Shown here piece after piece: positions 1 to 64,000 of a stretch of DNA of 64,000 nucleotides. Every line of letters starts with the position of its first letter. Position 1 is the first letter of the stretch. Below the pieces are notes generated by a model. It saw only the letters and a list, made by a program, of their open reading frames with translations, was not told the origin of the DNA and searched no databases. The stretch is from Owenia fusiformis. Its lineage: Eukaryota; Annelida; Polychaeta; Sabellida; Oweniidae. The stretch lies in assembly GCA_903813345.2 (NCBI GenBank), contig CAIIXF020000003.1, positions 30,395,248 to 30,459,247 of the forward strand, given 5' to 3'. The translations under genes and the position numbers were made by a program.

Positions 1-539
1 TGAATAAAGACATTGTGGGAGCCTCTCTATTCAACAGATTTGACACCCCAGACCTTTTCTCAGGGGTAACTTGAAAAACCATATTTATGCTAATCCCTAG
101 CCAAGAGACTTAGAACAACTTAACGCCACCATCTTAAAATAAATTCAAAACATTCCACCAGAAACTTTATGAAATATGATCGACAATGTAGCAGTAAGGA
201 TGCAGGCTGTCATCGAAATATGAGGAGGTTAAACACATGGTATAAAAAGGGTTAAATCATTAAAAAGGCAAGACTGAACTAAAAATTTAGTATTTGGGGG
301 AAAACCAAGATGTTTTACCTAAATGACCATGCAAAAAATATCTGAAAATACAGTATTGATTGGTTTATCTTTGCTGTTGATATGCTTTTGGGTACATTTT
401 TTGAGACACCCTATATACTACTAATATTGCTGGGATATATGAACATATACTGTAACAATATTCACTAATAATATATAAGCTTCTATTCGCAAATCCAAAT
501 AACGGCTTCCGGCTACCAAATTAATTAATTTTCATACAA
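1..539. other. Unassigned AT-rich DNA
   Basis: No open frame, exon with splice signals, or repeat that I recognise. The right end (about 500-539) carries text resembling the 'CGGCTTCCGGCTACC' segment of short inverted elements found elsewhere in the window. Confidence 0.4.
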
Positions 540-1840
540 TAACCATCATTTTTATGTCACCACCAAAAAGTGGTGACATATTGTGGTGGTCTCTGGTTTT
601 TTTATGGCGGTTGTGATCGGTGGTTGACAATCCACGTCTGTAACAAATTCTTACAACTTCCAATAACTTAACAAATACTGATTTTAATTTTTTTCAAAAT
701 CATCTACATGTTTCCAGAAGTTCAAATCTGACTGTATATTTCAGATTTGACCTTTAATGACCTTTTCAAGGTCAAAAAAGGTCAAAAAGGTATTTTTTCA
801 ACTTGCTTCAAATTGACCAATTTTTTTTCAAATCATCTTCAAGTTACCAGAGAGGTACATCGATATATTGAGTTGTAGAACTTGGAAGATATTTAGAATA
901 TTTGCATTTTTGAAGAATGGGGCAGTATGATTTCCTAATTTGCAGTTTGTGTCATATACTCTTATAAATTGTTTTTGCAAGCGATGAATTTTATTAAGAG
1001 AAGATGGACGTACATTACCCCAGACAATAAGATTGTAGTTCAAATATGAATAGATTAAGGAGTAATAAATACTTTTTAAACTCTTTTTGTCAAGTATGTG
1101 TTTGACTCCATGAATAAGACCCAAAGTTTTTGAAATCTTTGTCTCAACATAGTTAATGTGGGCTTTCCATGATAAGTTTTCATCAATAAGTGTTCCAAGG
1201 AAATTACGGACAGATTTTCTTTCAAGTTAGACATTATTCATTATGATATTGACTTTAGTATAATCTATATCTTTTTGAGCAGTCTTGAATATAATTGCTT
1301 CAAATTGACCAATTCTTTTTTTCAAATCATCTACAAGTTATCAGAAGTTGAAAATCTGATTTTAGATTTGAGATTTAAACTTCAATGACCTTCTTAAGTT
1401 CAAAAAAGGTCAAAAAGGTATTTTTCAACTTACTTCAAATTGATCAATTTTTTTCAAAATCATGTACAAGTTATAAGAAGTTCAAATCTGACTTTCAGTT
1501 TGAGATTTGACCAATTTCTTTCAATCTACAAGTTCTCAACAGTTCAAATCTGACTATAGATTTGACCTTCAATGACTTCTCAAGGTAAAAAGAGATTTGA
1601 TTTTTTCAAAATCATCTACAAGTTCTCAGAAGTTCAAATCTGACTTTAAATTTGAGATTCCACCTTCAATCACCTTCTTAGGGTCAACAGTCAACACAGG
1701 TCAACAAAGGTATATTTACAACTTGCTTCAAATTGACCAATTTATCTTTTCAAAATCATCTACAAGTTCTCAGAAATTCAAATCTGACTAAGATTGAACT
1801 CATAATATTGTTAGCAACTTGGTGGTGACATTTTTCATGT
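540..1840. repeat. Degenerate tandem repeat, 'TCATCTACAAGTT' family, copy 1
   Basis: Starts with a small hairpin (CCACCAAAAAGTGGTGAC). It then repeats, with much decay, a block that reads roughly TTCAAAATCATCTACAAGTT, then AGTTCAAATCTGACT, then GGTCAAAAAAGGTC. A second, shorter copy in the same orientation lies at 38270-38780. A LINE fragment interrupts this copy. Origin unknown; it is probably a mobile element with internal tandem structure. Confidence 0.6.
828..1290 (-). pseudogene. LINE reverse-transcriptase C-terminal fragment
   Basis: Read on the minus strand, the 828-1124 frame contains 'SLIYSYLNYNLIVWGN' followed by 'LNKIHRLQKQFIR'. That is the conserved tail after the palm of jockey/CR1-type non-LTR reverse transcriptases. 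Upstream in the same strand (about 1125-1290) the translation continues with 'FLGTLIDENLSWKAHI', another hallmark of that region. No YxDD active site is left and no 3' end of an element is visible, so it is a dead fragment inside the repeat of 540-1840. The exact LINE clade cannot be assigned by eye. Confidence 0.75.
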
Positions 1841-2475
1841 TAATGCCTTGTAATATTGAAGTTGTTAAAACACGACTTTTTATGCCACTGTAAGGCTCGA
1901 TTAACTCGGTTGAATTAGCGAACAGATCGTAGATTTACTTGCTGCTAAATAGGCAGATTAATCCGTTACTTAGGCGAGCGATTAGGTAAGACGCCAGAGG
2001 TGGCAGCTACCGGGATCCACCACGGCAGGTACTATTCATATTTAAAGTTTGCCATCAAAGTGCAATCAACCCGGTAGCCGCTAGCCGCTATTTGCATTGG
2101 AAATGATTTCAGATAAATCAGTACTTGTCCTATAAAATTGATCCTCATATCATCCACCAAACACAAATTGGCCTTGTGCTGTGCTCCGCTAGTGCAAGAG
2201 GGAAAGGTGTATTATTTGCGAAAAATCTATATATTGTCCAAGTCTCTCCACCAAGCTAATTAAAACGACAGTTTAAAGAGAGAATCAGATCTAGCGAGCA
2301 GGCCAACAAAAAATTGTTTCAATTTTAGAATATTTTGAGTTCATATGATTCCTTGTCATATCTATTTTCCAAAAATACCCAAAGAGCAAACTTTATCTCA
2401 GGAAAACTAAAGATTTTTACAATAATGTATTATTTTTTTATTTAAATGGTTACCATTATTATTATATGGAACAAT
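1841..2475. repeat. Non-coding; inverted copy of a dispersed repeat at 2265-2430
   Basis: The stretch 2265-2430 is a reverse-complement, shortened copy of the repeat at 34650-35140 and 40080-40445. Shared text includes AGAGAGAATCAGATCTAGC and the 'GGAAAACTAAAGATTTTTAC' segment. The rest holds no exon I can support. 2430-2475 would be the 3' untranslated side of the gene ending at 2476. Confidence 0.55.
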
Positions 2476-2757
2476 TTAAGCATTTTCCACGCATTTGTGC
2501 ATTTTTACTTTGATACTGATCCAAGGTTTCTTTTGGCCAATTTTCTTTAAATAGGACCAAGAATACCAAATCGCCACTGCTGCAAGAGCGCCAACACCGA
2601 CACCAAGTGCCATCCAACCGACGAAAGAACTGGCTGCGCATGAAGCTGCACCCTTTCCCGCGAGTATGGCTGAAGCATCCGTGCTACCCATGATCATTCC
2701 GCCAGCTGCACCCACTAAAACAGCGGCACGAGCTGCCACAGTTCTCCAATATTCGCT
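2476..2757 (-). CDS. Terminal exon: Gly/Ala-rich membrane-anchor domain, unknown protein
   Basis: On the minus strand a pyrimidine-rich acceptor (ATTATTTAG) precedes an open frame that runs to a TAA at about 2476. The first residues are 'SEYWRTVAARAAVLVG'. The middle is a run of Gly, Ala, Ser and Met, followed by a clear hydrophobic helix, 'WMALGVGVGALAAVAIW', and a basic tail ('YLKKIGQKKPWISIKVK'). One or two membrane helices are likely. The frame enters in phase 0, matching the phase-0 exit of the coiled-coil exon at 5152-5388, so the two are probably one gene. The small-residue pattern vaguely recalls the interferon-inducible 6/27-like family, but I do not assign it. The initiator lies upstream. 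Confidence 0.5.
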   Translation of the reverse strand, partial: SEYWRTVAARAAVLVGAAGGMIMGSTDASAILAGKGAASCAASSFVGWMALGVGVGALAAVAIWYSWSYLKKIGQKKPWISIKVKMHKCVENA

Positions 2758-3689
2758 CTAAATAATAAAAATGCATTTGTTAATCCATGGTTGCCCATTC
2801 AATCAAATTCACTAACGGTCATTTGCCAACCATCAAAACATGTTTATACACATACCTACGTGTACATGTTTGATTAACATAAGTTTTGATCATAAAACGC
2901 TTTGTGTTTCAAAACTGGTTCATTCCATATTCAATGACAAAGACACCGATTGAAACATTAGGGAGTATAAGATTAGCGTAATTTAAGAATTTGAGCCCTG
3001 GACTCGATGCAATGTGAAATGTCGTGTGCTTTCCGAGATGCGCAGCATCGACTGTTAATTTAGGTAACAACGCCTGATTTAATGTTCATTCCACAATGCA
3101 TTATAAGTATTTGGCTTAATTTTCACACGTTGCAAAATATTCTCTACCATGTCACTTAAAAAATACGAAATCACTGAAAGAACATGTTTTCAATTAAAAG
3201 TTTTGCAAGGGTGCAAGTTTTGCAAGGGTCATGTTGGCAAAGCATCAATTTCAATCTGTAGAGTGAAGTTGTCACCTTGACAACCATATAAGGAATGACC
3301 TTGAATGCAATGATTAATTATATAATGCACTGCAGTTAAAATAAGTACTGTGTTCAGATTGGCTGGAATCGGACACCCCTTGTCTAACTATGTGTGAAAG
3401 CTCATTTATGCATAATTGTTATAGCACTAACATTATTATTGTTACAAACATTATTAGCTTACACCACCTAGTCACATTTCCACCTTTCTCATTTTCACAT
3501 TTCTTACGGCGACCGTACGGTCTATCATTTCTGCGGTCAGTAATATTTCTGCGCTCACCGTAGAATTTCTGTGCTCGTATACTTTTGCAGTTGCATTTTC
3601 CATATTCATTTCCAACGGCAGCAGTACGGCGAATTTTGAAATTCTTAATGTTTATTTTTATTTTATTTTATTGACATCAGTACAAATTT

Positions 3690-4120
3690 TATATTTTTTT
3701 ATGGGCAACTCATATAAATATAATTCGAACATGACTGTAGATATTCACGCCTTCTATAAACTGAACAAGGTCAACATTCCAACCGGGGTATATTCGCAGA
3801 CAATACCCCTGGTAATACGAGTAATGTGACGTCATACCGGCGGGCCGTAGTAATGGCGGACCATTCATGTTCGAATCGTAATATAGACCTCAGAGCAGGT
3901 GCATTAAAGTCGAATACACCCTTTAGGGCTAGGCACAAAAGCTATCGAACCCCTCACTCCCTTCGGTCGTTCGTGTACAGAAAACGTTTGTGCCTAGTCC
4001 TGCGGGGTGTATTCGACAATATTACCCCTGCTACTCGGTCTATATTTCTTAATCAAACGAGTTGCCCATAAAATGGTAGATCAATCCGGTAGCCGACAGT
4101 CAAAAGTTGCATTCGCGAAT
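3690..4120. repeat. Inverted-repeat element(s) of the 'TTGCATTCGCGAATGCAA' family
   Basis: Contains ATGGGCAACTCAT, a GGGGTATATTCG / GGGGTGTATTCGACA inverted pair, and 'AATCCGGTAGCCGACAG' followed by a TTGCATTCGCGAATGCAA palindrome. The same words occur in the compact fold-back at 63727-63902, and fragments appear near 500 and 2060. This looks like a decayed member or composite of that family. Confidence 0.5.
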
Positions 4121-4309
4121 GCAAACATCCTCCGAAGCAGATATCCAGATATTCTGGATTTTGAAGCCCTGTGATCGGAGGATGGAAAACTAAGCTGAAA
4201 ATATCACAAGGCGCGCAGTTTGTGATCAAAACGTCGTAAGAAAGTGTGAAAGTGATAGAGTGCCATTTGTTCCATCGAAGTTGGCATTCTGACAAAGGAA
4301 AGAAAAAGA

Positions 4310-5057
4310 GTGACAGCAACGGAATTATACAGTGTTTTAAAGGATTGGTATCGATATGGCGAACTGAATTCAACATTGAATTTCTCTTCAACCAATTACT
4401 GAAAACATTCTGTAAAAAAACAGTCCTTTATGTAATGGTCACTGATTGACAACAATTTAATGCAAAAATTATTTAAATATAATCTTTATAACTGTTTTTG
4501 TTAACATTTTTTGATTTTTAGTGCAATTGGTTTTTGTTCCTTTCTACCAATTCTTGAGAATGAAATAAGATATCTTTCCAAATCTTGGTGGAACAAAATA
4601 GCATATACAACATTACCTTTACGATCTCTCAATATTAGTTATACAAGGGGGAAATTTGGTTGATTTCAAAAAATGAAAACAAAAACCCCCAAATAGATAA
4701 AAATTAAAGTAGACCTTTTATTTCATTAACAAGATACTTTTTTGAAATCAACCAAACTTTCCTTTGTACAATTACAATGTTGAGAGACCTAAACACGTTG
4801 TGTATATGTCGTTTTGTTCCAATGAGGTTCGGATAGATGTTTCGTTTCATTCCGAACATATGATACCGAGAACAAACGAAGTGTCCGATTTGTTTTCTAA
4901 AACAATATAGAGAAAAGTATATATCTTTTCAAATTAAATTGTTACCATTCAAAAGATGATCATTAGATTGACGATGTGCAAATTTTTCAGAATTTTTTGA
5001 TGACTGGTTTAAGAGAAAAGTGTGTTTGCCATATCGATACAATCCTTTGCAATTTTG
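4310..5057 (+). repeat. Dispersed inverted-repeat element, copy 1
   Basis: The ends are imperfect inverted copies: AAAGGATTGGTATCGATATG on the left, and CATATCGATACAATCCTTTG on the right. The interior is also partly palindromic (ATTTGGTTGATTTCAAAAAA against TTTTTTGAAATCAACCAAAC). A second copy lies in opposite orientation at 60459-61225, with long stretches alike, including TCATTCCGAACATATGATAC in this copy. About 750 bp, no coding capacity, so a non-autonomous DNA transposon is the best reading. Confidence 0.65.
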
Positions 5058-5151
5058 AGTCTAATATAACGAAAATTGGCAAAGGACAATAAAACCTTGC
5101 AAAAGCATTCGTCTCCAGATTTTATTACAAAATTATTAAGGATACACGTAC

Positions 5152-5388
5152 ATTTTCTTGGTCCTTTGTCATTTCTTTCAAATCTTCTTCGAATTGCTTC
5201 ACCAGGTCACCATTCTTTCCTTCTAACTTCTGAACTTCAGCCTTTAATTCGGAATTTTGTTTTTCTAAAGCGGCCTTATCCTTTAACAAATCATCTACTC
5301 TTTTAACAAGCTCATCATTCTTCTCTACCATTTGTGCCAGTTTAGCATCTGCTTCTGTTTGGTTTTTGTTCAATTCAACAATATGCTT
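5152..5388 (-). CDS. Internal exon: coiled-coil segment, unknown protein
   Basis: A 237-nt minus-strand exon (79 codons, phase 0 at both ends). The acceptor is CTTCTTTCAG; the donor after 'DQEN' is GTACGT. It encodes a highly charged heptad pattern ('ELNKNQTEADAKLAQMVEKN', 'DLLKDKAALEKQNSELKAEV', 'QFEEDLKEMTKDQEN') with Leu, Val and Met at a/d positions, so almost certainly an extended coiled coil. Splicing in phase to 2476-2757 would give a coiled coil followed directly by a membrane anchor, a tail-anchored arrangement. No family is recognised and the 5' exons were not found. Confidence 0.6.
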
Positions 5389-5799
5389 CTGAAAGAAGAG
5401 GTAGATATTGACATAAAAAATTGCACTACAAAAATACCCATTCTCCGAAAGATTATGGATAATCTGTTGAAAATTTTTCAAGAAATTAAGTCAGATATCC
5501 ATCGTTTATGTCGATGATTGATAGATTAAAACATTTCGCCGATCGAAAGTAATCTAGCTAACATCAGTGCACTCCACTATATCCCATGTTATTTTCTCAT
5601 AGGGAAAACTCATGCTCCCGGACTCATGCGATCCATTGTTTTCAGCATAATTTGAAAATTGATATATATTTAGAAAAAATTGATATCTTCAAAACTAGAC
5701 TTTCAAACCATTCTACTTTTGAAGAAGTTTAAGATTCCTTGTTGAATAATCTTTACATGCAATATAAAAATAAATAGTAAAGTGGGTACTGGGCTCACA
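5389..5799. other. Intronic or intergenic, nothing recognised
   Basis: AT-rich sequence without splice-bounded open frames. It would be the intron upstream of the coiled-coil exon if the gene continues to the right. Confidence 0.35.
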
Positions 5800-6310
5800 T
5801 GGTGTTGCTCAAAAGTGAATGATGGCTAAAATGGCAGAAATAAAAAAAACGGATATATTTTTTTGCCGATTTTTTGTAACAAAACTATTTCATACAAATA
5901 CTCTTTACAAAGACATGGCTTTTTACAATGCAGGACACCTGAACTTATTTGTAAAGCTAGAAAATGGGCCAAAGGTGAATTTCGCGAGACAAAAATGGCG
6001 ACCATTTTGAAAATAGGCGAGCTTTTGAACCAAGAGTCATAAGGGAGTTTTCTGTATTGATGTTGAACAAAAATAACTTAAAACGGGAATCCTATCGACA
6101 GAGGTTTTAAGGCAAATGGTCCAAAAGTCGATTTCGCGAGGCAGATGGACAATAAATGTTAACTACATGTAAATTGCTGAAAATAAAAAAAACGGATATA
6201 ATTTTTTGCCGATACAGTGACATGTTTTTTTACAATGCAGGACACCTGAAATTATTTGTAAAACTAGGAAGTGGGCCAAAAGTGAAAAGTGGAAGTAAGC
6301 TCAATATACA
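5800..6310 (-). repeat. Roughly 340-bp repeat family, inverted copy (about 1.5 units)
   Basis: Shares long text, in reverse complement, with the tandem repeats at 25490-26660. Examples are ACAATGCAGGACACCTGAA, AATGGCGACCATTTTGAAAA and AAAACGGGAATCCTATCGAC. The open frames here (5819-6010, 6156-6368) arise from the repeat and are not supported as genes. Confidence 0.7.
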
Positions 6311-6427
6311 GGGTGTAAAAAACGCAACCCAAAGAAATCGCTACAGTATATATCTTGGACAATACTAATCCAATTGTGTTTGTGTCCATTTTTTCAGGAA
6401 AGAACGAAGAGACTGTTTATGTACGAT

Positions 6428-7268
6428 ATAATACATGTTGATATATCCTTATTTCTGTGAAGGAGGTACGGGTACCCCGGGACCGACATTTACGTCACAT
6501 ATTCTGAAGTTATTTTAGCTTGTTTAACATGCAAAGCAGTTAAATGCAGGCTGAACAAAACAAACCATCATGGTCATGAATTACCCCATTTTGTTTTGCC
6601 ATAGTTAATTTGGAATATTTTATCATCACTTTGTGGTATTCATGCCACATTCATTCCACAGGGCCCTCTAAATAGGTTCCATCGAGTGCTACATGTACAT
6701 AATTCCTCATCCTCTTAACTCAAGATTGTGAGACAAGGCTGAATCCATTCTCTGACATGGTAGCAAGATGCAGTTGCACGGGTTGTTTTATCATGTTTAA
6801 TTCATCAATGTCAATAAACCTGCGTGCTTTCTTTATAGAAATAAGTAGTATAGAAATAAACAAGTCACATGTGAGCAGATCTGGACAATAAGGTGCATTG
6901 GCCAAGGGCTCAATTTTGAGGTCTAGGGATATTGTTTTCTGAACATTTTGAGATCTTTGGGCAGGTGCATTGTCCATATGGAGTAGGGTGTTCCCTTATC
7001 TCACCACCCCTTTCTTCCACAATGCTTTCTCAAATTGACCTGCAAACCCCTTCCATAAAACACTATGACATCACAATACTTTCTGTCTATGTGTTACCAG
7101 TCAGCAAAAAATTTCAAACAACACAACACTTGTTGCATATAAAAAGTTCCAATCTAACTGAAACTTACCAAACTGGCTAAAAACTGAATATGTGACGTAA
7201 ATGTCGGTCCTGGGGTACCTGTACCTCCTTCACGTAAATAAGGATATATCAATATGTATTATATATTT
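6428..7268. mobile_element. Tc1/mariner-type relic with about 85-bp inverted ends
   Basis: The segment ATATATCCTTATTTCTGTGA...GACATTTACGTCACATATTC at 6443-6512 recurs inverted at 7184-7255 (GAATATGTGACGTAAATGTC...). Between the arms, on the minus strand, is the C-terminal scrap of a mariner transposase. The boundaries are approximate because the outer homology fades gradually; no target duplication could be fixed. Confidence 0.7.
6720..6977 (-). pseudogene. mariner transposase C-terminal fragment
   Basis: The 85-residue frame begins 'MDNAPAQRSQNVQKTI', continues 'APYCPDLLTCDLFISI' and ends 'KKARRFIDIDELNMI'. These align by eye to the mariner signature around the second catalytic aspartate (HDNAxxH), the PPYSPDLAPxDxxLF block and the RRF block. 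The N-terminal helix-turn-helix region and first catalytic residue are missing, so it cannot be active. Confidence 0.75.
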
Positions 7269-8076
7269 TGTCTTCAAATCTTCAGAGTTGCTAGATAATT
7301 GAATGATGTATCACTGGTAAGAAAATCGAAGGGATTGGTCTATAAAAAGCACCTGTGTAAAAAAGCGTCCATTACTTATTGATCACCCCTCGTATATCTT
7401 GTGTTGTTGATTGGTTGTAAAACATGATGCCTTGGACACGTCTAACCATCGACAATATACAGTGACAAGATATACCGTCGAACACTTTAGGTGTACGGTG
7501 TCACTAGTAACTGATTTGAAGCAAAAACTATGATGTAGGTTTGATTGTGATTTTCAAAAATTTATTTGAGGAGTACATAAAGGATTTCATGTTTGATTTC
7601 GTGTGTATTCGATTTGGAAGACATTTACCTTTCTAATTACGTTAAAAGATTTTCGAGCAGTGCTCGATTTTTTTCGTTGTTAATCTACCCATGCAGTTGG
7701 TCGGTTGGAAAAATGTGTTTTTTACACATTTCCTTTGATCATTTTCTCCCCTGTCGTCTTAGAATGCCGAATATTTTTATGAGAATATGTTTCTTTAAAC
7801 TACAAAATCTCACGCGGTAGTATCTCTTCGGGACGTATCGAAACCACTCCGTCCCGAAAAAACCGTTAATTTGAATTTAAAACCTACCCCAGTGTTTGAA
7901 AATCAAGGATTGTGAGTCTCACACTTCACCATTTGTCTTCAAACTTGTTCCGTACAAAGCTTCACAGAAATACCTTTCAGTCGATACATTGTTTTCGTGT
8001 ACAAAGTACCTCGTTTTAGCGGCGTTTTGGTCCCCAGCTGCGAGATAAAGCAAATTTTCATAACTTTCAACTGTAA

Positions 8077-9647
8077 CACGGGGTACCATCGAATAATTTT
8101 GGCAACGTACCGGAGAACGACATTTTACTAAGAAATGGCAATAATTTAGCACAATATATTTTTTAACTAGAGTTCTACTTTGATTTTGACAAAAGTAAGT
8201 ATTCCATGCAATGGCTATTTCATTCATGAGTTTGTAGGAATTCTGTTGGAACCCAGTTCTGATCAAGTACGAAGTTATTGAAATCGGCGCAGTCGGACTT
8301 TACTCCGAAAGATGGTTTTTCGATTATAACTTTTTACAACATTTAAGTATAGACTTTTGAAAAAAGTACAGAATAGTCCTTATACTATTGAATAATTCTG
8401 TTATTTCTGATTCACACGACTCTGATTTGTTTAATTAAAAAAAAAGTTTTAAAAATATTACTTAGGAACGTAACCGGAGCTGGGAACGTAACCGGAGCAG
8501 ATCAGTTGAATTGTATAATTTAAAAAAATAAAATATATGATTTAAAGCATATGTATTATTTACAAACACATATGAATGTTAAAATGAGCATTTATTACCC
8601 TTCACTTACAGGAAAATCAATGCATCGAAACAAAGATGGATAACAACTGGTTTTGCATAAAACAATAAACGGGCACTCACTCAAACATCTAACGTTTATA
8701 TGGAGGGGGGGGGGGGTTAGCTAGGTGAAGAATTTCAGAAAGCATATGTTGATTCGATTTGGTCGAGCACATGACAAGTACAGTACTTAACACACCTACG
8801 CTATATACAGTTCGTTGTATCCTAACTTTTTTAATAATCTAGCATTTAAATGCTTTTATTTCCCCTGAAAAAGAGAAGTTGTCTTAGAAGTATAATACAT
8901 GTATGTATAAACAGTATATATATACGAAATTAGTATAACAGAGTGGGTTCTAATAGTTCGCTGAACAAATACAATGGGTGAAATCAAATGGAATTATTTG
9001 TTTACTACATTTAATCACTTCATTCTCCATACAATGATTGTTCTATGTTTGATAGCCTTTCTAAGGTAAGCGCACTTATGCATGGTAAATACCAAATTTA
9101 ATTTTTCACAATGGATAATTTTTTTTCTTTAAATAAAATGTAATAAATACGCATTCGAACAATCCCGTATGTTTTTAAATTACAGTAGTATATGTGCTTT
9201 AAATCATATATTTATTTATTTTGATTAATAATTCATCTGATCTGCTCCGGTTACGTTCCTAAGTAATATTTTTAAAACTTTTTTTTTAATTAAACAAATC
9301 AGAGTCGTGTGAATCAGAAATAACAGAATTATTCAAAAGTATAAGGACTATTCTGTACTTTTTTCAAAAGTCTATACTTAAATGTTGTGAAAAGTTATAA
9401 TCGAAAAACCATCTTTCGGAGTAAAGTCCGTCTGCGCCGATTTCAATAACTTCGTACTTGATCAGAACTGGGTTCCAACAGAATTCCTACAAACTCATGA
9501 ATGAAATAGCCATTGCATGGAATACTTACTTTTGTCAAAATCAAAGTAGAACTCTAGTTAAAAAATATATTGTGCTAAATTATTGCCATTTCTTAGTAAA
9601 ATGTCGTTCTCCGGTACGTTGCCAAAATTATTCGATGGTACCCCGTG
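8077..9647. mobile_element. Fold-back element with about 410-bp arms, TSD TGTAA
   Basis: Starts CACGGGGTACCATCG and ends CGATGGTACCCCGTG. The arms run about 8077-8505 and 9238-9647, with a loop of about 730 bp. TGTAA flanks both ends (8072-8076 and 9648-9652). The opposite arm of the host element (near 11725) keeps the unoccupied site with a single TGTAA, which proves the insertion. The inner arm ends share GGAACGTAACCGGAGC, which is duplicated in the left arm only. No transposase; non-autonomous. A diverged relative lies at 39600-41060. Confidence 0.85.
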
Positions 9648-9849
9648 TGTAAGTCAAGTTATCTCGCCAGTCTTTTACCCATTCTCGCTCATAATTTCAG
9701 AATGGACTCCCATTACAACCTTCCATCGCTACGTTTTGATTTTTGGGCATCAAACGCAGCAGTTTCTAAATCATCCACACATCTCTTAAAATTTGACTAA
9801 TACGTCCCGTCACCTTCCACTACGCCCCGCCGAGTCTATGACTACAAAC

Positions 9850-11507
9850 GTGGAGTTGTATTGTAAAACATTTTGTTCATCGTTGTGTAATTTTACATAG
9901 GTTTGCCTTGGTCGATTCTTAACACCAGTCTTAAGTTTAGCATACATACGGAGTATAACTATAACTGATTGCATGAAATTGATAATTTAAATGTTTGTGA
10001 AGATGTTGCTTTTTAACTTTAATTATATGTAATTGTCCTGTATTTGATTTTGTGAGGAAACCAAGTGTTTGGTTTGAAACACAATAAAATCTGGAATCTT
10101 GTTTTGCTAATGTTCAACATAAATAATTTATAAATTATCGGCCGAGGGCAGATTAGAGCGGATCAATCAATGATGTACAAAAAGTAACATGTAAAAGAAA
10201 AAACGCTATACTATTGTGATGACTACTGCTCTCGACAGAAAGCTTCAATTTTCATTGCATCATATTTATTTATTTACCTGTATTTAAACAGAGTGGTTTT
10301 AAACATATGCAGTTACTACTTAAAATGATAATAACACTATTTGCTTAATTCTATGAAGAATGTTTTTATAGTTTTTAATATTCTATCGTCCAGCGTATTC
10401 TCTCCGAATTATTGATCTGGCTATGAATTTTATGCACTAAACATAAACATGTAATACGTATCAGAATGATACTATACAATATTATATCACATAGAACATT
10501 TTGTCATGACTATACATATTTTCTAAGTTCATCATCATGCCACAGTGTAAATGTACTGTATGAAATCCAAGGCAAAGTACTAACAAAGCCGGTGTGAAAG
10601 AAATTATGGTCCCCTGGGGATTATGGTCCCCTTTCCTAACGGCCCTTTCTGGCCCTGATTGTGTATAAATAATAAGGAAAATAATTGTAATCAGGTCACC
10701 ATATAAATCAATAGAGACTAGGACCATAATTTGATAGGACCACCTACGCTTTTACTCTTGGTACAAATATTTCCACTCTAGACCCCTGGGAAATTTTGCC
10801 ACGCGTCTCACTTGAAGTTTTGGTAATTTTGACAAATATGCCGTTTTCATAAATGGTTTATAACTCAAAATTAAACTGTTGTATTTCAGGAATATTTTTT
10901 TTTTCTTCATCAAGTATGATTTTCAATAACCCTACAGGCACCACTTTTTTTTAGCTAAATCCATCGGGAAACTTTGCCACGCTTAATTTCAAAATAACGG
11001 AGATGTTATCAAAATTGAGCAATATTGGCACAAAAACGTTTCTAGATTCATATTAAGAATACATCATCATACAACACTAATTGGTATATAAACAACATCT
11101 ACTGACTTGGTCTGATAATGTAATATAAAGATTTTAACTGTTGTGTGTCAACCTTTCTTCTGTATGATTCCATTTGATTACATTATGAAACGTGTACCAT
11201 ATAAAATGATACATGTTTCTAACGTTATGCTGAAAATAATAATTGACATCACCCATCCTTTCGCATTTTAACATTTTTTCAAGGATAGGGCACTTTAAAC
11301 GTTTCTTAAAAATATATTCAATTGTTCAGTAATTAAAATCTTTATATTGCAATATCGGGAAATCTAAATTTTAGGGAGATTTTGGACCACCCTATTATAG
11401 GTATATTGAAAATGGACAAGAATGGGTAAATCTTAAAACACAATCCGATTGGTATTTAGAATCGACAATGGCAACCTACAAACGGACACATCGATGGACA
11501 AATTGTT
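9850..11507. other. Interior of the nested element, nothing coding
   Basis: AT-rich, with no protein-like frame. A small internal inverted pair (AAATTATGGTCC at about 10601 and GGACCATAATTT at about 10721) brackets 130 bp and may be a tiny MITE. The word GGGAAA-TTTGCCACGC occurs twice (about 10790 and 10967). Confidence 0.4.
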
Positions 11508-11996
11508 TTAGAATGCAACTCTACGTGTATAGTGATAGACTCGGCGGGGCGTAGTGGAAGATGACGGGACGTATTGGTCAAATTTGAAGAGATGTGTGGA
11601 TGATTTAGAAACTGCTGCGTTTGATGCCCAAAAATCAAGACGTAGCGATGGAAGGTTGTAATGGGAGTCCATTCTGAAATTATGGGCGAGAATGGGTAAA
11701 AGACTGGCGAGATAACTTGACTTACAGTTTAAAGTTATGAAAATTTGCTTTATCTCGCAGCTGGGGACCAAAACGCCGCTAAAACGAGGTACTTTGTACA
11801 CGAAAACAATGTATTGACTGAAAGGTATTTCTTTGAAGCTTTGTACGGAACAAGTTTGAAGAAAAACGGTGAAGTGTGAGACTCACAATCCTTGATTTTC
11901 AAACACTGGGGTAGGTTTTAAATTCAAATTAACGGTTTTTCGGGACGGAGTGGTTTCGATACGTCCCGAAGAGATACTACCGCGTGAATCTAAGAC

Positions 11997-12672
11997 GGTT
12001 GAAGGTTTTATAAATATTCATACATTTGGTATAATTTAAAAAATCAAAAATGAACGTTGTCCCTGTAATTGAAATGTAAACAATGGAACGATTCAATTTC
12101 AAAACGCATTTAGGGTTTTATGAGTAGCAGGTGATGTTCAACGAACATGTTCATGTATACCTGGTACAGATAAACAGGTAAAAGTGATTTTTACCTCTTG
12201 TTGAATGCTATTTTATTTTATGAAAGTGTTGATATGGTGATTTTATATTTGACCATGGGGTGTTATCTTCCAACCTCTTTGACCATTCGGCGTCGGTACG
12301 TTACGTTATGTTGCACTTTTAGGAATTTTAATAATCATAAGGAGTTCATGGAGAATTCTATACTGTCTAATCGAAGATGACTTTCGAAATCCCTTTTATG
12401 CTATATCTGGAAAGTGCAGAGGTTCAATATAGTTCAATCAAGTTGAATTAGTAATACTGGATTGTTCCGTTGCAGTTTTAAATGAATCTGATCCCCTTGC
12501 TCCTTAGTGTTATGAAAAATACGTTGTCTTCATAAGGGTTAACTGTGAATTCAGATATGTAAGTTCAATGGGACAATGTACATCGAGATGACAACGTACA
12601 CTAATGATTTTTTGATTTCTATTATTTTAGCAAAAACGTGAATATTTATTAAATCTTCAACCGACCTTAATT
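11997..12672. mobile_element. MITE-like insertion in the right arm
   Basis: It interrupts the homology between the arms of the 7578-12903 element. Its ends are imperfect inverted copies: GGTTGAAGGTTTTATAAATA on the left, and TATTTATTAAATCTTCAACC on the right. About 680 bp with no recognisable gene; the frame at 12198-12380 is not supported. Confidence 0.6.
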
Positions 12673-12912
12673 ATGTAACTTTGGGAAACATATTCTCATA
12701 AAAATAATCGACACTCTTAGGCGACAGGGGAAAAAATGACCAAAGGAAATGTGAAAAAACAACATTTTCCAACCGATCATTGTTGGTAGGTAGATTTACT
12801 ACGAAAAAACTCGAGCACTGCCCGAAAATCTTTTCACGGAATTAGAAAGGTAAATGTCTTCCAAATCGAATACACACGAAATTAAACATAAAATCCCTTA
12901 AGCACGGGCTAC

Positions 12913-13898
12913 TACAGGGCGTCCACAAAAAAAGTATACCCAACTTCAAATCCGAATTACTGGAATCCTAAGCGGTTTTTTTAAAATACAAAGGTAGTAG
13001 TAAAAAGCCTGTTTTATTCTCCATCAAATGGTACCAAGATAATAATGTAACTGTCATGTATGACTGAGTAATTTTGACCATTATGAGAGGTGGTAAAATT
13101 AGCACTGTGCCAAGTTACCTTTCTGTGTGACAATTGATGTGTAATTGGCTTAGCATTCAATTTCTGTTACATTTAGTTGGACGACAGGCCTTCCATACTG
13201 AACTGGACTTGGGAATGAGTAACTCTCTTATGAAAAAGAGTTTGGCAAAAAGCTGAACTTACTCCAAAATAGGCCTGCAAAAAATGGTTCAACTGACACC
13301 TGAGCAGTAGAGCCAACAAAACGTTCTAAAAGGCAAATTCCATGTACTGTTTATAGAGCCACTATTCTTACTATTGAAATGGTTTCTAGCAATGCTGTCC
13401 CACATTAATCTACTTGTTTAGACTCAATAAATTCGAGTTCTTCTGAGAAAATGAAGATTTCAGCAAGGGTTACTAACTTTACATGGGGATACAATTGACT
13501 TCAAAGCTGCATATCAGCAAGTAGAAGTTTCATTGCTGTTCAAGAGACGGATCCAATTTCTTGCAAGGGAGGTACCAACTAAAATTTAAGGAAAATTATG
13601 CAAAAGTGTGAAGAACATGAAACAAGTGTCAGTTTGAACATTAATAATGTTTTGAACACAAAAAACATTCACTGTGTTATTCCTACTTGAATGCTAACTT
13701 GGCACAGTGCTGATTTTACCACCTTTCATAAAAGTCACGATTGTTCAGTCATCCATGACAGTTACATAATGATCTAGGTACCATTGGATGGACGACAAAC
13801 TAGGCCTTTTACTGCTACATTTGTATTTTTTAAAAATTGCTCAGAATTCTAGTAACCTGAGATTGAAGTTGGGTATACTTATTTGTGGACGCCCTGTA
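12913..13898. mobile_element. Tc1/mariner-type MITE with long inverted arms, TA target site
   Basis: Starts TA-CAGGGCGTCCACAAA and ends GTGGACGCCCTG-TA, i.e. a TA duplication with CAGGG-type termini. Inverted homology extends about 260 bp on each side (for example ACTTGGCACAGTGCTGATTT at about 13691 matching AATTAGCACTGTGCCAAGTT inverted at about 13098). The central 450 bp carries no transposase. It sits just outside the right end of the nested element. Confidence 0.8.
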
Positions 13899-15974
13899 GA
13901 GTTTCCGCGTATATGGAGTATGACCGGTTCTTAGGCTACGAATATGACCTGTTTTGGAAAGTCATGAGTCACAAGTATAACTAACAGGTTTCAACTTGCT
14001 ATACAAATACAGATATTTATGGTTGTTGTTTTATATATATGCTGTATTATATGAAGTTTTAAAACAAAGATTTGAAAAAATTAATGATTCAGAAGAAGAT
14101 TTTTAAATCCGATTTGATACCAGTACAGGGTGGGCCAAAAAATTGGAACATTTTTCTATTTATTCAATTTCTTTATACTTGCAGTTCAGTCCACAAAAAT
14201 TCAGACCATGATTATTTGTGAAAATGTCATTACCAGTCATGATCTGTATACTGCGAAATTCATGAAAAATTTTCAAATTTTTTCTGCTTGAGACATCATT
14301 ACTGGAAATACAGTATCTCATACCATACAATATATGTCCTTCAACACAATTTCCATCACCTAAAACATTATGTAGTTATCTCTAGCAGAAACTAGAAACA
14401 TCTCTCTTGGATAATATCATATAGCTTAATTGACCCAAGCTTTTTTCAAAATGGCCCAATATGTCTCAAACTATTATTTAAGCCAATGACTTTTAAATAC
14501 AGGTCAGACTGATTGATCAGGTGGGTGGAGGACGTGTTCAGTAATTAAATGTTGAGCTTGTATATTCATACAGAAGCTGTTGACAATGAATTGTTTTACA
14601 ATTTTCTAAAGTAATACATCACTATTGTGATTAAGCCATTTAGCCTTGCAGTGTCAGAACTCTTATTACATGTAGCTTGTACTAAGCACACATAACAACT
14701 CTTGAAGTCATGTGACCATGGCAGTTTTGTCGACGTACCGTTTGTCGAAGTTATTCTGGTGCGCCAAGGAAAGTTTATTTGAAAGTTAATATGCATGGTT
14801 GTATATTCATGATATTGTCGACACCGTGCATAACGGTCATGATAAGGTCGTACATTTATACATGGTCGTTGACACAGATAATGACGTAACTTGGCCAACT
14901 ATGCAGCCAATGCAAAAACTGCGTTCTTCACCCGGGGTTCTTCGATGGCCTATTCTAATTACCCTGGAAATAAAGTACCCATTCTCACAGTATCAATCAC
15001 ATACCTCCATGTCCGTCAATCTTTTGTTTGTTTCTTCTTGGTTTCTCATAAATATGTTTATTGTTTCCTGTTGGCTTCTCACCACTTCTAAAAGTACACC
15101 CTCTAGAAATGCCATAAGAATAAAAGTAGATCAATTATCAAGTGAATATTTGCAAAATAATCCTTTTTTACTAATTATATAAACCAATTCTCTAATTCCT
15201 CTTCAAACGGGTTTAACCAACCCCAAATCTATTCCCAATGAATTTTTCATGAAATTTTCACTGGATAAACTTTAAAACATTCTTAACATAATGTAATCGT
15301 TTGTTTAACTCATCATCAATATTCTTTATAATTACAGCTTTTAAAAATGTATGGCCATATTCTGCTAAGATACCAATATGGCGTCTTTTGTTTGAAAATG
15401 ATAAAATATCTTATTTTGCTTTCTGGATAAAGTATCATATTTATTCTAATCGAAATCATATTTTCTCCATATAACTTTTCACCATATAACATAAAATATT
15501 TCATTTGTTACCTTATTTTTGTCTGTGCATTGAAATTATTTAAAATGCAAATATTGAATTTAGACCCAATAATATATTGAAGCCCATGTCTACCTCGGAA
15601 ACTCGGGAACAATATCCATTGTCATGCTGCTGTTAGACATAACAGTATGTCCCATGTTTTACTTGAAGACATTACTAATTTTAAACATCATATTAATTAA
15701 CTTGAATTGAATATTTCTCGTTTGTGATATTTGATACAAGCTTAAATGGATTGCTTTTTAAATTCTTTCCTATTTCATGTATGGTATCCATAATATGTAC
15801 TTTCCATTCAAGAGATACATTTCAACAGATCCACAAAGAGTAGGACAAGAAATTGAAATAATTTAAGGTCAGGGCTAAGGAGCAGAAAGACATTAGATTG
15901 CACAACATATCTTTAATTCATTATACATAATGTATGCTATTTATTATCCAGTTGAACTGACTACAAAATGCAAA
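13899..15974. other. About 2 kb without recognised gene
   Basis: A mariner-like terminus (CAGGGTGGGCCAAAAAATT) begins at 14128 but I found no matching right end. The frames at 14596-15182 overlap on both strands and show no domain. Probably decayed repeats. Confidence 0.35.
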
Positions 15975-16212
15975 ACCAGGTTGATCAATAAGTTCTGAGA
16001 AAAATCCTCTAAAATCAAGAGTTTTGTGATTTATTTATTTGAAAGTCACAGAATATCTAAAATGACTACGGGCCCGTATTTCATATTACTGTAATATACA
16101 ATAATTATATTATCTCCAATCAATGGAGGGAAAATAAATCTTATAATAATAATTCAGCAATTAATGTAAAAAAGTTTATGCACTTTCCTCTCATTGGACT
16201 AAAGATATGGTT
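15975..16212 (+). repeat. Inverted-repeat partner A of a 6.3-kb interval
   Basis: Contains GAGAAAAATCCTCTAAAATC followed by TTGTGATTTATTTATTTGAA. A reverse-complement copy is at 22135-22300. Homology resumes after a roughly 90-bp extra segment (ATTCAGCAATTAATGTAAAA), so the paired homology is about 150 bp. Confidence 0.65.
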
Positions 16213-16820
16213 ACTATCATCATTATCATCCTATCTGACAGACAGTAAAGTTCGAGTTTTGGTCGATGGACATGAGTCTAACTACTCAGATCTGTACATG
16301 AATGACGGCGCACAAAAAAAGAGGACATGGATAACGCAGAACACTGGTCAAAATTATGGCAACTCAACTTTAATGCAACCAAAAGTGTCCATATTATTTT
16401 TAATGGAAGGGCAACACTTGAAAATAGTTATTCCCTTACAAGTTTATCCCAAAGTGCAATCATCACAAACACCTTGGGCTCATATTAAACGAAATTTGAG
16501 AATCACACATAAATTAAATTGTATGCGAATTAACAAATTGCTAAATCCTCTCTCAAAGGTCTAAAATCAAAACTGAATGGAATTGATCTTTTTTGACAAT
16601 CTTTAACACCTATACGCCCACATTGTGAATATAAAATTGCGACTTAATTTACGGCTGCGCGAATGTGAATAAATTAAAATCCTGAAACTCTTTATTATAT
16701 AAAGCAGGTAATATCATTTCTGGTATGATTCATTGATGGGTCCAGTTCTCAGTTAAAGTTTCAAGTGCCTAAACTGGTTACCACTCGAGACAAGAAGATT
16801 TACTGCCGCATGAATGTAAT
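16170..16820 (+). pseudogene. LINE reverse-transcriptase relic, upstream part
   Basis: Translations in neighbouring frames give 'LSSLSSYLTDSKVRVLVDGH' (the region after palm motif A in jockey/CR1-like enzymes), then 'WSKLWQLNFNATKSVHIIF' and 'NAEHWSK' (the thumb-proximal W..W...FN..K signature), and at about 16770 'LNWLPLETRR'. The frame changes several times and the central catalytic part is deleted. The relic is interrupted at 16820 by a composite insertion and seems to resume at 19357. Confidence 0.65.
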
Positions 16821-17283
16821 AGGCAAAACTGCCCTTATTCACGTCACCATACTAGTCAATGGCCAAAAGGGCAAACGCCTGACTTTTTATCTCGAGTTAT
16901 GGATTTATGTGGCCTCACTGGCCTATCTGAGGTTCTAAAGCTATGTCTAAGCTACATCTTGACACTTAACTCAATAGGGGCCAAACATCTACTTTTTGAA
17001 ATAATTGGTCAATTGTGACACTACCCCTCTCTCTGCCGACACAAATTGAAATTCACAAAAAAGAAGGCAAAATTAATACGCCACTTGACTCGAAATTTTA
17101 CTTCAGATAACCCAAATAAACGCATTTTCAGAAGAAATGGCATGTTGTCATTGCAAAAAGATGACAACTGTGCCTACATACTAGCTTACTGACTCGTCAT
17201 GATCACAATTGTGTCGGGACTACATTCATTTTTGAATACTACTTTTTCTATTCAGGGAAGTGACGTATTAGGGCATTTTGGCC
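16821..17283. mobile_element. MITE copy 1 (AGGCAAAACTGCCC ends)
   Basis: Left end AGGCAAAACTGCCCTTATTC, right end TGACGTATTAGGGCATTTTG followed by GCC; the ends are imperfect inverted repeats of about 25 bp. Nearly identical to 18888-19356. No coding capacity. Confidence 0.7.
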
Positions 17284-18887
17284 TAATAGCCACATGGTTG
17301 GATGATTTCTGGCTTTAAATTGCGTTTTTTCCAATTTACTAGAGTTTTTCAAGTAGTTTTGTGCAGTTTAAGAATATTCTGACAGCAATTATGAAAAATA
17401 TGGCTGCTTCATTACCCCTGGGGTCATTTTTCCAAGAACCCAATGGGTTTCCTTTAAATTTGACTAGTTTTTCATTTACATCATGAAATCCACTGCCTGA
17501 TGGTGACATTTTACATTATCGTGTCTAGAAATTGAGTATTTTATTGCATATTTATGACGTGCACGGACCTAGGGACAATTCGGGATATACGGTCTAATCT
17601 AAGCTTTGAGCGTTAATCTCTGCCTTATTTAAAAAGCTAACTATGTGTTTTATATATCATTTTGAAGTATTTTTTATTCGTATTTCAGTGAAATAATTTT
17701 TCTTTCAAAATTTTGATGGGATCCAACATATTGTTAAAGTTAAATATATCCCGACATCGTCAAATACGCTGTAAGACGTAACACTTTACGCTAACAGGGC
17801 GAAAGGGACGAGCAATAAGTTTACCTTCATTTAACCTTCTAATTTAAGTCTGATTTGAAAGAAAAATTAACTGCACAATATTGTCATGGCGAAATTTACA
17901 AAACAATAACCAGTTTGTTTATTTTGCAAATAATATTAAAATAAGAGCTGGTTTTCGAGACTTGAAAATCATGTGACGCATCGATTTTTTACCCAAAACT
18001 TCATACATATCAATTTTTACCAACGCCCCAAGTGGATATCTTGACCGTTTTTCAAAATTCAAAAACATTTTAGAAATACTGTCCTCGAGATCTTGCTACC
18101 CTGTGAATTTTGTCATGATTAGATAAGGATAAAGTATTTTATTTTTAGGTTGACCAATCTTTACAAAAATGTGACGCTTGGCGTTTTTTACGTTATAAGG
18201 CTGTTTGCGCCCTATGCTGCTCATTGTTTTGTCTTCGTTATTGACGCCATAATGTTACGCTAATTGTCCCCAGTTTTGTGCGACTTGTAATTGCAATTTT
18301 AAGCCAAAATCACTGAACCGTGAACCAGAAAATTGGACAAATTTGGCCCACTTTTTGGCAAAATCTTACTAAAATCATCACTTTTTCATACTTTACTCTA
18401 TTCAACAACCTCCTGATTTGAAAAATGATGACAAATTTGATCAGTTTTGACTCTGGCCTAGAGAATTGGGACTTTTGGGATATTTTTAGCACGAATGTTG
18501 TCATTCAGAGTGAACAAAAACATCAAAAATTGACACTTAACTCACCAATTTCTGAATGCACCCCCGATATGTACCTTCTTTCTTTACTGGAAACCATAAG
18601 ATGGAAAATTCAATCTTTATTATGAAGAGCAACTCGTTGGCTTCCCCATTTACGACAACATATGATATTTAGGGGTCACTAAGGACAAAATTGTAGCCAA
18701 ATATCGTCAAAATCAGTGGTTTTTGGGGTAAAAAGCGAAAACAGCTGATTCAGCAAAAACATTAAATTTGTTCATGAAAATTTCCCTTTTTGCCTCCGTC
18801 CAAAATATGTTTCACACTAATGAACTTCAATTCTTGGTGATTCTGAGTAGTTTTAAAACATTTTTGTCACTTTCACATGTGACTAAT
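17284..18887. other. 1.6 kb between the two MITE copies
   Basis: No recognisable protein. AGGGACAATT at about 17571 and AATTGTCCCC at about 18262 are an inverted pair, and GGGCG words near 17798 and 18213 may be part of the same older element. The short ORFs at 18310-18625 look random. Confidence 0.35.
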
Positions 18888-19356
18888 AGGCAAAACTGCC
18901 CTTATTCACGTCACCATACTAGTCAATGGCCAAAAGGGCAAACGCCTGACTTTTTATCTCGAGTTATGGATTAATGTGGCCTCACTGGCCTATCTGAGGT
19001 TCTAAAGCTATGTCTAAGCTACATCTTGACACTTAACTCAATAGGGGCCAAACATCTACTTTTTGAAATAATTGGTCAATTGTGACACTACCCCCTCTCT
19101 CTGCCGACACAAATTGAAATTCACAAAAATGAAGGCAAAATTAATACGCCACTTGACTCGAAGTTTTACTTCAGATAACCCAAATAAACGCATTTTCAGA
19201 AGAAATGGCATGTTGTCATTGCAAAAAGATGACAACTGATGTGCCTACATACTAGCTTACTGACTCGTCATGATCACTATTGTGTTGGGACTACATTCAT
19301 TTTTGAATACTACTTTTTTCTATTCAGCGGAAGTGACGTATTAGGGCATTTTGGCC
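18888..19356. mobile_element. MITE copy 2 (AGGCAAAACTGCCC ends)
   Basis: Direct repeat of 16821-17283, differing by a handful of substitutions and small indels. Left end AGGCAAAACTGCCCTTATTC, right end GGGCATTTTGGCC. Confidence 0.7.
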
Positions 19357-19565
19357 GTAACTCGATATATTCAATAAATTACATCGTCCAGACAACAGGC
19401 ACACTCTCCGCAACAACCCTGCATACATCCTTCCTACGAAGCCTTATCAAATCAAGGTCGTGTGTTTTTAAAAGTATGAATGAATGGAATAACCTTCCCC
19501 TAAACATCAAACAATCTGACACAATTTCTATATTATGGCATCATATTCACTACCGAATCCTATAA
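19357..19565 (+). pseudogene. LINE reverse-transcriptase tail, downstream part
   Basis: The frame reads 'HTSFLRSLIKSRSCVFKSMN' followed by 'EWNNLPLNIKQSDTISIL'. The WNxLPxxI block close to the C-terminus is typical of jockey/CR1-like ORF2 proteins. It is the likely continuation of the relic at 16170-16820. Confidence 0.6.
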
Positions 19566-19830
19566 TCACGAGTTTTTCATTATACTAACCAGGCATCGTG
19601 AGGTACTCCTGAACAAAAGATGTAACCTAGTTCTTAAGCGCAGCTCCATTCCCATAACTTTACTTCTGTCCATTCCCCTGTATGTATATGTAAATTGGAA
19701 TCAGAAACACTAAATTATTGTCTCTTCTAAAGTATCCGTCGCTGGGAAGTGAAATTGGTTTCAATAGTTTTAGTTTTAAAAAGTTAATTACGACAACTTT
19801 TGTCATTTTATTATTCAATCGACAGAGATG

Positions 19831-20859
19831 TACGAGGCCCGATCAGAAAGTAAGTAACCAACTGCTCTCATTTTTTCATACTTCATTCAATCACACTGAA
19901 ATTTTCACAGATGATGTAGAAAATATTAACCTATTAAAGAAGACCAAGGACAATGGGTTAGCGTCAATGCCATTGTTATGGCTGTTGCTATGGTGATTAT
20001 TGTTTTGGGTAGGTGGGGCACCCTTTTGTAAACGGCTTTGGAAGATGGTTTGTAGAGTTTTTTACATGCTGTATTCCTCCAAATGACCTTACGTTTTTTA
20101 TGTAAGACTGAAAAATTTGTTCTATGTATTATCACAATGGTAACTACACTCCTTTGTCTCATTTATAAGTCATCGACACAAAGATATCAAGGGTGTATCT
20201 ATCATAATGATGGTCATGATTCAGTCACAGTTTCAATCCAGTCAAATGTTGTTGAAGGGGGACTTTACTGCCATGATGACAATGGTCCACCTCCACAGAA
20301 TCAACATCACCGAAGATGGATTAAGCATTTTCCATGGCCACACAACTACCCAAGGCTCACTATTCCCCAGACCTGGCCCCACGTGACTAAATTCTTTCCA
20401 AATGCAAAGATGTTGTTACGGAGAGTCCTTTTGGACAGCAATAAGGCCATCATTAAAGCTTTCAATGGCAGTTTGCAGTCATTGAATGGTGCCATGTTGC
20501 ACTTCTTTAAGGACGGAGTGAAACATTGCCTCAACTGCATTGACTTTGGTGGCGATTAATTTGAAGGACTATGTGTTAAAATGTAGTCTTACATTTGAAT
20601 TTGATATATTTGGATGTATTAAAACGTATAGAAAAACTGTACAAATTATCTTCAAACGCCACTTAAAACAGGGTGCCCCGCCTACCGAAAAAAAATTGTC
20701 ACCATAGCAACAGCAATAACAATGGAATTGACGCTAACCCATTGTCCTTGGTCTTTTTTAATAGGGTAATATTTTCTCCATCATCTGTGAAAATTTGAAT
20801 GTGATTGAATAAAGTTTGAAGAGAGCAGTTGGTTACTTACTTTCTGATCGGGCCTCGTA
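19831..20859 (+). mobile_element. mariner element relic with about 220-bp inverted ends
   Basis: TA-CGAGGCCCGATCAGAAAG on the left mirrors CTTTCTGATCGGGCCTCG-TA on the right, giving a TA target duplication. The inverted homology extends through 'CCAAGGACAATGGGTTAGCG' and its inverse. The interior carries a decayed transposase on the plus strand (20083-20575). The long arms exceed usual mariner termini. Confidence 0.85.
20083..20575 (+). pseudogene. mariner transposase, C-terminal half, decayed
   Basis: Contains 'LLDSNKAIIKAFNGSLQSLN' and 'MLHFFKDGVKHCLNCIDFGG' followed by DYFE. This matches the C-terminal block of mariner transposases (helix, then F(Y)xxGI..L..R....GDYVE). A 'HDDNGPPPQNQ' segment stands where the HDNAPxH catalytic block is expected, and the PYSPDLAP block is degraded to 'PQTWPHVT'. 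The N-terminal DNA-binding part is absent. Non-functional. Confidence 0.7.
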
Positions 20860-20930
20860 TTTGGTGTCTATGGGATGTATGAGATGTATTTGGTGTCTAT
20901 GGAAAGTAGAATCAATTCCCTTAAAGGAAT

Positions 20931-21532
20931 ATTCCTTGCCAGACCTTTTCTCTCTTGATATGGTAGCTATAATCATATATATATAGTTTCCATATTTAGC
21001 AAAACATGGGAAAATGTTTTAATATGGTCAATATTGATCATTTAAAAATCTAGTGCTTATTTCCAGTGAGCTGCCATCTTTTAAGATTTCTTGCAGGAAG
21101 TGATGTCATTAACTCTCAACTTCTATAACCTTGCCCATAACAGTTTAGGAAAGTAGCACAAAATCACTTCTAGACAAGTGATCATTACTTTCTGTGCAAA
21201 AATATTTTCAGGGCTTTTCAACTTAGAATAAAAGAAGAGATTTTCAGAAGGATTAAATAAGATACAAAGTTGAAAAAGAATATTTAGCTGGTTTTGTAAT
21301 TCTTAATAGCTCCTCACCTAATGTTATATGCAAAGTTGAGAGTCGATGACATCACTTCCTGTGTGAAATTTTAAAACATGGCAGCTTACTGGAATTGAGC
21401 ATCACATTTCTAAGTGATCAAATTTGACCATATCAAAACATTTTTGCGTGTTTTGCTAAACATGGCAAGCATGTATATGGTTATAGCTACCATATGAGGA
21501 GAGGGATGGTTTGGCAAGGAATATTCCTTTAA
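20931..21532. mobile_element. MITE with TTAA target sites
   Basis: TTAA-AGGAATATTCCTTGCC on the left, GGCAAGGAATATTCCT-TTAA on the right. Inverted arms extend about 200 bp (TTCCTTGCCAGACC..., ATATGGTAGCTATAA...). TTAA duplication is the hallmark of piggyBac-type (also Kolobok) elements; there is no coding sequence. Confidence 0.75.
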
Positions 21533-22134
21533 GCATGATTGTGCTATACAGTATTGTCATGCGAACTTGCTGTGAAACATAATCTTAATTTCCGTAGGAC
21601 AAGGTCACCAAAACAAAACAAAACCACAAATACGGAACGATATAAACGATACCGTGTCTATGTGAAAATATATCGGAGAGGCCAACGTGCTACTACTATT
21701 GGATAAACCACTATTAACTCTGGATATAATTATCAGGGCAAGAAAAATTGAGAAAATCAGACCCTAGCGGTGTGGTATGTAGGCGGAAATCCTCGTCGGG
21801 GGCGGAAGCTTAACAAACCCAAAATATGCCATAGATGGGGAAATGTTCAGACGCGTGTTCCATCAATGGCTTCAACCTGAGACCATCATAAAATTGTGTT
21901 AGTCTCAGGTTCGACGCCAGAAGTGTATCAAGGAATCTATTTTGATCATCTTATTGACTCTAAACATTTTACAAGGACTATAAGACCAATCCTCATGCAG
22001 GAAGCAACGCAGAACTCAATTTATAAATTGACTTGTTACATTTCATGCGCTTTACATCTGCCTTTTAACATTTTATGCGCTTTTCTTCTGCCATTTAAAT
22101 TCTTACAGACCCACCCAAAACACGAGTTACCAAA
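21533..22134. other. Unassigned
   Basis: No exon or element recognised. GTCTCAGGTT words around 21880-21910 suggest a small hairpin; the frame at 21896-22138 is not protein-like. Confidence 0.3.
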
Positions 22135-22300
22135 GTAACCATATTCTCTGTCCAATAAGAAGAAAGTGCACAAAACTTGTTACACTAATTGCTGAATACA
22201 TTTTACATATTCTGTTAAAATTTCAAATAAAAATCACAAAACCCTTGATTTTAGAGGATTTTTCTCAGTATTTATTGATCGACCTGATATGTATAAATAT
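22135..22300 (-). repeat. Inverted-repeat partner B of the 15975-22300 interval
   Basis: Reverse complement of 15975-16212 apart from the extra segment in A. GATTTTAGAGGATTTTTCTC mirrors the A copy. It may be the far end of one long element that was filled by later insertions, or two independent copies of one short repeat. Confidence 0.6.
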
Positions 22301-23545
22301 TACATATTTGTATCACTAATGATACCTTAAGGCGCACTTAGAAACTTTCAATGATTTCGAGTTATAAATCGCTGAGAAAATACTTGTCAAAAAGTGGCTC
22401 ACTTTTTGGGACACTCGATATACACTCCCCTCTATAAGTTTGGTAACCCAAATTTCACCATTGGAATACGTGTTAAAGCCTCTTTACGTTTCAATTTTTA
22501 TTTACATAATCTTTAGAAAAAACTAATTTTAGGGCTGGAAATTGACATCATTTCCAAAACCTCTAATATTTCTAAATTCTTTTCACCATTCACAATGGGT
22601 CGAAAATTGATGACAAATCTGATGATATTTTAAAAATCGACATTCCCTGTTGTAAACCGATGAGAAATTATATATTGTGTTATGATCTTGACCTTATTAT
22701 CAAAACGTCCGCTATTTTTTCACTTTAAAATTTGAATTGCGAGTTTTGGTCTTATTCCTAAACAAAAATCAAAACACACAAGAAGTGATCGAGATATTAG
22801 TTCAAATCTTTTTGATCGCTGATTATGAATTTATAGTCAGTTATAATAAATTTTCGATGATTATAAAATGTGGCGTGATTTATAATTTATGGTAGAAGTT
22901 CAAACAATTCAAAACGAAAGTACTTGACATTACCAATTAAAAACCATGAGATCATTCGAATGATAATATGTCAGCCCGACAATCATTAATAAAATACTCA
23001 GCGACGCCCTTCTCCGAAAAAGATATTATTTAAGATTTGTAAAAATACTTCGTTTTACATTAGAGTATTGACTGTTTGATTGTTTCCCATATATAATACA
23101 ATATGTACTTATATTATTAAAATATAATCAAGTGTCCTATATTGCAAAACGATAGAAACGACAAATATTTCATTAACAATATGGCCGTCAAATTTAGCAA
23201 GTTTACACAATCAAATGTAACAGTTTTACCATTTTAACGGTAACCACTAAACATACTCATGTTGGGTAAAAAGAACCATAGACAAATTGCCTAGATCTCC
23301 AAGCTTTTAAATGACATTAATCGTATGATGTTTGAACAACCTGAGATATAGCTTCGGCGAACTATTTACCTGGTGAATAATTTCGATTGATTCAAAGATG
23401 GCAATATTTTATGTTTTCAGGATCGATTCATGTCTCAATGACAATTTGTATGTATATTTTTTTTTATTGTATCAACTGCATTCAGGTTCACTTATACTTG
23501 TTAATATTATTGAAACTTACCTTGATTTGCCATCCTCAAAGATTT
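22301..23545. other. About 1.2 kb, repeat fragments only
   Basis: 22420-22620 contains 'CTCCCCTCTATAAGTTTGGT' and AATGGGTCGAAAATTGATGA, also present at 54640-54770. The word GTGTTAAAGCCTCTTTACGT resembles 31640-31680. No coding exon seen. Confidence 0.4.
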
Positions 23546-24050
23546 TCAATTCTTCAAACACAAGATGTCAAGAACTAAATAGATAATGAAATGAGAAGGA
23601 GGATTAGCTCCCAGGGTTCCAATTTGATTCGGTATTTCGACGACTGCAAAGAGAATGGCCAATGTCCTCAAGATAGCACTGGCGGATCCAGAAGCTAGCA
23701 AGGGGAGGGGCTCACATTTCAAGTCTGGAAAAAAATTCTGCTCTTGCGCTGAAAATTTTTTGGGGCTCTTGAAACCAAATATTGGGCCCAAATTTTAAGA
23801 CCATTTGGCCTAAAATTTGGCCAAAAAGGCCCATTTTTAAGACCCTACAAAATTGATGGGCCCAAAAAGATTCTTGGGCCCACCCAGGTGGGGGGCCCAT
23901 GTCGGATTCGCCGGTGGTTAGCGACGACGAAGACGAAAATGCCTCCGACTTCTTCACAGGCTGCATATTCGTCATAGCAATACAAAAGATTTGGATAATA
24001 CCTAGATCACTTCTTGTGAATTTCTTTGTTGGGCAATAAGTCCAAAACAA
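23546..24050 (-). other. Possible relic exons with a hydrophobic helix, split by a repeat
   Basis: The minus-strand frames at 23712-24050 and 23546-23791 together contain 'KKFTRSDLGIIQIFCIAMTN' and, further on, 'RTLAILFAVVEIPNQIG' and 'HFIIYLVLDI', which are membrane-like. Between them is low-complexity GGGCCCAA-type sequence, apparently an inserted repeat that begins near the common marine-invertebrate word CTGGCGGATCCAG (23681). I cannot define splice sites or a family; it may be spurious. Confidence 0.2.
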
Positions 24051-25010
24051 CCGAAAAAATGGCGTTTGTTTAATTTTGAATTTTTGAAATCACGACATGA
24101 CCCTACATACGGCAGGATATCGAGATAGAATGCTGGGAGCAAATTGTCCTTGGTTTATAAAGACGAAAATGGTCATATAAATCAAATTGATAACGCACTG
24201 AATAAGGTGATGAGACTGTTTACTACGCACGATTATGCACGTCTTCTCAGAACTGAACAACGGCAAAGACTCTAATTTTTGGACTTAAGGTGGCCTATAA
24301 CCCTGATTATTTTTTCGTAAAGCATCTCAGTAAAATTACGATTTCTCTGCACCCTGATGTTCAATCAAGATCATTCGAGAATCTATGTGTTCCTGACAAG
24401 TTTGGGCATCCGGAAATGACAACGTCTACACAAGGTTTGCACGCAATTTATGCCTGAATCGGGAAAACAAAAAGGTGTGATAGTATTTCAGAATTACCTA
24501 TAATAATACTATTTACAGTGGATAGCGACGACAAGATACACAAACAAGATTGTTGGGCAAGGTTCACTTCCGGGCCCTTCCACAACCCTTCTCTAATAAT
24601 GCACTAATAGAAACAACACTTCAATACAGGTCATGAGCATTACTACAAACTAAATAATTCTTAGGAGCTATATGAAGTTCACTCATTTAACATTTCTTAT
24701 TTTGTATACTTACAAATTGGTGTAGCCCTACTATAATAAATTTTACACCATTAGTACTACCATGGGCTTTCAAATTAGAAAGCCCATGGTACTACTGTGC
24801 TATACTTCAGAATGTATATGCTTTAATTGTGTAAAATAAATTCAGTTTGTAAAAAAAATGACTGTGGCACAAAGAACTGATTATAGTGAGTATGTAGTAG
24901 CGACTTGCTATCGAAGGTCATTGCACCATCATTACACCACCCCTAGCCTTGCCCAAGTCGGTATTTTAACTCACATGGTGAGCTTTTGCAATCACTCACT
25001 TGTCCGTCTG
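24051..25010. other. Unassigned, with a 46-bp hairpin at 24752-24797
   Basis: The hairpin reads TAGTACTACCATGGGCTTTC, a 7-nt loop, then the inverse. A relative (CATGGGCTTCTAGTTGAAAG, then CCCATGG) occurs at 31463-31487. No gene recognised. Confidence 0.4.
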
Positions 25011-25097
25011 CAGGCCTGTCAACTTGGGAACACCTAACATGAGTGACTTGGAAATGTTGAACACCTCCCCTACGCTCGCGTTTCAAACATCCATCAA

Positions 25098-25138
<41 letters not shown>

Positions 25139-25455
25139 GGGGGGGGGGGGGGGGGGGGGGGGTAGGTACGAAAATTTTCGAAGGGGGGGGGGGTAGGTAC
25201 GAAAATTTTCGAACGGAATGCGTGACATATACATAATTTGCGTGAAATGCGTACATTTTTTTCGGCGTTCGTATTTTTGCTGTGTAGACGATCTTTTTTA
25301 GAAATTTTTCTACAGAAATCTTTTTGCTTGACAATTACCAGGTAAAATGCGTATTTGCGTGACATTTTCTGTCACGCAAAAATAACTGGCGTGACTTCAA
25401 ATTCTTCAGCAAATGCGTGACAAATACGCAAATTGCGGGACAGTTGACAGGCCTG
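25011..25455 (+). mobile_element. MITE with internal poly-G, copy 1, TSD CGTCTG
   Basis: Ends CAGGCCTGTCAACT and AGTTGACAGGCCTG. CGTCTG is repeated immediately outside both ends (25005-25010 and 25456-25461). The interior contains a 64-nt G run (25099-25162, with one T) and a second shorter one at about 25185-25193, with a duplicated ACGAAAATTTTCGAA between and after. The second copy is inverted at 33472-34022. Confidence 0.85.
25099..25162 (+). repeat. Poly-G tract, 64 nt with one interruption
   Basis: A homopolymer G tract broken only by T at 25138; strong G-quadruplex potential on the plus strand. Its exact length is likely to be unreliable in any assembly. Confidence 0.9.
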
Positions 25456-25489
25456 CGTCTGTCTGTTCGTGCGTCCGTCCGTCAACAAT

Positions 25490-26660
25490 AGTGGCACGTT
25501 TCAAAAACTTCTGTCGATAGGATTCCCGTTTTAAGTTATTTTTGTTCAACATCAATACAGAAAACTCCCCTATGACTCCTGGTTCAAAAGCTCGCCTATT
25601 TTCAAAATGGCCGCCATTTTTGTCTCGCGAAATTCCCTAGCTTTACAAATAATTTCAGGTGTCCTGCATTGTAAAAATCCATGTCAATGTGAAAAGTAGT
25701 TGTATGAAATTGTTTTGTTACAAATAATCAGCAAAAAATTGTGTCCGTTTTTTTCTATTTTCAGCCATTTTAGTTAACATTGTTTTGTCCATCTGACTAG
25801 CGAAATCCACTTTTCCGTCAACAATAGTGGCACGTTTTAAAACCTCTGTCGATAGGATTCCTGTTTTAAGTTATTTCCGTTCAACACCAATACAGAAAAC
25901 TCCCCTATGACCCCTGATTCAAAAGCTCGCTTATTTTCAAAATGGTGGTCATTTTATTTGTCTCGCGAAATTCACTTTTGACCCATTTCCTAGCTTTTCA
26001 AATGATATCAGGTGTCATGCATTGTAAAAATCCTTGTCAATGTTAAGAGTAGTTGTATGAAATAATTTTGTTACAAAAAATCAGCAAAAATTATATCGTT
26101 TTTTTTATTTTCAGCCATTTCAGTTAACATTGATTTGTCCATCTGTCTCGCGAAATCAACTTTTGGACCATTTGCCTTAAAACTTCTGTCGATAGGATTC
26201 CCGTTTTAAGTTATTTTTGTTCAACATCACAACAAAAAACTCCGCTATGACTCTTGGCTCAAAATTATGCCTATTTTCAAAATGGTCGCCATTCTTGGCT
26301 CACGAAATTCAATTTTGGCCCATTTCCTAGCTTTACAAATAATTTCAGGTGTCCTGCATTGTAAAAAGCCATGTCACTGTAAAGAGAAGTTGTATGAAAT
26401 AATTTTGTTAGAAATAATTGGCAAAAAATTATATCAGTTTTTTTAAAATTTTCAGCCATTTTACTTAACATTGATCTGTCCATCTGTCTCTCAGTCAGTC
26501 CAAAATAGTGGCAAGTTTTAAAACCTCCGTCTGTCAACACTTGGCTCTAAATTCTCTGTAGATAGGATTCCGGTTTCAAAATATATTTATTCAACATCAA
26601 TAAAGAAAAAAAACTGTGACTCCTTCTTCAAAAGCTCGCCTATGGCAATTCCACTTCTTA
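25490..26660 (+). repeat. Tandem repeat of about 340 bp, about 3.5 copies
   Basis: The word GATAGGATTC recurs at about 25516, 25851, 26191 and 26561. Each unit also contains 'AATGG(C/T)CGCCAT', 'TTTCAGGTGTCCTGCATTGT' and a 'TCAGCCATTTTAGTTAACAT' segment. An inverted portion is at 5800-6310. No coding potential; the minus-strand frame at 26277-26540 is inside a unit. Confidence 0.8.
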
Positions 26661-26679
26661 CACCACTGTAACGACCCTT

Positions 26680-26740
26680 AAGCCCGGTATACACCAATGG
26701 GGCAAAATCCCACTTTGCCCCATTGGTGTATACCGGGCTT
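26680..26740. repeat. Perfect 61-bp hairpin
   Basis: Arms of 27 bp (AAGCCCGGTATACACCAATG then GGGCAAA, and the exact inverse) around a 7-nt loop. Perfect complementarity suggests a very young snap-back element or a hairpin RNA source; nothing indicates a gene here. Confidence 0.85.
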
Positions 26741-26996
26741 TAGGCACGTCCGTCCGGGGAGCTGTAGTGTAACAAGCCATACTACACATGAAAGGGAGTG
26801 TGCCAAATTCAATGCCCCATCGAGATACAGATTTATTTACTTTATTGGAATTTCTTTTGTTCCCCGCTTAGAAAATAGTCGTTCAAACAAATAAGGGGGT
26901 TAACATGCAAACCTATGAGGAAAACCATTGGTCCTTAACTTTTTTTGAGGGGTATAATTTCAAACCTACATCCGTATTCCGACGACGAATTCTGAT
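26741..26996. other. Left flank of the Polinton; TSD TCTGAT at 26991-26996
   Basis: No gene. The six bases TCTGAT next to the element are repeated at 31352-31357 on the other side. Confidence 0.7.
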
Positions 26997-27228
26997 AGTA
27001 GTTACAGAAACGAGAGTTCTGACGCACCTTTAACATTGAGTCCTATGGGGAGGGACACGATTTTTCATAGTACCCTCCCTAACATGGGCTCCAATGGGGA
27101 GGGACATCTGTGAGCCTCCCTGAGCTCGGGAGGCACATACGGGGACCCCACCCCTCCCCCCTCGGCGTGGTGGCGTGTACATATTTCGGGAATCTCGGGC
27201 CCTAAGGTAACGGACGCCCTACCCCACG
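26997..27228 (+). repeat. Polinton left terminal inverted repeat (232 bp)
   Basis: Begins AGTAGTTACAGAAACGAGAG and ends GGACGCCCTACCCCACG. It differs from the right copy by only a few bases and one indel (GGTAA here, GAGTAA in the inverse). Confidence 0.92.
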
Positions 27229-27672
27229 TTTGTACGTTTACTGTAAGGATACTATTCGAATTCCCGCCAAAAACAATAAATCGATAAACCAGTACGCGTC
27301 GTAAATGTCACTGCCTTATTTATAAAGTGCGGCCCAGGCGGATTATCGATTACCTATCAACCAGGCGTTTCGTACTCGCGAGGTCTTATCGTTTTAAGGT
27401 CATCCAGCTGTCAGTTTACGAAACAAATTACTCTGGACTGTACTTTAAAGTGCGGACCTAGCTCGATTATCGATTATCAATCAACCATCCATCAACTTTA
27501 ATTAGTGTAACGTCCTTCATCGATTTAAGATCATACCGTTTAATGGATGTTACATTTGGTTGGGATAAATATTTATTTGCTAATTCGTCAACACACTTCT
27601 TTTCAAAATACATCAACTATAATACATATTTACATTATAACATTCAAAATTCTTCATTGAATCATACACAAA
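27229..27672. other. Subterminal region with a duplicated block
   Basis: Two related blocks: AAAGTGCGG-CC...GATTATCGATTA...TATCAACCA at 27324-27363, and AAAGTGCGGACC...GATTATCGATTATCAATCAACCA at 27447-27486. Each is followed by TCG-TTTAAG-TCAT. The offset is about 123-130 bp. It could be regulatory or a terminal-protein/integrase-binding region; that is inference. Confidence 0.6.
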
Positions 27673-28770
27673 TTACAAAGGTATTAAATCGGAATCTTTA
27701 ACCCACGAATCAAACTTTTTTGGCCAATATTGCCAACGCACTAAATGTTCCCGTTGCCCTCGTCTAGTTCGTGTTTTCAAGATTTTTTCTACTTTCCAAA
27801 TATCATCTTCATTCGCTTGTACTCTTTGAAGCTCCGATTGGTAAAAAGTACCCTTAATGTCTTCATTTTGAAAATCATTTAAACGATATAATGGGAGGCC
27901 CTGCCTAATAAAACGTTTCGTTACTTTAAAAATTTCCCCTGTCCAATGTTGGTCGTATTCTCTACTAAAAACATGTCTCGACTGGGTAATTCTTACCAGA
28001 GCTCCAATGGGGAATTTAAAGATGTGATTAGATTTGGTTTTAACGATAGTTGATTTAGGATAATACATCCGCCACCAAATAACCAATTCATCGTCTTTAG
28101 ATACATTTTTAGGAGCCATTTTTATACCCCTATGCCAAGTGGCGTTATAACTCTTCACAAAGTTTTGTAAATTGTCTATAAATCTATGGTTCTGTTTGTA
28201 CGTGATATACCTCATTATTTTAGTCTTTAACGTCTTTATCAATCTTTCTGCATAGTTGGCCTTGGGGGTATTACCCGTAACAAAATGGCGGACTCCCCAT
28301 CTATTCAACAATGTTTGTACAACCTTAGCGCGGAATTCTTGACCTTTGTCCGTCCTAGTGACATCTGGTTGTCGACCTTCTTTCAATATATCATCGAAAG
28401 CCTCCGCCACTGCCTTTCCAGTTTTGGAGTGTAGCGGTCTAACCCAGGCAAAGCGAGACATAATGTCAATCGCAACCAGGATATACTTTATCCCGTCATT
28501 CTGCGATGATATATTAGAGACATCCATAAGATCTGCATCCCATTGTTCGTCAATATGCGAGACATATACTTTGTTACGAGCGAATCGTTTCTTATAAGGT
28601 CTCTGTAGGCCATAAGCTTCTTGATTGTCCAGCCATTTCTTTATCTGATAACGGGACAGCTGGTATTTCCCATCATTTAGTACAGCTCTATAGAGTTTGT
28701 CTGGTCCAGCAAAGGCTCCAGAATTTCGACTGTCAAAGTATAATTTCTTTAAATAGTCTTGATATGCCAT
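27673..28770 (-). CDS. Polinton integrase (DDE, rve family) with chromodomain
   Basis: 365 residues, uninterrupted. Order: an N-terminal helical zinc-binding-like region (1-70, no full HHCC seen), then the rve catalytic core. The core has Asp80 in 'WDADLMDVS', Asp141 in 'RTDKGQEF' and Glu175 in 'NYAERLIKTLK' (33 residues between the last two). Then come an SH3-like C-terminal domain with 'FPIGALVRI' (about 252-312) and a chromodomain near 322-365 ('DIWKVEKILKTR...VRWQYWPKKFDSWV'). It would catalyse strand transfer of the element's ends, giving the 6-bp duplication. The start is the first Met after an upstream stop; the ATPase frame ends 59 bp upstream on the same strand. All catalytic residues are present, so it may be functional. 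Confidence 0.92.
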   Translation of the reverse strand: MAYQDYLKKLYFDSRNSGAFAGPDKLYRAVLNDGKYQLSRYQIKKWLDNQEAYGLQRPYKKRFARNKVYVSHIDEQWDADLMDVSNISSQNDGIKYILVAIDIMSRFAWVRPLHSKTGKAVAEAFDDILKEGRQPDVTRTDKGQEFRAKVVQTLLNRWGVRHFVTGNTPKANYAERLIKTLKTKIMRYITYKQNHRFIDNLQNFVKSYNATWHRGIKMAPKNVSKDDELVIWWRMYYPKSTIVKTKSNHIFKFPIGALVRITQSRHVFSREYDQHWTGEIFKVTKRFIRQGLPLYRLNDFQNEDIKGTFYQSELQRVQANEDDIWKVEKILKTRTRRGQREHLVRWQYWPKKFDSWVKDSDLIPL

Positions 28771-28829
28771 CTTACACTGTCGGAATCTGACTCCTTAATG
28801 ACGATCTCTCTTTAAATTGCTAATATTTA

Positions 28830-30128
28830 TCACTCAGTGCTTGATTCAACAGCCTCGTTTTCGGATTCACTCTGTTCTTCCTCGGAGCTACTTTCCTGGT
28901 CTGTATCCTCTATAAAGACCTCATCAAACTTGTGTTTGTTTTTTAAAAGTGTCTTCCTAATGGCTAAGTTCACAGAGACACCCCTCCTCATCATATTATT
29001 TATTGAATCAATTATATTTCTGTGTAACGCATTGTCTTTTACATCAACCGTTAGCTTGACGAATTGTTTATATCCTTTTATAAATTCTTCCTTATTCTTT
29101 GACAATAGTTTATTATCTGCCTTTTCTACAGCCTCTGTCTTATCCATCCCTCTATCCATATACTCATCCACTTTACGTCGGTGGTCTTCCTCATTCTGTC
29201 TTATAGACCACTTCTTTAAGAATGCAAATGTTTCATTTGCTTTCAAATCACCATCATCGTCATCAACGTCATTGTCTTTGTCTTGAGGAATCTTCTCCTC
29301 AATATTTTGGGTAGATTGGGTCCTCATCCTCTTGGGTAGTGGTCCCTGATCTTGACACCACTTTTTTATATGCCTCTGTAAGTCGTGAATGCTATCAAAT
29401 ACTAAACCACAGTCATCACAGGATACCATGCTGTCTTCTCGAAATTCACGTTCCATGTAAGGGTAGTTCTTAACATCACTACTATTTATAAATGTTGTCG
29501 TCGGATAGTCAACTTCTGAAATACCCTGTCTTTCAAGTAAGTGTTTTGAATCATTCATTGGTTCCTTGAAGTTGCGGGAATCGTGATGACTTTCAAATTC
29601 AACTTCACTTTTAGTAAAGGCATTTGGTTTCAATCTGCTGTGCTCCGAAGTTTCTTGCTTCAGATCAAGAAGCAGGTAACCATAGGGTCGACTAGTTGCG
29701 TTGGTATATGCTCTGACCAACTTGTTTCCATTTCCGGGGTACATCTGCCTCGATAAGAATGCCACCTGTTGGCGATCTCTCGGGTTATTAAACAGTATCA
29801 TATAGTGAGAGTTTAAGCTCATCGATCTATTCATTTTTCCTTGATGATACATATTCTGGAGTAGGCATATCACAGACAGATTTCGATGGTGACTGCCTTT
29901 GCTATAGAGATCACATATCCGTTGATCATTTGTTGCCTCATTCATAAGATCATCGAGAAGTATCAAAGTAGGAACTGAAGTGTCAAGGTATCTTGAATCA
30001 TCAATATCCTCTGGTATTCCCTTCACAAATTCCAAATGTGGGTATTTTCTTAGCTCTTCGTAGGCAGGCTGCCATTGACCATAACACCAGATGATTCTTC
30101 TAGGAATTGGGGATATACCGTTCAACAT
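28830..30128 (-). pseudogene. Polinton FtsK/HerA-type packaging ATPase, main part, frame-broken at its 5' side
   Basis: The 432-codon open frame has a Walker B (LILLDD, residues 55-60), a conserved glutamine in 'LLQNMYHQGK' and 'FNNPRDRQQVAFLSRQMYPG', typical of Polinton and A32-like genome-packaging ATPases. A C2HC zinc finger (Cys237, Cys240, His253, Cys258) follows, then an acidic Asp-rich linker and a charged helical C-terminus. The Walker A (GPTSSGKT) lies just upstream at about 30147-30170, but one nucleotide out of frame with this ORF. That frame stops at about 30089, so the gene is broken unless the A-run there is a sequencing error. In intact relatives the ATPase packages the element's DNA into capsids. 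Confidence 0.8.
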
Positions 30129-30179
30129 TTTTGATCAAGTGCTTCATAAGCCAGGTCTTCCCCGACGATGTTGGTCCGG
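30129..30179 (-). pseudogene. ATPase exon start with Walker A
   Basis: On the minus strand, after a pyrimidine-rich acceptor (TGTATTTTCAG), the translation reads GPTSSGKTWLMKHLI, the nucleotide-binding P-loop. It continues into a different frame from 28830-30128, so there is a one-nucleotide break between Walker A and the rest. Confidence 0.75.
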
Positions 30180-30288
30180 CTGAAAATACAACAAAAAAAT
30201 TTTTTTTTAATAAATTGACATGCTCTCTTTCTATATTTAGAAACCTATCAGACTTTTAATTTCAACATGTCCATGCCTATACCTGCTA

Positions 30289-30402
30289 TCATAGTAAACG
30301 GATGTTTCAGCATAACATCAGACTGATGCATTTTTTCTCCATGAAACTTATTCATATGCCTCTCGTAAAATTCACACTACACTCAGAACAATTGAAAGAC
30401 AT
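30289..30402 (-). pseudogene. Probable first exon of the ATPase, zinc-finger remnant
   Basis: The minus strand encodes 'MSFNCSECSVNFTR' (CxxC) and, in a shifted frame, 'RHMNKFHGEKMH' (HxxxxH), then 'VMLKHPFTMIA', which leads to a donor (G-GTATAG). Joined to 30179 across a 110-nt intron, this places the hydrophobic HPFTMIA strand just before the P-loop, as expected. The finger is too short between its Cys and His pairs and contains a frame change, so the exon is damaged. Confidence 0.55.
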
Positions 30403-30565
30403 GTTGTCTGTTCAAGATCTATCAGTAAAATGACTCAAAACATGGACAACTTAAAATATATAAGAATATTCTAATGTGCAGTATTGTGATTGGTTCAAAA
30501 TGTGTCAATTAAGATCAATTGTAAACATAAACAGGCATTTATGACATTATAAACTATTGAATATT

Positions 30566-30899
30566 AAAGTAAAGGGAGGGGAGGAGGTTTGGAAGATGGA
30601 GAAGAGACAGGAGGAGGTTGGGTGGAAGTAGGAGGAGGTATGAGGTAAGGAGGAGGTAGGGAGGAGGTGGGAGGAGGTAAGGAAGAGGTTTGAGGAGGTA
30701 AGGAGGAGGTAATGATGAGGTAGGGAGGAGGTGGGAGGAGGTAAGGAGGAAGCGGGAGGAGGTAGAGAGGAGGTGGGAGAAGGTAAGGAAGAGGTGGGAA
30801 GAGGTAAGGAGGATATAGGGAGGAGGTAATGATGAGGTAGGGAGGAGGCGGGGGGAGGTAAGGAGGAGGTAAGGAGGAAGTGGGAGGAGGTAGGGAAAA
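30566..30899 (+). repeat. GGAGGAGGTA minisatellite inside the Polinton
   Basis: About 330 bp of degenerate GGGAGGAGGT(A)AGGAGGAGGT units, purine-only on the plus strand over long distances. It occupies space where other Polinton genes would be expected; probably expanded after the internal deletion. Confidence 0.85.
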
Positions 30900-30954
30900 G
30901 ATGGCTAACTTCCGTTTTAAAACCTACCCAGGCCGACTAAAAGATGCCTCACTT

Positions 30955-31110
30955 CCGCTATGATGTCACCCTCTTGCCCAGACAGATGCAAAATGGCTGA
31001 CTTCCTGCTAGAAAGCTTCAAAATGGCCGACTTCCGGTTAAATGGCTGACTTCCGGGCTGACTTCCGGTCAAAATGGCTGACTTCCTGTCAAAATGGCTA
31101 ACTTCCGGAA
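30955..31110 (+). repeat. Short tandem repeat AAAATGGCTGACTTCCGG
   Basis: About seven imperfect copies of an AAAATGGC(T/C)GACTTCC(G/T)G(T/C) unit just inside the right terminal repeat. Confidence 0.8.
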
Positions 31111-31118
31111 CGTATAGT

Positions 31119-31351
31119 CGTGGGGTAGGGCGTCCGTTACTCTTAGGGCCCGAGATTCCCGAAATATGTACACGCCACCACGCCGAGGGGGGAGGGGTGG
31201 GGTCCCCGTATGTGCCTCCCGAGCTCAGGGAGGCTCACAGATGTCCCTCCCCATTGGAGCCCATGTTAGGGAGGGTACTATGAAAAATCGTGTCCCTCCC
31301 CATAGGACTCAATGTTAAAGGTGCGTCAGAACTCTCGTTTCTGTAACTACT
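31119..31351 (-). repeat. Polinton right terminal inverted repeat (233 bp)
   Basis: Reverse complement of 26997-27228 with a few differences. Followed by the target duplication TCTGAT at 31352-31357. Confidence 0.92.
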
Positions 31352-31357
31352 TCTGAT

Positions 31358-33471
31358 TTCTGATTGGCTCGGTGAGTTCAGAGATTTATTGTAAACTAAA
31401 AGAGTGAAGACGAAGCTCTCTTTTAGGAAGCGTAGTCGAACGAATGCAAAGGGTATGAGCATGGGCTTCTAGTTGAAAGCCCATGGTATGAGCAATAAAG
31501 GCTAAAGGCACTACAGCTACATCCTGCTTCTTCAAAGGACTTCGCTTATATTCATATACTTGTAAAATACCCTCGCAGCAAGGATGCTACAGCAACAAAC
31601 TTCAAAACGTTGACAACCTTAGCTCTTCCATTGGACTGTGTACGTGTTTAAGCCTCTTCATGTTTGAATTTTTATTTACACAACCTGCAATGAACCTCCC
31701 CGGTTTTTTTCATATTTCCATTTTCACAATTTTGCACGGAACGAAATATGTGACCGGAAGTTAAGGAAAAAGTAAGAAACATCTTAAAAGTGAGTGCATT
31801 TTATGTTTACGCCCTCAATTTGATTCATTGGAAAATTAAATGAATATACGCCAGTAGATGAACAATTTAGTTTTATCAGGACATAATGATTATTGAGAAA
31901 AATATCTTATATTCACTTGAATGTGACTGTAGATTTTCGTAGATCCAAAATCTAGAACTAATCCTTTTTTTGATTTTTGTGATTCATCCATTCCAGCTTT
32001 ATTTCTTCATGATTTTTCGTCAATGTCAATAAATTATGACCTTGGAATAAGTGGGAGTTCATATCTAATAATTCCATATTGTAAATACATGCATTCATGA
32101 TAAATTCATTTATTTCTCGTAACTTTGTTCTGGTTGTAAACATTTTTTATGTGCAGGTAGGGGACATAAAGAATTACAAAGGCTATGGATATTACATGCT
32201 GTCGCACATCTTATATATTCTTACCTCAGTGTATTCAGTGCTCTATTTTCTCCATCCTAGTAAGTCCAGATATAGTGGAATTTGTGTCCATAATGATATA
32301 AGAACTTAAAAATTTGAAGTGAAATTCACATGTTAATGCCGACTCTTCAAATGTTGAGGTGATTTTGGAGCCCAATTGCGCCGCAATGTGGATTGGCTCC
32401 CAGAATGCAACATCACACGTGTCAGCTTTCACAATGTCATTCCGCCAATTTGGTACGTATCTGTCACGAGTAAATAAGGTTACCTGATGTTGCATTCTGG
32501 GAGTCAATCCTCCTTGGATCACAAACATGGCGACTCATGAAAACATTCGTTCAATTTGGTAGGGATTTATCCATCATTTGCAGGTATGAAGCTTTGGATT
32601 CATTTATTATGCTACTTAAAGTGAATGGGAATTATTTTTCTACCGATTGGTAGAGTTTGAAACACGAAACTTAGAATTTAGCTCATCGTGACAACTTTTG
32701 AGGGTTTAGATTTATTTTTGTCCCCCAATTTAATATTGATTACTCATACAATTTGTAGAATAGATGGCCTGCTGATCCGTTGGATATCTCCAACCTGTTT
32801 ATGCACATCCTCCTAAGCAGGTGTCCAGAATCCGGACCTTCTTCTTCCACATGCTATAACCAATTTGGACGCGCCCGATTTAACTGAATCACGTGATCTA
32901 GTTATGCGCAATGACTGATTTCTGTCGCAGTGTTGGGACAGTCAATCAGATTGCGAGTTCTTAATTGGGGAAATAGTAACTGCTTATCGCAGGGAGTAAA
33001 AAGAAAGAATATATTCTGGAATTTGAAGCCCTGTGATGGAGGATGGTGTATGCATTATAGATAGTTTGTTATTGCTTTTCATCACTGACATTTGTAATCG
33101 CTCCTTTCTCAGTTGTGACTTTCAGTACTGTACATGTTGTCTACATATCCGGCAGACTGGCTAGAAATCAGTCTGTCAACCTAATGTTCTGTCCTGTGGG
33201 AAATGCAGAGAATTGCACAAATTAAAAAAATGATTAAATCAAATAATTAAAAGTAAATATTATGACAATCAATTGAGTAATAAGGTAGTAATTTAAAAAT
33301 GGTATAAAAACTAAAAAGTAACACAGCATAAAGCAAGCGAACAGTAACAAATATGCAAATTAATTTACTCCATTGGCCATTTTGAATAGCACTTCCTATA
33401 TTAACAAACATTTTAATGCCAAATTTTACATATGTGTGACGTGTGTTATATAATATATATGTATGCAGTCA
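31358..33471. other. About 2.1 kb without gene; small fold-backs
   Basis: 31463-31487 is a CATGGGCTT hairpin related to 24752-24797. 32391-32520 holds an inverted pair (GATTGGCTCCCAGAATGCAA / TTGCATTCTGGGAGTCAATC). 32800-33060 contains CATCCTCCTAAGCAGGTGTC and 'TGAAGCCCTGTGATGGAGGA', also found at 4128-4182. No supported exon. Confidence 0.45.
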
Positions 33472-33777
33472 CAGGCCTGTCAACTGTCCCGCAATTTGCG
33501 TATTTGTCACGCATTTGCTGAAGAATTTGAAGTCACGCCAGTTATTTTTGCGTGACAGAAAATGTCACGCAAATACGCATTTTACCTGATAATAGTCACG
33601 CAAAAATATTTCTGTAGAAAAATTTCAAAAATAGATCGTCTACACAGCAAAAATACGAACGCCGGAAAAAAAATGTACGCATTTCGTTCGGAATTTTCAC
33701 GCGAATTACGTATATGTCACGCATTCCGTTCGAAATTTTGTATATGTCACGCATTCCGTTCGAAATTTTTCGTACCT

Positions 33778-33818
<41 letters not shown>

Positions 33819-34022
33819 TTGACGGATGTTTGAAACGCGAGCGTAGCGAGCGCGAAAAATTTGAGGTGTTCAAAATTTGGCAAGATGTCCTAAAATTCAA
33901 ACCAAGGTGTTCAAAATTTGGATCAAGGTGTTCAGATTTGGACCAAGGTGTCCACATTTTGAGGGGAGGTGTTCAACATTTCCAAGTCACTCATGTTAGG
34001 TGTTCCCAAGTTGACAGGCCTG
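33472..34022 (-). mobile_element. MITE with internal poly-C, copy 2, TSD CAGTCA
   Basis: Inverted copy of 25011-25455. Ends CAGGCCTGTCAACTG and GTTGACAGGCCTG; CAGTCA is duplicated at 33466-33471 and 34023-34028. The homopolymer is 39 C (33779-33817). It retains about 110 bp (33850-33965) of GGTGTTCAAAATTTGG-type tandem sequence missing from copy 1. Confidence 0.85.
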
Positions 34023-34028
34023 CAGTCA

Positions 34029-35385
34029 TTTAAAATTCATTTAAAATTTCCAAAAAATTTCTGACTGGGAATACAGTCTAGCTGGTACATGTAAATTGTA
34101 GCACCAGGTATCGCCATGCATTACAGATTGCTCAATTATTGACAAGACAGTACCTAACAGGAAAATACATCTCCTTAAAAGTACAGTTAAATTACAATAA
34201 AGTAACTTAGCAGTACAATAAATAACTACATTTAGCAAAATAGAAACTGTAGATTCCAAATATTGGCGGCTATTTGATTTGGCGGAGTCAGGACTGAGCT
34301 CAAATTTTATCATAGATCTGGAAATAAACATTTTAGAATCATGTGTTCTGCTTTCAGTATTAGTCTTGGTATAGCACTGACATCCAAATAGGAATACTTA
34401 CACAAGTAAAATAATTGCAAATTCTATTAGGGATTCTGCAAAATAGGTCTGAAAATTTGGAAAATTTTTTCAATTCATCAAATTAATTATATTTATAAAA
34501 ATACAGCTAATTAAAAGAACAGTTACATAAAACAATAATTCCATAGTGATATATAGTAACATTACTGTTACAAAATACATGTAGTTACATAACAGGACAG
34601 TACATGCTGTAGTTTGATTAGCCAAACAATTGCTATTTCAGTTCAGGAGTTTGATTCAGGAAATGTCTGACTGTTTCTTCGCAGGATTGTCAGCTGGGAA
34701 ATGCTTAACATTGTTTATGTAAGTCAGTATTAAATAAAAAGGCAGAATCAGATCCAAAGAGGGTGACAAAATTGTATTCAACATATATATTGGCCTTCCA
34801 AGCCATTCCTCATGATCTGAAATACAATACATGTATCTCACAAAAGGTCTGCTGTGTTAGAAATTGATGAAGTTATTAAGGATTCAAAGTGCAAAAAGGG
34901 GAAAATGTGTTTAAATTCTACCAAATCATAAAAATGATAACCATAAATATAAAAATAAAAAATACATTAGACTATTGTAAAAATCTTTAGTTTTCCTGGA
35001 ATAAAATATACACTTTGGAGATTTTTAGAAAATAGACATGATGATAAGGAATGATATAAAACAAAAATAGTCTAAAATTGTAACAATTTAATTTTCTTGC
35101 TTGCTAGATCTGATTCTCTCTTTAAAAAGTTTGCAATGTAAAAATACATTCTTTTGAATTTCTCATAAGTGTACCCATTTATGTGCTATCCTTATAAAAA
35201 GATCACATGATATGATTGGTTTATTATATGTTTATATGTGGTTATGGTAAGATATCCTAGCTGCTAGTAAGATTAGTGCTGGGAGGGTTTGGAAGTGATA
35301 AATCAGGCTTTCCAAGTATACATGACCATACACCATACATATAAGGATATTAAGACTTACTTCTTAAACTGCTTTGCTTTAATAG
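34029..35385. repeat. Upstream region of the 35.4-52.5 kb gene; dispersed repeat at 34650-35140
   Basis: 34650-35140 is alike in the same direction to 40080-40445 (shared TTTTCCTGGAATAAA, TTTTTAGAAAATAGACATGA, GATCTGATTCTCTCTTTAAA-like text) and, inverted, to 2265-2430. The rest is AT-rich. No promoter element is convincing; 5' exons of the gene could lie here or be untranslated. Confidence 0.5.
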
Positions 35386-35828
35386 GTTCTAAGGTTTTGC
35401 CACAAATCAGTTGAAGAATCAGTTCAAGATTTGGATGTTCAAGAATCAAGATGGACAACCTACGAAAACATATACCATTTACAAGCAAAGGTTCCAGCCA
35501 ATCAGAGAGCAGATCAGTTTTCCATGTGACTACAGATACTTTTTCGGTGATGAAAAACTGTGGAGATGTCATATCAAAATACATTGAGATGTTAAACCAA
35601 TTCTGCAGTGCTGGTTCACAGCTTGCCAAAACATTTTCTGATGTCTTTCAAAATACTCAATTCTCCAAGTCTGCTGGCCAGTTCTTGGATGTGATGTCAC
35701 AGATTGAAATGGCGACAGGTCATACAACAGTCGAGGAAAAGACAAACATTTTTCAGGTGCTTGAGGAGTTGGTGCTAAGTGTAGATAAGGATCCTAGTCA
35801 GAGTATACACTCAGAAGACAGCTTGCAA
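35386..35828 (+). CDS. Exon 1 (coding from 35451)
   Basis: Possible acceptor TTTGCTTTAATAG ends at 35385, so an untranslated exon may precede. An in-frame TGA precedes the ATG at 35451. Encodes 126 residues ending 'SIHSEDSLQ'; donor GTAAGG at 35829, phase 0. Confidence 0.7.
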
Positions 35829-38800
35829 GTAAGGATACACGTTTATCATTATCATGTTTTCAAACAAAAACGGTCACTTCATTCATAATTCAGTTACCTG
35901 TACCTAAACAAAAAATTTTTGATGTTTATTCCCCCAAATTCCATTGTGAACTTAATGTAAAGTTTAAATGCAGCCTAATTTAGAATACAACTGCAACATG
36001 TATATGCATGACTTGAAATGCCATTTGAAAGTTGACTAAACCTTTGAAATATTGGCTTTTGGCCATCCACACTCGTTACCTCCTCCCCCTAGTTATATTC
36101 GAGACCCAGGATTTGAACATGATTGCTAATCTTATAACTCATTGTTTGTGTTCCAGAGTATAAGGAGTTGCTTTAGTGCAATAGTTCAGCTCCATTGCCA
36201 GTTCATAGCGACAAGTGCAGAAATGTTGACATCTTTTTCAAACAAGAATACTGAGATTACTTGTGCATCATTAACTAAAGATGCCAAACCATCAATGAAG
36301 GATATAAGGTAACCTTTAATGCTTAATGTATCTTATAATAATTGTCCATATCAAAACATTTAGTGCTATTTATTATGTTACCACCAGTACTCGTGACTTT
36401 TTTGTAGCGGTGTTTGTTGGTTGGCATTCGGTGTTCAGCATTGCAGGTTTTGCATGTTGATGCCTTGTTTTAAAACTGAAGTGAGCTGTACCCCGCTCTT
36501 AAAGCTGGGGTATGAATTATTATCTATGTAGTAAGAAATCTGGTCTTTATCGATTTAAACATCTCTATTTTCCCATTACTTTGTTTTCCAGGTCTAATCA
36601 ACACTTCTCAAAGGTAATACACCAAGAGGACACCTTCTCCACTTATAATAAAAAAGACCCCTTGATGAACAAAAAAGTTGAAACAGTTAAAGTGAAAAAG
36701 GGAAATAGTTCATTTTATGTTGATCTTATTGATCTCAATGATGAAGCTGGTACTTCAAAAGATCAACTTAAGACTGATGAAACTAAACTGAAGGCTCATG
36801 CACTTGAACTTGATGCTGGCACAACTGGATTTAAAGATGGTGCTACCCCTGACCCATGTGCTAACCCACCACTTATCAACATACAAGGCCCAGGTACAGA
36901 ATTGATTGTAAACACTGTTGTTTATTGTAAGTTCTAGAACCAGTTTGTAATAATTGTACTCTATGTAGTATTCTATGTTAGTCAATTGTTAATAATTGTA
37001 TTCCATGTTGTCGACTCATTTTATAATAATTGCACTTTATACTCTTTTTTTGTAGAGGCAGTTATCAGTGCTGAGGCTGAGATGGTGTCTCAAGATGAGC
37101 TCGATAATGTAATTGATTTCCTTTCTAAGTGCCATAAACCCCCACCCTGTATGCAGTCTATACCAGAGGATGATGTGCCATATACAAACCACCATTTTTC
37201 AGGTATATTTCAGCACTGAGGCTTTGTGGGCTAGATCATACATACATTGCAGTGATCTCAATCCCATTAAAGCAAGTGGGCGCATCACCCGCCTGAGATT
37301 TTGAAAATAAGCTTGCACCCACCTGAAAATCCATTTGCACCCACTTGAAAATAAGAAAAATCTTGAAAAATTTTGACCAATTTTGGTCTGAATTGTGAAA
37401 ATGAGAATTTTGCACCCTCCTGAGAAAAAATCCTGGGGAGATCACTGCATTTTACCGTTTTTCTCTCTAATGAGCGCACAGTGTATTTCCAAATTGAAAT
37501 TAAAAGGGTAAGACAATTGAGAAATTCCAATAACTGCTCATAAAAAATTAAGAAAAAATATCGCTGATGATAACTTTTTTTTAGTTGTTATCACTAAGGT
37601 TTACATATTCTACAGCTCTGTATTTCTTGGCTAAACTAATGCATCAAACTTTGTGTTTTCTTGAGACCATATGCACTCATTGGAATTGAACAATTATTAG
37701 AGAGAATACTGTAGTTTGCGATATTGAGGTTGATGACTAGTTGAAATTTTAATTGTTCCTTCATTTATTCTTGCTACATAACATAATAATCTTCTATTTG
37801 GTACTTTTACCTGTCATATTTACAATTTAAGAGATGCCTAATGTCATCAATTTGTAATTTTCAAAGTAGGTGCATCACATTGAATATGGAAACAAGAATG
37901 TCACTGTCATAATACGGCTATACCTGATATACCATTTGATCTGTTGTTAGGTAACGAAGGAGTTGATGACATGATATCACAACAAGCCGATGTTCCAATT
38001 ACGCATAGGAGGTCATCTAGGTGAGTTAATAAAAAATCCAAACATGACTGTATTCACCTTTTATAAACTACATGTATGAACAAAGTCAATATTTCAACTG
38101 GTATTTATTCCTCAACAAAATACCTGGTCTGTTATGACATGAACAAAGTCAATATTTCAACTGGTATTTATTCCTCAACAAAATACCTGGTCTGTTTTGA
38201 CTGTTTCGTTCAGTGCTAAACGCTAAAACAGTAGTAGTGAATGAAGTGACGATTTGGCCAACTTTTGGTGATTTTTTATGTCACAACCAAAAGTGGTGAC
38301 ATATTGATATGGTTTCCATTTTTTGTGACGGCAGTTGGTTGGTTGGTTGGCGTCCGGTGTCTGTAACAAATTCTAAAAACTTCCAATAACTTAACAAATA
38401 CTGTTGAGACTGACTTCAATGTTTTTCAAAATCATCTATAATATCTCAGAAGTTCAAATCTGACTTTAGATTCGAGATTTGACCTTCAATGACCTTCTTA
38501 AGGTCAAAAAAGTTTTTTTTCAACTTGTTTCAAATTGACCAAAATTTTTTTCACAATCATCTATCTACAAGATCTCAGAAATTTAAATCTTATTTTTAGA
38601 TTTAAGACTTTACCTTCACTGAGCTTCTCAAGGTAAAAGGTCAAAAAGGTCTTTTTTCAACTTACATCAAATTTTTTTTCATAATCATCTACAAGTTCTC
38701 GGAAGTTCAAATCTGACTAAGATTGAACTCATGATATTGTGAACAACTAGGTGGTGACATTTTTTCATGTTTATGCCTTGTTATGTCATGTTTGAATTGT

Positions 38801-41800
38801 AATATAGACCTAAGATTAGTTATTTTGTCGATAAATACATACTTTCCATACATGTTTTTCTTAAATACAGCAGCCATTGATATTACATGCAAAAGTACAA
38901 AACCATATCTTAATGATTTTCTATTGATAAATGTCAGGTGGACACAGTGGCGTAGCCAGGATTTGGTGACCGGGGGTTCTATTTTTATGTTATTCACAAA
39001 TCCCCCCCCCCTTCATTAGGGTTCCTCAAATAATGCAATTTGTACAATTACACCCCCCCCCCCTCCAAAAGTTTGGCAATCCTAACTAACCCATTGGGTT
39101 ATGTATTAAAGCACCTAACTTTGAATTCTTATTTGTAAAGAAAAAAACTATTTTGGGAGGGGAAATATAATTAATTTTAATACCTTCATTAAGTTAAGTA
39201 GACAATTGAATTTTATTTAACAAAAATGATGTCTTTATTTACGTTAAGCAGGCTTCATCAAGAAACCTCTCCCATTGAAATAACAAAGGACGTGAAAATG
39301 ATTTTCAAAAATGACCTTGTAGCTTTGTAACTTTAATGTTCACTAAGTAAAATAAACAGGCAATGTGCAAAAAAGTCAGACAACTTATAATTAATTTTCT
39401 GCATCAAAATATATTTTGGTGAATCTTTTAGTGAATACATATCCTGAAATCTGATTTGCCCCGAATCCACCATTATTTCGTCTGATTTCTGGAAGACTCT
39501 GGAGCATGATATTTGTTTCCAAGGAATATTAACTATGTCGCACAATTTATTCTTTAACTAAGCCACTTCATCTAGGACAAAATAAATCACCTCATGCAAT
39601 GGCTTATCATTATTTTTCAGGAATTTTGTTGGAAACCAGTTCGGATCAAATGCAAGGTTATTGAAATTGGCGCAAACACCTACTCCGAAAGATCGTTCTT
39701 CTACGATAACTTTTCACACCGTTTACACGAAGGCTTTTTAAACTATCTGGGATAGTCGTATTGCTGATGAAATATATATTATTCAAACAAGTGGGTTTCG
39801 GTTATGCTTTGTTTTAAAAAGTTAAAAATATTTCTATGGACGTCCCCGGAGCTCAGTGGTAAGTCCCCCGGAGCAGATCAACTGCAATTGATAATAAAAA
39901 CGTTTTGATGGATATAAATCATATATAAATACAAGCGACTGTTCGAATATAAAACTTATTTTACGGTTTGATAACTAATTAGGCCTTCATTATTTGAACA
40001 TTAATACCATATGATTTTTGAATGTTTTTTTATTATGTAATTTATTCGCTAAACATATTATGACATTAAAGGCAGAATCTGAGGTAACAAAATTACAAGC
40101 AACATGTAAAATTGACCTTCCAATCCATTCCTTGCAATATCAAATACAATATCTCCCAAAAGATTCACAATATGTTATAAATTGGTGAAGTTATTAATGA
40201 TTCAAAGTGCAAAAATGTGTGAAAATGTTTAAATTCTCCCAAATAATAAGAATGGTAATAAGAATGCTAACCATTCTTATAGAAAAATAATACATTATTG
40301 TAAAAATCTTCAGTTTTCCTGGAATAAAGTGTGCACTTTTGTGATTTTTAGAAAATAGACATGAAAAGGAACGACATGAGCCAGAAATATTCTAAAATTG
40401 TAACAATTTTTTGTTTAGCCTGCTCGCTATATCTGATTCTCTCTTTAACATGAAAATGGAGAGCAAGTAAACTGGAACGATAAAAATTTGAATTCCATAC
40501 AATCTCTTAGATGTGTGGAGTGTATCTGAAAAAACAAAATCATTTTTTGCAATGATTTTTTGAAAAGTGATGGGTAAATAAATACTGAACAAATGAAAGA
40601 ATGGATAAATTGAACAAATGCTTGTGTTTATAAATGATATACGCTTTTAAATAATTCATTTCACAACGTTTTGAATTATTTAACGTGGAGACTTGCAAGC
40701 CTCAGGGACGTTCCAAGAAATATTTTAAATTTTGATTAAAATAAAACAAAACAAAGATGTACACATTTGAAAGAACATGTGTTTCATCAATATTACCACT
40801 ATTCCAGATATTTATTCGTCAATGTTGTAAAAATCATTCGGAGTATGTGCATGGTTTTCAATAACTTTCAATGACTTCTTATTGGACCAGAACAAAATTC
40901 CTACAAAGGACTGATTTAGCCATTGCCAAAGATGGGTTATTTTGTCCGAGAAGAAGCAGCTTTAAGTTAATTGTGCGAAATTATTGTTATTTCTAAATGT
41001 AAAATCCCATGCTCTGGGGTCTTCCCAAAATTAAATCTCACCACGTGCTCAAGGTTGCCAAACGTTTTGAGGGAAGTGTAACTTCACTATGACATATTTG
41101 TAACAAAATAAGGCTCTTGTGTTCACCATAACAAATATCAATTCATTTACTGCTCATATATGTAGTTTTCAAATAGCAAAGTGATTTAATGTTTCTGGTT
41201 ATATGCATTTTTTTCGCAAAATTATATTTTGGGAAATCCTACCTGGGGGTTTGTTCGAACCCACCGAACCCCGCTGCCTACGGCTATTGGACAGATGCAT
41301 CCAAAGGTCTATATTTATATATATTCGATTTTTGAGATATTTGACAGTAACCAATAATTGAAATAGATAGGCTGAGAGTATTAAAGCTTTTGAAAATCCC
41401 TTACAATTTCTTAATGTCCATGGTAAATCCAGTGCTTCAAAATATCTGAAGAAAGAATATTCTGATTCTAAACCTAATTTATTCGGATATTTAAGCCTTG
41501 TAGAGGAGATACTGTCCCACAATGAGAGGGGTCCAGTTTGGCCAAACCCCATCAAACAACGATCTAGTTTTCCCAGAGATGCATCCGTGCAACAGGACTA
41601 TTTTCCCAGTGAACCTTCAACTGCTGACTTAGAGTTCTCACATTATCTTTCCTCTATTCAGGTATGTACACATCCATGTACCAAACCTTTGCATGACACA
41701 TGGGAGCTTTCCTCTATTCAGGTATGTACACATCCATGTACCAAACCTTTGCATGACACATGGGAGCTTTCCTCTATTCAGGTATGTACACATACATGTA

Positions 41801-44800
41801 CCAAACCATTGCATGACACATGGGAGCTTTCCTCTATTCAGGTATGTACACATACATGTACCAAACCATTGCATGACACATGGGAGCTTTCCTCTATTCA
41901 GGTATGTACACATACATGTACCAAAGCATTGCATGACACATGGGAGCTTTCCTCTATTCAGGTATGTACACATCCATGTACCAAACCTTTGCATGACACA
42001 TGGGAGCTTTCCTCTATTCAGGTATGTACACATACATGTACCAAACCATTGCATGACACATGGGAGCTTTCCTCTATTTAGGTGTGTACACATCCATGTA
42101 CCAAACCTTTGCATGACACATGGGAGCTTTCCTCTATTCAGGTATGTACACATCCATGTACCAAACCTTTGCATGACACATGGGAGCTTTCCTCTATTCA
42201 GGTATGTACACATACATGTACCAAACCTTTGCATGACACATGGGAGCTTTCCTCTATTCAGGTATGTACACATACATGTACCAAACCTTTGCATGACACA
42301 TGGGAGCTTTCCTCTATTCAGGTATGTACTGTACTCATACATGTGCCAAACATTTGCATGACACATGGGAGCTTTCCTCTATTCAGGTATGTACACATAC
42401 ATGTACCAAACCTTTGCATGACACATGGGAGCTTTCCTCTATTCAGGTATGTACACATACATGTACCAAACCTTTGCATGACACATGGGAGCTTTCCTCT
42501 ATTCAGGTATGTACATACATACATACATGTACCAAACCATTGCATGACACATGGGAGCTTTCCTCTATTCAGGTATGTACATACATGTACCAAACCTTTG
42601 CATGGCATATGGGAGCTTTCCTCTATTCAGGTATGTACACATACATGTACCAAACCTTTGCATGACACATAGGAGCTTTCCTCTATTCAGGTATGTACAC
42701 ATACATGTACCAAACATTTGCATGACACATGGGAGCTTTCCTCTATTCAGGTATGTACACATACATGTACCAAACATTTGCATGACACATGAGAGCTTTC
42801 CTCTATTCAGGTATGTACACATACATGTACCAAACCTTTGCATGACACATGGGAGCTTTCCTCTATTCAGGTATGTACACATACATGTACCAAACCTTTC
42901 CATGACACATAGGAGCTTTCCTCTATTCAGGTATGTATATACATACATGTGCCAAACCTTTGCATGACACATGGGAGCTTTCCTCTATTCAGGTATGTAT
43001 ATACATACATGTGCCAAACCATTGCATGACACATGGGAGCTTTCCTCTATTCAGGTATGTACACACACATGTACCAAACCATTGCATGACACATGGGAGC
43101 TTTCCTCTATTCAGGTATGTACACATACATGTACCAAACCATTGCATGACACATGGGAGCTTTCCTCTATTCAGGTATGTACATACATACATACATGTAC
43201 CAAACCTTTGCATGACACATGGGAGCTTTCCTCTATTCAGGTATGTATATACATACATGTGCCAAACCATTGCATGACACATGGGAGCTTTCCTCTATTC
43301 AGGTATGTACACATACATGTACCAAACCTTTGCATGACACATGGGAGCTTTCCTCTATTCAGGTATGTATATACATACATGTGCCAAACCTTTGCATGAC
43401 ACATGGGAGCTTTCCTCTATTCAGGTATGTACACACACATGTACCAAACATTTGCATGACACATGGGAGCTTTCCTCTATTCAGGTATGTACACATACAT
43501 GTACCAAACCTTTGCATGACACATGGGAGCTTTCCTCTATTCAGGTATGTACATACATACATACATGTACCAAACCATTGCATGACACATGGGAGCTTTC
43601 CTCTATTCAGGTATGTACACATACATGTACCAAACCTTTGCATGACACATGGGAGCTTTCCTCTATTCAGGTATGTATATACATACATGTACCAAACCAT
43701 TGCATGACACATGGGAGCTTTCCTCTATTCAGGTATGTACACATACATGTACCAAACCTTTGCATGACACATGGGAGGTTTCTCTATTCAGGTATGTACA
43801 CATACATGTACCAAACCATTGCATGACACATGGGAGCTTTCCTCTATTCAGGTATGTACACATACATGTACCAAACCTTTGCATGACACATGGGAGCTTT
43901 CCTCTATTCAGGTATGGACACATACATGTACCAAACCTTTGCATGACACATGGGAGCTTTCCTCTATTCAGGTATGTACACATACATGTACCAAACCATT
44001 GCATGACACATGGGAGCTTTCCTCTATTCAGGTATGTACACATGCATGTACCAAACCTTTGCATGACACATGGGAGCTTTCCTCTATTCAGGTATGTACA
44101 TATACATGTACCAAACCATTGCATGACACATGGGAGCTTTCCTCTATTCAGGTATGTACACATGCATGTACCAAACCTTTGCATGACACATGGGAGCTTT
44201 CCTCTATTCAGGTATGTACACATACATGTACCAAACCTTTGCATGACACATGGGAGCTTTCCTCTATTCAGGTATGGACACATACATGTACCAAACATTT
44301 GCATGACACATGGGAGCTTTCCTCTATTCATGTATGTACACATACATGTACCAAACATTTGCATGACACATGGGAGCTTTCCTCTATTCAGGTATGGACA
44401 CATACATGTACCAAACCTTTGCATGACACATGGGAGCTTTCCTCTATTCAGGTATGTACACATACATGTACCAAACCATTGCATGACACATGGGAGCTTT
44501 CCTCTATTCAGGTATGTACACATGCATGTACCAAACCTTTGCATGACACATGGGAGCTTTCCTCTATTCAGGTATGTACACATACATGTACCAAACCATT
44601 GCATGACACATGGGAGCTTTCCTCTATTCAGGTATGTACACATACATGTACCAAACCTTTGCATGACACATGGGAGCTTTCCTCTATTCAGGTATGGACA
44701 CATACATGTACCAAACCTTTGCATGACACATGGGAGCTTTCCTCTATTCAGGTATGTACACATACATGTACCAAACCATTGCATGACACATGGGAGCTTT

Positions 44801-47800
44801 CCTCTATTCAGGTATGTACACATGCATGTACCAAACCTTTGCATGACACACGGGAGCTTTCCTCTATTCAGGTATGTACACATACATGTACCAAACCTTT
44901 GCATGACACACGGGAGCTTTCCTCTATTCAGGTATGTACACATACATGTAACAAACCTTTGCATGACACATGGGAGCTTTCCTCTATTCAGGTATGTACA
45001 CATACATGTACCAAACCTTTGCATGACACATGGGAGCTTTCCTCTATTCAGGTATGTACACATGCATGTACCAAACCTTTGCATGACACATGGGAGCTTT
45101 CCTCTATTCAGGTATGTACACATACATGTAACAAACCTTTGCATGACACATGGGAGCTTTCCTCTATTCAGGTATGTACACATACATGTACCAAACCTTT
45201 GCATGACACATGGGAGCTTTCCTCTATTCAGGTATGTACACATGCATGTACCAAACCTTTGCATGACACATGGGAGCTTTCCTCTATTCAGGTATGTACA
45301 CATACATGTACCAAACCATTGCATGACACATGGGAGCTTTCCTCTATTCAGGTATGTACACATACATGTACCAAACCTTTGCATGACACATGGGAGCTTT
45401 CCTCTATTCAGGTATGTACACATACATGTACCAAACCATTGCATGACACATGGGAGCTTTCCTCTATTCAGGTATGTACACATACATGTACCAAACCTTT
45501 GCATGACACATGGGAGCTTTCCTCTATTCAGGTATGTACACATATATGTACCAAACCTTTGCATGACACATGGGAGCTTTCCTCTATTCAGGTATGTACA
45601 CATACATGTACCAAACATTTGCATGACACATGGGAGCTTTCCTCTATTCAGGTATGTACACATACATGTAACAAACCTTTGCATGACACATGGGAGCTTT
45701 CCTCTATTCAGGTATGTACACATACATGTACCAAACCTTTGCATGACACATGGGAGCTTTCTTCTATTCAGGTATGTACACATGCATGTACCAAACCTTT
45801 GCATGACACATGGGAGCTTTCCTCTATTCAGGTATGTACACATACATGTACCAAACCTTTGCATGACACATGGGAGCTTTCCTCTATTCAGGTATGTACA
45901 CATACATGTACCAAACCATTGCATGACACATGGGAGCTTTCCTCTATTCAGGTATGTACACATACATGTACCAAACCTTTGCATGACACATGGGAGCTTT
46001 CCTCTATTCAGGTATGTACACATACATGTACCAAACCATTGCATGACACATGGGAGCTTTCCTCTATTCAGGTATGTACACATACATGTACCAAACCTTT
46101 GAATGACACATGGGAGCTTTCCTCTATTCAGGTATGTACACATCCATGTACCAAACCTTTGCATGACACATGGGAGCTTTCCTCTATTCAGGTATGTACA
46201 CATACATGTACCAAACCTTTGCATGACACATGGGAGCTTTCCTCTATTCAGGTATGTATATACATACATGTGCCAAACCTTTGCATGACACATGGGAGCT
46301 TTCCTCTATTCAGGTATGTACACATACATGTACCAAACCTTTGCATGACACATGGGAGCTTTCCTCTATTCAGGTATGTATATACATACATGTGCCAAAC
46401 CTTTACATGACACATGGGAGCTTTCCTCTATTCAGGTATGTACACATACATGTACCAAACCTTTGCATGACACATGGGAGCTTTCCTCTATTCAGGTATG
46501 TACACATACATGTACCAAACCTTTGCATGACACATGGGAGCTTTCCTCTATTCAGGTATGTATATACATACATGTGCCAAACCTTTGCATGACACATGGG
46601 AGCTTTCCTCTATTCAGGTATGTATATACATACATGTGCCAAACCTTTGCATGACACATGGGAGCTTTCCTCTATTCAGGTATGTATATACATACATGTG
46701 CCAAACCATTGCATGACACATGGGAGCTTTCCTCTATTCAGGTATGTACACATACATGTACCAAACCATTGCATGACACATGGGAGCTTTCCTCTATTCA
46801 GGTATGTACACATACATGTACCAAACATTTGCATGACACATGGGAGCTTTCCTCTATTCAGGTATGTACACATACATGTACCAAACCATTGCATGACACA
46901 TGGGAGCTTTCCTCTATTCAGGTATGTACAAATGCATGTACCAAACCTTTGCATTACACATGGGAGCTTTCCTCTATTCAGGTATGTACACATACATGTA
47001 CCAAACCTTTGCATGACACATGGGAGCTTTCCTCTATTCAGGTATGTACACTTACATGTACCAAACCTTTGCATGACACATTGGAGCTTTCCTCTATTCA
47101 GGTATGTACACATCCATGTACCAAACCTTTGCATGACACATGGGAGCTTTCCTCTATTCAGGTATGTACTGTACTCATACATGTGCCAAACATTTGCATG
47201 ACACATGGGAGCTTTCCTCTATTCAGGTATGTACACATACATGTACCAAACCTTTGCATGACACATGGGAGCTTTCCTCTATTCAGGTATGTACACATAT
47301 ATGTACCAAACCATTACATGACACATGGGAGCTTTCCTCTATTCAGGTATGTACACATGCATGTACCAAACATTTGCATGACACATGGGAGCTTTCCTCT
47401 ATTCAGGTATGTACACATACATGTAACAAACCTTTGCATGACACATGGGAGCTTTCCTCTATTCAGGTATGTACACATACATGTACCAAACATTTGCATG
47501 ACACATGGGAGCTTTCCTCTATTCAGGTATGTTATAATACATGTACCAAATCTTTGCATGACACATGGGAGCTTTCCTCTATTCAGGTATGTACACATAC
47601 ATGTACCAAACCTTTGCATGACACATGGGAGCTTTCCTCTATTCAGGTATGTACACATACATGTGCCAAACCTTTGCATGACACATGGGAGCTTTCCTCT
47701 ATTCAGGTATGTACACATACATGTACCAAACCTTTGCATGACACATGGGAGCTTTCCTCTATTCAGGTATGTACACATACATGTACCAAACCTTTGCATG

Positions 47801-50800
47801 ACACATGGGAGCTTTCCTCTATTCAGGTATGTACACATACATGTGCCAAACCTTTGCATGACACATGGGAGCTTTCCTCTATTCAGGTATGTACACATAC
47901 ATGTACCAAACCATTGCATGACACATGGGAGCTTTCCTCTATTCAGGTATGTACACATACATGTACCAAACCTTTGCATGACACATGGGAGCTTTCCTCT
48001 ATTCAGGTATGTACACATACATGTGCCAAACCTTTGCATGACACATGGGAGCTTTCCTCTATTCAGGTATGTACACATACATGTACCAAACCTTTGCATG
48101 ACACATGGGAGCTTTCCTCTATTCAGGTATGTACACATATATGTACCAAACCTTTGCATGACACATGGGAGCTTTCCTCTATTCAGGTATGTACACATAC
48201 ATGTACCAAACATTTGCATGACACATGGGAGCTTTCCTCAATTCAGGTATGTACACATACATGTAACAAACCTTTGCATGACACATGGGAGCTTTCCTCT
48301 ATTCAGGTATGTACACATACATGTACCAAACATTTGCATGACACATGGGAGCTTTCCTCTATTCAGGTATGTACACATACATGTACCAAACCATTGCATG
48401 ACACATGGGAGCTTTCCTCTATTCAGGTATGTACACATCCATGTACCAAACCTTTGCATGACACATGGGAGCTTTCCTCTATTCAGGTATGTACACATAC
48501 ATGTACCAAACCTTTGCATGACACATGGGAGCTTTCCTCTATTCAGGTATGTACATACATGTACCAAACCTTTGCATGACACATGGGAGCTTTCCTCTAT
48601 TCAGGTATGTACTCATCCATGTACCAAACCTTTGCATGACACATGGGAGCTTTCCTCTATTCAGGTATGTACACATCCATGTACCAAACCTTTGCATGAC
48701 ACATGGGAGCTTTCCTCTATTCAGGTATGTACACATACATGTACCAAACCATTGCATGACACATGGGAGCTTTCCTCTATTCAGGTATGTACACATACAT
48801 GTACCAAACCTTTGCATGACACATGGGAGCTTTCCTCTATTCAGGTATGTACACATACATGTACCAAACCTTTGCATGACACATGGGAGCTTTCCTCTAT
48901 TCAGGTATGTACACATACATGTACCAAACCTTTGCATGACACATGGGAGCTTTCCTCTATTCAGGTATGTACATACATGTACCAAACCTTTGCATGACAC
49001 ATGGGAGCTTTCCTCTATTCAGGTATGTACTCATCCATGTACCAAACCTTTGCATGACACATGGGAGCTTTCCTCTATTCAGGTATGTACACATGCATGT
49101 ACCAAACCTTTGCATGACACATGGGAGCTTTCCTCTATTCAGGTATGTACACATACATGTACCAAACCATTACATGACACATGGGAGCTTTCCTCTATTC
49201 AGGTATGTACACATACATGTACCAAACCTTTGCATGACACATGGGAGCTTTCCTCTATTCAGGTATGTACACATACATGTACCAAACCTTTGCATGACAC
49301 ATGGGAGCTTTCCTCTATTCAGGTATGTACAGTACACATATATGTACCAAACCATTACATGACACATGGGAGCTTTCCTCTATTCAGGTATGTACACATA
49401 CATGTACCAAACCTTTGCATGACACATGGGAGCTTTCCTCTATTCAGGTATGTACACATATATGTACCAAACCTTTGCATGACACATGGGAGCTTTCCTC
49501 TATTCAGGTATGTACACATACATGTACCAAACCATTGCGTGACACATGGGAGCTTTCCTCTATTCAGGTATGTACACATACATGTACCAAACCTTTGCAT
49601 GACACATGGGAGCTTTCCTCTATTCAGGTATGTACACATACATGTACCAAACCTTTGCATGGCACATGGGAGCTTTCCTCTATTCAGGTATGTACACATA
49701 CATGTACCAAACCATTACATGACACATGGGAGCTTTCCTCTATTCAGGTATGTACACATACATGTACCAAACCTTTGCATGGCACATGGGAGCTTTCCTC
49801 TATTCAGGTATGTACACATACATGTACCAAACCTTTGCATGACACATGGGAGCTTTCCTCTATTCAGGTATGTACACATACATGTACCAAACCATTGCGT
49901 GACACATGGGAGCTTTCCTCTATTCAGGTATGTACACATACATGTACCAAACCTTTGCATGGCACATGGGAGCTTTCCTCTATTCAGGTATGTACACATA
50001 CATGTACCAAACCTTTGCATGACACATGCTAAAGTGTGATGTAAATTACCCTAACATTTGTGTACATAAAATGTAAAACATGTACTATGGATATCATCCT
50101 CAGTTTTTACTACTCACATCCCCATTTGAAGATAAATTAACAGCACAGATTTAATTGCAATCTTCCTTCATCTTGTAATTGTTAGCCTCTCCCTTTTGAA
50201 AGCTCTGCTGTGATAGGCTAATATGCTATGGGGTCAACATCAAAGTCCTGGCATCAAATTCAAATGTTATGAAAAGTTTAGAAGACCTTGAAATACCAGT
50301 AAATATGTGAAATAATTAAAACTAGACATAAAATATGGAAAGTAACAACCCAGGGTTGTTACAGATTCAATATATCAATTCTCTTCTTGGAAGAACTGAG
50401 GCATGCTTAATACATTTTGAATTTTAACAATCATTCCATGATAGTTCCCCAATATAAATACATCTTTCCAGAGGGAAATAGTCATTCACTATAATGATAG
50501 TCTGTACTTGTAAATGAACATGAGTCTTAGGGAGGTGACAATATTTGCTGTTTATTCCCAAACTTTTTTTTGTAATACATGTAATACATTTTTGTTCATA
50601 TCTACATTTAGGCAATGAGTAGGGGCAGTCCAGGGGGCACTTGTGTAGGGAATGGACAGTACCAGCCCTGGCCACAGAGTAGCAGGTACAACCAGTGGCA
50701 AACCCAGCAACCATTGGGGTAGGTTACAACAGATGCTCCATTTGGTATATTTCACCTGTTATAGAATAAATCCGAAAAGATTGTCCACAACTTTACTTTG

Positions 50801-52512
50801 ATGGAACTGGGGCTCTAAATGGAAGTTAATTATTAGGACATATTGTTGCACATTCAAAATGGGAGAATCCGAGCAAACAGTTTCTTTGAAAATGACACTT
50901 AAAGATGAGAAAATTGAAAGGAAATTTTGTCTATAAGAAGAATTCTTGTAATGTGCGTGCACCAATGGTCGAGGCTGTTTTGCCAAATTTTTGAGAAATT
51001 TGCATTCTTGCATCATAAGGAATCAGCGTGTGAGCCCACCGAATGTGTTGTGCCATTCGTTATATTTTTCAATTATCTAGGACCATTTGTTTGGTATCTT
51101 ACATATGATATACAAAGCACATAAAACAAGACATTTTATGAGATGGTTCTGTTGTTCCATTACAGGTATGAAGTTCTCACAAAAAGCTGGCATGCTGGCC
51201 ATGAATCAAGCAGTACAAGTGATGACCAATCTTCTAATGGTGAAGCATCAGTGTCTACAGATAATGTGGCTGAGAAAAGGTATCTGTAATTTCAAATATT
51301 TTTTTCTTACTTTGAAACAGTGCTGCTATATTGCCTTGTGCTTGTGGGAGCGTCACTTATCATGTAAATTCCAGAAAAAACACTTATTTTTTCAACTTGA
51401 ATTTTGACAGTTGCAAGAGCAGACTAGTTCCAAGATCTGATTAGGTTTTGGGCATGTTGGGTCATTTTTCTCTTCAAAGTGCAATATATATCAGTGTTTT
51501 GTTGTATATTTCCCTTCTGAGTAATTGTATGCATTCCTATTTATTCTATTCACAGTAGAAGACACAGTAGTGCTGAGGGAATGAGAGATGGGCGTACAAT
51601 ACATCCACCTATAGGGAACAGACATCGCAGTTTGGATGACCTAGTGCATGTAAGTACAGTATTGAATCATGTTAAGGGCTACATCACCATACGAAAAAGT
51701 AAAGAACACCTGATAAATATTTCATTTACTTTATTTCATATAATAAATAATCACATCGACCATGTTGACAGCAAAATTCAGTCAGTCCATTGCCATATTT
51801 GCAACCAGTTTTTCAAGTCCTTTGCCAAATGTAAGTTTGCCATTCCAGGCAATGAGGCAACGCTGAGTTGTGAATGTTGTAGACCTACTGTTATGTTAGC
51901 AAATGCTGTTTTATGTATAGAGCACATGTATATGTTACAGGACAATAGGTCAAAGATGTGGCCAGCATGTGATCCAGGGATGATGCCTGGAAATATGAAC
52001 TTGCTTGAGAGAGGCAGACATTCAGTTAATGTTCCAGCCTTAGTGGGTCAGGCTGGACTACCAGGGGGTCAGGCTGCACTACCTGGGGGTCAGGCTGGAC
52101 TACCCAGGGGTCAGGCTGGACTACTAGGGGGTCAGGCTGGATTACCCGAGGGTCAGGCTGGACTACCAGGGGGTCAGGCTGGATTACCAGGGGGTCATGC
52201 TGGACTATCAGGGGGGCAATACCAGGCACAGCTAGCCATGCAGCGGGGCGACCATTCACCCTGGAATAAAGGTACTTTTTGTTGAAGATGGAATAGTAAA
52301 ACTGCTGCTTTAGTTAGCTTTTTGTTAGGCTTTATAGAGTAAATGTATGTAAAAAGATAATGTATTTCAGATATTATGGTGTCTTGTTGATTTGTTCCTA
52401 TTATAACATTGCATAACCTTTTAACTCATTTTCAGGGGTCTTCAAGAATTCTGCACCATATGCTGCCTTTCCAATACCAGATGCAGGGGGCGGAGTTACA
52501 GGTCAGAAGTAA
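35451..52512 (+). CDS. Eleven-exon gene of unknown function (whole coding span)
   Basis: I assembled this from splice signals and phase. Exons are 35451-35828, 36157-36308, 36592-36893, 37056-37202, 37951-38020, 41577-41661, 50612-50718, 51166-51279, 51556-51649, 51941-52271 and 52436-52512, about 616 codons in all. Every junction agrees in phase. The first Met follows an in-frame stop in the same exon. The N-terminal 175 residues are alpha-helical by pattern ('ISKYIEMLNQFCSAGSQLAK', 'IVQLHCQFIATSAEMLTSF') and recall BAR/IMD-type helical domains; that is a guess. The middle is acidic and low in order; the C-terminal third is Ser/Arg-rich ('RRHSSAEG', 'NRHRSLDDL') with a Gly-rich repeat. No signal peptide or membrane segment, so probably cytoplasmic. 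Intron 6 (41662-50611) contains the tandem array. The family is not recognised. Confidence 0.7.
36157..36308 (+). CDS. Exon 2
   Basis: Acceptor TTTGTGTTCCAG; donor GTAACC. 152 nt, enters phase 0, leaves phase 2. Encodes 'SIRSCFSAIVQLHCQFIATS' and continues helical. Confidence 0.75.
36592..36893 (+). CDS. Exon 3
   Basis: Acceptor TTGTTTTCCAG; donor GTACAG. 302 nt, phase 2 to phase 1. Encodes an acidic, Lys/Asp-rich stretch containing 'SSFYVDLIDLNDEAGTS'. Confidence 0.75.
37056..37202 (+). CDS. Exon 4
   Basis: Acceptor TACTCTTTTTTTGTAG; donor GTATAT. 147 nt, phase 1 to phase 1. Encodes 'MVSQDELDNVIDFLSKCHKP'. Confidence 0.75.
37951..38020 (+). CDS. Exon 5
   Basis: Acceptor TTGATCTGTTGTTAG; donor GTGAGT. 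70 nt, phase 1 to phase 2. Encodes 'NEGVDDMISQQADVPITHRR'. Confidence 0.7.
38021..41576 (+). repeat. Intron 5 with several repeats
   Basis: 38270-38780 is a copy of the 540-1840 repeat. Two short C-runs lie at about 39002 and 39052, next to the common word GTGGCGTAGCCAGGATTT. 39600-41060 is a diverged relative of the 8077-9647 fold-back (CGAAAGATCGTTCTTCTACG, CCCCGGAGCAGATCAACT), with the 34650-type repeat at 40080-40445 in its middle. No exon-like frame; 41199-41555 on the minus strand is not supported. Confidence 0.6.
41577..41661 (+). CDS. Exon 6, the source of the tandem array
   Basis: Acceptor CTAGTTTTCCCAG ends at 41576. 85 nt, enters phase 2, leaves phase 0, encoding 'DASVQQDYFPSEPSTADLEF' then SHYLSSIQ. 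The last 15 nt (CTTTCCTCTATTCAG, LSSIQ) and the GTATGT donor are what the downstream 60-bp unit repeats. The phases fit exon 5 upstream and exon 7 downstream, which supports it as a true exon. Confidence 0.7.
41647..50029 (+). repeat. 60-bp tandem array of a duplicated exon/intron junction (about 140 copies)
   Basis: Each unit consists of CTTTCCTCTATTCAG (identical to the end of exon 6), the donor GTATGT, ACACATACATGTACC, AAACCTTTGCATGACACATG and GGAG. Most units are exactly 60 bp; variants of 56, 62, 64 and 68 bp occur where the ACATAC part expands or contracts. Purity is high (usually 0-3 changes per unit). Variable positions are CATACATG/CATCCATG/CATGCATG and CCTTTG/CCATTG/CATTTG. Because 60 is divisible by 3, several frames on both strands stay open for hundreds of codons; these are not genes. 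The array fills most of intron 6. Confidence 0.95.
50030..50611 (+). other. End of intron 6 downstream of the array
   Basis: Unique, AT-rich sequence. The last unit breaks off at ACACATGCTAAAG. The acceptor is CATATCTACATTTAG, ending at 50611. Confidence 0.55.
50612..50718 (+). CDS. Exon 7
   Basis: 107 nt, phase 0 to phase 2; donor GTAGGT. Encodes 'AMSRGSPGGTCVGNGQYQPW' and a Gln/Trp-rich end ('NQWQTQQPL'). The phase-0 entry matches exon 6. Confidence 0.7.
51166..51279 (+). CDS. Exon 8
   Basis: Acceptor TTGTTCCATTACAG; donor GTATCT. 114 nt, phase 2 to phase 2. Encodes 'YEVLTKSWHAGHESSSTSDD' and further Ser-rich sequence ending 'VAEKR'. Confidence 0.75.
51556..51649 (+). CDS. Exon 9
   Basis: Acceptor TTCTATTCACAG; donor GTAAGT. 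94 nt, phase 2 to phase 0. Encodes 'RRHSSAEGMRDGRTIHPP' and 'GNRHRSLDDLVH', a likely basophilic-kinase target region by composition. Confidence 0.75.
51941..52271 (+). CDS. Exon 10, with heptapeptide GQAGLPG repeats
   Basis: Acceptor GTATATGTTACAG; donor GTACTT. 331 nt, phase 0 to phase 1. After 'LLERGRHSVNVPALV' it encodes about eight tandem copies of GQAGLPG (21-bp units), with variants such as GQAALPG, GQAGLPR and GHAGLSG. Collagen-like in composition but with period 7, not Gly-X-Y. Confidence 0.75.
52436..52512 (+). CDS. Exon 11 (last coding exon, tentative)
   Basis: Acceptor AACTCATTTTCAG. Encodes 'VFKNSAPYAAFPIPDAGGGV' then TGQK and TAA at 52510-52512. An alternative is a donor at 52501 (ACAG-GTCAGA) with continuation further on. 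The following 290 bp are a degenerate tandem sequence (GTTACATGTCAGAAGT..CAATCTCCC), which leaves the 3' end uncertain. Confidence 0.5.
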
Positions 52513-55326
52513 TCAATCTCCCTTTACCAGTTACAGTGGGCAGAGTTACATGTCACATGTAGTCAGTCTCCCGATAACAAATGTTGGGGGGAGCAGAAAT
52601 AGTCAATCTCCCTACATGTATATCAGATGCAGCAGCAGTCACAGGTCATTGTCTCCTTACACCAGATCTAGGGGTGCAGTTACATGTCAGAAGTTGTCAA
52701 TCTCCCATACAAGGAGTAACAGGTCAGAAGTAGCTTTCAATCATCCAACAACACCTACTATGTTCTCAGGTAATTTGACTATGGTGTACCAATATTGAAA
52801 TTAAATCAGCGTAGTAAGATACAACTTTCCCGGACATACTTTTTACAAGCAAAGTATTGTCTTGATATATAAATTACAGCTATACTTATAAACTGCAGCT
52901 GAAGAAATGAATAGAAGTGAATACTGAATTTCTAATATATACCAGTTTAGTACTGAAATATAAAATGATGTTATATACAGTGTATGTACTTTACTTATAA
53001 ACTGCAGCTAGATACATTGTATGAAGTTGACTGGGCATGCACTCACTAGTAGTAAGCTCAAAGGAACTGAATGTTCAACAAACGTGCTAATTTATTGAAA
53101 TGGCCATAAGCATTATAGTATTACAAATGTTAAAAATGTTAAAAGCTGGTAAAATAATTTCCAAGTAAGTTTTCCACTGAAATATCAGGTTTTGTGAGAG
53201 GTGCAAGTGGAAGGTGTGTCAATGCATAGTGTACTCCTACTCAATATTGCGGCCCGTTTAATTTGGTGGATCCGCCAAATTGTTAAAGTCCGCCAAATTA
53301 AGTAGCTGCCACTAATTCAATATTTCATATTTCAATTGTAAATAATGTATAGTATGTACATTTTAATTTTGCAATTTCGCCAAACTAAGTAGCAGCCAAA
53401 TGTTCGAAACAGCAAATCCACCAAAATAAGTACTGCCAAATTAAGTAGAAGTACAATATCTATGATTGACATGTAATAACTATTAAAATAGTTCACTGGA
53501 ATAAGTTATCTGCTTCAAACTACACAAGTATTGCTCCTGTAATTTAAAAAATGTTATTTTTTCTCTGGAACCTATTTTCAATGTTTTTGTGTATTGGCTT
53601 ATGTATATTATGCAATGCAATCCGTTCTTTTTCTGAGCATTAAGTGAAAATATCAATGATTTGTGTGAAAGTAATTTAATTAAGACATTGAAGTCATTTT
53701 CACATTAAAGCAACAAATAGTGGAGAATGGAAATTGTTCAAAGACACTTTCAATGCCAAACTCATGTGCAATATACATTCATCATAATGCCATATCTGTG
53801 CTATATGTAATAGTGTTATAAATATTCTTTAGGGGTAAGTCATTAACTTTTGAAATACTCAATTTATAAATGGTATAAAAATAAGGTGCTTCCATGTTAC
53901 TATCTATATTATCATAATATGTTTAATAAATAAATTATGAACTTATATAAAAACATATACTGTCATACAAAATTTCTGTTTGTTAGGTGTCATGAGTTTA
54001 TCTTTATATGTGTGAAGTTTCGTTGAAATTAAGACTAAACATCGATGCCTATAAGCGCCCCCCGTTTTCATCAAAATCGGGGGGCGCTTAACCGCTATCT
54101 AAATCATGTCAGTAGGATCTTAGACTTGACATGTGCTTAGAATGAATGTTGATCTAGTCAAATCGAACATTTTTGTGAAAAATAAATCAATAAAGCACGA
54201 AATATATAAGATAATCTCTCAAAATCAAACATCTAAGCTGAGTGGCCTAATTGTGACGTCACTACAAGATAGAATCCATCTGGCAATCGCAAATCATCAA
54301 TTTGCGGCACTTCCGTGAAAAGTCTACACGAGAGAAACATTGGAATGTTTAGAGTGCAGTGATACACGAATTGAGACCAAAATAGGAAATTGAATAATTC
54401 CTTTGTTAACATCAAGAGAAACCAAGCTGGTTGACTGAAAAAATCTGGGTGAAAATGAATGAGATTAGCTATATTTGATCCCAAAAATTATTGAAAAACA
54501 AGTTAGGGTCTTCATCTACAACTTTAATTTTTGATCTCGATCACAAATGGCAGGTAAGATCAATTATTAAGTAAAAGTTTATTCTGAACGAACCATGAAA
54601 CCTTCCGAAAACTGTATGACAGGATACTATATACGGTAGTATATACTCCCCTCCATAAGTTTGGCAACCCTAACTCCATGTAATAGTAATGGGAATGACA
54701 ATTTTCAACAATTCATCAAATTTGTCATCAATTTTCGACCTATTGTTATTGAGAAAAAATTTGGAAAATTAAGAGGCAGTGGAAATAAAGTAAGTTGCAT
54801 TTTCGACTTTATATAATAAGTATTTTCATTGTTGATTATGTAAATAAAAAATCCGTGAACCAATGCAGATTAGTTAAGTAGCAGTTTTCATATGTACCCA
54901 CATGACTGTATAAACCAAATATAAATGAAAAGTCAACACGTCAATTAAGAGTGACAAAAATAAGGTTACCCAGTAATTCAGATTTCGAAAGTTACTAACA
55001 GTTATCCGTGCATGTACATGTAGTACGTCCTATTACAATTTGATAGCGTTGATGCTGTCATATGAGTTTCCCCTGTGTAACTGAACATTATTAAAAAATA
55101 AAATAGCTGTTTTTGAATGCAGTTGAAAATATATTTCCCGATTATTTATATACATTTCATTTTAGTCTGTCCAATTTCTCATTTGAATGCACTTGTGTCA
55201 TAGTGGCATCATCACAAGCAGTTTGTCTTCATTGGCAAATCCATCGATCAATGATCAGTGATAGCTGATTGTTCAATCTAGATTGTCCAGAGTTATATCT
55301 CTTTGATACAATTCCATATACTTGTA
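52513..55326. other. Intergenic region between convergent genes
   Basis: 52490-52780 is a degenerate tandem repeat (GTTACA-GTCAGAAGT-CAATCTCCC). 53250-53450 repeats CCGCCAAATTAAGTAGCTGC-like text. 54052-54090 is a near-perfect hairpin. 54640-54770 shares text with 22420-22620. No supported gene. Confidence 0.5.
54052..54090. repeat. Hairpin TAAGCGCCCCCCG
   Basis: A 13-bp perfect GC-rich stem (TAAGCGCCCCCCG and its inverse), followed inward by a TTTT/AAAA pairing and a CATC loop, in AT-rich surroundings. Could be a small palindromic element or a structured transcript end; no poly-T terminator logic applies in a eukaryote. Confidence 0.7.
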
Positions 55327-57006
55327 TTACGCACGTTTATTTCTCTTCAGAGAATTTCTCATATGATCTTTACCGGGAATGCCAGCTAATGCTTCCTCAG
55401 GCTTCATAGGGACAAAAGCTGAAAATCGTCTTCGAACCCTACCCGATGAAGAAAACTGGTCCTGTATATCTTGAGAACGAAAGCGGATTTTGGGAAGGGA
55501 ACCTTGCATAGGTAAAGCATCTCGGGCCAGCGGCCTCATCAGTGAACTACGATGGTGGTCACCTCCCAAAGTTCCAGCTAACGGCCCACCATATCTACTT
55601 TTGCCGCTCGCGCGTGGGGATGACGGCATTGACAATGACGTCGATTTGCCATTCTTCTTTGTTCCGGAGCTATAACCCTCCATCTGGCGATTGTAAAGAT
55701 CCGTTAAACGTCTCTCTATTTTACCAGAGATTGATCGACCAGCTTGTAGATTTGAAGGTCTTGGTAGTTTTTGTGGTTTTCGTCCAGAGGAGGTTCTGGT
55801 ATCGTAATCTGAGCCAGGTACACCAGCTAAAGCCTGACTTCTTTTTGTTGAGATAAGACCATGTGAGTAATCATCATCACCTGGCAGACCAGCTAAAGGT
55901 TCTATTCCATCAGGTTTGGTTCTAATGGAACTTGCAGCTGAACGTGCTTTAGATTGCATTGGTAATGGATCACTTGGTTCCCTTATCTGTGTTACCTCCA
56001 TGTCGTTAGTACCACGTGCTAGCCCAGAAGAATGTGAAGATGACTGCATGGGTAATGGATCTTTTGTTTGTCTTTTCAGTACAGGGTCTATGTGGTCACC
56101 ACCAGGTGTATTTGACAGAGGTTGCTTTATGAATTTCATTAAAGCGTTGAAGCTGTGATCATCCCTAAGTTGTCCACCAAGTGGATCGGCATGATGAATT
56201 TGACTTGCCTGCATTGGATTCGACCCTCGAGAACCTGGTAGTGGATCGGCGTGATGCATTTGCCTTGCCTGCATTGGATTCGACCCTGGAGAACCTGGCA
56301 GTGGATCGGCGTGATGCATTTGCCTTGCCTGCATTGGATTCGACCCTGGAGAACCTGGCAGTGGATCTGTTTTCCCTCCTGATTGAGTATACCCCTGCAG
56401 CTGTTGTGTGTCACGTGGCTCCTGCATTGTGCGTTTCCATGGAGATCGTCTGGGACCTTCAGGCAGAGGATCAGATTCCAAGTTCGACACTGTTTTATAT
56501 GGTTTGCCAGACATTGCCTTAAGTGTGGACTGTAGTGGTAAAGCATCAGTTGTACGCATTGTTTCTGCCTCTGGAACGTTCCTATCTACGACCTGACTGT
56601 AGTAATCACTGCCTGGTACTCCTGCCAACGCTCCCGTGTTCTTAAGCCGTCCGATATGCTTCACAGAACGCTGGTGATTCGATTCGGCTCTCTTCATTTC
56701 TCTTTTAAAGACGATATCTTGAAGCCGACCTGCATTGCTCAGCGGATGAATGGGCGATCCAAGTGGAGAGGCGTTGATTTCTAGGTCACCTGCATTTTTC
56801 AACATGCGTTTAATTGCAGCTTTGTCTGTTGTGAAATGAATAAATGGAATGTATCCCCACCACGAGTTCATCCAATCAAACAACCTTTCCTTTGCCGGAC
56901 TTGCAGTTGGGAGCAAGAATCTCTTTGCAGTATTCAAAGCCCTCGCGCCATATGCCGAAATCTTCATTCGGTGTAGTATTAAATGAACGTCAATAAACTC
57001 CTGGGT
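55327..57006 (-). CDS. Last exon: ferritin helices D/E and a long repetitive tail
   Basis: Acceptor TTTTTAATTTTAG at 57007. The first residues, 'TQEFIDVHLILHRMKISAYG', match the ferritin 'CDFIEtHyL.eQVkaikelG' helix (Gln141 place is Arg). 'AKERLFDWMNSW' follows where helix E ('EYLFDKHTLG') is expected. The remaining 450-odd residues are basic and Pro/Gly/Ser-rich. They hold about 14 degenerate modules of the type [D/E/A]-x-L-[P/A]-G-x-P-G-x-[D/N], three of which are 20-residue near-identical copies. No membrane segment. Stop TAA at 55327-55329. Confidence 0.8.
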   Translation of the reverse strand, partial: TQEFIDVHLILHRMKISAYGARALNTAKRFLLPTASPAKERLFDWMNSWWGYIPFIHFTTDKAAIKRMLKNAGDLEINASPLGSPIHPLSNAGRLQDIVFKREMKRAESNHQRSVKHIGRLKNTGALAGVPGSDYYSQVVDRNVPEAETMRTTDALPLQSTLKAMSGKPYKTVSNLESDPLPEGPRRSPWKRTMQEPRDTQQLQGYTQSGGKTDPLPGSPGSNPMQARQMHHADPLPGSPGSNPMQARQMHHADPLPGSRGSNPMQASQIHHADPLGGQLRDDHSFNALMKFIKQPLSNTPGGDHIDPVLKRQTKDPLPMQSSSHSSGLARGTNDMEVTQIREPSDPLPMQSKARSAASSIRTKPDGIEPLAGLPGDDDYSHGLISTKRSQALAGVPGSDYDTRTSSGRKPQKLPRPSNLQAGRSISGKIERRLTDLYNRQMEGYSSGTKKNGKSTSLSMPSSPRASGKSRYGGPLAGTLGGDHHRSSLMRPLARDALPMQGSLPKIRFRSQDIQDQFSSSGRVRRRFSAFVPMKPEEALAGIPGKDHMRNSLKRNKRA

Positions 57007-60000
57007 CTAAAATTAAAAATGTTACATCTATCAAGGCATGTCAAATGAGTATGAAAGACATTTGAAACGTTTTTGATATGACAAGTAATGTAATGTTGTT
57101 GTTTTTTATCTCAACACAGATTTTGAGTTGATTATTGATTATTTTATTTGTCTATCAATATATCTGTATTCAATGTACTTATTTTTGGGCAATCATAATT
57201 AAAAGTGAGACTATCGAACATAACCATATTCAAATCATATGGATTGTTTTTGATATATCACAATTTTGGTACACTTTGGATTCTTGAATTGTGAGGATGT
57301 AGGGAAGATTATTCAAGGTGAAATCAAAGAAACGTACGTTGATATCATTGTCGACCCCAGCTTGGAAGTAAAGTGAATCAAAGCATGACGAAGCCGCCTT
57401 GTTATTGTCAACGAATTTCTGCAGGGCGTCCAAAATAGTCCAGTCACAATCAACTGGAGCCTTTAAAATAGATCGTTCATATTTAATATTAATTAATATC
57501 GTTCTTTAATTGCACGTTTTAAGGTTGTCGGGGTGCGTTTTTCTGAAACTGGTTTTCCATTTAGTGTTTTTAATTTTGTTCTTGTATTTTTAGATTGTAT
57601 CGGCTGTTGTTTTTCATTGCGATTGTATTTGTATCTAAGAGTGTGTATCTTCTTGAGTCATACATTCCACAGTACATTCATTCTACCAGATATTTTCACT
57701 ATTCGATCATAGAATAGCTGATTCTCACCTATCCTGTATTTTCAGATTAAAATTATTATATCACATGTACGAAATCCCAATTGATGTCAATTTACATATT
57801 AATGGATACAACACTGTTATGTTTAATAATGTGCGATTCCAACAACCTTATGGACACACGTGTCACACACAAGTCGTCTATACTTACCGGGACTTCGCCG
57901 AATACTATACAGCCACCACTCGTTGTGATTAACTCATAAATTGTAGCCTTTGTTTGCATTTCCATTTTCCGAGCTTGCATGAAATTGAAACGTATTCCCG
58001 GCAGCTCAATGTCATCCCGGTTAAAGAAATATGCCTAATTTAAAAAAATAATAAATTATTTAATATTATTGCATTCCTGATAACTGATCTGAATATCATC
58101 CCGGTTAAAGAAATATGCCTAATGTTAAAAAATATTAAAAATTATTTTAATATTATGTGTAAAGTTGACTCAAAGTCAGCCTATATTCTTAATTATTGCG
58201 ATACATCTGTATATGTCATGCATTTGATCATGTGCTAATTGCATAACAACTGACATGATTTGGTTGACTTTTAAGCTTACAGGCTTAAAACATGCTGTAT
58301 TTTTAGTGTTTATATGAAAGGAAAATACTTACTATTGCGTGGTATTCACGCGCATGCTTATGTAGCATTAATGCACATTGTGTAGCAATGGCTTGCACTG
58401 CATCTGTGAATGTCACCTTCCTATTTGGGGATGTGTTCGGGCATGATGGTCCTAAAATGTATTATAACATTAAAATGGATCATTAATCAAAAAAGAGTGA
58501 AATTATATCCAATAAGTTACTCAATATCCTACCAGGTTATTGTATAACAGAAAACTTGCATGAAGTGTTACCTGTTGAATCTGGGCATTTACACGTTTCA
58601 CCATGATATCCAGCGTCACACGTACACGTGACAAACTTCTCAAGGTCACTGCTACAAGTACCATGTCCATTGCAAGATGCTAGAATCACAACAGAATTAT
58701 GTTGAGCATATCGTCTAGTTTTATAATCTATGTATCAATTTGATTAGTTCGAAAGGATGTTAAAATGTTTCAAAACACTTAGGGCTCAACATATAACTTA
58801 TTTTCCGAATTTAGATTATTCGAAAAATTATTTTTAAGCCCTTATACTGATCATGATGTACTAATTGAAGAACATGATTATATAATCTCACCATTACTAC
58901 AAGCACAGAATGTCCCAGAGAAACCTGCATCACATTCACAAGTATATACGAGGCCTTTAACGTCTGTACAGAAACCGTGCCCACTACATGCACCTAAAAA
59001 ATAAAATTAACGCAGGTTAGCATTTTGATGGATGTTTCAGCGGATATCTCATTTTACCAGTTCACGATCATCCAATTGTGCTCCAAAATGCATACCATCA
59101 CTTTTTCAATCATTTGTTGACTAATAACTTTCAAATATATGTATACATTGTACATAGATAGACGACACTGTGTGTCTATTTAAGATGGCATGTGCTTAAA
59201 ATACAACATATGTATTTACAATATTTTACTATAAATCGGCAACTCCACAGAGTAGCAAATCCCAACGAAAATGGTATTCATGAGTCCGTATATGCCATGA
59301 TATAATATTTTCTACTCTACCGTTGATTTGCAGACAATAAAAGACAAACATTGGAGATATCATAATTTCCCTCAATTTAAAATTTGGGTGGCCATTTAGG
59401 AAAGGCACAAATCATAAAGAAAATATTTTGATGAGAATTTTAGATTAAAAGCAAATACCCGCAATAGGCAGGCATTTTAAATATTCCCAGGCACGAATCA
59501 GAAAAACAATGCCATAATTGTAATCTACTTAAAGATCCCTTCGATTTGATTATAGCCGGGATTATAGTATATTATATTATTTTATATTATAAATAAATAT
59601 ATTAATATATATTAACTTTAATGAGATCACAAAATTATTGCAAAATCCTACAAAAGGCAGTCATTTTGAATATTTAAAGGCTCGAATTAGGAAAACTATA
59701 CAACATTTGCAATCTTTAGATTGCCTTAAAACCAAGATTAAATAATATATTGTGATCATACAAGATTTCCAACTATTCACCAATATACATCTTTCCAACA
59801 AATATAAAGAAAATACGTCCCGTAGTATTCTGGCGGACAGACGGACTGGTGGACGGAGGGCTTCATAGACAGCCCATGTTTACGTCCGACTTTGCATTAC
59901 CTCTCGAGATTCTGTCTCACTCCTAGGGGATGCTTACCTGGACGGCATCCACAATATTGGCCATAAAACGGTCTTTGGCAGTCACATACAAACTTCCCAT

Positions 60001-63000
60001 CAGGATCATCTACACACTCGCCATACTTGCATATGTCGTCTAGAACAATACGAATATATAATATGTAGAATTGTGAAAGTGAAGGCGTTCATAATGCAAT
60101 CGGTTCATGATGCATTATTTTACTCACATGGTGCGATTGTAACATATGAAAATGTATTTCATTCCATATGGCCTTTAGTTTAGTAAAGTGAAAATTAATT
60201 CAGTTTCTCCAAAACAGCTTGAAATGCTCATCAAAATTGATTATGCCTTGACAAAAGCTAAAACAGATCTCTGTAAATTATATGGTTAGAATGGTTATGC
60301 CCAATAAGCAAATCTTATGCAGAATGGACATTACAAATATACCTTGCTAGAAATTACACATCCCAAAATATTAAATATTAGCTAGATTACCGATGACATA
60401 GTTCTGAGAGAGCAATGTTTCCAATCAAAATTATGTTTCATTTATTGCTAAATAAGAGAACTTCTTAGATTTTGAAGGATATTTTGGAAATGATTGGTAT
60501 CGATATGGTGAACTTTTTGAACTCAAGTTTCTCTTAAACCAGTCATCAAAAAATTATGAAAATCTTACAATTCGTCAATTTAATGGTCATATTTTGAGTG
60601 GTAACAATATAATTTGGAAAAAATATATAAACTTTTTTCTATATTGTTTTCGAAAACACATCAGACACTTCTTTTGTTCTTGGTATCATATGTTCGGAAT
60701 GAAATGAAACATCTATCCGAACCTTATTGGAACAAAACGACACAAACACAACGTTTTTAGGTCTCTCGATATTGTAATTGTACAAAGGAAAGTTTGTTTG
60801 ATTTAAAAAAATATGTTGTTAGTGAAATAAAAGTTTTATCTTAATTTTTATCTATTTAGGGTGGTTTTGTTTTGATTTTTTGAATACTTTATGTAAAATC
60901 AACCAAAATTTCCGTTGAAGAAAATGTTGTATATGCTATTTTGTTCCAACAAGGTTCAGAAAGACATTTTATTTCATTTTCAAGAATTGGTAGAAAGGAA
61001 CAGAAAACAATTTGCACTAAAAACGAAAAATGTTAACAAAAACAGTAATAGAAAATATATTAATAATTTTTGCATTAAATTGTTGGCAATCAGTCAACAT
61101 TACATCAAGGACCGTCTTTTTTACATATGTTTTCAACAATTGGTTTAAGAGAAAAACATTGTTGAATTCAGTTCACCATAGCGATACCTATCCTTTAGCA
61201 TTAATGCATCCTATTCCTGCCCGAAACTCAGAATGTTAAATTTACCAATAGATGGCATGATTGGGCCGGCTTGGTCTATTATATTTACCAGATGGGCAGT
61301 TACAATATTGTCCAGTCAGGCCCTCCCTACACTTGCATGAGATGTCACCATCTATTGCATCAACACATTCTGCCTGATCAACTTGACAGCCATCTCTTCC
61401 ATTGACCACAACCTCACAAAGGGAAAGTATCCCTGCTGATTTCAGGGAGACCCTGAGCCAACGTCCCATAAGATGAGTTGGACACGTGATTATCTGTCCC
61501 TGCCGTCCATAGTCAACACCACCCCTCTGTCTAGCGCACAGTTTCCATGGAGTCAGCTCATTGTTTTCTATGTCGAGTGCATTTGTTGCCTCAACAACAA
61601 AATCTGTTAGAAAAATCGCTGGAAACAATTTATAACACGTGATTTAATCAAACAACCCGTCTTGCAAAACATTATTAAACAGAGTTTATTCAAGAGGGCA
61701 TAAAAATACTGGGCTAATACAAGTCAACAAATGTGGCGCATGACAAGCACATTCATTCTGAACATATAACACAATATCACCATATGTTGTAAGTAAATGC
61801 ATTATTGCAATACTTTACCGGAAGCATCAACTCTATTGTAAATAACAACACTTTTAATGGACACAGACTCTCCAAAGTCAACTATCCAATAAGGCTCTGG
61901 TTCATTATTTGTTAGCGTGCACGACCCACCAAGGACTGTACCATCGGTATTCCCATCATTTGCAAGGAAACTATCACCAAAATCTTGTGTCACATCTTTA
62001 GATGACTGAAGCGTCACTTTGTTAAGTGCGATGTTGTCTAAAACACAAAGATCTCTTTTCACTTACTAAATAATATTTTGTTTAAAAGGAAATAATATTT
62101 TCATTCAACTTTAGCAGTTTAATTTGACCCCGACCTGAATTTGACGAATAACATTCTCGTATTTATCATTTCAATTTACAGTGCAATTAGAAGAGATTCA
62201 TTTGACATACTATATATGATATGATTTTACAGGTAGGCAAAGTAAGATCACACGTACATGTAACTATAAACTACTTATTTATTAATATGTCAATACCTTG
62301 CCAACATTACGTTGAAAATAATAGAAAAAATATATCATTACTTTCTTTTTCAGCTAGAACCTGTACTTCACATAGTACCAGGGGCATCGTTAACGTCTGC
62401 AGTTTTATTCTAATCCAGCGGCCTTCCACAATGTTTTGACAAACATCTATTTGCATTAAACTATTTGGAAAATCGAGTCCATCGGTGTCTTCAACACATT
62501 GTGTCCACGTCTGGAAGTCTGGGCTAACTTCTATTATATAGTTAGACATACCGGTACTTGTACCTGTATTAATGTGAATTTCTGTATTAATTATCGTGAA
62601 CTAATGAGCACTACCAATCTTAGTGATTGAGTACCAAGAGTGACAACACCAGTGATAGATATGTACAGTATGTACATATGCCAAAGGGAAATGACCAAAT
62701 ATTGTCACAGAACACAGCAAGAAAAAGAAAACATATCAGGGTACACCAGTTATTCGAAAACCATAACCATGCTTACTATCAATAAACAGAATGACTGTGT
62801 CTATGAAGTGAATCTCATTGAGATCCACAGTCCATTTTACAGATTCCAATTCGGAAGGTGGATCTGATGTCTTTGAACAGGTTGAAATGTCACCGTCAGC
62901 AGCATTGTCGGATACTTCATTAGTAGTCAAACTAGTCTGGAATGTTTCTTTATTCTTCGCAACGTTTTCTAAAATAAATGTCTTAATTAACAGTTTACTC

Positions 63001-64000
63001 AAGTTTAATGCCAACTGTATTCAAGTTTTAAGGCGACTACTCTCCTTCGTGTCCTTAGAACGTTTCGAATATTTCTTTTTACTTGTTAATTTATTGCATT
63101 CGCATTGATGTTTCTTATTTAATTTTCTGGGTTTTATCTAATCGTGATTCAATACATATGGATAGCTCATGTCCAGTAACTTCTCTCACCGACAACAGAA
63201 CCTTCTATCTGAACTTCACACAAGGCAAGGACCCCGTCTTTCCGAATTCGTAGCCATCTTGCAACAGTCCTCTGATCACAGAATTCCTGAATAACGTAAC
63301 CATCAGCCATGGATGCGGCTGGGCCAATGCGCTCTTTGCACAATGTCCACTGAGTTGAGGATGTATCAGGTGGATCCAATAACCTAACGGTACCTTCTAT
63401 CGAGTAATTGGACAACCGTTCAGCTGTAAATAAATGAAGTACAAGGAACTTAAAACACGGACCTCAAGGTTACATATGGCGCCATCACCAAACTGAAATT
63501 GCAACGACTGAAGAGCACTCGAAGGTATTCGCACATCATTTCAAAAGAATGAGCTTCCCTCCGCTTTCTCCAGGTTTTTGTTGTATTGTAGTACCATTTT
63601 ATGAACCCTCAAGACCTACTGTGGTTATTGAGAGGATTGCTTGGATACTTTACTGCTGTCATCCCCATACATAACCATGACATTAACGTCAGAAGGTGCA
63701 CAGGCTTAGCCTAGCAATACTTTGCTTGTATTCGCGAATGCAACTAACGCCTGTCGGCTTCCGAATTATTCTACTATTTTATGGGCAACTCATTTATATA
63801 TGAATTGTACCTACCACTATTCTATTCATGTTTAAATGAGTTGGTCATAAAATAGTTGGTTAATCCGGCAGTCGACGGGCCTTAGTTGCATTCGCGAATA
63901 CAAGCTTTAAAATCTATTTTTATCTAATATACATTCATGGACTTACGGTTTGTGTCGCTGTTGTACAACACAACACTTTCTACGTCATAGGTAAGACCTA
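55327..64000 (-). CDS. Discoidin-EGF-ferritin-like fusion protein (5' end outside the window)
   Basis: Fourteen exons on the minus strand, all joined in phase. From the N-terminal side: a discoidin half (63947-64000) and its partner (63190-63423); two more discoidin domains, each split into two exons (62777-62968 with 62342-62563; 61819-62037 with 61289-61618); four EGF-like modules; a ferritin-like domain over four exons; and a repetitive tail of about 450 residues ending at 55327. The discoidin and EGF modules imply a secreted or cell-surface protein that binds carbohydrate or matrix; ferritin domains normally store iron. All discoidin/EGF introns are phase 1 and the ferritin introns are phase 0, which fits exon shuffling onto a ferritin gene. 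The signal peptide, if any, lies beyond the right edge. I know of no named gene with this order. Confidence 0.8.
56180..56365 (-). repeat. Coding 60-bp tandem repeat, three copies
   Basis: Three near-identical 60-bp units encoding 'DPLPGSPGSNPMQARQMHHA' (one with GSRGS and ASQIH). This is the least diverged part of the tail repeats and so the youngest. Confidence 0.9.
57338..57460 (-). CDS. Exon: ferritin-like domain, helix C
   Basis: 123 nt (41 codons), phase 0/0, donor GTACGT. Encodes 'APVDCDWTILDALQKFVDNN' and 'SCFDSLYFQAGVDNDIN'. Corresponds to the ferritin segment 'kP..DeW....AM..AL.LEK'. The Glu107 position is Asn. Confidence 0.83.
57888..58034 (-). CDS. Exon: ferritin-like domain, helix B
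   Basis: 147 nt (49 codons), phase 0/0, donor GTAAGT, acceptor TTTTAAATTAG. Encodes 'AYFFNRDDIELPGIRFNFMQ' and, after a helix, 'TTSGGCIVFGEVP'. This matches ferritin's 'YYF.RDDVALpGF..FF' and 'RGGRI' positions. At the usual EE..H iron ligands (61, 62, 65) only one Glu is left. I recall exon 2 of vertebrate ferritin heavy chain as also 147 nt with the same boundaries. Confidence 0.88.
58035..58130 (-). repeat. Duplicated 3' splice site of the helix-B exon
   Basis: TCATCCCGGTTAAAGAAATA, then TGCCTAAT, at about 58012-58039 recurs at 58096-58123. The intron therefore contains a second copy of the acceptor and of the first 25 or so exon bases, 84 bp upstream in transcript sense. Confidence 0.85.
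58333..58451 (-). CDS. Exon: ferritin-like domain, helix A
   Basis: 119 nt, enters phase 1, leaves phase 0; acceptor ATACATTTTAG, donor GTAAGT. Encodes a short linker (CPNTSPNRK) and 'FTDAVQAIATQCALMLHKHA' then REYHAI. The place of ferritin Glu27 (usually LEL) is Met or Leu here; a Tyr stands at the Tyr34 place. Confidence 0.78.
58572..58679 (-). CDS. Exon: EGF-like module 4
   Basis: 108 nt, phase 1/1; donor GTAACA. Encodes 'SCNGHGTCSSDLEKFVTCTC' then DAGYHGETCKCPDSTG. It is the last module before the ferritin part. Confidence 0.82.
58892..58993 (-). CDS. Exon: EGF-like module 3
   Basis: 102 nt, phase 1/1; acceptor TTATTTTTTAG, donor GTGAGA. Encodes 'ACSGHGFCTDVKGLVYTCEC' then DAGFSGTFCAC. 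Confidence 0.82.
58994..59937 (-). other. Intron, nothing recognised
   Basis: About 940 bp, AT-rich, with a locally repeated block (GGCAGGCATTTTAAATATTC at about 59468 and GGCAGTCATTTTGAATATTT at about 59656). No exon. Confidence 0.45.
59938..60039 (-). CDS. Exon: EGF-like module 2
   Basis: 102 nt, phase 1/1, donor GTAAGC; the acceptor ATTGTTCTAG is usable. Encodes 'DICKYGECVDDPDGKFVCDC' then QRPFYGQYCGC, six cysteines with EGF spacing. Confidence 0.78.
60040..61288 (-). repeat. Intron with dispersed inverted-repeat element, copy 2 (60459-61225)
   Basis: 60459-61225 is the reverse-orientation relative of 4310-5057 (GATTGGTATCGATATGGTGA, TCGATATTGTAATTGTACAA, AGGTCTCTCGATATTGTAAT). The ORFs at 60915-61239 belong to the repeat. 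Confidence 0.65.
61289..61618 (-). CDS. Exon: second half of the third discoidin domain plus EGF-like module 1
   Basis: 330 nt, phase 1/1; acceptor AATTGTTTCCAG, donor GTAAAT. After 'MGRWLRVSLKSAGILSLCEV' it encodes a Cys-rich module, 'DGCQVDQAECVDAIDGDISC' then KCREGLTGQYC, typical EGF spacing. The exon joins the two domain types directly. Confidence 0.82.
61819..62037 (-). CDS. Exon: first half of the third discoidin-like domain
   Basis: 219 nt, phase 1/1; acceptor TTGTGTTTTAG, donor GTAAAG. Contains 'NIALNKVTLQSSKD', 'FLANDGNTDGTV' and 'YWIVDFGESVSIKSVVIYNR', the full N-terminal signature of an F5/8C or FTP domain. Confidence 0.85.
62342..62563 (-). CDS. Exon: second half of the second discoidin-like domain
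   Basis: 222 nt, phase 1/1; acceptor ATTAATACAG, donor GTAATG (weak but phase-consistent). Contains 'SNYIIEVSPDFQTWTQC' and 'EGRWIRIKLQTLTMPLVLCE'. Confidence 0.78.
62777..62968 (-). CDS. Exon: first half of the second discoidin-like domain
   Basis: Acceptor TTATTTTAG, donor GTAAGC; 192 nt, phase 1/1. Opens 'ENVAKNKETFQTS' (the NVA.gK...qSS start of FTP-type domains) and continues 'NAADGDISTCSKT' and 'KWTVDLNEIHFIDTVILF'. Confidence 0.8.
63190..63423 (-). CDS. Exon: second half of the first discoidin-like domain
   Basis: Acceptor TTATTTACAG, donor GTGAGA; 234 nt, phase 1 in and out. Contains 'LSNYSIEGTVRL' and 'ARWLRIRKDGVLALCEVQI', the conserved C-terminal strand (RWLRI....LxLCEV) of this fold. 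Confidence 0.8.
63424..63946 (-). repeat. Intron with compact fold-back element (63727-63902)
   Basis: TTGTATTCGCGAATGCAACT at the left and AGTTGCATTCGCGAATACAA at the right, plus ATTTTATGGGCAACTCATTT and its near-inverse inside; about 175 bp, non-coding. It relates to the material at 3690-4120. The rest of the intron is unassigned. Confidence 0.75.
63947..64000 (-). CDS. Exon: first half of a discoidin-like domain (cut by window edge)
   Basis: Encodes 'YDVESVVLYNSDTN', the beta-strand that in F5/8C and fucolectin-type domains reads V..V.lYNR.D. Donor GTAAGT; leaves in phase 1. Confidence 0.65.

Follow-up and report, generated by a model that had tools for sequence, protein, structure and literature searches.

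A very probable fusion of lectin-like and EGF modules to a ferritin subunit with an altered ferroxidase site in the annelid Owenia fusiformis

Results

We reconstructed the exons on the minus strand of a 64-kb stretch of the Owenia fusiformis genome (the window, C3:30395248-30459247; all other coordinates are window positions and minus strand unless stated otherwise). Thirteen exons with consistent phases were joined into a single open product, with AG at 12 of 12 acceptors and GT at 12 of 12 donors, confirming the phase-consistent minus-strand exon set proposed by a first-pass annotation of this DNA. The resulting model comprises 1209 residues, is cut at its 5'-most exon by the window end and terminates with a stop codon at 55327-55329. 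Pfam analysis of the model yielded F5_F8_type_C_2 and F5_F8_type_C modules, four EGF stretches (PF00008), equal in number to the EGF-like modules claimed earlier, and a Ferritin domain (PF00210). The mollusc origin implied at that stage has to be given up as the source is an annelid.

The same exons are found in a public NCBI entry, P0002 (1116 residues, 'unnamed protein product, partial [Owenia fusiformis]'), which carries five F5/8C modules according to Pfam, the last three being located wholly or partly inside the window. Module 3 is encoded by a first-half exon of which the 3' part is present (63947-64000, cut by the window end and continuing in the upstream stretch L005; donor GTAAGT) and by a second-half exon at 63190-63423. 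Module 4 is split between 62777-62968 (Pfam) and 62342-62563, and module 5 between 61819-62037 and 61289-61618, with the latter exon also encoding EGF module 1 (Pfam). EGF modules 2, 3 and 4 each occupy a single phase 1-1 exon detected by Pfam (59938-60039, 58892-58993 and 58572-58679). After a phase-1 intron of 120 nt at the fusion joint (58452-58571), the ferritin part is spread over four exons: the N-terminal arm and helix A (58333-58451, recognized by Pfam and solved ferritins), helix B and the BC loop (57888-58034, preceded by a phase-0 intron found at the same alignment column in two other Owenia ferritin genes, L010 and L007), helix C (57338-57460) and helices D and E (55327-57006, helices reaching to about 56875), the last exon continuing into a long tail.

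To place the F5/8C modules, one of the five, module 5, was compared with solved structures. Its best match was FBP32, an F-type lectin (9.1e-14), followed by a fucolectin-related protein and a lectin. Six solved sequences were matched, four of them named FBP32, lectin or fucolectin-related protein and two named platelet aggregation factor Sm-hPAF. At least three discoidin-type domains had been claimed, which holds for the F5/8C modules as Pfam defines them, while the module compared is closest to F-type lectins. The fucose motif of F-type lectins has been given as HX24RXDX4(R/K) (PMC5712786). No instance was present in the 1644-residue Owenia composite when His spacings of 20-28 were allowed with the Asp form only, and the single RXDX4(R/K) of the composite, in module 2, lacks the His. 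Four of the five modules retain the cation motif, a sixth match in the EGF1 region having been excluded from this count. Sugar binding, if any, would thus probably differ from classical fucose binding. The composite contains neither RGD nor KGD, and its highest 19-residue hydropathy is 1.33, on which basis a transmembrane segment was taken to be absent. Of the carbohydrate- or matrix-binding role suggested earlier, binding to a matrix or surface is plausible, whereas the fucose motif is not kept.

The gene extends beyond the window. The first Met of P0002 lies inside a C-type lectin domain (6.1e-8, for a pair of exons spliced by eye). The stretches covered stop short of the gene's 5' end and yielded no signal peptide. 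The C-type lectin domain is followed by an EGF-like module (by eye), a trefoil (6.6e-7) and then the first lectin-like module of P0002. In the 39.7 kb covered upstream, Pfam identified additional F5/8C exons on the same strand and PAN in at least one exon, tblastn revealed further lectin-like halves, and EGF- and trefoil-like exons were recognized by eye. Together, L005, L006, L011 and L012 (C3:30459000-30498690, minus strand) form about 39.7 kb of F5/8C, PAN, C-type lectin, EGF-like and trefoil-like exons, which represent either one giant modular gene or a tandem array or row of genes. Searching these four stretches for a second ferritin or tail gave no match (tblastn, E 0.01), and an equivalent search of the 64-kb window returned no further ferritin exons. 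Elsewhere in the window, an 8.4-kb array of about 139 copies of a 60-bp repeat is located at 41647-50028, with long open frames on both strands because the unit is a multiple of three. A 373-residue open frame that encodes an integrase core and a chromo domain (27673-28794, minus strand) lies beside a 434-residue open frame (28830-30134, minus strand), and the pair resembles a Polinton-type element. An open frame on the plus strand (35415-35888) matches DUF4745 (3.7e-15).

The junction between EGF module 4 and the helix-A exon had been predicted beforehand from the sequence, and P0002 is spliced at exactly this position. No in-frame ATG exists between EGF module 4 and the middle of helix A. 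Reading through past EGF module 4 leads to a stop soon after the exon, and in-frame stops are also found just upstream of the helix-A exon, whose phase-1 acceptor fits the donors of the EGF exons. The published annotation of Owenia fusiformis combined RNA-seq, Augustus and PASA (PMC9977687), and P0002 presumably derives from it. We consider the lectin-EGF-ferritin fusion very likely to be real.

P0002 departs from our model in its ferritin part. It omits the helix-C exon (57460-57338), and Pfam does not detect Ferritin in it at E 0.01. Its sequence stops at window position 56791, before the tail and adjoining GGTGACC, a sequence that could serve as a candidate splice donor. Pyrimidines make up 50% of the acceptor tract of the helix-C exon, towards the lower limit of the 45-75% range across the 12 acceptors. 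The omission reflects alternative splicing, an exon missed by the gene model or a decaying domain; if the exon is skipped, the four-helix bundle of the P0002 isoform would be broken.

As proposed in the first-pass annotation, the four ferritin exons were searched with the Ferritin profile. The domain alone scored 27.9 bits (E 2.5e-6) and thus above the PF00210 cut-off of 24.5, and within the whole 1209-residue model it scored 23.8 bits, just under this cut-off. Among solved-structure sequences, 183 matches were obtained at E 0.001 or better (best E 1.5e-9), and the best 60 of the 183 are all ferritins or ferritin fusions. The alignment with the solved human heavy chain is near full length (query 6-174 to chain 5-172) and spans the helix E region. 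Homology over four exons therefore agrees with the four-helix domain described earlier, and the description has to be widened to a subunit complete from helix A to helix E. With the helix-C exon removed, the best ferritin score was 26.6 bits (E 5.5e-5), compared with 41.4 bits when it was included. On its own, this 41-residue exon found no ferritin among solved structures, its one match being unrelated (E 0.91). Relative to classical ferritin, helix A carries a one-residue insertion.

The seven ferroxidase ligands were taken from the list given for a mussel ferritin (PMC3144951), relative to which 2 of 7 are kept and 5 of 7 changed in the Owenia domain (E25>M, Y32>Y, E59>M, E60>E, H63>T, E105>N and Q139>R). 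With five of the ligands replaced, iron oxidation by the ferritin part is unlikely, which weakens the iron-handling half of the earlier proposal of iron handling at surfaces and leaves its surface half plausible. D129 and E132, which we take to be three-fold channel residues, are replaced by E and D, respectively, so that both positions are still acidic. Hydropathy values of the domain and of a solved ferritin are correlated across the aligned positions (r 0.475, reached by 0 of 5000 permutations) and also across the non-identical ones (r 0.305, reached by 13 of 5000 permutations). The ferritin fold may thus persist without the enzyme site.

The C-terminal tail had been put at 450 residues. 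Counted from GDLE it comprises 487, and about 515 when counted from the end of the human heavy chain alignment. It is encoded at 55330-56790 (minus strand), Cys-free, basic (70 Lys+Arg vs 45 Asp+Glu) and rich in Ser, Pro and Gly, and it contains 13 matches to a DPLPMQ / ALAGVPGSDY-like motif as well as three 60-nt repeats. The open frame of the last exon extends over 559 codons, and none of 500 base shuffles gave a run longer than 190. Since P0002 ends before the tail, its assignment rests on this open frame and the repeated motif. The last exon including the tail matched no solved structure at E 1, and the tail is probably disordered.

A Ferritin profile search of the 498-Mb assembly gave four exon matches in three other loci; the ferritin exons of the window are absent from this list because scoring proceeds exon by exon. 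After splicing, the matches correspond to three separate ferritin genes, namely L007, L008 with L009 (on C4) and L010, the last having five exons and a signal-like leader as judged by eye. The introns of the window's ferritin part fall at alignment columns 75, 124 and 166, all in phase 0. L010 shares all three columns and phases and L007 the two present there. In L008 with L009, 0 of 3 introns are shared and two introns are found at other positions. Further, the helix-A exon lies behind a phase-1 intron in the window gene and likewise in L010, where this intron follows the leader exon, and the helix-A exons measure 119 nt here and 122 nt in L010. By sequence, the window's ferritin part is nearest to L008 (28.0% identity, 42.9 bits), followed by a human heavy chain (23.6%, 33.0 bits), L007 (20.3%, 24.2 bits) and L010 (19.2%, 22.2 bits).

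The shared intron columns and phases, together with the phase-1 intron before helix A, point to an intron-bearing ferritin gene that was captured at the DNA level with its old introns, through the phase used by the EGF exons here. Descent from L010, suggested by its introns and leader, is weakened by the greater sequence similarity of L008, although L008 has neither the shared introns nor the leader. As L008 is nearest by sequence and L010 lowest, we do not claim a secreted ferritin as the donor.

Among the open-licence papers listed by literature searches, none described a family with the lectin-EGF-ferritin order. Protein searches based on shared exact words returned only P0002 with this order among 551 candidates and none among a further 33; a search over 7234 candidates returned P0002, P0003 (Micromonospora) and P0004, the last two having no ferritin in their listed domains. 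The earlier statement that no family of this architecture is known thus stands for the papers listed and the proteins searched, beyond the Owenia protein itself. For other species, absence of the order is weakly indicated, as these searches need shared exact words.

Discussion

The exon structure, the homology, the identical introns, the ligand loss and the annotated joint describe one Owenia fusiformis gene that would encode, in order, C-type-lectin, EGF-like and trefoil modules, five F5/8C modules resembling F-type lectins, four EGF modules, a ferritin subunit and a basic tail. From this we infer a secreted protein and tentatively favor, at somewhat less than even chances, an extracellular mosaic protein in which a ferroxidase-dead ferritin serves as a module for structure or clustering. 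Such a protein would have arisen when a ferritin gene was captured together with its introns and joined to an EGF exon via a phase-1 intron, as in exon shuffling. With three separate ferritin genes in the genome, the fused copy was free to change, and loss of most of the ferroxidase site would have left it a structural or clustering role in place of iron oxidation. If folded, the ferritin module might use its former subunit contacts to dimerise or to build larger oligomers and thereby gather several lectin-EGF arms on a surface or in a secreted matrix. A tail of about 515 residues per subunit would presumably not fit inside a normal 24-subunit cage, as estimated from cage dimensions. P0002 speaks against a working fold: it lacks the helix-C exon, is not recognized as Ferritin by Pfam and stops short of the tail.

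The lack of the helix-C exon and of a Pfam Ferritin match in P0002, the only public model found, forms the core of the main rival explanation, a decaying passenger in which the fusion is real and the ferritin part is a non-folding relic that skips its helix-C exon and does no more than space the tail from the modules in front. The low pyrimidine content of the helix-C acceptor tract and the 19-28% identity to the worm's own ferritins fit such decay. All four ferritin exons are nevertheless open and in phase, the helix-C exon contributes 15 bits of ferritin signal, and hydropathy is kept even where residues differ. We regard a relic as unlikely, at about one chance in four.

An improbable alternative is a surface ferritin that still handles iron by entering mixed cages with canonical secreted subunits, for example L010, with the partners providing the ferroxidase sites and the fused subunits anchoring the cages to the matrix. 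Light chains elsewhere lack a ferroxidase centre, yet co-assemble, and both the signal-like leader of L010 and the acidic residues kept at the presumed three-fold channel would suit such a partnership, whereas the low identity to L010 and the bulky tail argue against it. We regard as quite improbable a natural lectin-displaying ferritin particle, in which the dead subunit would sit in its own or a mixed cage with EGF and lectin-like arms outside and helix-C skipping as an assembly switch. Very improbable is a gene-model artefact, with a lectin-EGF gene stopping after EGF module 4 and a separate ferritin-like gene having its own start: most helminth-specific fusions across the 20 species of one study were likely annotation artefacts (PMC12964723), read-through from EGF module 4 soon reaches a stop and a ferritin start exon may sit in one of the longer introns, but the joint intron spans a mere 120 nt, the helix-A exon has no in-frame start before it, is preceded by in-frame stops and fits the EGF donors in phase, and P0002 contains the joint.

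Ferritin is the textbook single-domain cage protein that stores iron. The structural-module reading suggests that a cage protein found new use as an extracellular building block, and the gene would illustrate how a ferritin fold can be captured with its introns by phase-1 exon shuffling and then lose the enzyme site. If the ferritin part still oligomerises, the protein would be a natural counterpart of engineered ferritin display, and if not, a clear example of a cage protein that became a spacer; both outcomes are testable and the Owenia genome is public. Should the lectin-displaying particle prove true, an animal would have evolved the design that engineers use in fusing proteins to ferritin.

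Among known systems, F-type lectins such as FBP32 and fucolectin-related protein resemble the Owenia protein in the module 5 match, the tandem arrangement of modules and the cation motif of four modules. They differ in the fucose motif, which the composite lacks, and in their partners, the word ferritin occurring 0 times in the main text of the F-type lectin review (PMC5712786). L010 has the same phase-1 intron before the helix-A exon and the same three inner introns, whereas it keeps all seven ligand letters, is only distantly similar and has five exons that encode neither lectin nor EGF modules. Mosaic proteins such as MFG-E8 and EDIL3 likewise combine EGF and F5/8C (discoidin) modules in a secreted protein; they are not known to carry a ferritin and differ in module order and number, and the RGD or KGD missing from the composite is a further difference. 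Unlike classical animal ferritin (PF00210; heavy and light chains), the Owenia ferritin part is not a stand-alone protein, being flanked by N-terminal modules and a C-terminal tail, and it carries the helix A insertion and the changed ligands. With these classical chains it shares homology over almost the entire subunit, including the helix E region, and, via L010, three intron positions with their phases.
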